64,000 nucleotides of DNA, from assembly GCF_949987535.1 (NCBI RefSeq), contig NC_080066.1:91283600-91347599 (forward strand). The letters are read 5' to 3'. Position 1 is the stretch's first letter. The number at the start of each line of letters is the position of its first letter. Of this stretch, positions 1-64,000 are shown one piece after another. A program made the translations under genes and the position numbers. The notes under the pieces are model-generated. The model searched no databases. It saw only the letters and a program-made list of their open reading frames with translations, and was not told where the DNA came from. The stretch is from Balaenoptera acutorostrata. Taxonomy: Eukaryota > Chordata > Mammalia > Artiodactyla > Balaenopteridae.

Positions 1-1140
1 GGAACATTCCACTCTAATTTGCAACCTAGGAACACGACTTCCATGAAGGCTCTGTAGGTCTTTTAACCAAAGCTGGGAATATAGTAATCTGCCGCCTTGT
101 TGCCATTTCCCGCAACAGCAGCTTTAATCCCAGTGCTAATGGTCACTTAATATTCACAAGGACTGCAGGGCTTTAAATGACACCTGCCCTCAAAAAATGT
201 CCTGGGGCCAGGAATGGACATTAATATTCAAAAGAGGGCAAACTCTCGAGAAGACAATTTCAAGAGGTAAATTGGCTCACAGTTTTTCTTTTTTTTAAAG
301 GACATGAAAAAATGTTCAAAATCAAGAATTATTAGAGACATGAAAATTTAAAAGTTATCACCTCACAGTAGTCTGAATGGCCAACAAAAAAAATGTCTGC
401 AAACAATAAATGCTGAATGGGTTTCTGAGAATGGGTACCCTCCTATGCTGCTGATGGGATGTAAACTGGTAACAGCCACTAATCAGAAGAGAATGAAGAT
501 GCCTTTAAAAGGTAACACAATTGAACTACCACATGATCCTGCTGAAGCACTAATGGGCCTATAACCCGAGAAGACCAGAATTCCGAATGACACAGGCTCC
601 CAAATGTGCACTGCAGTGATATTTACAATAGCCAGACGTGGATGCAACCAAAATGTCCATCTACAGATGAATGGACAAAGAAGAAGTGGTACATGTACAC
701 AATGGAATATTAGCCATGGAAAAGATGAAACAATGCCTTTTGCAGCACCACAGATGAGCTTAGAGATAACCTTACTACATAAAATAAGTCAGGAAAAGAA
801 AGACAAATATCCAATGATATCATTTACTGGTGTTATCTAAAAATTGATACCCATTAACATATTTCCACAGAGAAAGACCCGTACAGACTTAGAAAAAGGT
901 GAAAGGAATGGAAAAATTAGGATGTTGCGGTTAATATACATTTAATAATACATATAAAATTATAATCATGAAGGACCTACTGGATACCAAGGGAGGTCTA
1001 CTCAACGCTCTGTAATGACCAACATGGGAAAGAATCTAAACCTGATTAGATATATGTATATGTATGAATGAACCAGATTCTGTACACCTAGAACAAACAC
1101 AACATTGTAATCAAATTTACTCTGATAAGAAATAAAAATT
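1..1140 (+). repeat. Tandem unit copy A: unique leader plus L1 3' tail
   Basis: The first ~300 bases (from ccactctaattt) recur at about 8218 and 9561, and each time are followed by ~800 bases of old L1 3' end (the segment around 600-1130 with end of ORF2, 3' UTR and an A-rich end). With the later L1 and SINE insertions subtracted, the copies are spaced about 1.2 kb apart, so this is copy A of a three-copy tandem array. The left edge lies outside the window. The short reading frame at 604-840 is only a decayed L1 ORF2 C-terminus. Confidence 0.7.
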
Positions 1141-1155
1141 AAAGAAGTAATGTGA
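1141..1155. repeat. Target-site duplication, left copy, of L1-1
   Basis: The 15-mer aaagaagtaatgtga here is repeated exactly at 8170-8184, bracketing the L1. This defines the ends of the insertion. Confidence 0.9.
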
Positions 1156-3029
1156 TTTGGAGGAGAGAAGATGGCGGAAGAGTAAGACGCAGAGATCACC
1201 TTCCTTCCCACAGATACAGTAGAAATACATCTACACGTGGAACTGCTCCTACAGAACACCCACTGAACGCTGGCAGAAAATGTCCGACCTCGAAAAAAGG
1301 CAAGAAACTCCCCCCGTACTTGGGTAGGGCAAAAGAAAAAAGAAATAACAGAGACAAAAGAATAGGGACGGCACCTGCACCAGTGGGAGGGAGCTGTGAA
1401 GGAGGAAAGGTTTCCACGCACTAGGAAGACCCTTCGTGGACAGAGACTGCGGGTGGCAGAGGGGGGAAGCTTTGGAGCCACGGAGGAGAGCGCAGCTACA
1501 GAGGTGCGGAGGGCAAAGCGGAGAGGTTCCCGCACAGAGGAGCGGTGCCGAGCAGCACTCACCAGCCCGAGAGGCTTGTCTGCTCACCTGCCGGGGCGGG
1601 CGGGGCTGGGAGCTGAGGCTCAGATCGCAGGGAGAGGACTGGAGCTGGCGGCGTGAACACAGCCTGAAGGGGTTGGCGCACCACAGCTAGCCGGGAGGGA
1701 GACCGGGAAAAGGTCTGCAGCTGCCGAAGAGGCAAGAGACTTTTTCTTGCCTCTTTGTTTCGCTGCGCGCAAGGAGAGGGGATTGAGAGCACCGCCTAAA
1801 CGAACTCCAGAGAAGGGCGCGAGCCGCGGCGATCAGCGCGGACCCCAGAGACGGGCGTGAGACGCTGGGGCTGCTGCTGCCGCCTCCAAAAAGCCTGTGT
1901 GTGAGCACAGGTCACTCTCCACACCGCCCCTCCCGGTAGCCTGTGCAGCCCACCACTGCCAGGGTCCCGGGATCCGGGGACAACATCCCCGGGAGAACGC
2001 ACTGCACACCTCAGGCTGCTGCAACTTCACGCCGGCCTCGGCCGCCGCAGGCTCGCCCCGCCTCTTCTGTACCCCTCCCTCCCCGCGGCCTGGGTGAGCC
2101 AGAGCCCCCAAAGCAGCTGCTTCTTTAACCCCGTCCTGTCTGGGAGGGGAACAGACGCCCTCAGGTGACCTACACGCAGAGGCGGGTCCAAATCCAAAGC
2201 TGAACCCCAGGAGCTGTGCGAACAGGGAAGAGAAGGGGAAATCTCTCCCAGCAGCCTCAGAAGCAGCGGATTAAAAGTCCACAAACAACTTGATGTGCCT
2301 GCATCTGTTGAATACCTGAATAGACAACGAATCATCCCAAATTAAGGAGGTGGACTTTGGGAGCAGATATATTAATTTTTCCCCTTTTCCTTTTTTTTGT
2401 GAGTGTATATGTATATGCTTCTGGGTGAGATTTTGTCTTTATAGCTTTACTTTACAATAGCTTTATTTTACTTCACTATATTATAGCCTCTTTCTTTCTT
2501 TCTTTCTATTTTTTCTCCCTTTTACTCTGAGCCGTGTGGACGAAAGGCTCTTGGTGCTCCAGCCAGGCATCAGGGCCGTGCCTCTGAGGTGGGAGAGCCA
2601 ACTTCAGAACACTGGTCCACAAGAGACCTCCCAGCTCCACATAATACCAAACGGCAAAAATCTCCAAGAGATCTCCATCTCAACATCAAGACCCAGCTTC
2701 ACTCAACGACCAGCAAGCTACAGTGCTGGACACCGTATGCCAAACAACTAGCTAGACAGGAACACAACCCCATACATTAGCAGATAGGCTGCCTAAAATC
2801 ATAATAAGGCCACAGACACCCCAAAATACACCACCAGACGTGGACGTGCCCACCAGAAAGACAAGATCAAGCCTCATGCACCAGAACTCAGGCACTAGTT
2901 CCCTCCACCAGGAAGCCTACACAACCCACTGAACCAACCTTAGCCACTGGGGACAGATACCAAAAACAACGGGAACTACGAACCTGCAGCCTGTGAAAAG
3001 GAGACCCCAAACACAGTAAGATAAGCAAA
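1156..3029 (+). promoter_or_regulatory. L1-1 5' UTR / internal promoter
   Basis: The element starts 12 bases before aagatggcgg (1168-1177), a YY1-type site at the position where L1 promoters of other mammals carry one. The stretch about 1390-2260 is GC- and CpG-rich, unlike the AT-rich flanks. A T-rich part follows (2370-2520), then the leader to ORF1. The matching regions of L1-2 and L1-3 are homologous. Promoter activity is inferred from L1 biology and was not shown here. Several antisense frames of 60-190 codons cross this region and are treated as chance. Confidence 0.7.
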
Positions 3030-3923
3030 ATGAGACGACAGGAAAACACACAGCAGATGAAGGAGCAGGGTCAAAACACACCAGACCTAACAAATGAAGA
3101 GGAAATAGGTAGTCTACCTGAAAAAGAATTCAGAATAATGATAGTAAGGATGATCCAAAATCTTGGAAATAGAATAGACAAAATGCAAGAAACATTTAAC
3201 AAGGACGTAGAAGAACTAAAGAGGAACCAAGCAATGATGAAAAACACAATAAATGAAATTAAAAATACTCTAGATGGGATCAATAGCAGAATAACTGAGG
3301 CAGAAGAAAGGATAAGTGACCTGGAAGATAAAATGGTGGAAATAACTACTGCAGAGCAGGATAAAGAAAAAAGAATGAAAAGAACTGAGGACAGTCTCAG
3401 AGACCTCTGCGACAACATTAAACGCACCAACATTCGAATTATAGGGGTCCCAGAAGAAGAAGAGAAAAAGAAAGGGACTGAGAAAATATTTGAAGAGATT
3501 ATAGTTGAAAACTTCCCTAATATGGGAAAGGAAATAGTTAATCAAGTCCTGGAAGCACAAAGAGTCGCATACAGGATAAACCCAAGGAGAAACACGCCAA
3601 GACACGTATTAATCAAACTGTCAAAAATTAAATATAAGGAAAACATATTAAAGGCAGCAAGGGAAAAACAACAAATAACACACAAGGGAATCTCCATAAG
3701 GTTAAAAGCTGATCTTTCAGCAGAAACTCTGCAAGCCAGAAGGGAGTGGCAGGATATACTTAAAGTGATGAAGGAGAAAAACCTACAACCAAGATTACTC
3801 TACCCAGCAAGGATCTCATTCAGATTCGATGGAGAAATTAAAACCTTTACAGACAAGCAAAAGCTGAGAGAGTTCAGCACCACCAAACCAGCTTTACAAC
3901 AAATGCTAAAGGAACTTCTCTAG
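3030..3923 (+). CDS. L1 ORF1 protein (RNA-binding chaperone), intact
   Basis: Encodes 297 residues with no internal stop, the full length seen in the sister copies (each 894 bases including the stop). The N-terminus is polar. Residues about 45-130 form a heptad-rich coiled coil (MIQNLGNRI through SLRDLCDNI), expected to trimerise. Residues about 132-228 look like the RRM domain, beginning [11 protein letters not shown]. The rest is the basic C-terminal domain, with the conserved [13 protein letters not shown] and the ending LQQMLKELL. In L1s this protein coats L1 RNA in cytoplasmic particles and acts as a nucleic-acid chaperone. I chose ATG 3030 because L1-3 starts at the same codon; in L1-2 codon 3 is a stop. 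Intactness does not prove expression. Confidence 0.93.
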
Positions 3924-3981
3924 GCAAGAAACACAAGAGAAGGAAAACACCTACAATAACAAACCCAAAACATTTAAGAAA

Positions 3982-6900
3982 ATGGGAATAGGAACATACA
4001 TATCGATAATTACCTTGAATGTAAATGGATTAAATGCTCCCACCAAAAGACACAGGCTGGCTGAATGGATACAAAAACAAGACCCATATATATGCTGTCT
4101 ACAAGAGACCCACTTCAGACCTAGAGACACATACAGACTGAAAGTGAGGGGATGGAAAAAGATATTCCATGCAAATGGAAATCAAAAGAAAGCTGGAGTA
4201 GCAATTCTCATATCAGCCAAAATAGACTTTAAAATAAAGACTATTACAAGAGACAAAGAAGGACACTATATAATGATCAAGGGATCGATCCAAGAGGAAG
4301 GTATAACAATTGTAAATATTTATGCACCCAACATAGGAGCACCTCAATACATAAGGCAAATACTAACAGCCATAAAAGGGGAAATCGACAGCAACACAAT
4401 CATAGTAGGGGACTTTAACACCCCACTTTCACCAATGGACAGATCATCCAAAATGAAAATAAATAAGGAAACGCAAGCTTTAAATGATACATTAAACAAT
4501 ATGGACTTAATTGATATTTATAGGACATTCCACCCCAAAACAACAGAATACACATTTTTCTTAAGTGCTCATGGAACATTCTCCAGGATAGATCATATCT
4601 TGGGTCACAAATCAAGCCTTGGTAAATTTAACAAAATTGAAATCGTATCAAGTATCTTTTCCGACCACAACGCTATGAGACTAGATATCAATTACAGGAA
4701 AAGATCTGTAAAAAATACAAACACATGGAGGCTACACAATACATTACTTAATAACGAAGTGATTACTGAAGAAATCAAAGGGAAAATCAAAAAATACCTA
4801 GAAACAAATGACAATGGAGATACGACAACCCAAAACCTATGGGACGCAGCAAAAGCAGTGCTAAGAGGGAAGTTTATAGCAATACAAGCCTACCTCAAGA
4901 AACAGGAAACATCTCGAATAAACAACCTAACCTTGCACCTAAAGCAATTAGAGAAAGAAGAACAAAAAAACCCCAAAGCCAGCAGGAGGAAAGAAATTAT
5001 AAAGATCAGGTCAGAAATAAATGAAAAAGAAATGAAGGAAACAATAGCAAAAATCAATGAAACTAAAAGCTGGTTCTTTGAGAAGATAAACAAAATTGAT
5101 AAACCATTAGCCAGACTCATCAAGAGAAAAAGGGAGAAGACTCAAATCAATAGAATTAGAAATGAAAAAGGAGAAGTAACCACTGACACTGCAGAAATAC
5201 AAAAGATCATGAGAGATTACTACAAGCAACTCTATGCCAATAAAATGGACAACCTGGAAAAAATGGACAGATTCTTAGAAATGCACAACCTGCCGAGACT
5301 GAACCAGGAAGAAATAGAAAATATGAACAGACCAATCACAAGCACTGAAATTGAAACTGTGATTAAAAACCTTCCAACAAACAAAAGCCCAGGACCAGAT
5401 GGCTTCACAGGTGAATTCTATCAAACATTTAGAGAAGAGCTAACACCTATCCTTCTCAAACTCTTCCAAAATATTGCAGAGGGAGGAACACTCCCAAACT
5501 CATTCTACGAGGCCACCATCACCCTGATACCAAAACCAGACAAAGATGTCACAAAAAAAGAAAACTACAGGCCAATATCACTGATGAACATAGATGCAAA
5601 AATTCTCAACAAAATACTAGCAAACAGAATCCAACAGCACATTAAAAGGATCATACACCATGATCAAGTGGGGTTTATCCCAGGAATGCAAGGATTCTTC
5701 AATATACGCAAATCAATCAATGTGATACACCATATTAACAAATTGAAGGAGAAAAACCATATGATCATCTCAATAGATGCAGAGAAAGCTTTCGACAAAA
5801 TTCAACACCCATTTATGATAAAAGCCCTTCAGAAAGTAGGCATAGAGGGAACTTTCCTCAACATAATAAAGGCCATATATGACAAACCCACAGCCAACAT
5901 TGTCCTCAATGGTGAAAAACTGAAACCATTTCCACTAAGATCAGGAACAAGACAAGGATGCCCACTCTCACCACTATTATTCAACATAGTTTTGGAAGTG
6001 TTAGCCACAGCAATCAGAGAAGACAAAGAAATAAAAGGGATCCAAATCGGAGAAGAAGAAGTAAAGCTGTCACTATTTGCAGATGACATGATACTATACA
6101 TAGAGAATCCTAAAGATGCTACCAGAAAACTCCTAGAGCTAATCAATGAATTTGGTAAAGTAGCAGGATACAAAATTAATGCACAGAAATCTCTTGCATT
6201 TCTATACACTAATGACGAAAAATCTGAAAGTGAAATTAAGAAAACACTCCCATTTACCATTGCAACAAAAAGAATAAAATATCTAGGAATAAACCTACGT
6301 AAAGAGACAAAAGACCTGTATGCAGAAAATTATAAGACACTGATGAAAGAAATTAAAGATGATACAAATAGATGGAGAGATATACCATGTTCCTGGATTG
6401 GAAGAATCAACATTGTGAAAATGACTCTACTACCCAAAGCAATCTACAGATTCAATGCAATCCCTATCAAACTACCACTGGCATTTTTCACAGAACTAGA
6501 ACAAAAAATTTCACAATTTGTATGGAAACACAAAAGACCCCGAATAGCCAAAGCAACCTTGAGAACGAAAAATGGAGCTGGGGGTATCAGGCTCCCTGAC
6601 TTCAGACTATATTACAAAGCTTCAGTAATCAAGACAGTTTGGTACTGGCACAAAAACAGAAACATAGATCAATGGAACAGGATAGAAAGCCCAGAGATAA
6701 ACCCACACACATATGGTCACCTTATCTTTGATAAAGGAGGCAAGCATATACAGTGGAGAAAAGACAGCCTCTTCAATAAGTGGTGCTGGGAAAATTGGAC
6801 AGGAACATGTAAAAGTATGAAATTAGAACACTCCCTGACACCATGCACAAAAATAAACTCAAAATGGATTAAAAACCTAAGTGTAAGGGCAGACACTATC

Positions 6901-7056
6901 AAACTCTTAGAGGAAAACATAGGCAGAACACTCTATGACATACATCACAGCAAGATTCTTTTTGACCCAGCTCCCAGAGAAATGGATATAAGAACACAAA
7001 TAAACAAATGGGACCTAATGAAACTTAAAAGCTTTGCACAGCAAAGGAAACCATAA
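3982..7056 (+). CDS. L1 ORF2 protein (endonuclease and reverse transcriptase), frameshifted near the C-terminus
   Basis: This frame gives 1024 residues of an expected ~1270. The N-terminal apurinic-type endonuclease is complete in its motifs: NVNGLN (about 13-18), QETH (41-44), [18 protein letters not shown] and SDHNAM. The reverse transcriptase follows, with [13 protein letters not shown], the RPISLMN block, [17 protein letters not shown] and the catalytic FADD at residues 699-702. The frame ends early because the T run at about 7031-7036 is one base shorter than in L1-3 (gctttg against gcttttg); the downstream frame then continues to 7799. The protein nicks target DNA and primes reverse transcription there. 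As it stands it lacks the C-terminal cysteine region, so retrotransposition is doubtful. Confidence 0.93.
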
Positions 7057-7799
7057 ACAAGACCAAAAGACAACCCTCAGAATGGGAGAAAATATTTGCA
7101 AATGAAGCAACTGACAAAGGATTAATCTCCACGATTTACAAGCAGCTCATGCAGCTCAATAACAAAAAAACGAACAACCCAATCCAAAAATGGGCGGAAG
7201 ATCTAAATAGACATTTCTCCAAAGAAGATATACAGATGGCCTACAGACACATGAAAGAATGCTCAACATCATTAATCATTAGAGAAATGCAAATCAAAAC
7301 TACAATGAGATATCATCTCACACCGGTCAGAATGGCCATCATCAAAAAATCTAGAAACAATAAATGCTGGAGAGGGTGTGGAGGAAAGGGAACCCTCTTG
7401 CACTGTTGGTGGGAATGTAAATTGATACAGCCACTATGGAGAACAGTATGGAGGTTCCTTAAAAAACTACAAATAGAACTACCATACGACCCAGCAATCC
7501 CACTACTGGGCATATACCCTGAGAAAACCATAGGTCAAAAAGAGTCATGTACCAAAATGTTCATTGCAGCTCTATTTACAATAGCCAGGACATGGAAGCA
7601 ACCTAAATGTCCATCGACAGATGAATGGATAAAGAAGATGTGGCACATATATACAATGGAATATTACTCAGCCATAAAAAGAAATGAAATGGAGGTATTT
7701 GTAATGAGGTGGATGGAGTTAGAGTCTGTCATACAGAGTGAAGTAAGTCAGAAAGAGAAAAACAAATACAGTATGCTAACACATATATACGGAATCTAA
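7041..7799 (+). pseudogene. L1 ORF2 C-terminal segment, displaced by a frameshift
   Basis: This is the open continuation of ORF2 in another frame, without stops from just after the one-base deletion to the normal ORF2 stop. It carries the C-terminal cysteine motif C-X3-C-X7-H-X4-C (7365-7418), which other L1s need for retrotransposition, and the family ending THIYGI. The upstream frame must shift once to reach it. Confidence 0.9.
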
Positions 7800-8169
7800 G
7801 GGGAAAAAAAGGCCATGAAGAACCTAGTGGCAAGACGGGAATAAAGACACAGACCTACTAGAGAATGGACTTGAGGATATGGGGAGGGGGTGGGGTGAGA
7901 TGTGACAGGGTAAGAGAGTGTCATGGACATATATACACTACCAAATGTAAAATAGATAACTAGTGGGAAGCAGCCGCATAGCACTGGGAGATCAGCTCAG
8001 TGCTCTGTGACCACCTAGAGGGGTCGGATAGGGAGGGTGGGACGGAGGGAGATGCACGAGGGAAGAGATATGGGGACATATGTATATGTATAACTGATTC
8101 ACTTTGTTATAAAGCAGAAACTAACACACCATTGTAAAGCAATTATACTTCAATAAAGATGTTTAAAAA

Positions 8170-8184
8170 AAAGAAGTAATGTGA
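8170..8184. repeat. Target-site duplication, right copy, of L1-1
   Basis: Exact repeat of 1141-1155, directly after the A tail of L1-1. Confidence 0.9.
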
Positions 8185-9520
8185 CACAAGCTTTTGGGTA
8201 TTTGTCCTGGCACTTTCCACTCTAATTTCCAATCTAGGAACAGGAGTTTCACTAAGGCTCTGTTTGCCCTAGCAATCAAGTTGAGTATGAATAAATTCCG
8301 CTGCCTTGTTGCCCTTTCCTGCAGCTGCAACGTTAAAACTAAGGCTTATGGGTACTTAATATTCACAAGGACTGTAGGGCTGTAAATGACACCTGCAATC
8401 AGGAAATGTCCAGGAGAGGTAAGCAAAAAAAATTCAAAAGAAACAGACTTTCAAGATCTTATTTCAATAGGTAAATTTTACTCACACTGTTTAAAAGAAA
8501 AGAACTTGAAAAGATGCCCTAATTCTTGTATTATTAGCGGCTTGGAAATCAAAACTACAATGAGGGATCCCTTCACGTGAGTCAGAATAGCCAACATTGA
8601 AAAGTCTACAAACAGTAAATGCTTGAGAGGTTGTAGGAAAAAGGGAACCCTCCTACGCTGCTGTTGGGACCTAAAGTGGTAACAGCCACTACAGAGAACA
8701 GCATGGAGGTGCCTTTACAAGGTAAAATTAGAGCTACCATATGATCCAGCAGTCCCACTCCCAGGCATATATCAAGAGAAAAGCAGAATTGGAAAACCCA
8801 CATGTGCCCATATGGGCACCGTGGCACAATTCACAATGTCTAAGACATGGAAGCAACCAAAATACCATCGGCAGATGGATGGATAAAGAACATGTTCACA
8901 GTGAAATATTACTCAGAAATGAAAAAGAATGAAAGAATGCCATTTGCAGCATCATGGATGGACCTAGAGATAATCATACTAAGTGAAGTAAGTCAGAAAG
9001 AGAAAGTCAAATATCATATGATACCACTTATAGGTGAAATTGAAAAATTGATACCAATGAACTAATTTACAAGAGAAAAACAGGAACTTTCCTGGTGGTC
9101 CAATGGTTAAGAATCCGAGCTTCCACTGCAGGGGGCGTGGGTTCGATCCCTGGTGTTGGGAGAAGTAATATCCTGCATGCCTCGCAGTGCAGCCAAAAAA
9201 ATAAAAGAGAAAGAGACTCACAGACTTAGAAAACAAACTTATGGTTACCCAATGAGAAAGGTGTGGGGAAGGAATAAATCAGTAGGTTGGGAAAAACATT
9301 TATACACTAATACATATAAAATAAATAATCAACAAGGACCTACTGTATAACAAAGGGAAGTCTACTCAACACTCTCTAATAACCTAATGGGAAAAGAATC
9401 TGAAGATGAATAGACCTATGGATATACATAACTGAACAAGATTCTGTACGCTTACCACAAACACAATATTTTAAATCAACTTTACTCCAATAAAAAAGAA
9501 AAATTAAAAAAAACAAGAAG
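8185..9520 (+). repeat. Tandem unit copy B: unique leader plus L1 3' tail
   Basis: The leader (8200-8400) aligns by eye with 1-200 and 9540-9760. It shares ttaatattcacaaggactg, the proline-free tail and a following segment of decayed L1 ORF2 C-terminus, 3' UTR and A-rich end near 9500. It carries an extra short SINE (9084-9206), which explains why its spacing to copy C is longer than the A-B spacing. The short frames inside it are L1 debris. Confidence 0.7.
9084..9206 (+). mobile_element. Short tRNA-derived SINE (CHR/Bov-tA-like)
   Basis: Begins aactttcctggtggtccaat and carries the RNA polymerase III B-box-like gggttcgatccctgg, followed by a short body and an A-rich tail. The 8-mer aagagaaa occurs at both ends (about 9071 and 9205) as a likely target-site duplication. 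It is about 120 bases, shorter than the ~300-base CHR SINEs elsewhere in the window. Confidence 0.8.
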
Positions 9521-10500
9521 TAACAAAATACAAGATTTGGGGTGTTTGTTCTGGCACAGTCCACACTAATTTATATCCAGGAGCCCGTCTTCCACAGTGG
9601 CTCTGGTTACCCAAGTAACCAGAGAGGGGCATGAAGGAAATCCTACTTCTTGTGCCCATTTCCACAACAGCAACTTTAAAACATGTGCTTATGGGCACTT
9701 AATATTCACAAGGACTGCGAGAGTATAAATGGCACCTGCCCTTAACAAATGTCCTGTGGTAGTTATCGAAAAAAAATTCAAAATAGTCAGACTTTCAAAA
9801 AGCCAATTTCAACAGTAACTTTTTCTCACAGTGTTTAAAAAAAAACACATGCAAACATGCTCAACATCTCGAATTATTAGACACATGCAAATCAAAACTA
9901 CAACAAGGTATCACCTCACACAGTCAGAGTGGCCATCATCAAAAAGTCTACAAACCATAAATGCCAGAAAGGACATGGAGAAAAGGGAACCCTCCTATGC
10001 TGTTGGTGGGATGTAAGCTGGTAAGAGCCACTATAAAGCACAGTATGGGGATGCCTTTAAAAAGTAAAAATAGAGCTACCATATCATCCAGCAGTCCCGC
10101 TTCTGGGCGTACATCTGCAGAAAACCAGAATTCAAAAAGACAAATGCCCCCAAACCCAAACATGCACTGAAGCACTATTTACAATAGCCAAGACATGGAA
10201 GCAACCAAAATGTCCATCAACAGATGAATGGATAAAGAAGTGGTACTTGTACACAATCAATTATTACTCAGAAATGAAAAAGGATGATCATCTCTAGGTC
10301 CATCCCTGTTGCTGCAAATGCCATTATTTCATTCTAAGTGAAGTAATTCAGATAGGAAAAGACAAATATCATATGCTATCACTTATAGTGGAGTCTAAAA
10401 AATGATAGAAATGAACTAATTTATGAAACTGAAACAAACTGACAGACTTCAGATATCGTTTAGGGAGAAAATTTTTAAAATCTGTTACCAATCATTAAAT
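9521..10500 (+). repeat. Tandem unit copy C: unique leader plus L1 3' tail
   Basis: The leader runs from ggtgtttgttctggcac at about 9540 to about 9760, followed by an L1 3' segment with the usual ORF2 C-terminal remnants (about 9840-10300). Its end fades into AT-rich sequence before 10500. The order and spacing match copies A and B. Confidence 0.65.
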
Positions 10501-10645
10501 GTCACCCTGAAAAAATTAAGCAATAAATAACATTGTAAAGGTATTAATTCTCCTCAAATTAACCTATACCAGGCATTAGCAAACTAAACCTGGAGATCAC
10601 ATCCAGCCTATCACCTTCTTTTGTAAATTAAATTTAATGAATGAC
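10501..10645. other. AT-rich spacer with a possible old DNA-transposon fragment
   Basis: Around 10570-10640 the text ccaggcattagcaaactaaa followed by catccagcctatcacc resembles the end of a common mammalian hAT-type repeat. That is recognition from memory and weak. Nothing else is evident. Confidence 0.3.
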
Positions 10646-11450
10646 CGACAAAAATACCCACAATGAGACATCACGTCACACCTCTCAACATGGCTATTAT
10701 TCTAAAGTCTACGAATATGAAATGTTGTTCATGACATGGAGAGAAGAGAATCCTAGTACACTGTTGGTGGGATTGTGAATTGGTACACCCACTATGAAAA
10801 CAATATGGAGGTCCTGAAAAAAGCTAAAAGTAGAACTATCATATTAGCCAACAATTCCACAGCTTGGTATATGTCCAAAGAAAATGAAGACACCAATTTG
10901 ACAAGATACATGTATCCCAATGTTCATGGCAGCACTATTTACAATTGCCAACATATGGAAGCAAACTAAATGTACATCAACAGATGAGTGGATAAAGAAG
11001 ATGTGGTATGTATACACAATGGACTATTACCCAGCCATTAAAAAGGATCAAATTCTGCCACTTACAACAACGTGGATCAGCCTAGAATGTTTATACCTAC
11101 TTAAATAAGTTAGAGAAAGGCAAATACTCTATGTTCTCACTTCTCTGTGGAATCTAAAAATGCAAGAAAGGAATGTATATAACAAAATAGAAATAGACTC
11201 ACAGAGAACAAATTAGTGGTTACTGGTGGGGCAAGTGAAGGGGAGAGGGAAAGACAGTAGTTTCTTTCTCTAAATCCAATACCCCTATGTATGAAATAAA
11301 TAAGGATATATAGTACAACCCAGGGAAATATAACCATTATTTTTTAATAAATTTAAATGGAGCATGATCTATAAAAATATTAAATCCATAGGTTATACCA
11401 CTGAGACTAATGTAATATTGTAAATCAACTATACTTCAATTTAAATAATC
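10646..11450 (+). mobile_element. Old L1 3' end fragment
   Basis: A decayed ORF2 C-terminus, including a version of the phrase tggaagcaa-ctaaatgtacatcaacagatg near 10958, then a 3' UTR ending about 11445 with an A/T-rich tail. Frames at 10775-10969 and 10920-11108 are remnants only. Confidence 0.8.
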
Positions 11451-12295
11451 CATAGGATGGCTGAATGGATTAAAGAAAGTTCAATTATATACTTTGTACA
11501 AGAGATTCATGCTAACTTTAAATCCATATATAGCATAAAATTGAATGATTGGAAAAAAGATACTCCATGAAAATGATACTTGCCTGACTAGTCTATTATC
11601 AGGCAAAAAAGACTTGAAGTCAAACCTCAAAGGAAAGAAGGTTATCATATAATGATAAAGGGATTAATTCATTAGGAAATTATGACAATTATAAATATGT
11701 ATGTGTCCAGCATTGGAGCCTCTCAACATATAAAGAAATTATTAACACACATGAAGAGGAAAATGTGCAGAAATAAAATAATGGTAAGAAACATCAATAC
11801 CCAACTTTCAACACTGTATAGATCATCCGGACAGAATATCAATCAGGAAACATTGAACCTGAACACAAACTTGATATCAAATGAACCTAACAGACATATA
11901 CAGTACATTCCACTCAACAGCAGCAAAATTTCCATTCTTCTTAAGTACACATAGAACATTTCCTAGGATAGATCCTATGTTAAGCCACAAAACAGGTCTT
12001 CAAAAATCCAAGAATATTGAAGTCATATCAAGTATCATTTCCAACCACAATGGTATGAAACAAATTCAATATTAAAAAGAATAATCAAAAATTCAAGAAC
12101 ACTTAGAAATTGAACAATAAGCTCCTGAATAGCCAATGCATACAGGAATAAATCAAAAGCGAAATTAAAAAAAAAATCTTAAAGCAAACAAAATTGGAAA
12201 CACAAAGTGCCTAAATTTATGGAATACAAGAAAAACAATGCAATTCAAAGAGTTATGTTTACAGTAACAAATGGATGTATTTTTAAAAAATTCTT
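11451..12295 (+). mobile_element. Old L1 ORF2 endonuclease-region fragment
   Basis: Translates, with many breaks, to endonuclease-domain text of L1 ORF2 (AEWIK, then DIYSTFHST and RTFPRIDPML about 11890-11980). It stops at about 12295, where a different L1 begins. Confidence 0.75.
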
Positions 12296-13554
12296 GAGAG
12301 AGGATCAAGATGATAGAGTAGGAAGATACTGAGCTCCCCTCCTGCCATGGACACACCCAAATTACAACAACTTACACGGAAATTATCTCTGAGAATGACC
12401 TTAAGATTAGCAGGGAAAGTTTTCCACAACTAAAGATATAAAGAAGGAGAAACCACAAGGCAGGTAGGAGGACTGGAAACACAGTCTAGTTGGAATGCAC
12501 ACCTCGAGCACAGTGACCCACAGCTGGAAAATATCGCAATTGCATAGGTCCTCCACACGGAGGGAAGGGTCTGAGCCCTGCATCAGGCTGCTCAGCCCAG
12601 AGATCCTGCACTGGGAAGAAAAGAACACAGCAGGTCTGGCTTTGAAAACCTGCAGGGCTTACTTTCAGGAAAGCTGGAGGCTAAAGAAAACCAAGACTTT
12701 GCTCTCATTGGGCACACACAAATCTCACACATTCTCAGTCCCTGTGCAGAGCCAGTAGTGTGAAAGACACCTGGGTCAGACCCATTTGCTAACTTGGAGA
12801 GCTTCTTGGAAAGGCAAGAGGCAGCTGGGACTCCCGCTAGGAACTGAGACATTGGTAAGCAACATTTTAGAGTCTTCTCTGTAACTGATTAGAATCAGGG
12901 GTCTGCCCCATCTACCACCATGCCCATAGCACTCCTGCACCCCAAGGCCTCACAACCAGACACACTGGGGGCTTACCCTGTCTGCCTGTGCACCTGGAGC
13001 ACCACACAGCCACCCATAATGGAGGGCTGCATTAGTTACCAGCACCTCCACAGTAATCACATACTGCAGGGCCTCACAGCCATTTAGGCCAGGGTCCAAC
13101 ACCACCTACCAGCTTGTCCACAGTAGTTGGCCTTGCCATAAGAGAAAGGTGTGTGGAGCCCACACAGGGGACACCCCTGGAGCATGTGGCTCTGCTGGCC
13201 AGAGGACAATGTGCTGCTGGGCCCTATCAGTCATCTCCTATATAAGGCCACTTCTCCGAGACCCGGGAATATAGCAACCTGAACCTAATGAATAGAAATG
13301 CACAGAGAATTAGGAAACATAAGGAAATAGAGGAATATGTTACAAGTGAAATAACAAGACATGACATCAGAAAAAGAACTAAATAAAACAGGGATAAGCA
13401 TTCTACCCGAAAAAAAAAAAGTGTTGACACTAATGATTATAAAGATGCTCACCCATGTCAGGAGAAGAATAGATGGACATAGTGAGAATTTCAACAAAGA
13501 GTAATAAAATGTCAGAAAGAACCAAACAGCTGAAAAATACAATAAATGATATTG

Positions 13555-13555
<1 letters not shown>

Positions 13556-13596
<41 letters not shown>
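13556..13596. repeat. (CA)n microsatellite
   Basis: About 20 uninterrupted AC dinucleotides inside the decayed ORF1 of the host L1. The CVCVC-type antisense frames that cross it are artefacts. Confidence 0.98.
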
Positions 13597-13602
<6 letters not shown>

Positions 13603-14139
13603 AGCAACATTATATTATATGATAGAGAAGAAGAGATCAGTGAAATGGGAAACAGAGTAGTGAAAATCACCCAAGCTGAATAGCACAAAGAAAAAAGAAT
13701 TAAGACTATAGGTAAAGGGACCTCTGAGATAACATCAAGAATATTCACATGAGCATTACAGGGGTCCCAGAAAGAGGAGACGAGAGAAAGGAGCAGAGAA
13801 CTTATTAGAGGATATAGTAACTGATAACTTTCCTAACCTGGGGAAGGAAACACACATCCAGGTCCAGGAAACACAGAGTCCCAAACAAGATGAAGACAAA
13901 CAGGTACACACCAAGACATATTATAAAGTGCCAAAAATTTAAGGTAAAGACGGATCATAGAAGCAGTGAAATAAAAGCATCTAGTTATGTTCAAGGTATT
14001 CCCATAAGACTGTCAGCTGACTTTTCAGCAGACTTTGCAGACTAGGAAGGAATGATAGGATATATTCAATGGGCTAAAAGGAAAAGCCTACAACGAGAAT
14101 ACTCTACCATCAAGATTACGATTCAGAATTGAAGGAGAG

Positions 14140-14423
14140 GGCCTCCCTGGTGGCGCGGTGGTTGAGACTCCACCTGCCAATGCAGGGGACATAGGTTCGA
14201 GCCCTGGTCTGGGAAGATCCCACATGCCGCGGAGCAACTACGCCCGTGAGCCACAACTACTTAGCCTGTGCTCTAGAGCCCACGACCCACAACTACTGAA
14301 GCCTGCACACCTAGAGTCCGTGCTCCGCAACAAGAGGAGCCACCGCAATGAGAAGCCCACACACAACAACAAAGACCCAACGCAGCCAAAAATAAATAAA
14401 TAAATAAATTTATGAAAAAAAAA
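14140..14423 (+). mobile_element. CHR-type SINE
   Basis: A tRNA-derived head (cctccctggtggcgcggtgg), a B-box-like ggttcgagccctgg, a ~200-base body and a taaataaata-rich tail. It is flanked by gaattgaaggagag (14126-14139) and gaactgaaggagag (14424-14437), a 14-bp target-site duplication with one change. It sits inside ORF1 of the host L1. Confidence 0.93.
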
Positions 14424-15214
14424 GAACTGAAGGAGAGATCAAGAGTTTCCCAGACTAGCAAAAGCTAAAAGAGTTCATCACTAAGAAAGCAGCCTTATAA
14501 GCAATGTTGCAAGAATTTACTTAAGCTTAAAAGAAGTCTCACTAATTATTGATAGTAACCAGAAAACAAACAAAAGTAAAAATCTCACTGCAAAATGTAT
14601 ACATAGAGTAAGGGTAGTAGATCAAACACTTATTAAGCTTCTGTAAATAATAAAAGACAATAGTAGTATGTTTTTTTTAAACAGAGAGGAACCAAATAAA
14701 TCAGAAATGAAAGAGATGAAGTTACAACAGACACCACAGAAATACAAAGTATCCTAAGAGATTACGACAAACAATTATACACCAACAAATGGGACAACCT
14801 AGAAGTGGATAAATTCCTAAAAACATAAATCTTCCAAGACTGAGTTTGCAATAAATAAATCTAAACAGATCAATTACTAGCAATGAAATCAATCAATAAT
14901 CAAAAAACTCCCCATAAATAAATGTCCAGGACCAGGTGGCTTTACTAATAAATTCTACCAAACATTTAAAGGACAGTTAACATCTATCCTTCTCAAGCTA
15001 TTCCAAACAATTGATGAAGGAGTGCTTCCAAACTTATTTTCTGAGGCTAGCATCACCCATATATGAAAACCAGATAAATACACTACCAAAAAAGGTAAAT
15101 TACAGGCCAATATCCCTGGTGAACATAGATGCAAAAAACCTCAACAAAATACTGGTAAACTGAATTCAACAATACACTAAAAGAACCATACACCATGATC
15201 AAATGGATCATCTC

Positions 15215-15538
15215 GGGCTTCCCTGGTGGCGCAGTGGTTGAGAATCTGCCTGCTAATGCAGGGGACACGGGTTCGAGCCCTGGTCTGGGAAGATCCCACA
15301 TGCCGCAGAGCGGCTGGGCCCGTGAGCCACAATTACTGAGCCTGCGTGTCTGGAGCCTGCGCTCCGCAACAAGAGGGGCCGCGATGGTGAGAGGCCCGCG
15401 CACCGTGATGAAGAGTGGCCCCCACTTGCCACAACTAGAGAAAGCCCTAGCACAGAAACGAAGACCCAACATAGCAATCAATCAATCAATCAATTAATCA
15501 ATAAAAAAAATCTTTAAAAAAAAAAAAAAAAAAAAGAA
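15215..15538 (+). mobile_element. CHR-type SINE, full length
   Basis: Head ggcttccctggtggcgcagt, a B-box-like region, a body with gaggcccgcgcacc and a long A-rich tail. A perfect 14-bp target-site duplication, aaatggatcatctc, lies at 15201-15214 and 15540-15553. It interrupts the reverse-transcriptase region of the host L1. Confidence 0.95.
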
Positions 15539-15622
15539 CAAATGGATCATCTCAGCAATGCAGGAATGACTCAGTCTATGCAGATCAATTAAGTGACACA
15601 CCAGATTACCAGAACAAAGGAT

Positions 15623-15636
15623 AAAATCATATGATC
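15623..15636. repeat. Target-site duplication, left copy, of L1-2
   Basis: aaaatcatatgatc is repeated at 22661-22674 just after the A tail of L1-2. The host L1 reading continues across the gap when L1-2 is removed. Confidence 0.88.
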
Positions 15637-17520
15637 GACTTCAGGAGAGAAGATGGCGGAAGAGTAAGACGCGGAGATCACCTTCCTTCCCACAGATAGA
15701 GTAGAAATACAGCTACACGTGGAACTGCTCCTACAGAACACCCACTGAACGCTGGCAGAAAAGGTCAGACCTCCCAAAAGGCAAGAAACTCCCCCCGTAC
15801 TTGGGTAGGGCAAAAGAAAAAAGAAATAACAGAGACAAAGGAATAGGGACGGGACCTACACCAGTGGGAGGGAGCCTTGAAGGAGGAAAGGTTTCTACGC
15901 ACTAGGAAGCCCCTTCGCGGGCAGAGACTGTGGGTGGCAGAGAGGGGGAGCTTCGGAGCCCGGAGGAGAGCGCAGCCACAGGGGTGCGGAGGGCAAAGCG
16001 GAGAGATTCCCGCACAGAGGATCGGCGCCGAGCAGCACTCACCAGCCCGAGAGGCTTGTCTGCTTACCCGCCGGGGCGGGCGGGGCTGGGAGCTGAGGCT
16101 CGCGCTTCCATCAGATCGCAGGGAGAGGACTGGGGTTGGCGGCGTGAACACACCCTAAAGGGGTTAGTGCACAACAGCTAGCCCGGAGGGAGTCCGGGAA
16201 AAAGTCTGCAGCTGCCGAAGAAGCAAGAGTCTTTTTCTTGCCTCTTTGTTTCACGGCGCGCAAGGAGAGGGGATTCAGAGCACCACCTAAACGAACTCCA
16301 GAGACGGGCGCGAGCCGCGGCTATCAGCGTGGACCCCAGAGACGGGCATGAGACGCTACGGCTGCTGCTGCCGCCACCAAAAAGCCTGTGTGCGAGCACA
16401 GGTCACTATCCACACCTCCCCTCCTGGGAGCCTGTGCAGCCCGCCACTGCCAGGGTCCTGTGATCCGGGGACAACTTTCCCAGGAGAACGCATGGCGTGC
16501 CTCAGTCTGGTGCAATGACACGCTGGCCTCTGCCGCCGCAGGCTCAACCCGCCTCCTCCGTACCCCTCCCTCCCCACGGCCTGAGCGAGCCAGAACCCCC
16601 AAAGCAGCTGCTCCTTTAACCCCGTTCTGTCTGGGTGGGGAAGAGACGCCCTCAGGCGACCTACACGCAGAGGCGGGTCCAAATCCAAAGCTGAACCCTG
16701 GGAGCTGTGCGAACAAAGAAGAGAAAGGGAAATCTCTCCCAGCAGCCTCAGAAGCAGCGGATTGAAACTCCACAAACAACTTGATGTGCCTGCATCTGTT
16801 GAATACCTGAATAGACAACGAATCATCCCAAATTCAGGAGTTAGACTTTGGGAGCAGGATATATTAATTTTTTCCCTTTTCCTTTTTTTGTGAGTGTATA
16901 TGTATATGCTTCTGGGTGAGATTTTGTCTGTATAGCTTTGCTTTATAATAGCTTTATTTTACTTCACTATATTATAGCCTCTTTCTTTCTTTCTTTATAT
17001 TTTTTCTCCCTTTTACTCTGAGCCGTGTGGATAAAAGGTTCTTGGTGCTCCAGCCAGGCATCAGGGCCATCCCTCTGAGGTTGGAGAGCCAACTTCAGGA
17101 CACTGGTCCACAAGAGACCTCCCAGCTCCACGTAATACCAAACGGCAAAAATCTCTCAGAGATCTCCATCTCAACATCAAGACCCAGCTTCACTCAATGA
17201 CCAGCAAGCTACAGCGCTGGACACCCTATGTCAAACAACTAGCAAGACAGGAACACAGCCCCATCCATTAACAGAGAGGTTGCCTAAAATCATAATAAGG
17301 CCACAGACACCCCAAAATACACCACCAGACGTGGACGTGCCCACCAGAAAGACAAGATCAAGCCTCATGCACCAGAACTCAGGCACTAGTTCCCTCCACC
17401 AGGAAGCCTACACAACCCACTGAACCAACCTTAGCCACTGGGGACAGATACCAAAAACAACGGGAACTACGAACCTGCAGCCTGTGAAAAGGAGACCCCA
17501 AACACAGTAAGATAAGCAAA

Positions 17521-18414
17521 ATGAGATGACAGGAAAACACACAGCAGATGAAGGAGCAGGGTCAAAACACACCAGACCTAACAAATGAAAAGGAAATAGG
17601 TAGTCTACCTGAAAAAGAATTCAGAATAATGATAGTAAGGATGATCCAAAATCTTGGAAATAGAATAGACAAAATGCAAGAAACATTTAACAAGGACGTA
17701 GAAGAACTAAAGAGGAACCAAGCAATGATGAAAAACACAATAAATGAAATTAAAAATACTCTAGATGGGATCAATAGCAGAATAACTGAGGCAGAAGAAA
17801 GGATAAGTGACCTGGAAGATAAAATGGTGGAAATAACTACTGCAGAGCAGGATAAAGAAAAAAGAATGAAAAGAACTGAGGACAGTCTCAGAGACCTCTG
17901 CGACAACATTAAATGCACCAACATTCGAATTATAGGGGTCCCAGAAGAAGAAGAGAAAAAGAAAGGGACTGAGAAAATATTTGAAGAGATTATAGTTGAA
18001 AACTTCCCTAATATGGGAAAGGAAATAGTTAATCAAGTCCTGGAAGCACAGAGAGTTGCATACAGGATAAATCCAAGGACAAACATGCCAAGACACATAT
18101 TAATCAAACTGTCAAAAATTAAATATAAATAAAACATATTAAAAGCAGCAAGGGAAAAACAACAAATAACACACAAGGGAATCCCCATAACGTTAATATC
18201 TGATCTTTCAGCAGAAACTCTGCAAGACAGAAGGGAGTGGCAGGATATACTTAAAGTGATGAAGGAGAAAAACCTACAGCCAAGATTACTCTACCCAGCA
18301 AGGATCTCATTCAGATGTGATGGAGAAGTTAAAACCTTTACAGACAAGCAAGAGCTGAGAGAGTTCAGCACCACCAAACCAGCTTTACAACAAATGCTAA
18401 AGGAACTTCTCTAG
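17521..18414 (+). pseudogene. L1 ORF1, disabled copy in L1-2
   Basis: The same 894-base span as the intact ORF1 of L1-1. Codon 3 is TGA where L1-1 has CGA, a typical CpG-decay change, and a second stop (AAGGAA read as AAATAA) falls at 18130-18132. An ATG at 17548 could open a 194-codon product holding the coiled coil and most of the RRM but lacking the C-terminal domain. Confidence 0.9.
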
Positions 18415-18472
18415 GCAAGAAACACAAGAGAAGGAAAACACCTACGATAACAAACCCAAAACATTTAAGAAA

Positions 18473-21400
18473 ATGGGAATAGGAACATACATATTGATAA
18501 TTACCTTGAATGTAAATGGATTAAATGCTCCCACCAAAAGACACAGGCTGGCTGAATGGATACAAAAACAAGACCCATATATATGCTGTCTACAAGAGAC
18601 CCACTTCAGACCTAGAGACACATACAGACTGAAAATGAGGGGATGGAAAAAGATATTCCATGCAAATGGAAATCAAAAGAAAGCTGGAGTAGCAATTCTC
18701 ATATCAGCCAAAATAGACTTTAAAATAAAGACTATTACAGGAGACAAAGAAGGACACTATATAATGATCAAGGGATCGATCCAAGAGGAAGGTATAACAA
18801 TTGTAAATATTTATGCACCCAACATAGGAGCACCTCAATACATAAGGCAAATACTAACAGCCATAAAAGGGGAAATCGACAGCAACACAATCATAGTAGG
18901 GGACTTTAACACCCCACTTTCACCAATGGACAGATCATCCAAAATGAAAATAAATAAGGAAACGCAAGCTTTAAATGATACATTGAACAAGATGGACTTA
19001 ATTGATATTTATAGGACATTCCACCCCAAAACAACAGAATACACATTTTTCTCAAGTGCTCATGGAACATTCTCCAGGATAGATCATATCTTGGGTCACA
19101 AATCAAGCCTTGGTAAATTTAAGAAAATTGAAATCGTATCAAGTATCTTTTCCAACCACAACGCTATGAGACTAGATATCAATTACAGGAAAAGATCTGT
19201 AAAAAAATACAAACACATGGAGGCTACACAATACACTACTTAATAATGAAGTGATCACTGAAGAAATCAAAGGGGAAATCAAAAATACCTAGAAACAAAT
19301 GACAATGGAGACACCACGACCCAAAACCTATGGGATGCAGCAAAAGCAGTGCTAAGAGGGAAGTTTATAGCAATACAAGCCTACCTCAAGAAACAGGAAA
19401 CATCTCGAATAAACAACCTAACCTTGCACCTAAAGCAATTAGAGAAAGAAGAACAAAAAAACCCCAAAGCTAGCAGAAGGAAAGAAATCATAATGATCAG
19501 GTCAGAAATAAATGAAAAAGAAATGAAGGAAACAATAGCAAAAATCAATGAAACTAAAAGCTGGTTCTTTGAGAAGATAAACAAAATTGATAAACCATTA
19601 GCCAGACTCATCAAGAGAAAAAGGGAGAAGACTCAAATCAATAGAATTAGAAATGAAAAAGGAGAAGTAACCACTGCTACTGCAGAAATACAAAAGATCA
19701 TGAGAGATTACTACAAGCAACTCTATGCCAATAAAATGGACAACCTGGAAGAAATGGACAGATTCTTAGAAATGCACAACCTGCCGAGACTGAACCAGGA
19801 AGAAATAGAAAATATGAACAGACCAATCACAAGCACTGAAATTGAAACTGTGATTAAAAACCTTCCAACAAACAAAAGCCCAGGACCAGATGGCTTCACA
19901 GGTGAATTCTATCAAACATTTAGAGAAGAGCTAACACCTATTCTTCTCAAACTCTTCCAATATATTGCAGAGGGAGGAACACTCCCAAACTCATTCTACG
20001 AGGCCACCATCACCCTGATACCAAAACTAGACAAAGATATCACAAAGAAAGAAAACTACAGGCCAATATCGCTGATGAACATAGATGCAAAAATCCTCAA
20101 CAAAATACTAGCAAACAGAATCCAACAGCACATTAAAAGGATCATCACCATGATCAAGTGGGGTTTATCCCAGGAATGCAAGGATTCTTCAATATACGCA
20201 AATCAATCAATGTGATACACCATATTAACAAATTGAAGGAGAAAAACCATATGATCATCTCAATAGATGCAGAGAAAGCTTTCGACAAAATTCAACACCC
20301 ATTTATGATAAAAGCCCTTCAGAAAGTAGGCATAGAGGGAACTTTCCTCAACATAATAAAGGCCATATATGACAAACCCACAGCCAACATTGTCCTCAAT
20401 GGTGAAAAACTGAAACCATTTCCACTAAGATCAGGAACAAGACAAGGTTGCCCACTCTCACTACTTTTATTCAACATAGTTTTGGAAGTGTTAGCCACAG
20501 CAATCAGAGAAGAAAAAGAAATAAAAGGAATCCAAATTGGAAAAGAAAAAGTAAAGCTGTCACTGTTTGCAGATGACATGATACTATATGTAGAGAATCC
20601 TAAAGATGCTACCAGAAAACTCCTAGAGCTAATCAATGAATTTGGTAAAGTAGCAGGATACAAAATTAATGCACAGAAATCTCTTGCATTTCTATACACT
20701 AATGACGAAAAATCTGAAAGTGAAATTAAGAAAACACTCCCGTTTACCATTGCAACAAAAAGAATTAAATATCTAGGAATAAACCTACCTAAGGAGACAA
20801 AAGACCAGTATGCAGAAAATTATAAGACACTGATGAAAGAAATTAAAGATGTTACAAATAGATGGAGAGATATACCATGTTCTTGGATTGGAAGAATCAG
20901 CATTCTGAAAATGACTCTACTACCCAAAGCAATCTACAGATTCAATGCAATCCCTATCAAACTACCACTGGCATTTTTCACAGAACTAGAACAAAAAATT
21001 TCACAGTTTGTATGGAAACACAAAAGACCCTCAATAGCCAAAGCAATCTTGAGAACGAAAAATGGAGCTGGGGGAATCAGACTCCCTGACTTCAGACTAT
21101 ATTTCAAAGCTACAGTAATCAAGACAGTTTGGTACTGGCACAAAAAAGAAATATAGATCAATGGAACGGGATAGAAAGCCCAGAGATAAACCCACACACA
21201 TATGGTCACCTTATCTTTGATAAAGGAGGCAAGCATATATAGTGGAGAAAAGACAGCCTCTTCAATAAGTGGTGCTGGGAAAATTGGACAGATACATGTA
21301 TAAGTATGAAATTACAACACTCCCTGACACCATGCACAAAAATAAACTCAAAATGTATTAAAGTCCTAAGTGTAAGGGCAGACACTATCAAACTCTTAGA

Positions 21401-22289
21401 GGAAAACATAGGCAGAACACTCTATGACATACATCACAGCAAGATTCTTTTTGACCCAGCTCCTAGAGAAATGGAAATAAGAACACAAATAAACAAATGG
21501 GACCTAATGAAACTTAAAAGCTCTTTCACAGCAAAGGAAACCATAAACAAGACCAAAAGACAACCCTCAGAATGGGAGAAAATATTTGCAAATGAAGCAA
21601 AAGACAAAGGATTAATCTCTAAGATTTACAAGCAGCTCATGCAGCTCAATAACAAAAAAATGAACAACCCAATCCAAAAATGGGCAGAAGACCTAAATAG
21701 ACATTTCTCCAAAGAAGATATACAGATTGCCAACAGACACATGAAAGAATGCTCAACATCATTAATCATTAGAGAAATGCAAATCAAAACTACAATGAGA
21801 TATCATCTCACACCGGTCAGAATGGCCATCATCAAAAAATCTAGAAACAATAAATGCTGCAGAGGGTGTGGAGGAAAGGGAACACTCTTGCACTGTTGGT
21901 GGGAATGTAAATTGATACAGCCACTATGGAGAACAGTATGGAGGTTCCTTAAAAAACTACAAATAGAAGTACTATACGATCCAGCAATCCCACTGCTGGG
22001 CATATACCCTGAGAAAACCATAGTTCAAAAAGAGTCATGTACCAAAATGTTCATTGCAGCTCTATTTACAATAGCCAGGACATGGAAGCAACCTAAATGT
22101 CCATCGACAGATGAATGGATAAAGAAGATGTGGCACATATATACAATGGAATATTACTCAGCCATAAAAAGAAATGAAATGGAGGTATTTGTAATGAGGT
22201 GGATGGAGTTAGAGTCTGTCATACAGAGTGAAGTAAGTCAGAAAGAGAAAAACAAATACAGTATGCTAACACATATATATGGAATCTAA
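18473..22289 (+). pseudogene. L1 ORF2, disabled copy in L1-2
   Basis: Endonuclease text is open from 18473 to 19243. One extra A in the run near 19203 breaks the frame, and a lost A near 19286 restores it. The frame then runs 19349-20215 and changes near 20147 (atcatcaccatg where L1-1 has atcatacaccatg). The catalytic FADD is present in the frame at 20158-21156. A further indel near 21147 leads to the last frame, 21306-22289, with the cysteine motif. The small indels, mostly in homopolymers, look like neutral decay. Confidence 0.9.
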
Positions 22290-22660
22290 GGGGGAAAAAA
22301 GGCCATGAAGAACCTAGGGGCAAGACAGGAATAAAGACACAGACCTACTAGAGAATGGACTTGAGGATATAGGGAGGGGGAGGGGTGAGATGTGACAGGG
22401 TGAGAGAGTGTCATGGACATATATACACTACCAAAAGTAAAATAGATAGCTAGTGGGAAGCAGCCGCATAGCACTGGGAGATCAGCTCAGTGCTTTGTGA
22501 CCACCTAGAGGGGTGGGATGGGGAGGGTGGGAGGGAGGAAGATGCAAGAGGGAAGAGATATGGGAACATATGTATATGTGTAACTGATTCACTTTGTTAT
22601 AAAGGAGAAACTAACACACCATTGTAAAGCAATTATACTTCAATAAAGATGTTTTTAAAA

Positions 22661-23170
22661 AAAATCATATGATCATCTTCATATCTCCAGCAAAGGATAT
22701 GGCAAAATTCAACATTTCTTTTCATAATAAAGGACAGGGACTTCTGTGGCAGTCCAGTGGTTGGGAATTCACGATTCCACTGCAGGTGGTGTGGGTTCAA
22801 TCCCTGGTCAGGGAACTAGGGACCCCATGCTGTGCGGTGCGGCCTGAATGAATGAATGAATGAATAAATAAATATAAAGGGCATATATGACAAAAGCAGA
22901 CTTAACATCATACTTAATGGTGAAAAGCTGAAAGCATCTCCTCTAAGAACAGGAACGAGACAAGGATGCCTACTCTCACCACTTTTATTCAACACAGGAT
23001 TAATAGTTCTAGCCACAGCTGAATACAAAAATAAAAATACAAAATAGGATCTAACTTGTGAAGGAAGTAAAACTGTCACTCTTTGCAGATGACATGATAA
23101 TATGTAGAGAAAACCCTAAAGATCTCACCAACAAATTATTAGCATAAATAAACTCAGTAAATTTGGAGTA
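22661..23170 (+). mobile_element. Host L1, segment 2 (ORF2 reverse transcriptase)
   Basis: Continues the host L1 directly after the L1-2 target-site duplication. It holds the [12 protein letters not shown] block at about 22955 and the catalytic region around 23080. It is interrupted by a short SINE at 22737-22872 and then by the minus-strand L1 at about 23171; the reading resumes at 32201. Confidence 0.8.
22737..22872 (+). mobile_element. Short tRNA-derived SINE
   Basis: Begins gggacttctgtggcagtcca, has the B-box-like gggttcaatccctggtca and ends in a (gaat)n/(aaat)n tail. About 135 bases and older looking than the long CHR SINEs. Weak flanking repeats (ataaagg) are visible. Confidence 0.8.
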
Positions 23171-24138
23171 TACACAATATTTTCTTTTTTTTTTAAATTA
23201 ACTTGTTTGGAGTATAGTTGCTTTACAATGTTGTGTTAGTTTCTACTATACAGCAAAGTGAAGCACCTATACGTATACATATATCCCCTTTTTTTGGATT
23301 TCCTTCCCATTTAGGTCACCACAGAGCACTGAGTAGAGTTCCCTGTGCTATACAGTAGGTTCTCAGTAGTTATCTATTTTATACATTGTATCAATAGTGT
23401 TTATTTGTCAATCCCAATCTCCCAATTTCTCCCATCCCCCATTTTCCCCCGTTGGTGTCCATACGTTTGTTCTCTACATCTGTGTCTCTATTTCTGTTTT
23501 GCAAATTAGATCTATACCATTCTTCTAGATTCCACATATATTTGTTGATATACAATATTTGTTTTTCTCTTTCTGACTTACTTCACTCTGTATGACTCTC
23601 TCTAGGTCCATCTATGTCTCTACAAATAACCCAATTTCGTTCCTTTTTATAGTTAAGTAATACTCCATTGTATATATGTACCACATCTTCTTTATCCATT
23701 ACTCTGTTGATGGACATTTAGGTTGCTTCCATATCCTGGCTACTGTAAATAGTGTCACAGTGAATATTGGGGTGCATATGTCTTTTGGAATTATGGTTTT
23801 CTCTGGATATATGCCCAGTAGTGGGATTGCTGTATCATAATGTAGCTCTATTCTTAGTTTTTTAAGGAAACTCCATACTGTTCTCCATAGTGGCTGTATC
23901 AATTTACATTCCCACCAACAGTGCAAGAGTGTTCCCTTTCCTCCACACCCTCTCCAGCATTTATTGTTTGTAGATTTGTTGATGATGGCCATTCTGACCG
24001 GTGTGAGGTGATACCTCATTGTAGTTTTGATTTGCATTTCCCTAATAATTAATGGTGTTGAGCATCTTTCCATGTGCCTGTTGGTCATCTGTATGTCTTC
24101 TTTGGAAAAATGCTTATTTAGGTCTTCCACCCATTTTT
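23171..24138 (-). mobile_element. Minus-strand L1, 3' portion, left of the retrocopy
   Basis: Reads as an L1 3' end on the minus strand: A-rich tail (T run at 23179-23195), 3' UTR, then the ORF2 C-terminus including the frame 23699-24130 with [18 protein letters not shown]. It stops at the retrocopy's duplicated target site, and the same L1 continues at 32003-32200, so the retrocopy split it. The outer 5' end is truncated at about 32200. Confidence 0.9.
24126..24138. repeat. Target-site duplication of the chimeric retrocopy, left copy
   Basis: tccacccattttt, identical to 31990-32002. On the minus (sense) strand it reads aaaaatgggtgga, beginning with A residues as expected for L1 endonuclease nicking. 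Confidence 0.9.
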
Positions 24139-24149
24139 TTTGTTTGTTT

Positions 24150-26045
24150 TACAAAATGTGTTAGTTTACTAACTCTACTTTTGTCATACATTGGCAACCT
24201 CTTTAATATCTAGAGACTAGATATTATAAAATTGGGGCCCACTGGTCCAGTATATACAAAATATATACAGTAAAGTTAAACAAAATGCATGTAACATATA
24301 AAGCAATGGATAAGTTGAAATGTTCTAGTACCTGCTAGCAAAACATCTTTTGCCATCTTCCCTCCCACCTCCCTAAACCCAATGAACAAGCACAGAGTAT
24401 ACTGTTCAGAGAAGGGGTTTAACAATTGCATTTCCAAAGACAGTATTTCCCATCAGTTTTTAAAAGCTATTTACAGGAAGCATTATTCTACTAAAACTAC
24501 TTTTAAATACATCAAGCACTTCTAAACATCTAGAAAGAGTAGATATTTTATATAAGAACTTACTTGTCCACTATGTACACAGTACTGTTAAATAAAATTT
24601 CACACATGTAACAATGGTTATAATCTGAGGTATCTTCTAAATATGACCATTTTGGCCTGAACCATTTCCTCCCTCACTTCCTTCTCTCCACCACCAATCC
24701 AGTGGACAAGTACATGCATGTGTAATGCTTAGAGGTGGTTGAACAAATTCATATCTAAAAGTCATTTACAGAAGACAAGCTTTCCTATGAATTTCAATAA
24801 AGTGTACAAAATGTGCTAATTTTACTACTTTGTCATACACTGGCAACCCCTTTAACATCTAGAGACTAGATGTTGCAAAACTAGGACTCAATTTGTCCAT
24901 TATATACACTATATACACAGCAAAACAAAATGAACATACAAAAAATGGTTTTGTCCGAAAATGTCCAGATATGAACACACTAGCATATTACCTTTTGCAA
25001 TTCTTTCCCTCCCTCCTCCAAACCACTGAACAAGTATAGACAATAGTATACTGCTCAGAGAGGTGTTTTAACATTTAACATTCCCAAAGACAGTACTTCC
25101 TATGAATTTTAGCAAAAAAATATTTACAAAGTGATATTTTACTACCTCTACATTTAACATACGTTGGGCACTTCTAAACATCTAGATGGACTAGATGTTT
25201 CAAATAAAGACTTAATTTGTCCACTATATACAGAGCAGTACTGAATGAACTGCACACATGTAACAGTTATAATCTGAAAGTGTCTTCAAAATACCAGCAT
25301 TCTAGCCATTCTAAGATCAACCCCCTGCTCTCTCTCCCCCCTCCACCAACCCAGAGGGCTAAAATGCTCAAATTTTCAGAAGACAATCTTTCCTAGAAAT
25401 TTTAACACAAAATGTACAAAATCTATTATTTACTAACCCTATTTTTGTCATACACTGGCAACCTCTTTAACATCTAGAAAGACTAGGTGTTGTAAATTAG
25501 GACTCATTTGTCCATTATATACACTATAAACACAGCAAAGTGAAACAAAATGCGGGAACATAAAAAAGACAATGGTTAATCTTGCCTCACTATAAACACA
25601 CTGGCACAGAGCTCTTTGCACTTCCTTCTCCTCCCCCCGACCTTGAACTAGTGCACAAACAAACACAGTGCATACTGCGTACTGTTCAAAAAGGTGGTTT
25701 GACCACCCCTCCCCCCCAAAACAACATTTCATACGAATTTTAACAAAAAGATATTTACAAAATGTCTTTTTACTACCTCTACTTTGAACATATATCAGGC
25801 ACTTCAGAACATCTGGAAAGACTAGATATTATTCTTTCTAATAATATATCTAAGACTAGATATATCTTCTAACTGTGACCAGTCTGGCATAGAACCTTCT
25901 TTTCTTCCTCCTCAACGTCTGCCATTCCATGTCCTCTAACCCACTGAACAAACGTGGACCTCTTTGGCTCCTGATGTCGCCTCTAGAGGTGGTCAAACAG
26001 CTCCATTTCACAGTCATTTCCAGAAGACATTTCTTTTCTTCCGGG
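24150..26045 (-). repeat. Six tandem ~320-bp monomers (3'-UTR-like array)
   Basis: Anchor text such as ggcaacctctttaacatcta or gcacttctaaacatctaga recurs at about 24190, 24511, 24841, 25161, 25451 and 25791, giving spacings of 321, 330, 320, 290 and 340 bases. Alternate monomers are more alike, suggesting a ~640-bp dimer that expanded. Each monomer also carries a purine-rich block, a ttgttcagtgggtt-like phrase and a tatatagtgtatataatgg-like phrase on the minus strand. It is not L1 or SINE and I do not recognise the source gene. Its position before the A tail makes a repetitive 3' UTR the simplest reading. Confidence 0.8.
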
Positions 26046-26286
26046 CCCGTTAAGGCCTTTGTCTGGCGTCTCGTCCAACTGGGACAGAGAGGTCACCTCA
26101 GGTCCCGGATCTGCGCGGGTTCCAAAGCCTAAGGGTGGCTGAGCTGGCGTCCACGTAGACCCCCCTTCCTGGGCCCTCGAGGCTCTAACGGCCTTCCGCG
26201 GCGTTCCAGTGGCCGCCATTCTTCTCTCCCTGCCACGCCCGATGCCCAAAAGCACCACGTCCTTGGTGTCCTGCCGGAGGCTTCGC
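26046..26286 (-). other. CpG-rich module downstream of the LRRC37 exon
   Basis: About 240 bases with roughly twenty CpGs, in an otherwise CpG-poor AT-rich region. On the minus strand it contains agaatggcggcc, a start-codon/YY1-like context of the type found at housekeeping-gene first exons. It joins LRRC37 directly after the residues AEKL, where the next LRR exon would be expected. One frame runs 117 codons from 26336 to 25983 through it, but that frame is out of phase with LRRC37. I cannot identify it; it may be an exon of a third gene. Confidence 0.5.
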
Positions 26287-29200
26287 CTAACCCAGCTTCT
26301 CAGCCCAGCGGTATGCCTGCCATATACTTTCATCAATGTAAGAAATAGAGTTTCCTTGGAAATTTATGATGGTGAAGGTGCCGCTGTAGTCGTTAGGCTC
26401 TGGCTCAGGCACTCTGTGGAGCTTCTGCTTTGGGCTGAGACCAGCACACGACAGTGTCTCATTTTTGCAGGTACAGAGCTCACATATGCTGATGTTTGTG
26501 GTGGCATTCTGTTCTGGCTGCTTCTTTTCTGGGGTATATTTTACACCAGGAAGACCTGTGGGTACTGAATACTGAGTCGAAGGAAAAAGAACTGTCTCAG
26601 ATGGCCTTGGTTGATGAAATATGTTAACTCCCAGATCCACAGGTGGAACTGTGACTTGAGTCAGGTTTCGTTGTGCAAGTGTCACCTCAGGGTGTTTTGG
26701 AGGGGGAGCTGTAGTCTGCTGCAGGGCTTTACAATGTCCAGCTTCCATAGTGGGTTCTGCAGTTGTGGTTTGCTCTAAGTCCACATGATGAACTGTGACG
26801 CTGGATGATGTTGAATACTGAACATAATCCTGACATGGAGTTGGAACTGTCACCTCCTGCTGGAATGGAGATTGAACTGCAACCTCCTGAGGTGCCTCTG
26901 AAGGCTGAGTTGGGGTCTCCTGCATGATTGGAGAAGGTACAGTCTCCATATTGGATTCTCCAGTAACGGTAAGTTCCACATCCATAGGTTGAATTGTGAC
27001 TTGAGTCAGGTTTGGCTGTGCAAGTGTCACCTCAGGGTGTTTTGGAGGGGGAGCTGTAGTCTGCTGCAGGGCTGTAGAATGTTCAGACTCTGTAGTAGGT
27101 TCTGGAGTTGTGGTAAGCTCCAGGTCGAAAGGTTTAACTGTGATACTGGGTGATGTTGGATGCTCAGCATGATCCTGATCTGGTGCTGGAACTGTCACCT
27201 CAGGATACAATGGAGACTGAGCTACAACTTCCTTAATGAGCTCTGGAGGCTGAGCTTGGGTCTGCTGCATGGTTGGAGAAGGTTCAACCTCCATACTGGA
27301 TTCCAGAGTTAATGTAAGTTCCAGGTCCAAAGGTTGAACTGTGACCTCAGTCAAGGTTGGATGCTGAGCCTGAACTTGCTCTGGATTTGGAAATGTCACA
27401 TCGGGGTATGTTGGAGGAACTGCAGTCTGCTGCAGGGCTGCAGAATGTTCAGCCTCCGTTGTAGGTTCTGGAGCTGTGGGAAGCCCCTGGTCCAAAGGTT
27501 TAACTGTGACACTGGGCACGTTTGAATGCTGAGCTTGATCCTGTCCTAGTGTTGGAACTGTCATCTCATAGTGCACTGGAGTTTGTGCTACAACCTCCTT
27601 AGGTGGTGCTGGAGGCTGAGATGGGTCCTCCTGCTGGGCTGGAGAAGGTTCTGTCTCTTTAAGGGGTTCCAGAGGTAGGTCTGGGAACTCCTGTTGGACT
27701 GGAGAAGATTCCATATTCTCAGGGGGCTGTAGAAGCTGAGGAAGGGTCCCTGAGGAAGGGACTGGAAATGGTTCCACCTTTGCAGGGAGCTCTGATGACT
27801 GAGCCTGAAGCTCCTGCTGTGTGGGAGAAGGTACCACCTCCTTAGGGGGCTCAGGAGATATAGCTGAGCCCCCCTGGGGAACTGGAGACTGAGCTGGGGC
27901 CTCCTCCTGGACTAAAGAAAGCTCTATCCCTCCAGGGGGATCTGGAGTCTGAGTAGGGTCCTCCTGCTGCACTGGAGGATGTTCAACTGCTTTAGTGGGC
28001 TCTAGAGTTAAGACAACCGCCAGATCCACAGGTTTAACTGTGATATTAGGCAACACTGGATGTTCAACTTCACCTGGACCTAGAGGTGAGAATGTCACTT
28101 CATTATGTACTGAAGGTTGAGCTGCACCATCTGTAGAGGCCCCTGGAGGCTGAGTTGGGTGCTGATGCTGGACTGGAGTAGGTCCAACCCACTCAGTGGG
28201 CTTTGCATGCTGAGCTGAGCTCTCCTGCTGGCTTGGAGAAGGTTCAGTTTCCTCAGGAAGCTCTTCAGATTGAGTTGGGGCTCCCTGCTGAACTGGGGAA
28301 GGTTCAACATTTTCAGAGGGGGTTGGATGCTGATCCGAAACCTCTTGCTGGACTGACAAAGGTTCCATCTGCTCAGAGGACACTGTAGACTGAGCCAAGG
28401 TTTCTTGTTGGGGTGGAGAAGTTTCAACCTCATTAGTGAACGCTGGAGTTACGATAAGTGCAAGATCCACAGGTTTAACAGTGACATCGGGCCGCTGCAG
28501 AAGCTGAGCTTGATCCTGACCTAGATGAGAAACTGTTGTCACATGATGCTCTGGAGAGAAAACTACAGTCACATTAGAGAGCTCTGGAGACTGAGTTGGA
28601 GAGGATTCAACCTCACCAGGAGACTCTGGATGCTGAGCTGTGGCGTCCTGCTGAGGTGGAGAAGGTACAACCTCAGGAGCCTGTGGATGCTGATCTGGAG
28701 TCTCCTGCTGGGTTGTGGCAGGTATAACTTCTTCTCCAGGATGCTCTAGATACTGAGCTGGGGTCTCCTCTTGTACTGAAGGTTTATTATGTGTACCGGC
28801 TTCTGGAGATTGGGCTGGAGCCTCCTGTTGAACTGGCAAAGGTTCAACCTCCTCAGCTGGCTGTGAAGGCAGTGTGGGGGCCTCATGCTGGGTTGTAGAA
28901 AATTCTGCATTAGTAAGGGGCACTGAGGGCTGATCTGAAGGCTTGTGCTGAGTTGGAGAAGGTCCCACCTCTGGAGTGGGTTCTTTTGTTATGGTAAGCT
29001 CCACATCTGCAGGTTTGACAGCAACACTGGATAAGTTTGAATGCTGAGCATGATGGTGACTTGGAGGTGAAACTGTCATTTCATGATGCTCTGGAAGTTG
29101 AGCTGGCTGTTCCTGTTGAGTTGGAGAAGGTTCCACCTCCCCTGAAGAAGGCTCTGGAGGCTGAGCTTGTTGCTCCTGCAGGGTTGCAGAAGGTTCTGTC

Positions 29201-29322
29201 GATCTCCGCTGGAGACAGAGCTGGGATCTCCTGCTGGGTTGGAGAAGATTCTGCCTCATTAGGGGGCTCTGGAGACTGAGCTGAGGCTTCCTCCTGGGTT
29301 GCAGAAGTTTCAGATTCTCCAA
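26287..29322 (-). CDS. Open segment of the LRRC37 retrocopy, repeats plus LRR cap (1011 codons)
   Basis: A 3-kb uninterrupted frame, the longest non-LINE frame in the window. The first ~40 codons are out of family phase. After about 29200 it carries the LRRC37 text: PEVTVPTP-like blocks, nine VTVKP-DLxLT modules, many TQQE repeats, then the cysteine-rich cap ICELCTCKNETLSC, FTIINFQGNSISYID and WAEKL, followed by G and a stop supplied by the next module. In a normal gene the next exons would supply the leucine-rich repeats. The lack of stops over this length suggests a young insertion or a source recently under constraint. It has no promoter that I can see. Confidence 0.55.
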   Translation of the reverse strand: MENLKLLQPRRKPQLSLQSPLMRQNLLQPSRRSQLCLQRRSTEPSATLQEQQAQPPEPSSGEVEPSPTQQEQPAQLPEHHEMTVSPPSHHHAQHSNLSSVAVKPADVELTITKEPTPEVGPSPTQHKPSDQPSVPLTNAEFSTTQHEAPTLPSQPAEEVEPLPVQQEAPAQSPEAGTHNKPSVQEETPAQYLEHPGEEVIPATTQQETPDQHPQAPEVVPSPPQQDATAQHPESPGEVESSPTQSPELSNVTVVFSPEHHVTTVSHLGQDQAQLLQRPDVTVKPVDLALIVTPAFTNEVETSPPQQETLAQSTVSSEQMEPLSVQQEVSDQHPTPSENVEPSPVQQGAPTQSEELPEETEPSPSQQESSAQHAKPTEWVGPTPVQHQHPTQPPGASTDGAAQPSVHNEVTFSPLGPGEVEHPVLPNITVKPVDLAVVLTLEPTKAVEHPPVQQEDPTQTPDPPGGIELSLVQEEAPAQSPVPQGGSAISPEPPKEVVPSPTQQELQAQSSELPAKVEPFPVPSSGTLPQLLQPPENMESSPVQQEFPDLPLEPLKETEPSPAQQEDPSQPPAPPKEVVAQTPVHYEMTVPTLGQDQAQHSNVPSVTVKPLDQGLPTAPEPTTEAEHSAALQQTAVPPTYPDVTFPNPEQVQAQHPTLTEVTVQPLDLELTLTLESSMEVEPSPTMQQTQAQPPELIKEVVAQSPLYPEVTVPAPDQDHAEHPTSPSITVKPFDLELTTTPEPTTESEHSTALQQTTAPPPKHPEVTLAQPNLTQVTIQPMDVELTVTGESNMETVPSPIMQETPTQPSEAPQEVAVQSPFQQEVTVPTPCQDYVQYSTSSSVTVHHVDLEQTTTAEPTMEAGHCKALQQTTAPPPKHPEVTLAQRNLTQVTVPPVDLGVNIFHQPRPSETVLFPSTQYSVPTGLPGVKYTPEKKQPEQNATTNISICELCTCKNETLSCAGLSPKQKLHRVPEPEPNDYSGTFTIINFQGNSISYIDESIWQAYRWAEKLG

Positions 29323-30490
29323 AAGACTCTGAAAGCTGAGCTGGGGTCTCCTGCTGGGTTGCTGGTTTCACCTCCTCAGGAGGCTCTGTAGGCTCAGAAG
29401 GCTGAGTCAGTTGTTCCTGTTCACTTGGAGAAGGCTCAGCTTCCACAAGAGGTTCTGGAGGCTGAGCTGTGGTCTCCTGCTGGGTTGGAGAAGGTTCAAC
29501 TTCCCCAGGAGGCTCAGAAGGCGGAGCTGGTTGCTCCTGCTCACTTGAAGGCTCAACCTCTCCAGGAGGCTCTGGAGGCTTAGCTGAGGTCTCTTGTTGG
29601 GTTGGAGAAGATTCTATGTCCTCAGGATGCTCAAGAGGTGGAGCCAGGGCCTGCTGCTGAGCTGTAGGAAATTCAGCTTCCGTAGTGGGCTCTGGAGTGA
29701 TGGTAAGATCGAAATCCAGAGGTTGAAGTGTAACACTGGGCAAGTTTGAATGAGCGTGATGCTGAACGCCAGGTAGAGATGCTACCTCATCACTCACTGG
29801 AATTTGAAGTACATACTCAGTAGGGAACCCTGGAGCCTGAGTTGGGGCCTCCTGATGGAGTAGAGAAGGTTCAACCTCCTCAGGGCGCTCTGGAGGCTGA
29901 GATGGGGCTTCCTGATGGAGTAGAGAAGGTTCAACCTCCTCGGGGCTCTCTGGAGGCTGAGATGGGGTCTCCTTCTGGACTGGAGAAGGTCCAACCTCTT
30001 TAGTGACCTGTGGAGTTATGGTAAGTGCCAGATCCAGAGGTTTAACAGTGACATTGTACAAGTTTGACTGCTGTGCTTCATTTGCCCCATGATGTGCTAC
30101 TGGTTGAACTACAACCTCCTTAAGTGTCTCCAAAGGCTGGGCTAGGGCCTCCTGAGGACTTGAAGCTTCTAGTTCCTCAGGGGCCTCTGAAGGCTGAGAT
30201 GGAGCCTCCTGCTGAAGTGGAGGTGGTTCTACCTCTTCAGTGGGCTCTGGATGCTGAGCCTGGGCCTCTGCCTGGGGTGAAAAAGATTCAACCTCCTCAG
30301 GGATTTGTGGATGCTGAGCAGGGGCCTCTTGCCGGGGTAAAGATTCAGCCTCCTCAGTGAGCTCTGGATGATGAGTTTGGGCCTCCTGCTGGGATGGAGA
30401 AATTTCAGCTTCCTCAGGGGGCTCTGGAGGTTCATCTGGGCTCCCCAAAAAATCCCTAAGTAGGCTCTCCTCAGGATAAAAGGCATCCAT
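29081..30490 (-). CDS. Open segment of the LRRC37 retrocopy, N-terminal repeats (469 codons)
   Basis: Open from ATG 30490 to 29081. Its true LRRC37 homology ends near 29200, where a frameshift moves the family text into the next frame. It begins MDAFYPEESLLRDFLGSPDE, which matches a conserved LRRC37 stretch just before the repeats, and contains about fifteen acidic proline/glutamine-rich repeats and two modules of the VTVKPLDLALTIT type (about 29710 and 30030). There is no signal peptide and no LRR. The initiating ATG is internal to the family protein, so translation from it is speculative. The frame may be only an undecayed remnant. Confidence 0.5.
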   Translation of the reverse strand: MDAFYPEESLLRDFLGSPDEPPEPPEEAEISPSQQEAQTHHPELTEEAESLPRQEAPAQHPQIPEEVESFSPQAEAQAQHPEPTEEVEPPPLQQEAPSQPSEAPEELEASSPQEALAQPLETLKEVVVQPVAHHGANEAQQSNLYNVTVKPLDLALTITPQVTKEVGPSPVQKETPSQPPESPEEVEPSLLHQEAPSQPPERPEEVEPSLLHQEAPTQAPGFPTEYVLQIPVSDEVASLPGVQHHAHSNLPSVTLQPLDFDLTITPEPTTEAEFPTAQQQALAPPLEHPEDIESSPTQQETSAKPPEPPGEVEPSSEQEQPAPPSEPPGEVEPSPTQQETTAQPPEPLVEAEPSPSEQEQLTQPSEPTEPPEEVKPATQQETPAQLSESFGESETSATQEEASAQSPEPPNEAESSPTQQEIPALSPAEIDRTFCNPAGATSSASRAFFRGGGTFSNSTGTASSTSRAS

Positions 30491-31495
30491 CCATACTGGG
30501 ATCTAAATAATCACCCTGCAACTGTTGTTCTAGACCCTGAGTGTTTTTTTCAAATTGGCCTATAGTTCTAACAACAACTTTGGCAAGCCATCGATGCTGA
30601 ACTAGATCTTTCTTCAGGTTTGGGGGGTGAAACAATAAACTTCATTGGTTTTGAACTCTTACTACCTAGAGGCGGAACAAGTATTTCAAATGATGAGTGA
30701 CCTTCAGCCTGATCTAGACCTATGATTTTAGTCTTACTTTGGTGTCGAGAAGGCAGAACCAAGGCCTGATTCTGATTCCAGTCTAGCACTGGAACTGCCT
30801 CTGGGAGCTTCTGATGTTGGGTTTGCTTGTTATTTCAGATCCTGATGTGGAACAGCAAACTGATCTGGCCCTGTAGGCAGCTCTCCAACCGAATCCAAAT
30901 CAGTATGGAACCTCAGTCTCAGTCAACTCTTGAATTAAATCCTGTAGTTCCTCTTCGGTTCTAGCATCTGTGACCTCTTCACAGGGTCTATATGCCACAG
31001 CTATTTTACCACTTTCTAAAACCACAATCAGCAGTTACTGGAATGCATCTGTCATAGCCTTCTGAATAACAAGCTTCTGGGTTACCTTCCTTTTCATAAG
31101 GAATGATAATGACCCTTCCTCCAACTTATCCAAAGGTTCCTCAGCCATGCCAACTCCAGGACTCCTGCACTCGTGGGAGGGCAACACCTCTTGATGATCC
31201 TTTTTGACCACCCATTGAAACCAAAGTAGTAATTTGCCAATTCTTGGCATCTGGAGCTGTTTAGGGCAAGCGTATTATGTTGAACCGCCTTATGTCTGGT
31301 GCCGAGACGAACCTTCACTGGAGATGTCTGAAAAAGCTGCTTCTGGTCACATGCCTTTTGGGCTCTGTGGGCATCCCTTGCTGAATAAAACTTGATGATG
31401 GCATAGAACCCAGGACCGGCCACTGCTGCGTTTGGGAAGACTCGGACCGAATACAGAAGGCCAACAAACTGGGAGAAGACTGTGAACAGAGAATG

Positions 31496-31870
31496 CTGTA
31501 GGGTGGTCCCATGCTAAGTAAGTGCAGGAAATTTCATGCCCAGGAAACCAAACCGCCCATTCCCTTATATTCCCCCAGCCGTTTGCCACAGGCAACTGTG
31601 GTGAGCCTGCAACTCCAAACACTTCTCATTTCATGAACAAGTTTCCCTCTGAAATCCTAAACTTCGAGAAGCATTAGGAGGCAATGCCGGCTGTTAGAAA
31701 CGATCTCTCAAAAATCTATGGGGGCGAGCTGACTGCTCAGGTCGGCTCTAGAACTAAGATTCCTCTCAGCGGAGACCACAGGCAGATGAGGTGCTGAAGC
31801 AGTACCCTGGGGCGCCCAGTTACTGGGGCGCAGGGTGGCTTCCTCCACCCCTCCCTCCACCCCAGCTCAC
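31496..31870 (-). other. Retained RDM1 intron (375 bases, GT-AG)
   Basis: On the minus strand it starts gtgagctgggg and ends ccaccctacag. It lies exactly between RDM1 codons TTG CAA and CAT TCT, and carries no RDM1 coding text. It shows that the reverse-transcribed RNA was incompletely spliced. Confidence 0.85.
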
Positions 31871-31966
31871 TTGCAAGGCCTCGGCCGTGCGGCCAGAGCT
31901 CAGCTCCCACACCAGCAAGGTTTTGTCACCCCTAATGGGAACCGCAAAAGGTACCAACTCCACCAT
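31871..31966 (-). pseudogene. RDM1: RDM1 exon 1 within the retrocopy
   Basis: Exactly 32 open codons from ATG to CAA, ending at a retained splice donor, caa followed by gtgagc. The 24 bases upstream of the ATG to the target-site duplication are all that remains of a leader, consistent with an essentially full-length 5' end. Confidence 0.88.
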
Positions 31967-31989
31967 CCTACCATCACCTCGCGTGAGCC

Positions 31990-32002
31990 TCCACCCATTT
32001 TT
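31990..32002. repeat. Target-site duplication of the chimeric retrocopy, right copy
   Basis: tccacccattttt, identical to 24126-24138. The minus-strand L1 resumes at 32003 with no loss. Confidence 0.9.
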
Positions 32003-32200
32003 CGATTGGGTTGTTTGTTTTTTTAATATTGAGCTACATGAGCTGTTTCTATATTTTGGAGATTAATCCTTTGTCAGTTGCTTCATTTGCAAATATTTTC
32101 TCCCATTGTGAGTGTTGTCTTTTCATCTTGTTTATGGTTTCCTTTTCTGTGCAAAACTTTTAAGTTTAATTAGATCCCATTTGTTAATTTTTGTTTTCAT
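32003..32200 (-). mobile_element. Minus-strand L1, 5'-truncated portion, right of the retrocopy
   Basis: Continues the ORF2 C-terminal text of 23171-24138 (gattgggttgtttgttttt, then ttcatttgcaaatattttct, with ATTAGATCCCATTTG-type text near 32172). It ends near 32200, where plus-strand host-L1 sequence takes over. Confidence 0.88.
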
Positions 32201-34110
32201 TTTAATTGAAATATATGCAATTAATATACAGAAATCTGTTATTTTTCTCAGCACTAATAACAAACTGTCAGAGAAATTAAGAAAAAAAATTTACAAATGT
32301 ACCAAAAATAATAAAATACCTGGGAATAAATTTAACCATGGAGGTGAAAGATTTATATATTAAAAATTATAAGACATTGATGAAGGAAATTGAAGATGAT
32401 GCAAACAAATGAAAAGATATCCCATGCTCTTGGATCAGAAGAATTAATCTTTTTAAAATAGCCCTATTACTCAAAGCAACCTACAGATTTAAAGCAATCC
32501 CTATCAAAATACCCACAACATTGTTCACACACAGAACAAATAATCCCCAAATAAATATAAAACCACAAAATACCCACAGTACCAAAGCAATCCTGAGGGA
32601 AAAAAAAGACCAAAGCTGGAGATAGCATGTTCCCTGACTACAAAGCTACAATAATCACAAAAACAGACACATAGATGAAGGGAACAGAATAGAGAGCCCA
32701 GAAAGGATCTCACACACTTATGGTGAGTAAGTCTACCACCAAGGAGGCAAGAATATACAATGAAGAAAAGACAGTTTCTTCAATAAGTTGTGTTGGGAAA
32801 AGTGGAGGGCTACATGTAAAATAAGGAATTTAGAACATTTCCTCACACCAGACACAAAATTCAAAATGAATTAAGGACCTAAAGGTAATACACCAAACCA
32901 TAAAACTCATAGGAGAGAACGTAGGCAGAACATTCTGTGACATAAATTGTAGCAATATTTTTGGAATCTGGCCTCTATGGCAAAAGAAATAAAAGCAAAA
33001 ATAAACAGGTGGAAGCTAAATAAAGTTTAGGAGCTTTTGCACAGCCATGAAAACCAACAACAAAATCAAAATTCAAAGTGCAAAGTGTAAGAAAATATTT
33101 GCAAATGATATGATGGACAAAAGGTTAATATCAAAAATATATAAATGGTTCATACAACTCAATATCACACACACAAAAAATGAACAAACAACACAATCAA
33201 TAATGGTCAGGAGACATGAATAGACATCTTTCCAAAGAAGATACAGATGGCTAAAAGGCAGATGAAAAGGTGCTCAACATCACTAATTATTAGAGAAGTT
33301 CAATTCAAAGCAACAATGAGATATCAACCTCCACCTGTCAAAATAGCTCTCATCAAAATGTCTACAAATACCAAATTTTGGAGAGCATGTGGAGAAAAGT
33401 GAACCCTTGTACACTGTGGGTAGGATTGTAAATTGTTGCAGGCACTATGGAAAATAGGATGGAGCTTTCTCAAAAAAGTAAAAGTAGAACTACCATATGA
33501 TCCATCAATAACTCTCCTGTGTACCTATCTAGGAAAAAAATGAAAACACTAATTCAAAAAGATACATAAACCCCAATGTGCATAACAGCACTATTGACAA
33601 TGGCCAAGGTAAGAAAGCAACCAAAATGCCCATGAACAGACAAACGGATAAAGAAGCTATGGTATATATGTACAGTGGAATATTACACAGCCATAAAAAG
33701 AATGAAATTCTGCCATTTGCAGCATCGTGGATGGACCTGGAGAATATTATGCTTAATGAAGTAAGTCAGAGAAAGACAAATACTGTGTGATATTATTTAT
33801 ATGTGGAATCTAAAAATAATACAAATGAATGTATATGCAAAACAGAAACAGACTCACAGATATATAAACAAACTAGTGGTTACCATTTGGGACAGGTAAG
33901 GGGGGAGGGACAAATTAGGGGTATGGGCTTAAGAGGTACAAACTACTATGTATAAAATAGATAAGCAACAAAGATATATTGTATAGGACGGAATTATAGC
34001 CATTCTCTTGTAAAATCATTTAATCAAGTGTAATCTGTAAAAAATCCCAGATCACCTGAAACTGATATAATACTATAAATAAATTATAATTTTAAAAAAT
34101 AAATAAAATA
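32201..34110 (+). mobile_element. Host L1, segment 3 (ORF2 C-terminal half and 3' UTR)
   Basis: Resumes the ORF2 reading left at 23170 (IQKSV-type text at about 32225, then a KYLGINL-type stretch near 32320), runs through the ORF2 C-terminus at 33800 and a 3' UTR to an A-rich end near 34110. It is heavily decayed, so only short frames remain. Confidence 0.85.
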
Positions 34111-34561
34111 AAAACAATTGGGTAGAGGATTTGAATACACATTTTGCCAAAAAAAAAAGATGCTAAAAACCACATGGAAACATGCTCAACATCCCTAATC
34201 ATCAGGGGGGAAATGCAAATCAAAACCACAAAAAGAGATCACCTTACAGGTGTCAGAATGGCTATCATCAAATTGACAACAATTAATAAGTGTTGCTGAG
34301 GATATGGAGAAAAGAGCACTCACCTGCACTGTTGCTAAGAATGTAAATCAGTGCAGCCAACTATTGAAAACATTACAGAGGGTTCTGAAAACATAAAAAA
34401 AATAAAACTACCATATGAGTTAGTTTGGTTATTTATCCAAAGGAAAAAAAGCAAAAAACTAATTTAAAGAGATACATGCACCCCTGTTTTAATTGCAACA
34501 TAACTTACAATAGGCAATATATGGTAGAAACCTAAATGTTCAATGATAGACAAATGGATAA

Positions 34562-34619
<58 letters not shown>

Positions 34620-35235
34620 TATACATGTATACACATACATACATATGAATATACACAACACACATACACATATACACACATACATATATACATGTATCTA
34701 TACATATATAGATATATTAATATACGAATACATATATATGTGTATACAAATGTACATATACAGTTATATATTACTCAGCCATAAAAAGATAAAATCTCGC
34801 CATTTTTGACAACATGGATGGACCTAGAGAGTATTATGCTCAGTGAAGTAAAGTCACATAGAGAAAAACAAATTCCACATGACCGCACTTATATGTGTAA
34901 TCTAAAAACAAAACAAACACAACAAAACAAATCTTACAGACACAGTGAACAAATTGGTGGTTGCAAAAGGGGAGGGGAGTAGGTTTTGGACAAGACAGGT
35001 GAAAGGGTATAAGAAGTACAAAATTCCAGTTATATAAAAATTGACAAGAATTTAATATACAGAATAAAGAATATGGTTCATGATATTGCAGTAACAGTGG
35101 ATGGGGACAGATGTTTACTAGATTCATCAAGGTGATCATTTTGTAATATACTTAAATGCTGAATCATTATGTTGTACATCTGAAACTAATGTAATATTAT
35201 AAGCCAACTATTCTTCAATCAAAAAAAGATGAAAG
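34111..35235 (+). mobile_element. Another old L1 3' end
   Basis: Starts with ORF2 text from the NWVEDLN-like phrase near 34120, runs through the ORF2 C-terminus, with a long TA/CA microsatellite inside it, and ends with a 3' UTR and A-rich tail near 35230. Confidence 0.8.
34565..34620. repeat. (TA)n(CA)n microsatellite
   Basis: About 17 TA units pass directly into about 11 CA units, then a degenerate tail of acacat and tacata repeats to about 34760. The frames rich in IYIYI and THTHT that cover it are repeat artefacts. Confidence 0.97.
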
Positions 35236-35565
35236 AAAGAAAAAGAATGTATGCCCTGACAGCATTTCACCTGAGCCATTTCTTGGGAGTGTGTTTGTAA
35301 TGAACAGCCTTGAGGAATGAGCTAATGTCTCTCCCTCAGACAAACAGGAACCTGCTAACCTCTCATTTTAATAGCAGTGGAGTCCTCAAACTCGGTGTTC
35401 CTCAGTGTAACACAGCCGAGTACATGCATAGCACTCAACTGGATCCCTCTCTGTCATCCCAGTGGGAACCTGGGTGTGGAGAAGGAGAACCAATACAATA
35501 TTATGCTCATGCTTGCTGTACCATAAGTAATAAAACCTTTTGTTTCTGACAAAACACTCAATTAA
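35236..35565. other. Non-L1 segment of unknown origin between two L1s
   Basis: About 330 bases with no L1 or SINE resemblance, ending in ataagtaataaaaccttttg. The AATAAA near the end and the abrupt edges could fit a fragment of a long terminal repeat or a decayed mRNA 3' end. A 79-codon frame (35310-35549) has no recognisable homology. I cannot assign it. Confidence 0.3.
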
Positions 35566-35664
35566 AAAACCTAACTTTACAACTAAAGGAACTAGGAAAA
35601 GAACAAACTAAGCCCAATATTAGCAGAATGAAATAAATAATAAGGATTAGAGAAGTTATAAATG

Positions 35665-35822
35665 TAATGGAAGGACCTACTGTCTAGCACAGGGAACTCT
35701 ACTCAATACTCTGTAGTGATCTATTGGGAAAAGAATCTAAAAAAAGTGGATATACGTATAACTGATTCACTTTACTGAACACAACACTGTACATCAAGTA
35801 TATTCCAATAAAAATTAAAAAT
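35665..35822 (+). mobile_element. Very short 5'-truncated L1 3'-tail insertion
   Basis: About 155 bases of L1 3' UTR (ggaaggacctactgtctagc through caataaaaattaaaa) inside ORF2 of the older L1, with near-matching aaatgtaat/aaagtaat at the edges as a likely target-site duplication. Confidence 0.65.
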
Positions 35823-36355
35823 AAAGTAATAGAGACTACAAAAACAGAAGGATAAATAATACTGGAGGTTTTTTTTGAAAAGATAAACAAAATTGACAAA
35901 CTGTTAGCAAGAATAACTTAGAAAAAGAGAGACTGAATGAATGATGAATGAATGAACAAATAAATAAACACACACACACATGCATATAAAGGTATTACAA
36001 TGATGCCACAGAAATACAAATGACAATCAGAAACTACTACTGACAATCATATGCAAAAAACTTGGATTACTTAGACAAAAAAGGACAAACGCGTAGAAAC
36101 ATACAACCTACCAAGAAATAGAACACCTGAACAGACCAGTAATGAGTAAAGAGAATGAAACAGTATTGAGAAACCTCTCAATAAATAAAATCCCAGGACC
36201 AGATGGTTTTTCTCGTGAATTATGCCAAATATTTAGAGAGAAATTAAAGCCAAGACTACTCAAATACTTCCAAAAATTTAAAGAGGAGGGAACGCTTTCA
36301 ACCCATCTTATGAGGCGTTACTCCAGACAAGGGTAATGCCAAAACCAGACAAGGG

Positions 36356-36656
36356 GGGCTTCCCTGGGGGTGCAGTGGTTAAGAATCCTCCTGCCAATGC
36401 AGGGGACATGGGTTCGATCCCTGGTCCGGGAAGATCCCACATGCCACGGTGCAACTAAGCCTGTGCACCCCAACTACTAAGCCCTCGTGCCTAGAGCCTG
36501 TGCTCCGCAACAAGAGAAGCCATCACAATGAGGAGCCCACGCACCACAACGAAGAGCAGCCCCCACTCGCCGCAACTGGAGAAAAGCCCGCATGCAGCAA
36601 CAAAGACCCAACACAGCTAAAAATAAATAAATAAATAAAAAATAAATTTTTTAAAA
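36356..36656 (+). mobile_element. CHR-type SINE
   Basis: Head ggcttccctgggggtgcagt, a B-box-like gggttcgatccctggtcc and an A/T-rich tail with taaataaa repeats. Flanked by cagacaaggg at 36346-36355 and 36659-36668. It interrupts the older L1. Confidence 0.93.
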
Positions 36657-36970
36657 AGCAGACAAGGGCACAAGAGAAAAGTACAGATCAACATTCCTGA
36701 ATAACATAAATGAAATACACGCAAAATACTGGCAAACTAAATTCAGCAGCACATTGAAGGGATTCATTCACCATGATTAAGTGGGATTTATGCCTGGATG
36801 CAAGGATGGCACAATGTATGCAAATCAATAAATGTGATACATTACATTATGAGAATAAAGGGAACATATCATATTAATAGATACATAAAATTATTTGACA
36901 AAATCCAACTTCCTTTAATGATAAAGATTGTCAAGAAATTAGATATAGAAGGAATATACCTCAACACATT

Positions 36971-36985
36971 AAAAGTCGTATGACA
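36971..36985. repeat. Target-site duplication, left copy, of L1-3
   Basis: aaaagtcgtatgaca, repeated with one change at 43888-43902. Confidence 0.85.
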
Positions 36986-38949
36986 GATCTCAGGGAAGAT
37001 GGCAGAAGAGTAAGATGCAGAGATCACCTTCTTCCCCACAGTTACATCAGAAATACATCTACACATGGAACTGCTCTTATAGAACACCCACTGAACGCTG
37101 GCAGAAGACCTCAGACCTCCCAAAAGGCAAGAAACTCCCCACGTACCTGGGTAGGACAAAAGAAAAAAAAACAGAGACAAAAGAATAGGGACGGGACCTG
37201 CACCAGTGGGAGGAAGCTGTGAAGGAGGAAAGGTTTCCACACACTAGGAAGCCCCTTCGCGGGCGGAGACTGCGGGTGGCGGAGGGGGTAAGCTTCGGAG
37301 CCGCGGAGGAGAGCACGGCAACAAGGGTGTGGAGGGCAAAGCAGAGAGATTCCTGCACAGAGGATCGGTGCTGACCAGCACTCACCAGCCCAGGAGGCTT
37401 GTCTGTTCCCCCGCCGGGGCGGGGGCTGGGAGCTGAGGCTCGGGCATCGATTGGATCCCAGGGAGAGGGCTGGGATTGGCTGCGTGAACACAGCCCGAAG
37501 GGGCTAGTACGCCATGGCTAGCTGGGAGGGAGTCCGGGAAAAAGTCTGGAGCTGCCGAAGAGACAAGAGACATTTTCTTGCCTCTTTGTTTCCTGGTGCG
37601 CGAGGAGAGGGGATTAAGAGTGCCGCTTAAAGGAGCTCCAGAGACGGGCGCGAGCCGCGGCTATCAGCGCGGACCCCAGAGACGGGCATGAGATGCTAAG
37701 GCTGCTGCTGCTGCCACCAAGAAGCCTGTGTGCAAGCACAGGTCACTATCCACACCGCCCCTCCTGGGAGCCTGTGCAGCATGCCACTGCCAGGGTCCCA
37801 TAATCCAGGGACAACTTCCCCGAGAGAACGCACGGCACACCTCAGGCTGGTGCAATGTCACGCCGGCCTCTGCCGCAGCAGGCTTGCCCCGCATCTGTAC
37901 CCCTCCCTCCCCCCGGCCTGAGCGAGCCAGGGCCCCCGAATCAGCTGCTCCTTTAACCCCGTCCTGTCTGAGCAAAGAACAGACGCCTCCAGTCGACCTA
38001 CATGCAAAGGCGGGGCCAAATCCAAAGCTGAACCCAAGGAGCTGTGCGAACAAAGAAGAGAAAGGGAAATTTCTCCCAGCAGCCTCAGAAGCAGCGGATT
38101 AAAGCTCCACAATCAACTTGATGTACCCTGCATCTGTGGAATACCTGAATAGACAATGAATCATCCCAAATTGAGGAGGTGGACGTTGGGAGCAAGATAT
38201 ATTATTTTTTCCCCTTTTCCTCTTTTTATGAGTGTGTATGTGTATGCTTCTGTGTGAGATTTTGTCTGTATAGCTTTGTTTTCACCATTTTTCCTAGGAT
38301 TCTTTCCGTCGGGGTCTTTTTTTTGGATTTTTTTGGTTTTTTTTACTTAAAATTTTTTTCTTAATTATTTTTTTATTTTTTATTTTAATAACTTTATTAT
38401 ATTTTATTTTATCCTCTTTATTTCTTTCTGTTTTTTCTCCCTTTTATTCTGAGCCATGTGGATGAAAGGCTCTTGGTGCTCCAGCCAGGCATCAGGGCTG
38501 TGCCTCTGAGGTGGGAGAGCCAACTTCAGAACACTGGTCCACAAGAGACCTCCCAGCTCCACGTAATACCAAACAGCAAAGATCTCCCAGAATCTCCATC
38601 TCAACACCAAGACCCAGCTTTGCTCAACGACCAGCAAGCTACAGTGCTGGACACCCTATGCCAAACAACTAGCAAGAAAGGAACACACCCCATCCATTAG
38701 CAGAGAGGCTGCCTAAAATCATAATAAGGCCACAGACACCCCAAAACACACCACCAGACATGGACCTGCCCACCAGAAAGACAAGATCCAGCATCATCCA
38801 CCAGAACACAGGCACTAGTCCCCTCCACCAGGAAGCCTACACAACCCACTAAACCAACCTTAGCCACTGGGGAAAAACACCAAAAACAACGGGAACTACG
38901 AACCTGCAGCTAGCGAAAAGGAGACCCCAAACACCGTAAGTTAAGCAAA

Positions 38950-39843
38950 ATGAGAAGATATAAAAACACACAGCAGATGAAGGAGCAAGGTAAAAACACA
39001 CCAGAGCTAACAAATGAAGAGGAAATAGGCAGTCTACCTGAAAAAGAATTCAGAATAATGATAGTAAGGATGATCCAAAATCTTGGAAATAGAATAGAAA
39101 AAATGCAAGAAACATTTAACAAGGACCTAAAAGAACTAAAGAGGAACCAAGCAACGATGAAAAACACAATAAATGAAATTAAAAATACTCTAGATGGGAT
39201 CAATAGCAGAATAACTGAGGCAGAAGAAAGGATAAGTGACCTGGAAGATAAAATGGTGGAAATAACTACTGCAGAGCAGGATAAAGAAAAAAGAATGAAA
39301 AGAACTGAGGACAGTCTCAGAGACCTCTGCGACAACATTAAACGCACCAACATTCGAATTATAGGGGTCCCAGAAGAAGAAGAGAAAAAGAAAGGGACTG
39401 AGAAAATATTTGAAGAGATTATAGTTGAAAACTTCCCTAATATGGGAAAGGAAATAGTTAATCAAGTCCTGGAAGCACAGAGAGTCCCATACAGGATAAA
39501 TCCAAGGAGAAACACGCCAAGACACATATTAATCAAACTACCAAAAATTAAATATAAAGAAAACATATTAAAAGCAGCAAGGGAAAAACAACAAATAACA
39601 CACAAAGGAATCCGCATAAGGTTAACAGCTGAACTTTCAGCAGGAATTCTGCAAGCCACAAGGGAGTGGCAGGACATACTTAAAGTGATGAAGGAGAAAA
39701 ACCTACAACCAAGATGACTCTACCCAGCAAGGATCTCATTCAGATTTGATGGAGAAATTAAAACCTTTACAGACAAGCAAAAGCTGAGAGAGTTCAGCAC
39801 CACCAAACCAGCTTTACAACAAATGCTAAAGGAACTTCTCTAG
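38950..39843 (+). pseudogene. L1 ORF1 in L1-3, one premature stop
   Basis: Same start codon and 894-base span as L1-1. It is open for 255 codons, then TGA at 39715-39717 (AGATTACTC changed to AGATGACTC) removes the last ~42 residues of the C-terminal domain. Otherwise coiled coil and RRM are complete. Confidence 0.92.
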
Positions 39844-39901
39844 GCAAGAAACACAAGAGAAGGAAAACACCTACAATAACAAACCCAAAACATTTAAGAA
39901 A

Positions 39902-42900
39902 ATGGGAATAGGAACATACATATTGATAATTACATTAAATGTAAATGGATTAAATGCTCCCACCACAAGACATAGACTGGCTGAATGGATACAAAAACAA
40001 GACCCATATATATGCTGTCCACCAGAGACCCACTTCAGACCTAAGGACACATACAGACTGAAACTGAGGGGATGGAAAAAGATATTTCATGCAAATGGAA
40101 ATCAAAAGAAAGCTGGAGTAGCAATTCTCACATCAGACAAAATAGACTTTAAAATAAATGCTATTACAAGAGACAAAGAAGGACACTACAAAATGATCAA
40201 GGGATTGATCCAAGAAGAAGATATAACAATTGTAAATATTTATGCACCCAACATAGGAGCACCTCAATACATAAGGCAAATACTAACAGTCATAAAAGGG
40301 GAAATCGAGAGTAACACAATAATAGTAGGGGACTTTAACACCCCACTTTCACCAATGGACAGATCATCCAAAATGAAAATAAAGAATGAAACACAAGCTT
40401 TAAATGATACATTAAACAAGATGGACTTAATTGATATTTATGGGACATTCCACCCAAAAACAACAGAATACCCATTTTCCTCAAGTGCTCATGGAACATT
40501 CTCCAGGATAGATCATATCTTGGGTCACAAATCAAGCCTTGGTAAATTTAAGAAAACTGAAATCATATCAAGTATCTTTTCCGACCACAATGCTTTGAGA
40601 CTACATATCAATTACAGAAAAAGATCTGTAAAAAATACAAACACATGGAGGCTAAACAATACACTACTTAATAACGAAGTGACCACTGAAGAAATCAAAG
40701 GGGAAATCAAAAAATACCTAGAAACAAATGACAATGGAGACACGATGACCCAAAACCTATGGGATGCAGCCAAAGCAGTTCTAAGAGGAAAGTTTATAGC
40801 AATAAAAGCCTACCTTAAGAAACAGGAAACATCTCAAATAAACAACCTAACCTTGCACCTAAAGCAATTCGAGAAAGAAGAACAAAAAAAACCCCAAAGA
40901 TAGCAGAAGGAAAGAAATCATAAAGATCAGATCAGAAATAAATGAAAAAGAAATGAAGGAAATGATAGCAAAGATTAATATAAATTCTTAGAAATGCACA
41001 ACCTGCCGAGACTGCACCAGGAAGAAATAGAAAATATGAACAGACCAATCACAAGCACTGAATTTGAAACTGTGATTAAAAATCTTCCAACAAACAAAAG
41101 CCCAGGACCAGATGGCTTCACAGCCAAATTCTATCAAACAATTAGACAAGAGCTAACACCTGTCCTTCTCAAACTCTTCCAAAATATTGCAGAGGGACGA
41201 ACACTTGCCAACTCATTCTACGAAGACACTATCACCCTGATACCAAAATCAGACAAAGATGTCACAAAAAAAGAAAACTACAGGCCAATATCACTGATGA
41301 ACATAGATGCAAAAATCCTCAACAAAATACTAGCAAACAGAATCCAACAGCACATTAAAAGGATCATCACCATGATCAAGTGGGGTTTATTCCAGGAATG
41401 CAAGGATTCTTCAATATACGCAAATCAATCAATGTGATACACCATATTAACAAACTGAAGGAGAAAAACCATATGATCATCTCAATAGATGCAGAGAAAG
41501 CTTTTGACAAAATTAAACACCCATTTATGATAAAAACCCTGCAGAAAGTAGGCATAGAGGGAACTTTCCTCAACATAATAAAGGCCATATATGAAGCCAA
41601 CATTGTCCTCAATGTTGAAAAACTGAAACCACTTCCACTAAGATCAGAAACAAGACAAGGTTGCCCACTCTCACCACTATTATTCAATATAGTTTTGGAA
41701 GTTTTAGCCACGGCAGTCAGAGATGAAAAAGAAATAAAAGGAATCCAAATCAGAAAAGAAGAAGTAAAGCTGTCACTGTTTGCAGATGACATGATACTAT
41801 ACATAGAGAATCCTAAAGATGCTACCAGAAAACTACTAGAGCTATTCAATGAATTTGGTAAAGTAGCAGGATACAAAATTAATGCACAGAAATCTCTTGC
41901 ATTCCTATACACTAATGATGAAAAATCTGAAAGTGAAATTAAGAAAACACTCCCATTTACCATTGCAACCAAAAGAATAAAGTATCTAGGAATAAACCTA
42001 CCTAAGGAGACAAAAGACCTGTATGCAGAAAATTATAAGACACTGGTGAAAGAAATTAAAGATGATACAAATAGATGGAGAGATATACCATGATCTTGGA
42101 TTGGAAGAATCAACATTGTGAAAATGACTATACTACCCAAAGCAATCTACAGATTTAATGCAATCCCTATCAAACCACCACTGGCATTTTTCACAGAACT
42201 AGAACCAAAAATTTCACAATTTGTATGGAAACACAAAAGACCCCGAATAGCCAAAGCAATCTTGAGAACGAAAAATGGAGCTGGAGGAATCAGGCTCCCT
42301 TACTTCAGACTATACTACAAAGCTACAGTAATCAAGAGAGTATGGTACTGGCACAAAAACAGAAATATAGATCAATGGAACAGGACAGACAGTCCAGAGA
42401 TAAACCCACACACATAAGGTCACTTTATCTTTGATAAAGGAGGCAAGCATATACAGTGGAGAAAAGACAGCCTCTTCAATAAGTGTTGCTGGGAAAACTG
42501 GACAGGTACTTGTAAAAGTATGAAATTAGAACACTACCTAACACCATACACAAAGATAAACTCAATATGGATTAAAGACATAAATGTAAGGCCAGACACT
42601 ATCAAACTCTTAGAGGAAAACATAGGCAGAACACTCTATGACATACATCACAGCAAGATCCTTTTTGACCCAGCTCCTAGAGAAATGGAAATAAAAACAA
42701 AAATAAACAAATGGGACCTAATGAAACTTCAAAGCTTTTGCACAGCAAAGGAAACCATAAACAAGACCAAAAGACAACCTTCAGAATGGGAGAAAATATT
42801 TGCAAATGAAGCAACTGACAAAGGATTAATCTCCAAAATTTACAAGCAGCTCATGCAGCTCAATAACAAAAAAACGAACAACCCAATCCAAAAATGGGCA

Positions 42901-43502
42901 GAAGACCTAAATAGACATTTTTCAAAGAAGATATACAGATTGCCAACAAATACATGAAAGAATGTTCAACATCATTAATCATTAGAGAAATGCAAATCAA
43001 AACTACAACGAGATATCACCTCACACCGGTCATAATGGCCATCATCAAAAAATCTCGAAACAGTAAATGCTGGAGAGGGTGTGGAGAAAAGGGAACATTC
43101 TTGTACTGTTGGTGGGAATGTAAATTGATATAGCCACTATGGAGAACAGTATGGAAGTTCCTTAAAAAACTAAAAATGGAACTACCGTATGACCCAGCAA
43201 TCCCACTACTGGGCATATACCCTGAGAAAACCATAATTCAAAAAGAGTCATGTACCAAAATGTTCATTGCAGCTCTATTTACAATAGCCAGGACATGGAA
43301 GCAACCTAAGTGTCCATCATTAGATGAATGGATAAAGAAGATGTGGCACATATATACAATGGAATATTACTCAGCCATAAAAAGAAACGAAATTGAGTTA
43401 TTTGTAGTGAGGTAGATGGAGTTAGAGTGTGTCATACAGAGTGAAGTAAGTCAGAAAGAGAAAAACAAATACAGTATTCTAACCCATATATATGGAATCT
43501 AA
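39902..43502 (+). pseudogene. L1 ORF2 in L1-3, multiply broken
   Basis: Endonuclease is open at 39902-40903. Compared with L1-1, about 210 bases between endonuclease and RT are lost at about 40971-40983. RT text follows in frames 40994-41437 and 41380-42093 (FADD near 41780), then 42118-42417, 42520-42957 and 43176-43415. A small loss near 41590 removes a few residues of the YDKPTAN block. The element cannot be autonomous. Confidence 0.92.
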
Positions 43503-43887
43503 GGAAGAAAAAAAGTCATGAAGAACCCAGTGGCAAGACGGGAATAAAGACACAGACCTACTAGAGAATGTACTTGAGGATATGGGGAGGGGGAAGGGTA
43601 AGCTGTGACAAAGTGAGAGAGTGGCATGGACATATATACACTACCAAACGTAAAATAGATAGCTCGTGGGAAGCAACTGCATAGCACAGGGAGATCAGCT
43701 CGGTGCTTTGTGACCACCTAGTGGGGTGGGATAGGGAGGGTGGGAGGGAGGGAGATGCAAGAGGGAAGAGATATGGGAACATATGTATATGTATTACTGA
43801 TTCACTTTGTTATAAAGTAGAAACTAACACACCATTGTAAAGCAATTATACTCCAATAAAGATGTTAAAAAAAATAAAAATAAAAAT

Positions 43888-43903
43888 AAAAGTCATATGA
43901 CAG
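43888..43903. repeat. Target-site duplication, right copy, of L1-3
   Basis: aaaagtcatatgacag, matching 36971-36986 except for one base. Confidence 0.85.
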
Positions 43904-45180
43904 GCCCAAAGCTAACAGTCCCAAAAGTGTTTCTCCTAAGTTTCAGCCAAGACAAGGTTACCAATTCTTGCCCCTTCTATTCAACGTAGTACGGGAATTC
44001 TTAACCAGAGCAAGTAGGCAAGAAAAATAAATAAAATAAATCCAAATCATAAAGGTAAAACTAAATTTTCTGTTTGCAGATGACATGTTTTTATATCTAC
44101 ATAAACCTAAAAATGCCACTTCCAAAAAACTGTTCAAACTAATAGGTAAATGGAGTAAGTGGCATGACACAAAATCAACATATAAAAATCATTTGTGGTT
44201 CTGTATACTAACAACAGAAACTATCAGAAAAGGTTAAAAAACGTCCCATTTACAATAGCATGCAAAAAAATAAAATATTTAGGAATAAAGTTAACCAAGA
44301 ATGTAAAAGAGCCATACACTGCAAACTGTAAAATATTGATGAAAGAATTTGAAGAAGACACAAATAAATGGAATGATCGCCAATATTACTAGATTGAATA
44401 AATGAACATTGTTAAAAATGTCCATACTATCCAAAGCAATCTAGAGTCCATGCAATCCATGTCAAAATCCGAAGGCAGTTTCCCCAGAAAATAGAAAAAG
44501 AAATATTAAAATTCATATGGAACCATAAAAGACTGCAAATGTCCAGAGCAATGTTGAGCACAAAGAGCAAAGCTGAAGGCGTCACTCTTCATAATTTCAC
44601 ACTATATTACAAAGCACAGTAATCAAAGCACTATGGTCACAGTACAAAACCACACATATAGAACAATGGAACGAAATACAGACCTCAGAAATAAATCCAC
44701 ATATTTACAATCAACTGATCTTTGACAAAAGTGCCAGGAATATACAATGAGAAAAGGATCTTCTCTTCAGTAAATTCGTGGGAAACTGAATATTCACAAG
44801 CATAAGGAAGAAATTAGACGTGTATCTCACACTGTATACGAAAATTAATTCAAACTGGTTTAGAGAATTAAATACAAGAACAGAAACTGTAAAGTTACTA
44901 GAAGAAGATATGGGGGGGAACTTCTTGACAGTTCTATAGGCAATGTATTTTTAGATGTGACCACAAAAGCACAGGCAGCCAAAGCAAAAAAAAAAAAAAA
45001 GAAAAGAAAAAAGTATTGAAAACAGATTGTATTAAACTATAAAGCTTTAAACAGCAAAGGAAACAATTTACAGAGAGCAGAGTGCACCTACAAAATGTGA
45101 AAAATATTTGAAAAACCTCTCTAATACGTATAATATGCTCAAACAACTGAGTAGAAAAAACACAACAAATAACATTATTT
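43904..45180 (+). mobile_element. Old L1, segment 2 (ORF2 RT to C-terminus)
   Basis: Continues the older L1 interrupted at 36985: RT text with LSKSGQ-like and FADDMFLYL-like motifs (about 44078), then the ORF2 downstream part to about 45170. It ends against the AP2B1 pseudogene. Only short frames are left. Confidence 0.8.
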
Positions 45181-46430
45181 TTCTTTCAGGGACACTTTTC
45201 CTTGCTCTAATATATTTTATCTTTTGCTGCTTTTGAAGTGAGCTCTCAATTACAAAATATCAAACTACACTAAAAAACGCCAGCCACTGGCACAGGATGG
45301 AGAAGCCCACAATTAAGGACAGACAGCAGCAGGTGGCAAGAGGTGGGAAGTGATTGAAGCTGTGGTTACAAATGCTCAAGTGTTGGATAGCTAAAACTAT
45401 CCAAAAGGTTGTGCCCTAATATTAGCACAGGTCAGACCCGTCACTACCTTAGCGGGTGGCCTCGGTGTGTTTGGGTTCAGATTCCACACGGCAATACAAT
45501 TTCTTCCAGTTAAGAGTTCTTGGATTGCACCAATCACAGGATGGCCTGAGGGCACCGGAACAGTCTATTAGTTTTTCAAAACGCTGTCGTAGACCTGATA
45601 GATGTACTGGGAGGCTTCATGAGCTAGCTCTACACTTCGGTGACAGTGTGTAATTGGGGTTTTCTGGCTGGCTATGGAGCTGGGCCAAAACCCAAATGCC
45701 ATTAGTGAGTCAGGGATTGGTACAGAATGTCCTGCCCTTCCACATTCCTCTTGGCAATAGTATAAACGCTGTTGTTTTGCAACTTGCTAGAAACAGTGTC
45801 AGCATTTAAATGACTTTCCTTAATCTGAAACTGAAGTTCATTTTCATTGGGGAATATCCTTCCGTGTTGCAAGGAAGACCTGGCACTTCATTTTGCCGTC
45901 TTCTACAAAAAGCACATTGAGTAGGATGAGGCAGCTGAAGTAGAAGATATCACGATTGTTTTTCACAGCCACCTGCAGGTGGTTCAGAGGTTGTATCTTC
46001 ATGACTGGGTCCAAGGTGTGGAGATGCAGGGAGACATCAATGCTCTGGTTTGGCATCAGTGGTGTAGGGATGGCCAGAGGAGTGCTGGGGATGACACCAA
46101 ACCTATTCTTGTTAAACTGAATTGCCAAGTCTGTCATGTGCTACAGAGCTTTCTTCATGAAGTTCATTTCCATATAGATGTGCCCTTGGAGGTGAGTAAA
46201 TGTTGCTGAAATCTCCAAGACTTTAGCCTTTACTGCAGGCAGCCAGACAGCTTTAGGAGCCCCATATCCACCAGGTGCCATGACTATCCCCATAGAGTGT
46301 TCAAGTTGGTTATTCAGACCACTGCTGACCACAGCAGGAGTAGGTGAAGGAGCAAAGGTTGCAGGCACTGATGATGGGGTGAAGGACTATCCCGCCAGAC
46401 TATGTAGCCCTCCCCCCAAGAGGTCCATCT
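45181..46430 (-). pseudogene. AP2B1: Processed pseudogene of AP-2 complex beta subunit (beta-adaptin ear)
   Basis: On the minus strand, with no introns, it gives the hinge and ear domain of beta2-adaptin: TFAPSPTPAVVSSGLN, MAPGGYGAPKAVWLPAVKAK, HIYMEMNF, then MTDLAIQFNKNRFGVIPSTP, LQVAVKNNRDIFYFSCL, LFVEDGKMKCQVFLAT, and finally SQYIYQVYD with the stop at 45568-45570. About 390 bases of 3' UTR follow. It lacks everything N-terminal to the hinge (5' truncated at about 46430). A CAG-to-TAG change near 46139 breaks the frame before MTDL, and indels lie in the ear. In cells beta2-adaptin links clathrin to cargo adaptors at the plasma membrane; this copy cannot do so. It resembles AP2B1 more than AP1B1. 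I saw no clear A tail. Confidence 0.9.
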
Positions 46431-48510
46431 TTTTGAATTATACTTTTGTCTGGATATAAGCCCAGGAGAGGGGTTGCTGGATCCTATGACCACTCTATTT
46501 TTATTTTTTTGAGGAACCTCCATACTGTTTTCTATAATGGCTGCACCAATTTACATTCCCACCAACAGTGTAGAAGTGTTCCCTTTTCTCCACCCCCTCT
46601 CCAGCATTTATTTGTAGAATTTTAAATGATGGCCATTCTGACTGGTTTAAGGTGATACCTCACGGTAGTTTTGATCTGCAATTCCTCTAATAATTAGCAA
46701 TGGTGAGTATCTTTTCATGTGCCTATTGGCCATCTGTATGTCTTCTTTGGAGAAATGTCTATTTCAGTCTTCTGCCCATTTTTTTGATTGGGTTGGTTTT
46801 TTTGTGATTCAGTTGTATGAGCTGTTTGTATATTTTGGAAATTAAGCCCTTGTAGGTTACATCATTTGCAAATAGTTGCTCCCATTCCACAGGTTGTCTT
46901 TCCATTTTCTTTATGGTTTCCTTAGCTGTGGAAAAGCTTGTAAGTTTGTAAAGGTCCCATCTGTTTATTTTTGCCTTTATTTCCATTACCTTGGGAGAAT
47001 GATCTATAGAAACATTGGTACAACTTGTGTCAGAGAATGTTTTGCCTATGTTCTTTTCTAAAAGTTTTATAGTGTCATGTGTTATATTTAACTGTTTCAG
47101 CCATTTTGAGTTTATTTTTGTGCATGGTGTGAGGATGTGTTCTAACTTCAATGGTTTACCTGTGGCTGTCCAACATTCCCAACACCACATGCTAAAGAGA
47201 CTGTCTTTTTTCCCATTGTATATTCTTGCCTCCTTTGTTGAAGATTAATTGACCATTGGTGTATGGGTTTTTTTCCGGGCTCTCTAGTCTGTTTCATCGA
47301 CCCATATGTCTGTTTTTGTGCCAATACCATGCTGTTTTGATTACTGTCGCTTTGTAGTGTTCTCTGAAGTCTGGAAGCATTATATCTCCTGCTTTGTTCT
47401 TTTTCCTCACGATTGCTTTGGCAATTCTGGGTTGTTTATGGTTCCATATAAATTTTAGGATTCTTTGTTCTAGTTCTGTGGAAAATATCATGAGTAATTT
47501 GATAGGGATGTCATTAAATCTGCAGATTGCTTTGGGTCCAATGGCCATTTTAATAATATTTCTTCCAATCCAAGGGCATAGGATAGCTTTCCATTTTTTT
47601 GAATTCTCTTCACTTTCCTTTATTAATGTTTTATAGTTCTCAGCTTATAAGTCTCTCACAACTTTGATCAGGTTTATTCACAAGTATTTTATTTTTTTGG
47701 ATGCAATTTTAAAAGGGATTTTTCCCCATTCCCTTTCTGCTATTTCATTGTTAATATAAAGACATGCAACTGATTTCTGTATTTTAATATTGTATCCTGC
47801 TACCTTGCTGAATCTGTTTATCAGTTCTAGTAGTTTGTGTGTGAAGTCTTTAGGTTCTATATATCGTATCATGTCATCTGCCTATAATGAAAATTTTACC
47901 TCTTCCCTTCCAATTTGGATACATTTTCTTTCTTTTTCTTGTCTGATTGCCGTGGCTAGACTTCCAGTATTATGTTGAATAGAAGTGGTGAGACTGGGCA
48001 TCCTTGTCTTCTTCCAGATTTTAGTGAGAAGGCTAAGTGCTTTTCACCATTAAGTATCATATTGGCTGTGGGTTTGTCATAAATAGCTTTTAGTATGTTG
48101 AGATATGTTCCCTCTATACCCACTTTCATAAGAGTTTTTATCATGAATTGGTGTTGAAATTTATCAAATGGTTTTTCTGAATCTATTGAGATGATCATGT
48201 CATTTTTGTCTTTTTTGTTGTTGATGTGGTGTATCACACATGGATTGATTTGCATATGTTGAAGAATCCTTGTGGCCCTAAGATAACTCAGCACGTTCAT
48301 GGTGTATGATCTTTTTTATGCATTGTTTGGTTCGGTTTGCCAACATTTTGTTGAGAATTTTAGGTTCTATATGCATCAAAGGTATTGACCTGTCATTTTC
48401 TTTTTTGGTGGTGTCTTTGTCTGGTTTTGGTATCAGGGTGATAGCGGCTTCATAGAATGTCTTTGGGAGGCTTCCTTTCTCTTCAATCTTTTGGAAGACT
48501 ATCATAAGGA
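46431..48510 (-). mobile_element. Minus-strand older L1, ORF2 RT to C-terminus
   Basis: Reads on the minus strand as RT ([20 protein letters not shown] near 48220, [19 protein letters not shown] near 47980), then the thumb and C-terminal part down to 46440. Frames are broken. It meets a separate 5' UTR segment at about 48510. Confidence 0.88.
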
Positions 48511-49895
48511 GTATGTGTTGACCAGAGTTTGCACTCGATGTTGAACGGCGCCTCCTCGTTGCTCTGTGGTTGACACAGCCCTGTCGGGGGCAGGGTCTGC
48601 TCCCTAGTTGTTGGAATAGAAGCCCCCAGGTCTGTTTCTATGCTGGATTAGAGAGCATAATTAGGTAGGCTGGATTGGAGCACTCCCAATGGGAGGGGAG
48701 TCACTGAGATTCCTCTGCCGGAGCTGTCCACCAGGAAGTGTGCTCTGCGGTGTCACCTGTCACCCATGGTGCGGGCTTACAAAATACACTGTTGTTGGCA
48801 CTGCTCTCAGCCCCACCTCAACTGTGGGAATGCAGGCAATCAGCCCTGGTATCCCTTAGGCACGGTGTTCACAAAGCCACCAACGCAGATCCGTAGGTGC
48901 TGATCCACTGATGTCAGGTGCCAGGACCACAGTGCCCCACCCATGGACCCACTGTGGGAGCTATGGAAGCAGACTAAACCCCAGCCCGGCCCAGCCTCCT
49001 TGTGCTCGTGCCCATGAAGCCCACAGCTGCTAAGGCTGGAACCGTCCCAGACACGGGAGTGCCCACTGTCCACTCGAATGTCCCACAGGCACTGAGTTTA
49101 TAAAGCCAGTGGCAGTGGCATAAATCTGCAAATTGCACAGCCATGGGGAGAGGGCTCGGGTATCAGCCTTGCTTCCTAAGTCAGGAAGTACCTTGGGATC
49201 CACTCTGATTTCAACCCCACCTCCACGTGTGGGCAACTTGCTGGTGCTTGTGTGCTCCCAGAGGTCATCGTAGAGGTGGCACCAAGAAAGAGGCTGCTAT
49301 GGTGGCCCTGCCCCTCCCATCAGCTGCCCCTCAACAATGATGTTTTGCTTCTATGGCCAACCTGGTCTTCTTCTGCATACACCCCGGGTTGGGCACTTAC
49401 CACACTCCAGCCTCTTCGGGCTGTCTGCGTGCAGCCAAACCCAGTCCAATCCCCTGGTCTGTCCTCTGAATCCCAAGTTTCAGCACCCAAAACCCACACA
49501 TACCAGCAGGCTTGGGCTGAGGACTGCAGCGAGGTAGTACAGATCCTCTGTGCGTGTCTCTGTTTTGTCTGCTGCAAACTGACTGCTGTGCTCTCCTTGA
49601 AGCCTCTGCAGCTCCGTTTCTGTCCCAGCTCACGTCCCCACTGGTGAAGGGGGTTCCCAGGGTGAGGGAAACTGTCCTCTTTCACAGCTCCCTCCCAAGA
49701 GGAAGCTGCTTCTTCTTTTTTTTCTTTCATCCTATCTCACTATGTGGAGATCTTTCTTGCACGTCTGGGTGTCTGAGATATTCTGCTGGCATTCAGTAGG
49801 TATTCTGTGAGGACTGTTCCACATGTATGTATTTTTGATGTATTAGTGAGAGGAGGTGAATTCCACATCCTTCTGTTCTGCCATCTTGACTCACC
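48511..49895 (-). mobile_element. L1 5' UTR segment joined to ORF2 (internal deletion)
   Basis: A GC-rich 1.4-kb stretch whose right end, read on the minus strand, is tgagtcaagatggcagaaca, a typical L1 5' end. ORF1 and the ORF2 endonuclease half that should separate it from the RT at 48510 are absent. The many GC-rich frames here (for example 49252-49647) are non-coding. Confidence 0.72.
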
Positions 49896-52165
49896 CTCTA
49901 TATAACTTGTTTGCCTTTTTTCTTCTACTTCAGGAAATCAAATTATCGATGCCTGAAGGAAACTGACCAGAGGCCCAAGGACACAGGAAATATCAAGGTC
50001 ATTACACAAACATCAGCCCAACAGAACCCCTAAAGCCCAGATCCTGAAGAAGCAAAAGAGGAGATAAACTGCCTCAAAAGGGACAGTAGTCATGTATACT
50101 CCCTGCAAGTGTACATCAGAGGGCTTGTTTCCACTGATGACGACAAGAGATGCTACAACGATTCTTTAAGTTTTCAATATAATGGAAAATAAACCGATTA
50201 CATTGGCATTTTAATTTATTTTCCCCTACCATCATTGAGGTTGGGTGCCCCTTCATATGTAAAATGATTGTTTTTATTTCTTTTTCAGTGAAATTTAATT
50301 TCATAGGTTCCAAATATTTTTATTTGGTTGCTTCTATTTTTTCTCTTTACTGAGAGGTAATTTGAATATACTGTATATTTGGGATGTCTTCTCCCACAGC
50401 ATCCTTCCAAACCAATTACTGTCCACACAGTCACTAAAAAATTTGTCAAGAACTTGTTGTCACAGGTCATCCACCACTCAAGACACTTGATATGAGGGCC
50501 ATCTGCCATGCACAGCCTTACATCAAGAGTTCTTTACTGAGCTCTTTGCTCTCAACATGTGGACCAGATAAAGGACAGGATGAGGATATCATTATTCCCT
50601 CACCTTCTGCACTCAAGCACATTGGTCACTGCTGAAACGTCATTGCCAAGCTAACAGAAAACAGGCCTGGGATCTTCTCCTATGGTTTTCCCTAGTTTGC
50701 CACCAAGACATTTGATCTGGAGCATGTCACCATCACCTTACCCTGAGAAGTTTTTTTTTTCTAAAATGAACCTGAAATACTGTATTTTTCTCCTTTTATG
50801 TCCAAGGAGAAACAGCTCTAGTTTTCTAAGTCATAAAAAAAAGTTATAAATATGACGTTTGGGGCAAGAGATAGAAAATCAACATTTTGGGGCTTCTCTA
50901 CACCACCACCCTGCAAGTCATGTGATCGGGCTTATAATCAATCAGCTGACCGCTGTTCCTCACTGAACAGCTTTAAATCAGCTCCACACCCTTTAACTTA
51001 CCTGACCCTGTATGAACTCAGAATCTGCCCCTGAAACCTGCACCTTCAAAAGTCAGGAGCTTCACGTTGATCCCAGCACTGAACATAGCTCTGGGCATAC
51101 AGGCTGTGATCACTGATGGTGCAACAGATAAGTAAGTAAGACCTTCTGCTGAGGTCAGGGGTGTGTAGACAGAAGGTAGAGGCTCGGATCTAAATGGAAG
51201 AAAGAAGTTTGGGGAGAACTCTGGAGAACTTGGGCACAGGGTGGAGTACAGGCAGCCATCAAAAATATTGCTGGTTTTATATGCTCCACATTCACAACCA
51301 CCTGCCCTGTTTTCCAGGTTCAAACACTCACGCAGGCCTGTAGCGAGTAAACTGTCAGCCCAAGATTCAAACAAGGTATTTCTGAGTCCAGAATCCTACC
51401 TCTGGTGAAAACAAAGGCAGTCATAGTGCAGACAGCATTCCACAGTGTCTGGCCACTGTGCCACCTGACCAGGCTGTAAGTTCACGATCGGATACTGATG
51501 GCAGACCTATGTCCCCTCTGTGAAGGGACACAGTTTGGGCCAGAGAGTCAGAGGTGTCTGGTGTATCTAATCCTGTATCCACCAAGTGTGCAGCAGATTG
51601 ATGGAAAGGGATGAAAAGCATATTTTCTCTCAATTCATGTTAGTTTATCAAAAGAATACAGTTTTGTCTTAGTTAAGCAGAATACTTTTAAATAGCGTAG
51701 ACAGCTCAAAACTGCTGTTTAGGGAACTGAAAACCAAGTCAGCCATGAACAGTGCTTTAAAATCCTTGGAAATCAGTAAGAGGTGAGGATTTGGTTTGGC
51801 ATAGTGTTGAGTGCAGGAGTAAAGAAGCAGAGACATCACCTCCCAAAAGACACTGAAATCCCATGGCACCAATGGATCAGCTGCAGGGGCAGGGGTTTTG
51901 GGTGGAGGGTATTTCTCTCAAAATCTCCCAGGGCACTCACCCTTCTCTATGCCACCCCATTACTCCATTCACTTTTCCTTTCTCCATTTCTGGAACCCCT
52001 GGGGCAGCACTTCTTAAGCTGGAGCCCCCAGAGACCACCTCTGCAGTCCAGATTTTTCATGGATCTTTACAAACTCTTGACTGGAAGCCAGGTGGCAAGG
52101 CCCCCGGGTGTGCGGCTGGACCAGGAGTGCAGGGGAGAACTGGAGCCTTAAAGCACAACGAATGA
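49896..52165. other. About 2.3 kb with no recognised feature
   Basis: Neither L1 nor SINE by eye. Composition is moderate, without long runs. The largest frames are 118 codons (51018-51374, minus) and 122 codons (51783-52151, plus); neither has a recognisable family, and both are within the range expected by chance. It could hold ancient repeats (MIR, L2, old LTRs) that I cannot call without alignment. Confidence 0.4.
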
Positions 52166-53228
52166 TCAGAAAGAAAAATGAACGAAACAATCCTATTTAC
52201 CATCATATCAAAAGAAATAAATACCTGGGAACAAACCTACCTGAGGAGACAAAAGAACCATACTCCGAACACTATAAGATGCTGATTAAAGAAATTAAAA
52301 ATGACACAAACAGGTGGAATGATACACTATATTCTTGTACTGAAAGAATCAATATTGTTAAAATACTCATATAACTGAAGACAATCCACAGATTAAATGC
52401 AATCCCTATCAAATGACCAATGGCATATTTCACAGAACTAGAATAAAAAAAAATTAAGTTTGTATGGAAACACAAAGACCCCTAGTAGCCACACTAACCT
52501 TAAGAAAGAAAAATGGAGCTGGAGGTATGAGACGTCCTGACTTCTGGCCATACTACAAAGTTGCAGTCCTGAAAACAACAGGGTACTGGCACAAAGCAGA
52601 AATATAGATCAATGGAGCAGAAAAGAAAGCCCAGAAGTAAACCCAATCACCTATGGTCAATTAATCTATGACAACAGAGGCAAGAATATACAATGGAGAA
52701 AAGACAGCCTCTTCAATAAGTGGTGCTGGGAAAACTGGACAGTTACATGTAAAAGAATGAAATTACAACATTCTTTAACATCATACACAAAAATAATCTT
52801 AAAATGAATTAAAGACCTAAATGAAAGAATAGATACTATAAAACTCCTAGAGGAAAACATAGGCAGAAGACACTTTGACATAAATTGCAGCAAAATCTTT
52901 TGGGATCCATCTCCTAGGGTTATGAAGATAAAAAGAAAAATAAACAAATGGAACCTAGTTGAACTGAAAATCTTTTGCGCAACAATGGAAACCATAAACA
53001 AAATGAAAAGACAACTTGTGGAATGGGAGAAAATATTGACAAACGATGTAACCCACAAGGGATTAAACTCCAAAATATACAGTTTATGAAGCTCAATATA
53101 AAAAAAACTGAATGAAAAAAATTGCAGAAGCTCTAAATAGACATTTCTCCCAAGAAGACATACAGATGGCCAACAGGCATATGAAAAGATGCTAAAAGTG
53201 CTAATTATGAGAAATGTAAATCAAAAGT
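52166..53228 (+). mobile_element. Old L1 ORF2 C-terminal region
   Basis: Decayed ORF2 text from NKYLGTNLPEETKEPYSEHY (about 52208) to the region before the cysteine motif at about 53225. There it is interrupted by L1-4; a matching 3' end continues at 58214, with about 200 bases of the expected text missing between the two. Confidence 0.82.
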
Positions 53229-53981
53229 ACAATGAAGGGAGAAAATACAAGAAACGTTTAACAAGGACCTAGAAGAACCAAAGAGCAAGAAAACAATGAT
53301 GAACAACACAATAAATGAAATTAAAAATTCTCTAGAAGGAATCAATAACAGAATAACTGAGGCAGAAGAACAGATAAGCGACCTGGAAGATAAAATAGTG
53401 GAAATAACGACTGCAGAGCAGTATAAAGAAAAAAGAATGAAATGAATTGAGGACAGTTTCAGAGACCTCTGGGACAATGTGAAATGCACCCACATTCGAA
53501 TTATAGGGGTCCCAGAAGAAAAAGACAAAAAAGAAAGGGACTGAGAAAATATTTCAAGAGATTATAGTTGAAAACTTCCCTAATATGGGAAAGGAAATAG
53601 TCAGTCAAGTCCAGGAAGCACAGAGTGTCCCAAACAGGATAAATCCAAGGAGAAACACACCAAGACACATATTAATCAAACTATCAAAAATTAAATACAA
53701 AGAAAAAATATTAAAAGCAGCAAGGGAAAAGCAACAAATAACATACAAGGTAATCCCCTTAAGGTTAACAGCTGATCTTTCAGCAGAAACTCTGCAAGCC
53801 AGAAGGGAGTGGCAGGACATATGTGATGAAAGGGAAAAACCTACAACCAAGATTACTCTACCCAGCAAGGATCTCATTCAGACTCAATGGAGAAATTAAA
53901 AGCTTTACAGACAAGCAAAAGCTAAGAGAATTCAGCACCACCAAACCAGCTCTACAACAAATGCTAAAGGAACTTCTCTAG
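53229..53981 (+). pseudogene. L1 ORF1 remnant in L1-4
   Basis: Lacks the first ~50 codons. The coiled coil is broken by a TGA near 53444 (AAATGAATTGAGG) and a one-base insertion near 53527. The C-terminal part is open at 53585-53899 and changes frame near 53825. The normal stop TAG is at 53979-53981. Confidence 0.88.
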
Positions 53982-54039
53982 GCAGGAAACACAAGGGAAG
54001 GAAAAGACGTACAAAAACAAACCAAAAACAATTAAGAAA

Positions 54040-57000
54040 ATGGTAATAGGAACATACATATCAATAATTACCTTAAATGTAAATGGATTAAATGCTCCAA
54101 CCAAAAGACATAGACTGGCTGAATGGATACAAAAACAAGACCTGTATATATGCTGTCTGCAAGAGTCCCACTTCAGACCTAGGGACACAAAGAGACTGAA
54201 AGTGAGGGGATGGAAAAAGATATTCCATTCAAATGGAAATCAAAACAAAGCAGGAGTAGCAATTCTCATATCAGACAGAATAGACTTTAAAATAAAGACT
54301 ATTACAAGGACAAAGAAGGACACTACATAATGATCAAGGGATCAATCCCAGAAGATATAACAATTGTAAACATTTATGCACCCAACATAGGAGCACCTCA
54401 GTACATAAGGCGAATGCTAACAGCCGTAAAAGGGGAAGTCGACAGTAACACAATAATAGTAGGAGACTTTAACAACCCACCTTCACCAATAGACAGATCA
54501 ACCAAAATGAAAACACATAAAAAAGACAAGCTTTAAATGATACATTAAAAAAGATGGATTTAATTGATATTTATAGGACATTCTATCCAAAAAACAACAG
54601 AATACACTTCCTTCTCAAGTGCTCATTGAACATTCTCCAGAATAGATCATATCTTGGGTCGCAAATCAAGCCTTGGTAAATTTAAGAAATTGAAATTGTA
54701 TCAAGTATCTTTTCTGACCACAATGCTATGAGACTAGATATCAATTACAGGAAAAAATCTGTAAAAATACAAACACATGGAGGCTAAACTAACCAAGAGA
54801 TCACTGAAGAAATCATAGAGGAAATCAAAAAATGCCTAGAAACTAATGACACTGAAAACACGACAGCCCAAAAGCTATGGGATGCAGCAAAAGCAGTTCT
54901 AAGAGGGAAGTTTATAGCAATACAATCCTACCTCAAGAAACAAGCAAAATTTCAAATAAAAAACGTAACCTTATACCTAAAGCAATTAAAGAAAGAAGAA
55001 CAAAAAAAAATCCCCAAAGTTAGCAGAAGGAAAGAAATCATAAAGATCAGATCAGAAATAAATGAAAAAGAAGTAAAGGAAACCATAGCAAAGGTCAATA
55101 AAACTAAAAGCTGGTTCTTTGAGAAGATAAACAAAATTGATAAACCATTAGCCAGACTCATCAAGAAAAAAAGGGAGAAGACTCAAATCAACAGAATTAG
55201 AAACAAAAAAGGAGAAGTAACAATGGACACTGCAGAAATACAAAGGATCATGAGAGATTACTACAAGCAACTATATACCATTATAATGGACAACCTGGAA
55301 GAAACGAATAAATTCTTAGAAAAGCACAACCTTCCAAGACTGAACCAGGAAGAAATAGAAAATATAAACAGACCAATCACAAGCACTGAAATTGAAACTG
55401 TGTTTAAAACTCTTCCAACAAACAAAGGCGCAGGACCAGATGGCTTCACACACGAATTCTATGAAACATTTAGAGAAGAGCTAACACCTATCCTTCTCAA
55501 ACTCTTACAAAATATTGCAGAGGGAGGAACACTCCCAAACTCATTCTACGAGGCCACCATCACCCTGATACCAAAACCAGACAAAGATGTCACAAAGAAA
55601 GAAAACTACAGGCCAATATCACTGATGAACAGAGATGCAAAAATCCTCAACAAAATACTAGCAAACAGAATCCAACAGCATATTAAAAGGAGCATACACC
55701 ATGATTAAGTGGGGTTTATCCCAGGAATGCAAGGATTCTTCAATACATGAAAATCAATCAATATGATACACCATATTAACAAATTGAAGGACAAAACCCA
55801 TATTATAATCTCAATAGATGCAGAAAAAGCTTTGACAGAATTCAACACCCATTTATGATAAACACTGTCCAGGAAGTAGGCATAGAGGTAACTTACCTCA
55901 ACATAATAAAGGGCATATATGACAAACCCACAGCCACCATCATTCTCAATGGTGAGTAACTGAATCCATTTCCTCTAAGATCAGGAACAAGACAAGGTTG
56001 CCACTCTCACCACTATTATTCAACATAGTTTTGGAAGCTTTAGCCATGGCAGTCAGAGATGAAAAAGAAATAAAAGGAATCCAAATCCGAAAAGAAGAAG
56101 TAAAACTCTCACTGTTTGCAGATGACATGATACTATACATAGAGAATCCTAAAGATGCTACCTGAAAACTACTAGAGCTAATCAATGAATTTGGTAAAGT
56201 AGCAGGATACAAAATTAATGCAGAGAACTCTCTTGCATTCCTATACACTAATGAAGAAAAATCTGAAGGAAAAATTAAGGAAACACTCCCATATATCACT
56301 GCAACAGAAAGAATAAAATACCTAGGAATAAAGCTACCTAAGGAGACAAAAGACCTGTGTGCAGAAAACTATAAGACACTGATGAAAGAAATTAAAAATG
56401 ATACAAAGAGATGGAGAGATATGCCATTTCCTTGGATTAAAAGAAGCAACATTGTGAAAATAACTATACTACCCAAAGCAATCCACAGATTCAATGCAAT
56501 CCCTATCAAACTACCAATGACATTTTTCACAGAACTAGAACAAAAAATTTCACAATTTGTATGGAAACACAAATGACCCCAAATAGCCAAAGCAATCTTG
56601 GGAAAGAAAAACGGAGCTGGAGGAATCAGGCTCCCTGACTTCAGAGTATACTACAAAGCTACAGTGATCAAGACAGTATGGTACTGGCACAAAAACAGAA
56701 ATATAGATCAATGGAACAGGAGAGAAAGCCCAAAGATATACCCATGCACCTATGGTCACCTTATCTTTGATAAAGGAGGCAAGATTATACAATGGAGAAA
56801 GCACAGCCTCTTCAATAAGTGGTGCTGGGAAAAATGGAGAGCTACATTCAAAAGAATGAAATTAGAACACTCCTTAACACCATACACAAAAATAAACTCA
56901 AAATGGATTAAAGACCTAAATGTAAAGCCAGACACTATAAAACTCTTAGAAGAAAACATAGGCAGAACACTCTATGACATAAATCACAGCAAGATCCTTT

Positions 57001-57838
57001 TTGACCCACCTCCTAGAGAAATGGAAATAAAAACAAAAATAAACAAATGGGACCTAATGAAAGTTAAAAGCTTTGGCACAGCAAAGGAAACCATTAACAA
57101 GATGAAAAGACAACCCTCAGAATGGGAAAATATTTTGCAAATGAAGCAACTGACAAAGGATTAATCTCCAAAATATACAAGCAGCTCATGCAGCTCAACA
57201 TCACAAAGACAAACAATGCAATCCAAAAATGGACAGAAGACCTAAATAGACATTTCTCCAAAGAAGATATACAGATTGCCAACAAACACATGAAAGGATG
57301 CTCAACATCACTAATCATTAGAGAAATGAAAATCAAAACTACAATGAGATATCATCTCACACCAGTTAGAATGGCCATCATCAAAATATCTACAAACAAT
57401 AAATGCTGTAAAGGGTGTGGAGAAAAGGGAACCCTTTTGCACTGTTGGTGGGAATGTAAATTGATACAGCCTCTGTGGAGAACAGTAAGGAGGTTCCTTA
57501 AAAAACTAAAAATAGAACTACAATAGGACCCAGCAGTCCCACTACTGGGCATATACCCTGAGAAAACCATAATTCAAAAAGAGTCATGTACCACCATGTT
57601 CATTGCAGCACTATTTACAATAGAAAGGACATGGAAGCAACCTAAGTGTCCACTGACAGATGAATGGATAAATAAGATGTGGCACATATATACAATGGAC
57701 TATTATTCAGCCATAGAAAGAAGGAAAATTGAGTTATTTGTAGTGAGGTGGATGGAACTAGAGTCTGTCATACAGAGTGAAGTAAGTCATAAAGAGAAAA
57801 ACAAGTACTGTATGGTAACACATATATATAGAATCTAA
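54040..57838 (+). pseudogene. L1 ORF2 remnant in L1-4
   Basis: Endonuclease pieces at 54040-54330 and 54330-54536, RT start at 55223-55708, catalytic FADD near 56118, then 56382-56576, 56598-57164, 57122-57526 and 57596-57838 with the cysteine motif near 57405. At least eight frame breaks make it non-functional. Confidence 0.9.
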
Positions 57839-58213
57839 AAAAAAAGGTTTTGATGAACCTAGGGGCAAGACAGGAATAAAGACGCAGACATAGAGAATGG
57901 ACTTGAGCACACGGGGTGGGGGAAGGGTAAGCTGAGACGAAGTGAGAGAGTAGCATTGACATGTATACACTACCAAATGTAAAATAGTTAGCTAGTGGGA
58001 AGCAGCCACATAGCACAGGAGATCAGCTTGGTGCTTTGTGACCACCTAGATGGGTGGGATAGGGAGGGTGGGAGGGGGATGCAAGAGGGAGGTGATATGG
58101 GGATATATGTATAAGTATAGCTGATTCATCTCGTTATACACCAGAAACTAACACAACATTTTAAAGCAATTATAGTCCAATAAAGATGTTAAAAATTAAT
58201 TAATTAATTTAAA

Positions 58214-58620
58214 AAAGAAACAAAGGATACATGCACCCCAATGTTCACTGCAGCACTATTTACAATAGCCAAGACATCAAAGCAACATGAATGTCCATTG
58301 ACAGAAGAATGGACAAAGAAGATGTGGTATACTACTCAGACATAAAAAAATGAAATAATGCCATTTGCAGCAACATGGATTGACCTAGAGATAAACATAC
58401 TAAGTAAAGTAAGTCAGACAGAAAATGACAAATACCATATGATATCACTGGTATGTTGAACCTAAAAAAAATGATACACATGAACTTATTTACAAAATAG
58501 AAACCAACTCACAGATAAAGAAAACAAAGTTAAGGTTACCAAAGGGGAAAGGTGGGAAGGAGGAATATAGTATATTAACCATACTTCAATAAAAAATATA
58601 AAAAATAAATTGCATTAAAA
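58214..58620 (+). mobile_element. Old L1 3' end, continuing the L1 interrupted at 53228
   Basis: ORF2 C-terminal phrase (caatgttcactgcagcacta at about 58238), 3' UTR and an A-rich tail by 58620. Its age and orientation match 52166-53228. Confidence 0.75.
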
Positions 58621-58935
58621 AAGTTATATGAGTGCAAGGATAGTTTTGAAAAGGAGTAATTTTTCACTGCAGAAGATTTGCCTTAACATTATACTTTAAC
58701 TGGTGATGTCTGTTGTAATGCACCATATGTTTCAGAATGTTACTGATAATTTGTTGATTAAATCTAAATTATTTTTTAAAAAGTATAATACACTCCATAA
58801 TTGACTGTTTCACCAGGCTGTACTCAGTTCTTGAGAATTCATTCATTTTTCATAACCAAAGTTTTATACCATTTGAACAGCATCCCACGTATCTCCCACC
58901 ATAACTTCCTGACAATCAAGATTCTGGTCTATACG
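58621..58935. other. AT-rich segment of unknown origin
   Basis: About 315 bases without L1 or SINE text. The part around 58867-58900 (ccatttgaacagcatcccac) may be a sliver of an ancient LINE. No gene is supported. Confidence 0.3.
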
Positions 58936-59206
58936 TTACACCAAGTGGACTTAACAGGCATATACAGACCATTTCATCCAACAACCTGTTCTCATGGAAC
59001 ATACTCCAGGATAGGTCATATCATAAAACACAAATACGTCTTAGTAAATTTAAGAAGATCAAAATCATATCAACTGTCTGGACACAATGATATAGAACTA
59101 GAAATCAACAAGAGTCTATCTGGAAAAATCTACAAAAATGTGGAAACTAAACAGTACACTTCCAAAAAATCAATGGGTCAAAAAAGAAATCAAAAGTGAA
59201 TTAAAA

Positions 59207-59528
59207 GGACTTCTGTGGTGGCGCAGTGCTTAAGAATCCGCCTGCCAATGCAGTGGACACGGGTTCGAGCCCTGGTCCGGGAAGACCCCACATGACGCGG
59301 AGCAGCTAAGCCCATGTACCACAACTACTGAAGCCCACACACCTAGAGCCCGTGCTCCACAACAAGAGAAGCCACCGCAATGAGAAGCCCGCACACTGCA
59401 ATGAAGAGTAGTGCCTGCGCACCACAGCGAAGAGTAGCCCCTGCTCACCACAACTAGAGAAAGCCTGCACGCAGCAACAAAGACCAAACACAGCCAAAAT
59501 TAAATAAATTAAATAAATGAAATTTTTA
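59207..59528 (+). mobile_element. CHR-type SINE
   Basis: Head ggacttctgtggtggcgcag, a B-box-like gggttcgagccctggtccgg, a body with two copies of gaagagtag and a taaataaa tail. The target-site duplication aaaagtgaatt lies at 59192-59202 and 59529-59539. Confidence 0.94.
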
Positions 59529-61703
59529 AAAAGTGAATTTAAAAAAACCCTCAAAACAAATGAAAATGGAAACACAACCTACTGAAACCTATGGGATGCT
59601 GCAAAAGCAGTTCAGAGAGGAAAGTTTACAGCCATAAGTGCATATGACAAGAAATTAGAAAGCGCCTAAATTATCTAACTCTACACTTCAAGGAACTAGA
59701 AACAGAAGAAATGTTTCCCAAAGTTAGCAGAGGGAAGGATACAATAAAGACTAGAGTGGAAATAAATAAAATAGATAAAAGAAAGTCAATAGAAAGGATC
59801 AACGAAATAAAAGCTGGATTTTCAAAACCATAAAATTCACAAACTTTCAGCTAGGTTAGGAAAAAAGAGAGAAGACAAAATCAGAAATTAAAGAGGAGAC
59901 ATTACCACTGATACGACAGAAATACAGGATCATAAGGGATTACTATGAACAAATATATGCCAACAAATTAGATATGCTAGAAGAAACTGGTAACTCCTAG
60001 AAACACACTACCTACCAAGACTGAATCAGGAAGAAATAGAAAATCTAAACAGACTGATAACAAGGGATTGAATCAGTAATCAAAAAACACCCAACACAGA
60101 AAACGGAAGGACCAGATGACTTTATTGGTAAATTCTACCAAGCCAATGAAGAAAAATTAATACCAGTAATAACTCTTCCAAAAAACTGAAGAGAAACGAA
60201 TACTTCTAAACTTATTCTATGAGGCCAGCATTTCCAAAACATCAAAGTCAAATAAAGACTCTGTAAGAAAAGAAAACTACAGGTCAATAAAACTGATTAA
60301 CATAGATGCAAAAATTCTGAACAAAATATTAACAAATCAACTTCAACAACACATTAAAAGGATCATACACTGTGACCAAGTGGGATTTATCACTGAGATG
60401 TAATAATGTTTCAACATACACAAATGAATATGCGAGATACATCACATTAAAAGAGTAAAAATAAAAAACACATGATCATTTCAATACATGCAGAAAAAGC
60501 AATGGACAAAATGCTATCCTTCTATGATTAAAAACTCTGAACAGATTGAGTATGGAGGGAATGTACCTCAACATAATTAAGGCCATATGTAACAAGCCCA
60601 TAGCTAACATCATACTCGTTGGTAAAAAGGTAAAAGCTATTTTTCTAAGGTCAAGAACAAGAAAGTCATGCCCACTTAATCAATCTTATTCAATATAGTA
60701 CCGGCAGTGTTAGCTGGAGCAATTAGGCAAGACAAAGAAAGGTGTCCAAATAGGAAAGGGAGAACTAAAATTATCATTATTTGAAGAGGGTATGATTTTG
60801 TATATAAAAAGTCCCAAGGAATTCACCAAAAAGTTGTAACTGATCAACAAAGTATGTAAAATTGCAGTATATAAAATCAACATACATCATCAGTTGTACT
60901 TCTATACACAGATAGTAGAACGTCTGAAAAAAGAAAACAATCTAATTGACAATAGCATAAAAAATAATAAAATATTTAGAAATAAATTTGACAAAGTTGT
61001 TGAAAAGTCTCTACTTTGAACACTGTAAGACATTGATAAAATAAATTGAAGTCACTAAAAAATGGAAAGATATCCTATGTTCATAGATTGGAGGGATTTC
61101 TAAGATCAAAAGTCCTTAACACCATCTGTAGATTCTAACAATATCTCTCAAAAATCCAATGATGTTCTCCACAGAAATAAAAAATCAATTCTAAACTTTC
61201 TATGGAACCAGAGAAAATCTGAATAGCCAATACAGTCCTGAGAAAGAAGAACAAAACCTGAGGCATCACAGTTCCTAATTTCAAACTATACTACAATCTA
61301 TATTAATTAAAACAGTATAGTGCTGGCATCAAAATAGACACCCAGACCAATGCAACAGAACAGAGTCCAGAATTAAACCCCTAGATATAAGGTTAACTAA
61401 TTTTTTACAAGGTAGGCAAGAACAACCATAGAGAAATAATAGTGTCTTCAATAAATGGTGTCAGAAAACCTGGATAAGCACAAGCAAAACAGAAATTTGA
61501 ACCCCTATCTTACGTCAGGCACAAGAATTAACTCAAGATGGATCAAAGACTTGAACCTAAGAACTGATACCATAAAAGTCTTAAAAGAAAGCATAAAAAA
61601 CTCTTCCACATTGGTTTTCATGATTATTCTTTTAATATGATGCTAAAAGCGCAAACAACAAAAGCAGAAATCCACAACCAAGAAGAAATCAAACTTAAAG
61701 CTT

Positions 61704-62050
61704 CTAAGGCCTTCCCTGGTGGTCCAGTGGTAGAGAATCTGCCTTACAATGCAGGTGACGTGGGTTTAACCCCTGGTAGGGGAACTAAGATCCCACATAC
61801 CGCAGGGAAACTAATCCCATGCATCACAATTACTCAGCTCACCCGCCTCAATTAGAGAGCCTGTGTGGCACAAACTACAGAGCCCACGCACCATGGATCC
61901 TGCTCAACACAACTACAAAGAGAGAAAAAAAGAAAAACCTGCACACCACAGCTAGAGAGAAGCCTGCACACCGCAACAGAGCCCGCATGCTGCAACTAAG
62001 ACCCAACGCAGCCCAAAAAAATAAATAAAATGCATGAATAAATAATAAAT
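61704..62050 (+). mobile_element. CHR-type SINE, diverged
   Basis: Head ccttccctggtggtccagtg, a weaker B box (gggtttaacccctggtagg), a body with the tandem phrase gcacaccgcaacagagcccg and an A-rich tail. The 7-mer aaagctt at 61697 and 62051 is a possible target-site duplication. It is older than its neighbour at 62077. Confidence 0.85.
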
Positions 62051-62076
62051 AAAGCTTAAAAAAAAGCTACTGTACA

Positions 62077-62371
62077 GGGCTTCCCTGGTGGTGCAGTGGT
62101 TGAGAATCTGCCTGCCAATGCAGGGGACACGGGTTCAAGCCCTGGTCTGGGAAGATCCCACATGCCACGGAGCAACTAGGCCCGTGAGCCACAACTACTG
62201 AGCCTGCACATCTGGAGCCTGTGCTCCGCAACAAGAGAGGCCACGATAGTGAGAGGCCCGCGCACCACGATGAAGAGTGGCCCCCGCTTGCCGCAACTAG
62301 AGAAAGCCCTCGCACAGAAACGAAGACCCAACAAACCAAAAAATAAATAAATTAATAAATTAATTATTTTA
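62077..62371 (+). mobile_element. CHR-type SINE, full length
   Basis: Head gggcttccctggtggtgcag, a B-box-like gggttcaagccctggtctgg and a taaataaa/ttaatta tail. A perfect 14-bp target-site duplication, aaaaagctactgta, lies at 62061-62074 and 62372-62385. Confidence 0.95.
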
Positions 62372-63480
62372 AAAAAGCTACTGTATAACATTATAGACAA
62401 TCAACAAAATGAAAAGTAAACCTACCAAATGGGAAAAAAATGCAAACCATAGGTTGGATAAGGGGCCTGTAATCAAAATACATTTTTAAAAAAACTCATA
62501 AAAGGCCACAAGAAATCAAACAATCCAATGTATGAATGGACAAAGGAAACAGATTATTTTTCCAAAAAAGACATATAGATGGCCAGTAAGTATACAAAAA
62601 TGTACTCAACATGACTAATCATCAGTACAATGCACATAAAAACCACAATGAGATATTATCTCACACCTGTTAGAATGGCTATCATCAAAAAGATGAGAAA
62701 ATAAGCGTTGGTGATGATGTTGACAAAAGAGAACACTTGTGAACTGTTACTGGGGATATAATTTCATGGCAACTATGGAAAACAATATGAAGGTTGCTCA
62801 GAAAAGTTTAAAATAGATCTGTTACATTATCCAGCAATTCCATTTCTGGGTATTTATCCAAAAAAATAAAAAGCACTTACTTGAAAAGAAATATGCACCC
62901 CCATATTTCTTGCAGCATTATCCACAATAGCCAATATATGGAATCAACCTAAGTTCCTATCAAAAGATGAATGGATAAGAAAGATATGATATCTATATCT
63001 ATATACTTATCTATGTTTACATACACACAATGGATATTATTTAGCCCTTAGAAAGAAGGAAATTCTACCATTTTTCACATTGATGTACCTTGGGTAAATT
63101 ACGCTGATATGTCAAAAAGAGAAAGACAAATACTATGTGATATCCTTTATATATGGAAATAAAAAGAAGCCAAACTTATAAAAATAAAGAGTAGAATGTT
63201 GGTCACAAGGGGCTGGGGTGTGGGGAATAGGAGAGATGTTGTTTAAGGATACAAGCTTTTAACTAATAGTAAATAATTCCTAAAGATCTGATGCACACGA
63301 TAGTCAATATAGACCATGGTATTGTATTATAATCATCAAACTTGCTAAGAGACTAGATCTTAATTTTTCTAACCATAATAAAGAAATAATAATTATGTGA
63401 CTTGATAGAGGTGATAGCTACTGCTACAATGGCAAAGCATAACATTTAAATGTAGCAAAGCACCATTAAATCCAAGTAAT

Positions 63481-64000
63481 ATTTTATTATAAATATAAGA
63501 AAAAAGAAATGCAATAAGCATAATCAATATACAAACAGATCAAGCAAAATAAATTTTCTGTAAGTCAGAAGACAGTAAGTTAAATATATCCACTCAGAGG
63601 AGAACAAAGAAAAAAAGAGTGAAGAAGGATTTTGTGATCTATAGGATATCATCAAAAGAAACCTTCTGTGAATTATGGAGTCTTAAAAGGAAAAGATATA
63701 GAGAGAAGGCTTATTTAAAGAAATAGTTGCTGAGAACTTTCGTAATCAGGGAGAGATTTGGATATCCAAGTTCATGAAGCTCATAGGGCACCAAACTAAA
63801 AAAAAAAAGGAAGAAAAACATTCCCCAAAACACATTATAGTAAAACTGTCAACAATCAAAAACAAAGAATCTGAAAAGCAGCAAGAGGAGAGAAGCGTAT
63901 AACTTACAGGAGAAACCTCATAAGGTTATCAGTTGATTTCTCAGCAGAAACCTCACAGGCCAGGAGAGAGTGGGATAATACATTCAAATTACTCAATGAA
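63481..64000 (+). mobile_element. Old L1 ORF1 region, cut by the window edge
   Basis: From about 63560 the sequence matches L1 ORF1 in order (a GSLKRKRYR-like stretch, gagaactttcgtaatcaggg, then aaacctcataaggttatcag and gccaggagagagtggg). It is decayed and incomplete on the right. Confidence 0.75.

Follow-up and report, generated by a model that had tools for sequence, protein, structure and literature searches.

A single insertion of 7.85 kb on the minus strand of the window (the whole stretch of 64,000 nucleotides of Balaenoptera acutorostrata DNA that was analysed) contains parts of three transcripts, in the sense order RDM1 exons 1-6 with intron 1 retained, LRRC37 exons 1-2 and the long noncoding RNA NORAD (LINC00657). 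Because the parts are joined at splice sites, the copy looks like the fossil of an odd fused germ-line RNA. We consider it probable that it is one L1-type retrocopy of a spliced RDM1-LRRC37-NORAD fusion RNA, the NORAD part having been supplied by a since lost retrocopy near LRRC37. A preliminary description of this DNA had already proposed a retrocopied fusion RNA, a reading that the single insertion, its three parts and their joints at splice sites support. The features are as follows (a slash marks a splice site).

31990..32002, no strand: target-site duplication bordering the insert's 5′ end, TCCACCCATTTTT, identical 13-mer
31871..31989, minus: RDM1 exon 1 and start of the 5′ UTR, aligned to C26:45978324-45979060, donor GCCTTGCAA/GTGAGC
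31496..31870, minus: RDM1 intron 1, retained, collinear with genomic DNA
31313..31495, minus: RDM1 exon 2, genomic donor GTGAAG/GTGGGT
31190..31312, minus: RDM1 exon 3, genomic TCTTCAG/...ATCAAG/GTAAAC
31115..31189, minus: RDM1 exon 4, acceptor CTTCAG/AGG, genomic GCTTCAG/AGG...GGAAG/GTCTGT, window 3 nt shorter near the joint
31016..31114, minus: RDM1 exon 5, genomic GGATTTAG/...TTTTAG/GTAAGA
30930..31015, minus: RDM1 exon 6, genomic matches, donor ATTCAA/GTATGT
26366..30929, minus: LRRC37 exon 1, internal acceptor to exon end, acceptor CCTCATCAG/GAGTTGACTG, donor ATCAT/GTAAGAATCG, PF15779
26294..26365, minus: LRRC37 exon 2 (72 nt), genomic TTCACAG/AAATTTCC...GAGAAGCT/GTGAGT
26038..26293, minus: NORAD-derived exon A, beginning 285 nt inside NORAD, source GCTGTAG/GGGTTAGG ... 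CCCGGAAG/GTGAGC
24150..26037, minus: NORAD-derived exon B, Pumilio-motif repeat units, source ACCGTAG/AAAAGAAATG
24139..24149, minus: A-rich tail, letters without counterpart in the NORAD source
24126..24138, no strand: target-site duplication bordering the insert's 3′ end, TCCACCCATTTTT, identical 13-mer
23520..24138, minus: host L1, first flank, from the L1 alignment of the flanks
32003..32202, minus: host L1, second flank, from the same alignment

The insertion lies within one L1, between the two copies of the 13-base duplication, which are identical at 24126-24138 and 31990-32002, and the A-rich tail at 24139-24149, short and interrupted, adjoins the duplication. The perfect direct repeat, the A-rich end and the position within an L1 had all been recognized in the preliminary description. 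When the L1 flanks were rejoined, with the insert and one copy of the duplication removed, alignments to 7 further L1 stretches within the window ran across the join, as did those to 8 of the 13 additional loci that were compared; apart from the insertion, the host L1 reads straight through. Duplication of an uninterrupted target, an A-rich 3′ end beside the duplication and the loss of introns relative to the source genes (eight joints at exon borders, one intron retained) are the features of an L1-mediated processed retrocopy. It could be supposed that this arrangement arose from at least two separate insertions or from a segmental duplication, as three other dispersed LRRC37/RDM1 loci (C25, C5 and C3:79) look unspliced. 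However, one duplication pair encloses all three parts, the flanks close seamlessly and the introns are missing at splice sites, which makes such an origin extremely improbable. A scan of the window returned no Rfam family at the gathering score and no tRNA.

The insert contains eight splice joints, and canonical signals were found on all 15 of the 16 sides that were read in source DNA, at several source loci; the RDM1 exon 6 acceptor is the sole remaining side. One joint carries a 3-nt difference, the window being short of 3 nt near a joint of RDM1 exon 4. The segment from RDM1 exon 1 through intron 1 to exon 2 differs from genomic DNA by 48 mismatches in 676 aligned bases, and the exon 6 query gave 10 matches, the window itself included. 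The RDM1 text matches the Pfam models DSRM_RDM1 (only 24 of 109 model positions), RRM_1 and Rad52_Rad22, all over their cut-offs, and the LRRC37 text matches PF15779 (E 5.4e-136 and 2.5e-40).

Source loci for the parts of the insert are present in the same genome. At each of the 6 LRRC37 loci of contig C26, RDM1 exon 6 shares the strand of LRRC37 and lies 3.0-3.5 kb upstream of its first match. At 45.97 Mb, RDM1 exons 1-2, 3, 4, 5 and 6 stand in order ahead of LRRC37, which is the parental arrangement that the preliminary description had suggested searching for. In sense, the joint leads from RDM1 exon 6 to GAGTTGACTG of LRRC37 exon 1, and both of its sites were read in C26 source DNA at 40.06 Mb; the LRRC37 exon 1 donor ATCAT/GTAAGAATCG is present in 7 of the 8 loci examined. 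The joint had been placed at 30931; it exists, but its position shifts to 30929/30930 when set at the splice sites. The fusion of RDM1 to LRRC37 first-exon text stands, although the earlier account lacked LRRC37 exon 2, the retained RDM1 intron 1 and the loss of the NORAD intron. Because RDM1 exon 6 is found just before LRRC37 on the same strand at all six C26 loci, we attribute the RDM1-LRRC37 fusion to read-through splicing. Among the dispersed LRRC37/RDM1 loci, those on C25 and C5 continue into intron 1, and C3:79 has intron-like sequence in common with C26:36.66.

The third part of the insert is NORAD, as indicated by Pumilio-motif repeats, a CpG-rich start and a source gene near AAR2. Both features noted earlier, the module rich in CpG and the tail of repeats, belong to this one transcript; the third module is real, but it can no longer be called unknown. 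PMC4947167 defines the repeat units of NORAD by Pumilio sites and stem-loops, and units with both are found here. TGTANATA occurs 10 times in 24139-26293 (0.27 expected) and 18 times in the NORAD source on contig C21 (0.64 expected), and UGURUAUA occurs 7 times in the window part and 14 times in the C21 source, the human count being 17. Minimum-energy folding predicts a stem of at least 8 bp after 6 of the 10 Pumilio sites in the window, overlapping pairs being counted twice. The C21 copy has the properties of the source gene of an approximately 5.3-kb transcript with a CpG-rich start: it is about 5.19 kb long and lacks retrocopy marks, having neither an A tail nor a duplication (the longest shared word is 4); 12-17 bp duplications flank 5 of 5 other NORAD copies tested. 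AAR2, the neighbour of NORAD at human 20q11.23, supports this synteny: with 17 of 17 candidates scored, the search gave 2 matches, and both fall at C21:66693827-66698199, some 154 kb away from the NORAD source. An unknown protein gene was also considered for the CpG module and rejected: its frame matched no NCBIfam family and only a chance PDB entry (E 0.15), and a Pfam scan of 25983-26363 gave none.

The earlier guess that RDM1 and LRRC37 were linked is borne out in this genome by the six C26 loci; because the source of NORAD lies on a different contig, not all three parts derive from a single duplicon. At the LRRC37-NORAD joint, the LRRC37 exon 2 donor is paired with a cryptic NORAD acceptor; the letters in sense are GAGAAGCT followed by GGGTTAGGCG, and one base (G) is attributable to either side. 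Furthermore, a 344-nt NORAD stretch that runs from GT to AG is absent from the window and kept in 5 of 5 other NORAD retrocopies that cover it. NORAD is an unspliced transcript, and the window part is spliced; it is therefore NORAD-derived and not a plain NORAD retrocopy. The canonical splice-site joints and the spliced-out stretch favour a spliced fusion RNA over template jumping, in which the L1 reverse transcriptase would have copied NORAD RNA first and RDM1-LRRC37 RNA afterwards. Such jumps have been described in LINE chimeras, both bipartite and tripartite, and tripartite retroelements are reported in mammals as well (PMC2104539); the insert resembles these in its three transcripts, one insertion and short direct repeats; the single ambiguous G would also fit. 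However, joints made by jumping would be unrelated to splice sites, whereas this one falls on the LRRC37 exon 2 donor and on an AG in NORAD, the start of the NORAD piece lies within the RNA and not at its 5′ end, and the NORAD intron kept in the other copies that cover it is gone. Template jumping is thus already disfavoured, and we regard it as very unlikely.

With the tail (24139-25100) as the query, no NORAD match was found on C26, C25 or C5 (60 matches, 24 of 24 candidates scored). Given this result for C26, the NORAD joint reflects either cis-splicing to a retrocopy that C26 no longer contains or else trans-splicing, that is, the splicing of an RDM1-LRRC37 pre-mRNA to a separate NORAD RNA from C21 and the copying of the product. 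The separate contigs of the sources, the lack of a C26 match to the tail and the donor-to-acceptor joint fit trans-splicing, which PMC13174262 leaves open where the source L1 of an mRNA-L1 chimera is missing. Nevertheless, NORAD in human cells is reported to be unspliced and to reside to 94% in the cytoplasm (PMC4947167), and cis-splicing to a lost insertion requires no unusual step. We hold trans-splicing to be a possible but unlikely explanation, and the specific proposition that LRRC37 pre-mRNA was trans-spliced in the germ line to NORAD RNA from another chromosome, and the product copied into the genome, to be doubtful.

Divergence from the sources does not separate these two readings. The similar non-CpG divergence of the long segments (LRRC37 middle 2.3-3.3%, NORAD tail 2.7%) speaks for the fusion-RNA account, but the shorter segments disagree with them: 30/611 for RDM1 exon 1 to exon 2 with intron 1, only 4/284 for RDM1 exons 3-5, 17/388 for the LRRC37 5′ part and 10/202 for NORAD exon A. 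Because of this disagreement, the exact source copies are not pinned, and an attempt to discriminate cis from trans by a NORAD part already older at copying was dropped, as the segments scatter too much.

According to the cis-splicing reading, which we prefer, a germ-line transcript would have begun at an RDM1 promoter and continued into the adjacent downstream LRRC37 gene. RDM1 exon 6 would have been spliced to the internal acceptor of LRRC37 exon 1, and LRRC37 exon 2 to the cryptic acceptor 285 nt within a NORAD copy, whose own donor and acceptor pair would also have been used to remove the 344-nt stretch; such removal would be expected were the NORAD piece an internal exon behind LRRC37. 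The fusion RNA may then have been polyadenylated within the NORAD repeats and copied by the L1 machinery into another L1. The NORAD retrocopy would have landed in sense in or behind an LRRC37 gene and would now be absent from C26 or never have been fixed. Five NORAD retrocopies with complete 5′ ends were seen; such copies are thus frequent in this genome, which makes a landing near LRRC37 plausible.

PIPSL (PIP5K1A-PSMD4) of hominoids arose when the read-through RNA of two neighbouring genes was retrocopied, and PMC2773790 presents such fused-RNA retrocopies as very rare, naming PIPSL as the only human case and one case in mouse, and none in rhesus, rat, dog, cow, opossum, platypus or fruitfly. 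The insert is similar in deriving from read-through RNA of adjacent same-strand parents joined by intergenic splicing, here RDM1 and LRRC37. Unlike PIPSL, its parts do not all come from one locus, as the NORAD source is on C21 and the tail query gave no C26 match. Chimeras of mRNA or lncRNA with L1 by 5′ transduction number 17 in hg38, and the 5′ part ends at a splice donor in 6 of the 17; they carry target-site duplications, and the source L1s are missing in described cases (PMC13174262). The insert shares the duplication, the 5′ part ending at a splice donor and, according to the reading preferred here, a missing downstream source, but its downstream partner is a NORAD copy and not an L1, and the part upstream is already a fusion of two genes. 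Mammals have numerous NORAD pseudogenes (PMC4947167), and this genome likewise has several duplication-flanked copies; the window copy differs from these in its start 285 nt within NORAD, in being spliced and in its fusion behind other genes. Co-retroposition of the PIPSL type is rare but known, and what is new here is the third partner, a lncRNA from another chromosome that was spliced on.

The insert preserves a three-gene splicing event base by base, and ordinary gene annotation could miss such an event. It also renders testable both a present-day RDM1-LRRC37 read-through in testis and the trapping of upstream exons by NORAD or its retrocopies. If trans-splicing were the true explanation, NORAD would have a cryptic acceptor and donor by which further transcripts could be captured, and its retrocopies, being frequent, would serve as exon traps that are mobile and supply their own 3′ ends.

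The insert is a 7.85-kb retrocopy-like insertion carrying parts of RDM1, LRRC37 and the lncRNA NORAD (LINC00657), in this sense order.

Insertion and its edges in the window
24139-31989, minus-strand sense: single insertion in a host L1
24126-24138 and 31990-32002: 13-mer TCCACCCATTTTT at both insert edges
24149-24139: A-rich run at the 3′ end of the sense strand

Because of the duplication, the A-rich end and a cleavage site that is T-rich as judged by eye, the insert has the marks of an L1-made retrocopy; the perfect 13-bp direct repeat and the A-rich end of the preliminary description were both recovered. When the insert and one 13-mer copy were removed in silico, the flanks formed one L1 over the join. 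Alignments spanning this join came from seven further L1 stretches within the window and, of 13 loci compared elsewhere, from 8. Several long L1 copies, approximately 87-96% mutually alike, occupy positions 1161-8172, 15643-22664, 36992-43874 and 53239-58195.

The insert contains eight joints: four within RDM1, one between RDM1 and LRRC37, one within LRRC37, one between LRRC37 and NORAD, and one within NORAD. All 15 splice-site sides that were read, of 16 in total (the acceptor of RDM1 exon 6 is the remaining one), are canonical in sources drawn from several loci, namely 45.97, 40.06 and 36.77 Mb on contig C26 and contig C21 of the same genome. Judged from these sequences, the simplest reading of this single insertion is the one proposed earlier, that a fused, spliced RNA was copied.

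In the RDM1 part, the frame at 31094-31513 matched the Pfam domains DSRM_RDM1 (over just 24 of 109 positions), RRM_1 and Rad52_Rad22 above the cut-off, and a genome search with 30935-31990 gave 52 matches among the 40 of 61 candidates scored. Numbering the exons ourselves by order of appearance, we aligned exon 1, intron 1 and exon 2 to one continuous genomic block; therefore, the copied RNA still contained intron 1. Exons 3, 4 and 5 are separate blocks with canonical borders at C26:45.97 Mb, and exon 4 of the window is 3 nt short at its start. The genome search for exon 6 gave 10 matches, counting the window's own copy, and the exon 6 donor is ATTCAA/GTATGT at C26:40.057 Mb. An extra exon 6 copy outside C26, 98% alike to the window, lies at C23:60028849-60028940. 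Tandem copies of exon 1-intron 1-exon 2, with a period of approximately 5.6 kb, adjoin LRRC37 at C26:45.978-46.006 and 46.678-46.695 Mb (six and four copies), and further copies lie at 46.717 and 46.740 Mb.

The search with PF15779, the Pfam family matching the LRRC37 text, gave 92 matches among the 150 of 153 candidates scored.

LRRC37 loci matched by PF15779
C26, six loci: 36.66, 36.77, 39.96, 40.06, 45.97 and 46.67 Mb
C25, C5 and C3:79.04 Mb: one locus each
Window: also matched

A parental locus with RDM1 exons upstream of LRRC37 on one strand had been anticipated, and same-strand RDM1 exon 6 was found upstream at six of six C26 loci, where 3.0-3.5 kb separate it from the first match to PF15779. 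At C26:45.97 Mb, exons 1-2, 3, 4, 5 and 6 stand in order ahead of LRRC37; exon 1-2 blocks also occur inverted at other C26 loci. According to PMC4053742, RDM1, ARHGAP27 and LRRC37 members lie within one chromosome-9 copy-number region in dog. From the exon 6 donor to the LRRC37 acceptor (CCTCATCAG/GAGTTGACTG) is 2,606 nt at C26:40.06 Mb. LRRC37 exon 1 ends at ATCAT/GTAAGAATCG in seven of eight loci examined, not counting the window, with no match within the portion of C3:79.04 examined. Exon 2 reads TTCACAG/AAATTTCC...GAGAAGCT/GTGAGT at C26:36.77 Mb, and the donor GTGAGT is identical at C26:40.07 Mb. Read by hand, the joint between RDM1 exon 6 and LRRC37 preserves both reading frames; we claim no fusion protein because the copied RNA retained intron 1 and lost the frame at exon 4. 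The loci at C25:22.28, C5:61.39 and C3:79.04 Mb carry sense LRRC37 with inverted RDM1 exon 1-2 downstream and are akin to C26:36.66 across intron-like sequence.

The preliminary description held that a CpG-rich module of unknown identity was followed by a repetitive tail. Both are present and belong to one transcript family, NORAD, with many genomic copies (60 matches; 24 of 24 candidates scored). We take C21:66.534-66.540 Mb as the NORAD source, because this copy lacks an A tail and its ends show no duplication, sharing no word longer than 4, and because duplications of 12-17 bp flank five of five other copies examined (C1, C6:91.96, C16, C23 and C27; those on C22 and at C6:12.09 and C6:46.41 were left out). 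AAR2, a neighbour of NORAD in human, was found at one locus alone in the genome search, on C21 approximately 154 kb from this source. The source spans approximately 5.19 kb, is CpG-rich where it starts, and contains TGTANATA 18 times versus 0.64 expected from shuffles; the window NORAD part contains it 10 times versus 0.27, and the RDM1/LRRC37 part of the insert 0 times. Minimum-energy folding predicts a stem of at least 8 bp after 6 of the 10 window sites, counting overlapping pairs twice, and this motif-and-stem pattern matches the repeat units described in PMC4947167. The window NORAD begins 285 nt into the source, directly after GCTGTAG. Missing from it is a stretch of 344 nt, which starts with GTGAGC and ends with ACCGTAG in the source and is present in five of five other retrocopies covering that region. 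Each of four retrocopies (C1:81.82, C6:91.96, C23:59.00 and C27:22.85 Mb) bears a target-site duplication; all four have the same 5′ start and are 98.7-100% alike to the source by block, most blocks at least 99.7%; because of this near-identity and these duplications, NORAD copying into the genome seems to be ongoing, or to have continued until very recently. The C27 copy has a 17-bp duplication, no A tail and an end within the repeat array, and the C16, C23, C22 and window copies likewise stop within the array at differing points. A SINE lying in one flank is reminiscent of whales and ruminants.

On this reading, the RDM1-LRRC37 step is read-through between neighbouring genes. For the NORAD step, trans-splicing is an alternative, but we favour a NORAD retrocopy in sense orientation behind LRRC37 because such retrocopies are frequent in the genome. 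The NORAD tail as a genome query found no C26 match; the same gap, a downstream source missing from the upstream gene, appears in human mRNA-L1 chimeras, where the source L1 is likewise gone, according to PMC13174262. Template jumping, to which tripartite retroelements in mammals are ascribed in PMC2104539, or chance could hardly have produced the NORAD joints, because the LRRC37-NORAD joint falls at the exon 2 donor and behind an AG, and NORAD is spliced in the window copy only among the covering copies.

Non-CpG differences between insert segments and the compared loci numbered 45/1650 sites in the NORAD tail, 10/202 in NORAD exon A, 17/388 in the LRRC37 5′ part, 2/70 in LRRC37 exon 2, 4/284 in RDM1 exons 3-5 and 30/611 in RDM1 exon 1-intron 1-exon 2; the LRRC37 middle gave 21/914 against C25, 24/876 against C26:45.97 and 32/978 against C26:39.96. 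The long LRRC37 and NORAD segments are concordant at approximately 2.3-3.3%, with the remaining segments scattered above and below. Because sources and rate are uncertain, we give no date for the insertion.

Adjacent-gene co-retroposition has precedents in PIPSL, the co-retroposed PIP5K1A-PSMD4 gene of hominoids, and one mouse case, according to PMC2773790. The RDM1-LRRC37 part resembles PIPSL as so described, and the insert adds a spliced lncRNA as a third gene. The accessible parts of the open-licence literature on LRRC37 with RDM1, or NORAD with LRRC37, hold no description of such a fusion, and those on co-retroposed or chimeric retrogenes hold no spliced three-gene mammalian case with an lncRNA. 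We call co-retroposition a known kind of event, and its spliced three-gene version with an lncRNA a new form.
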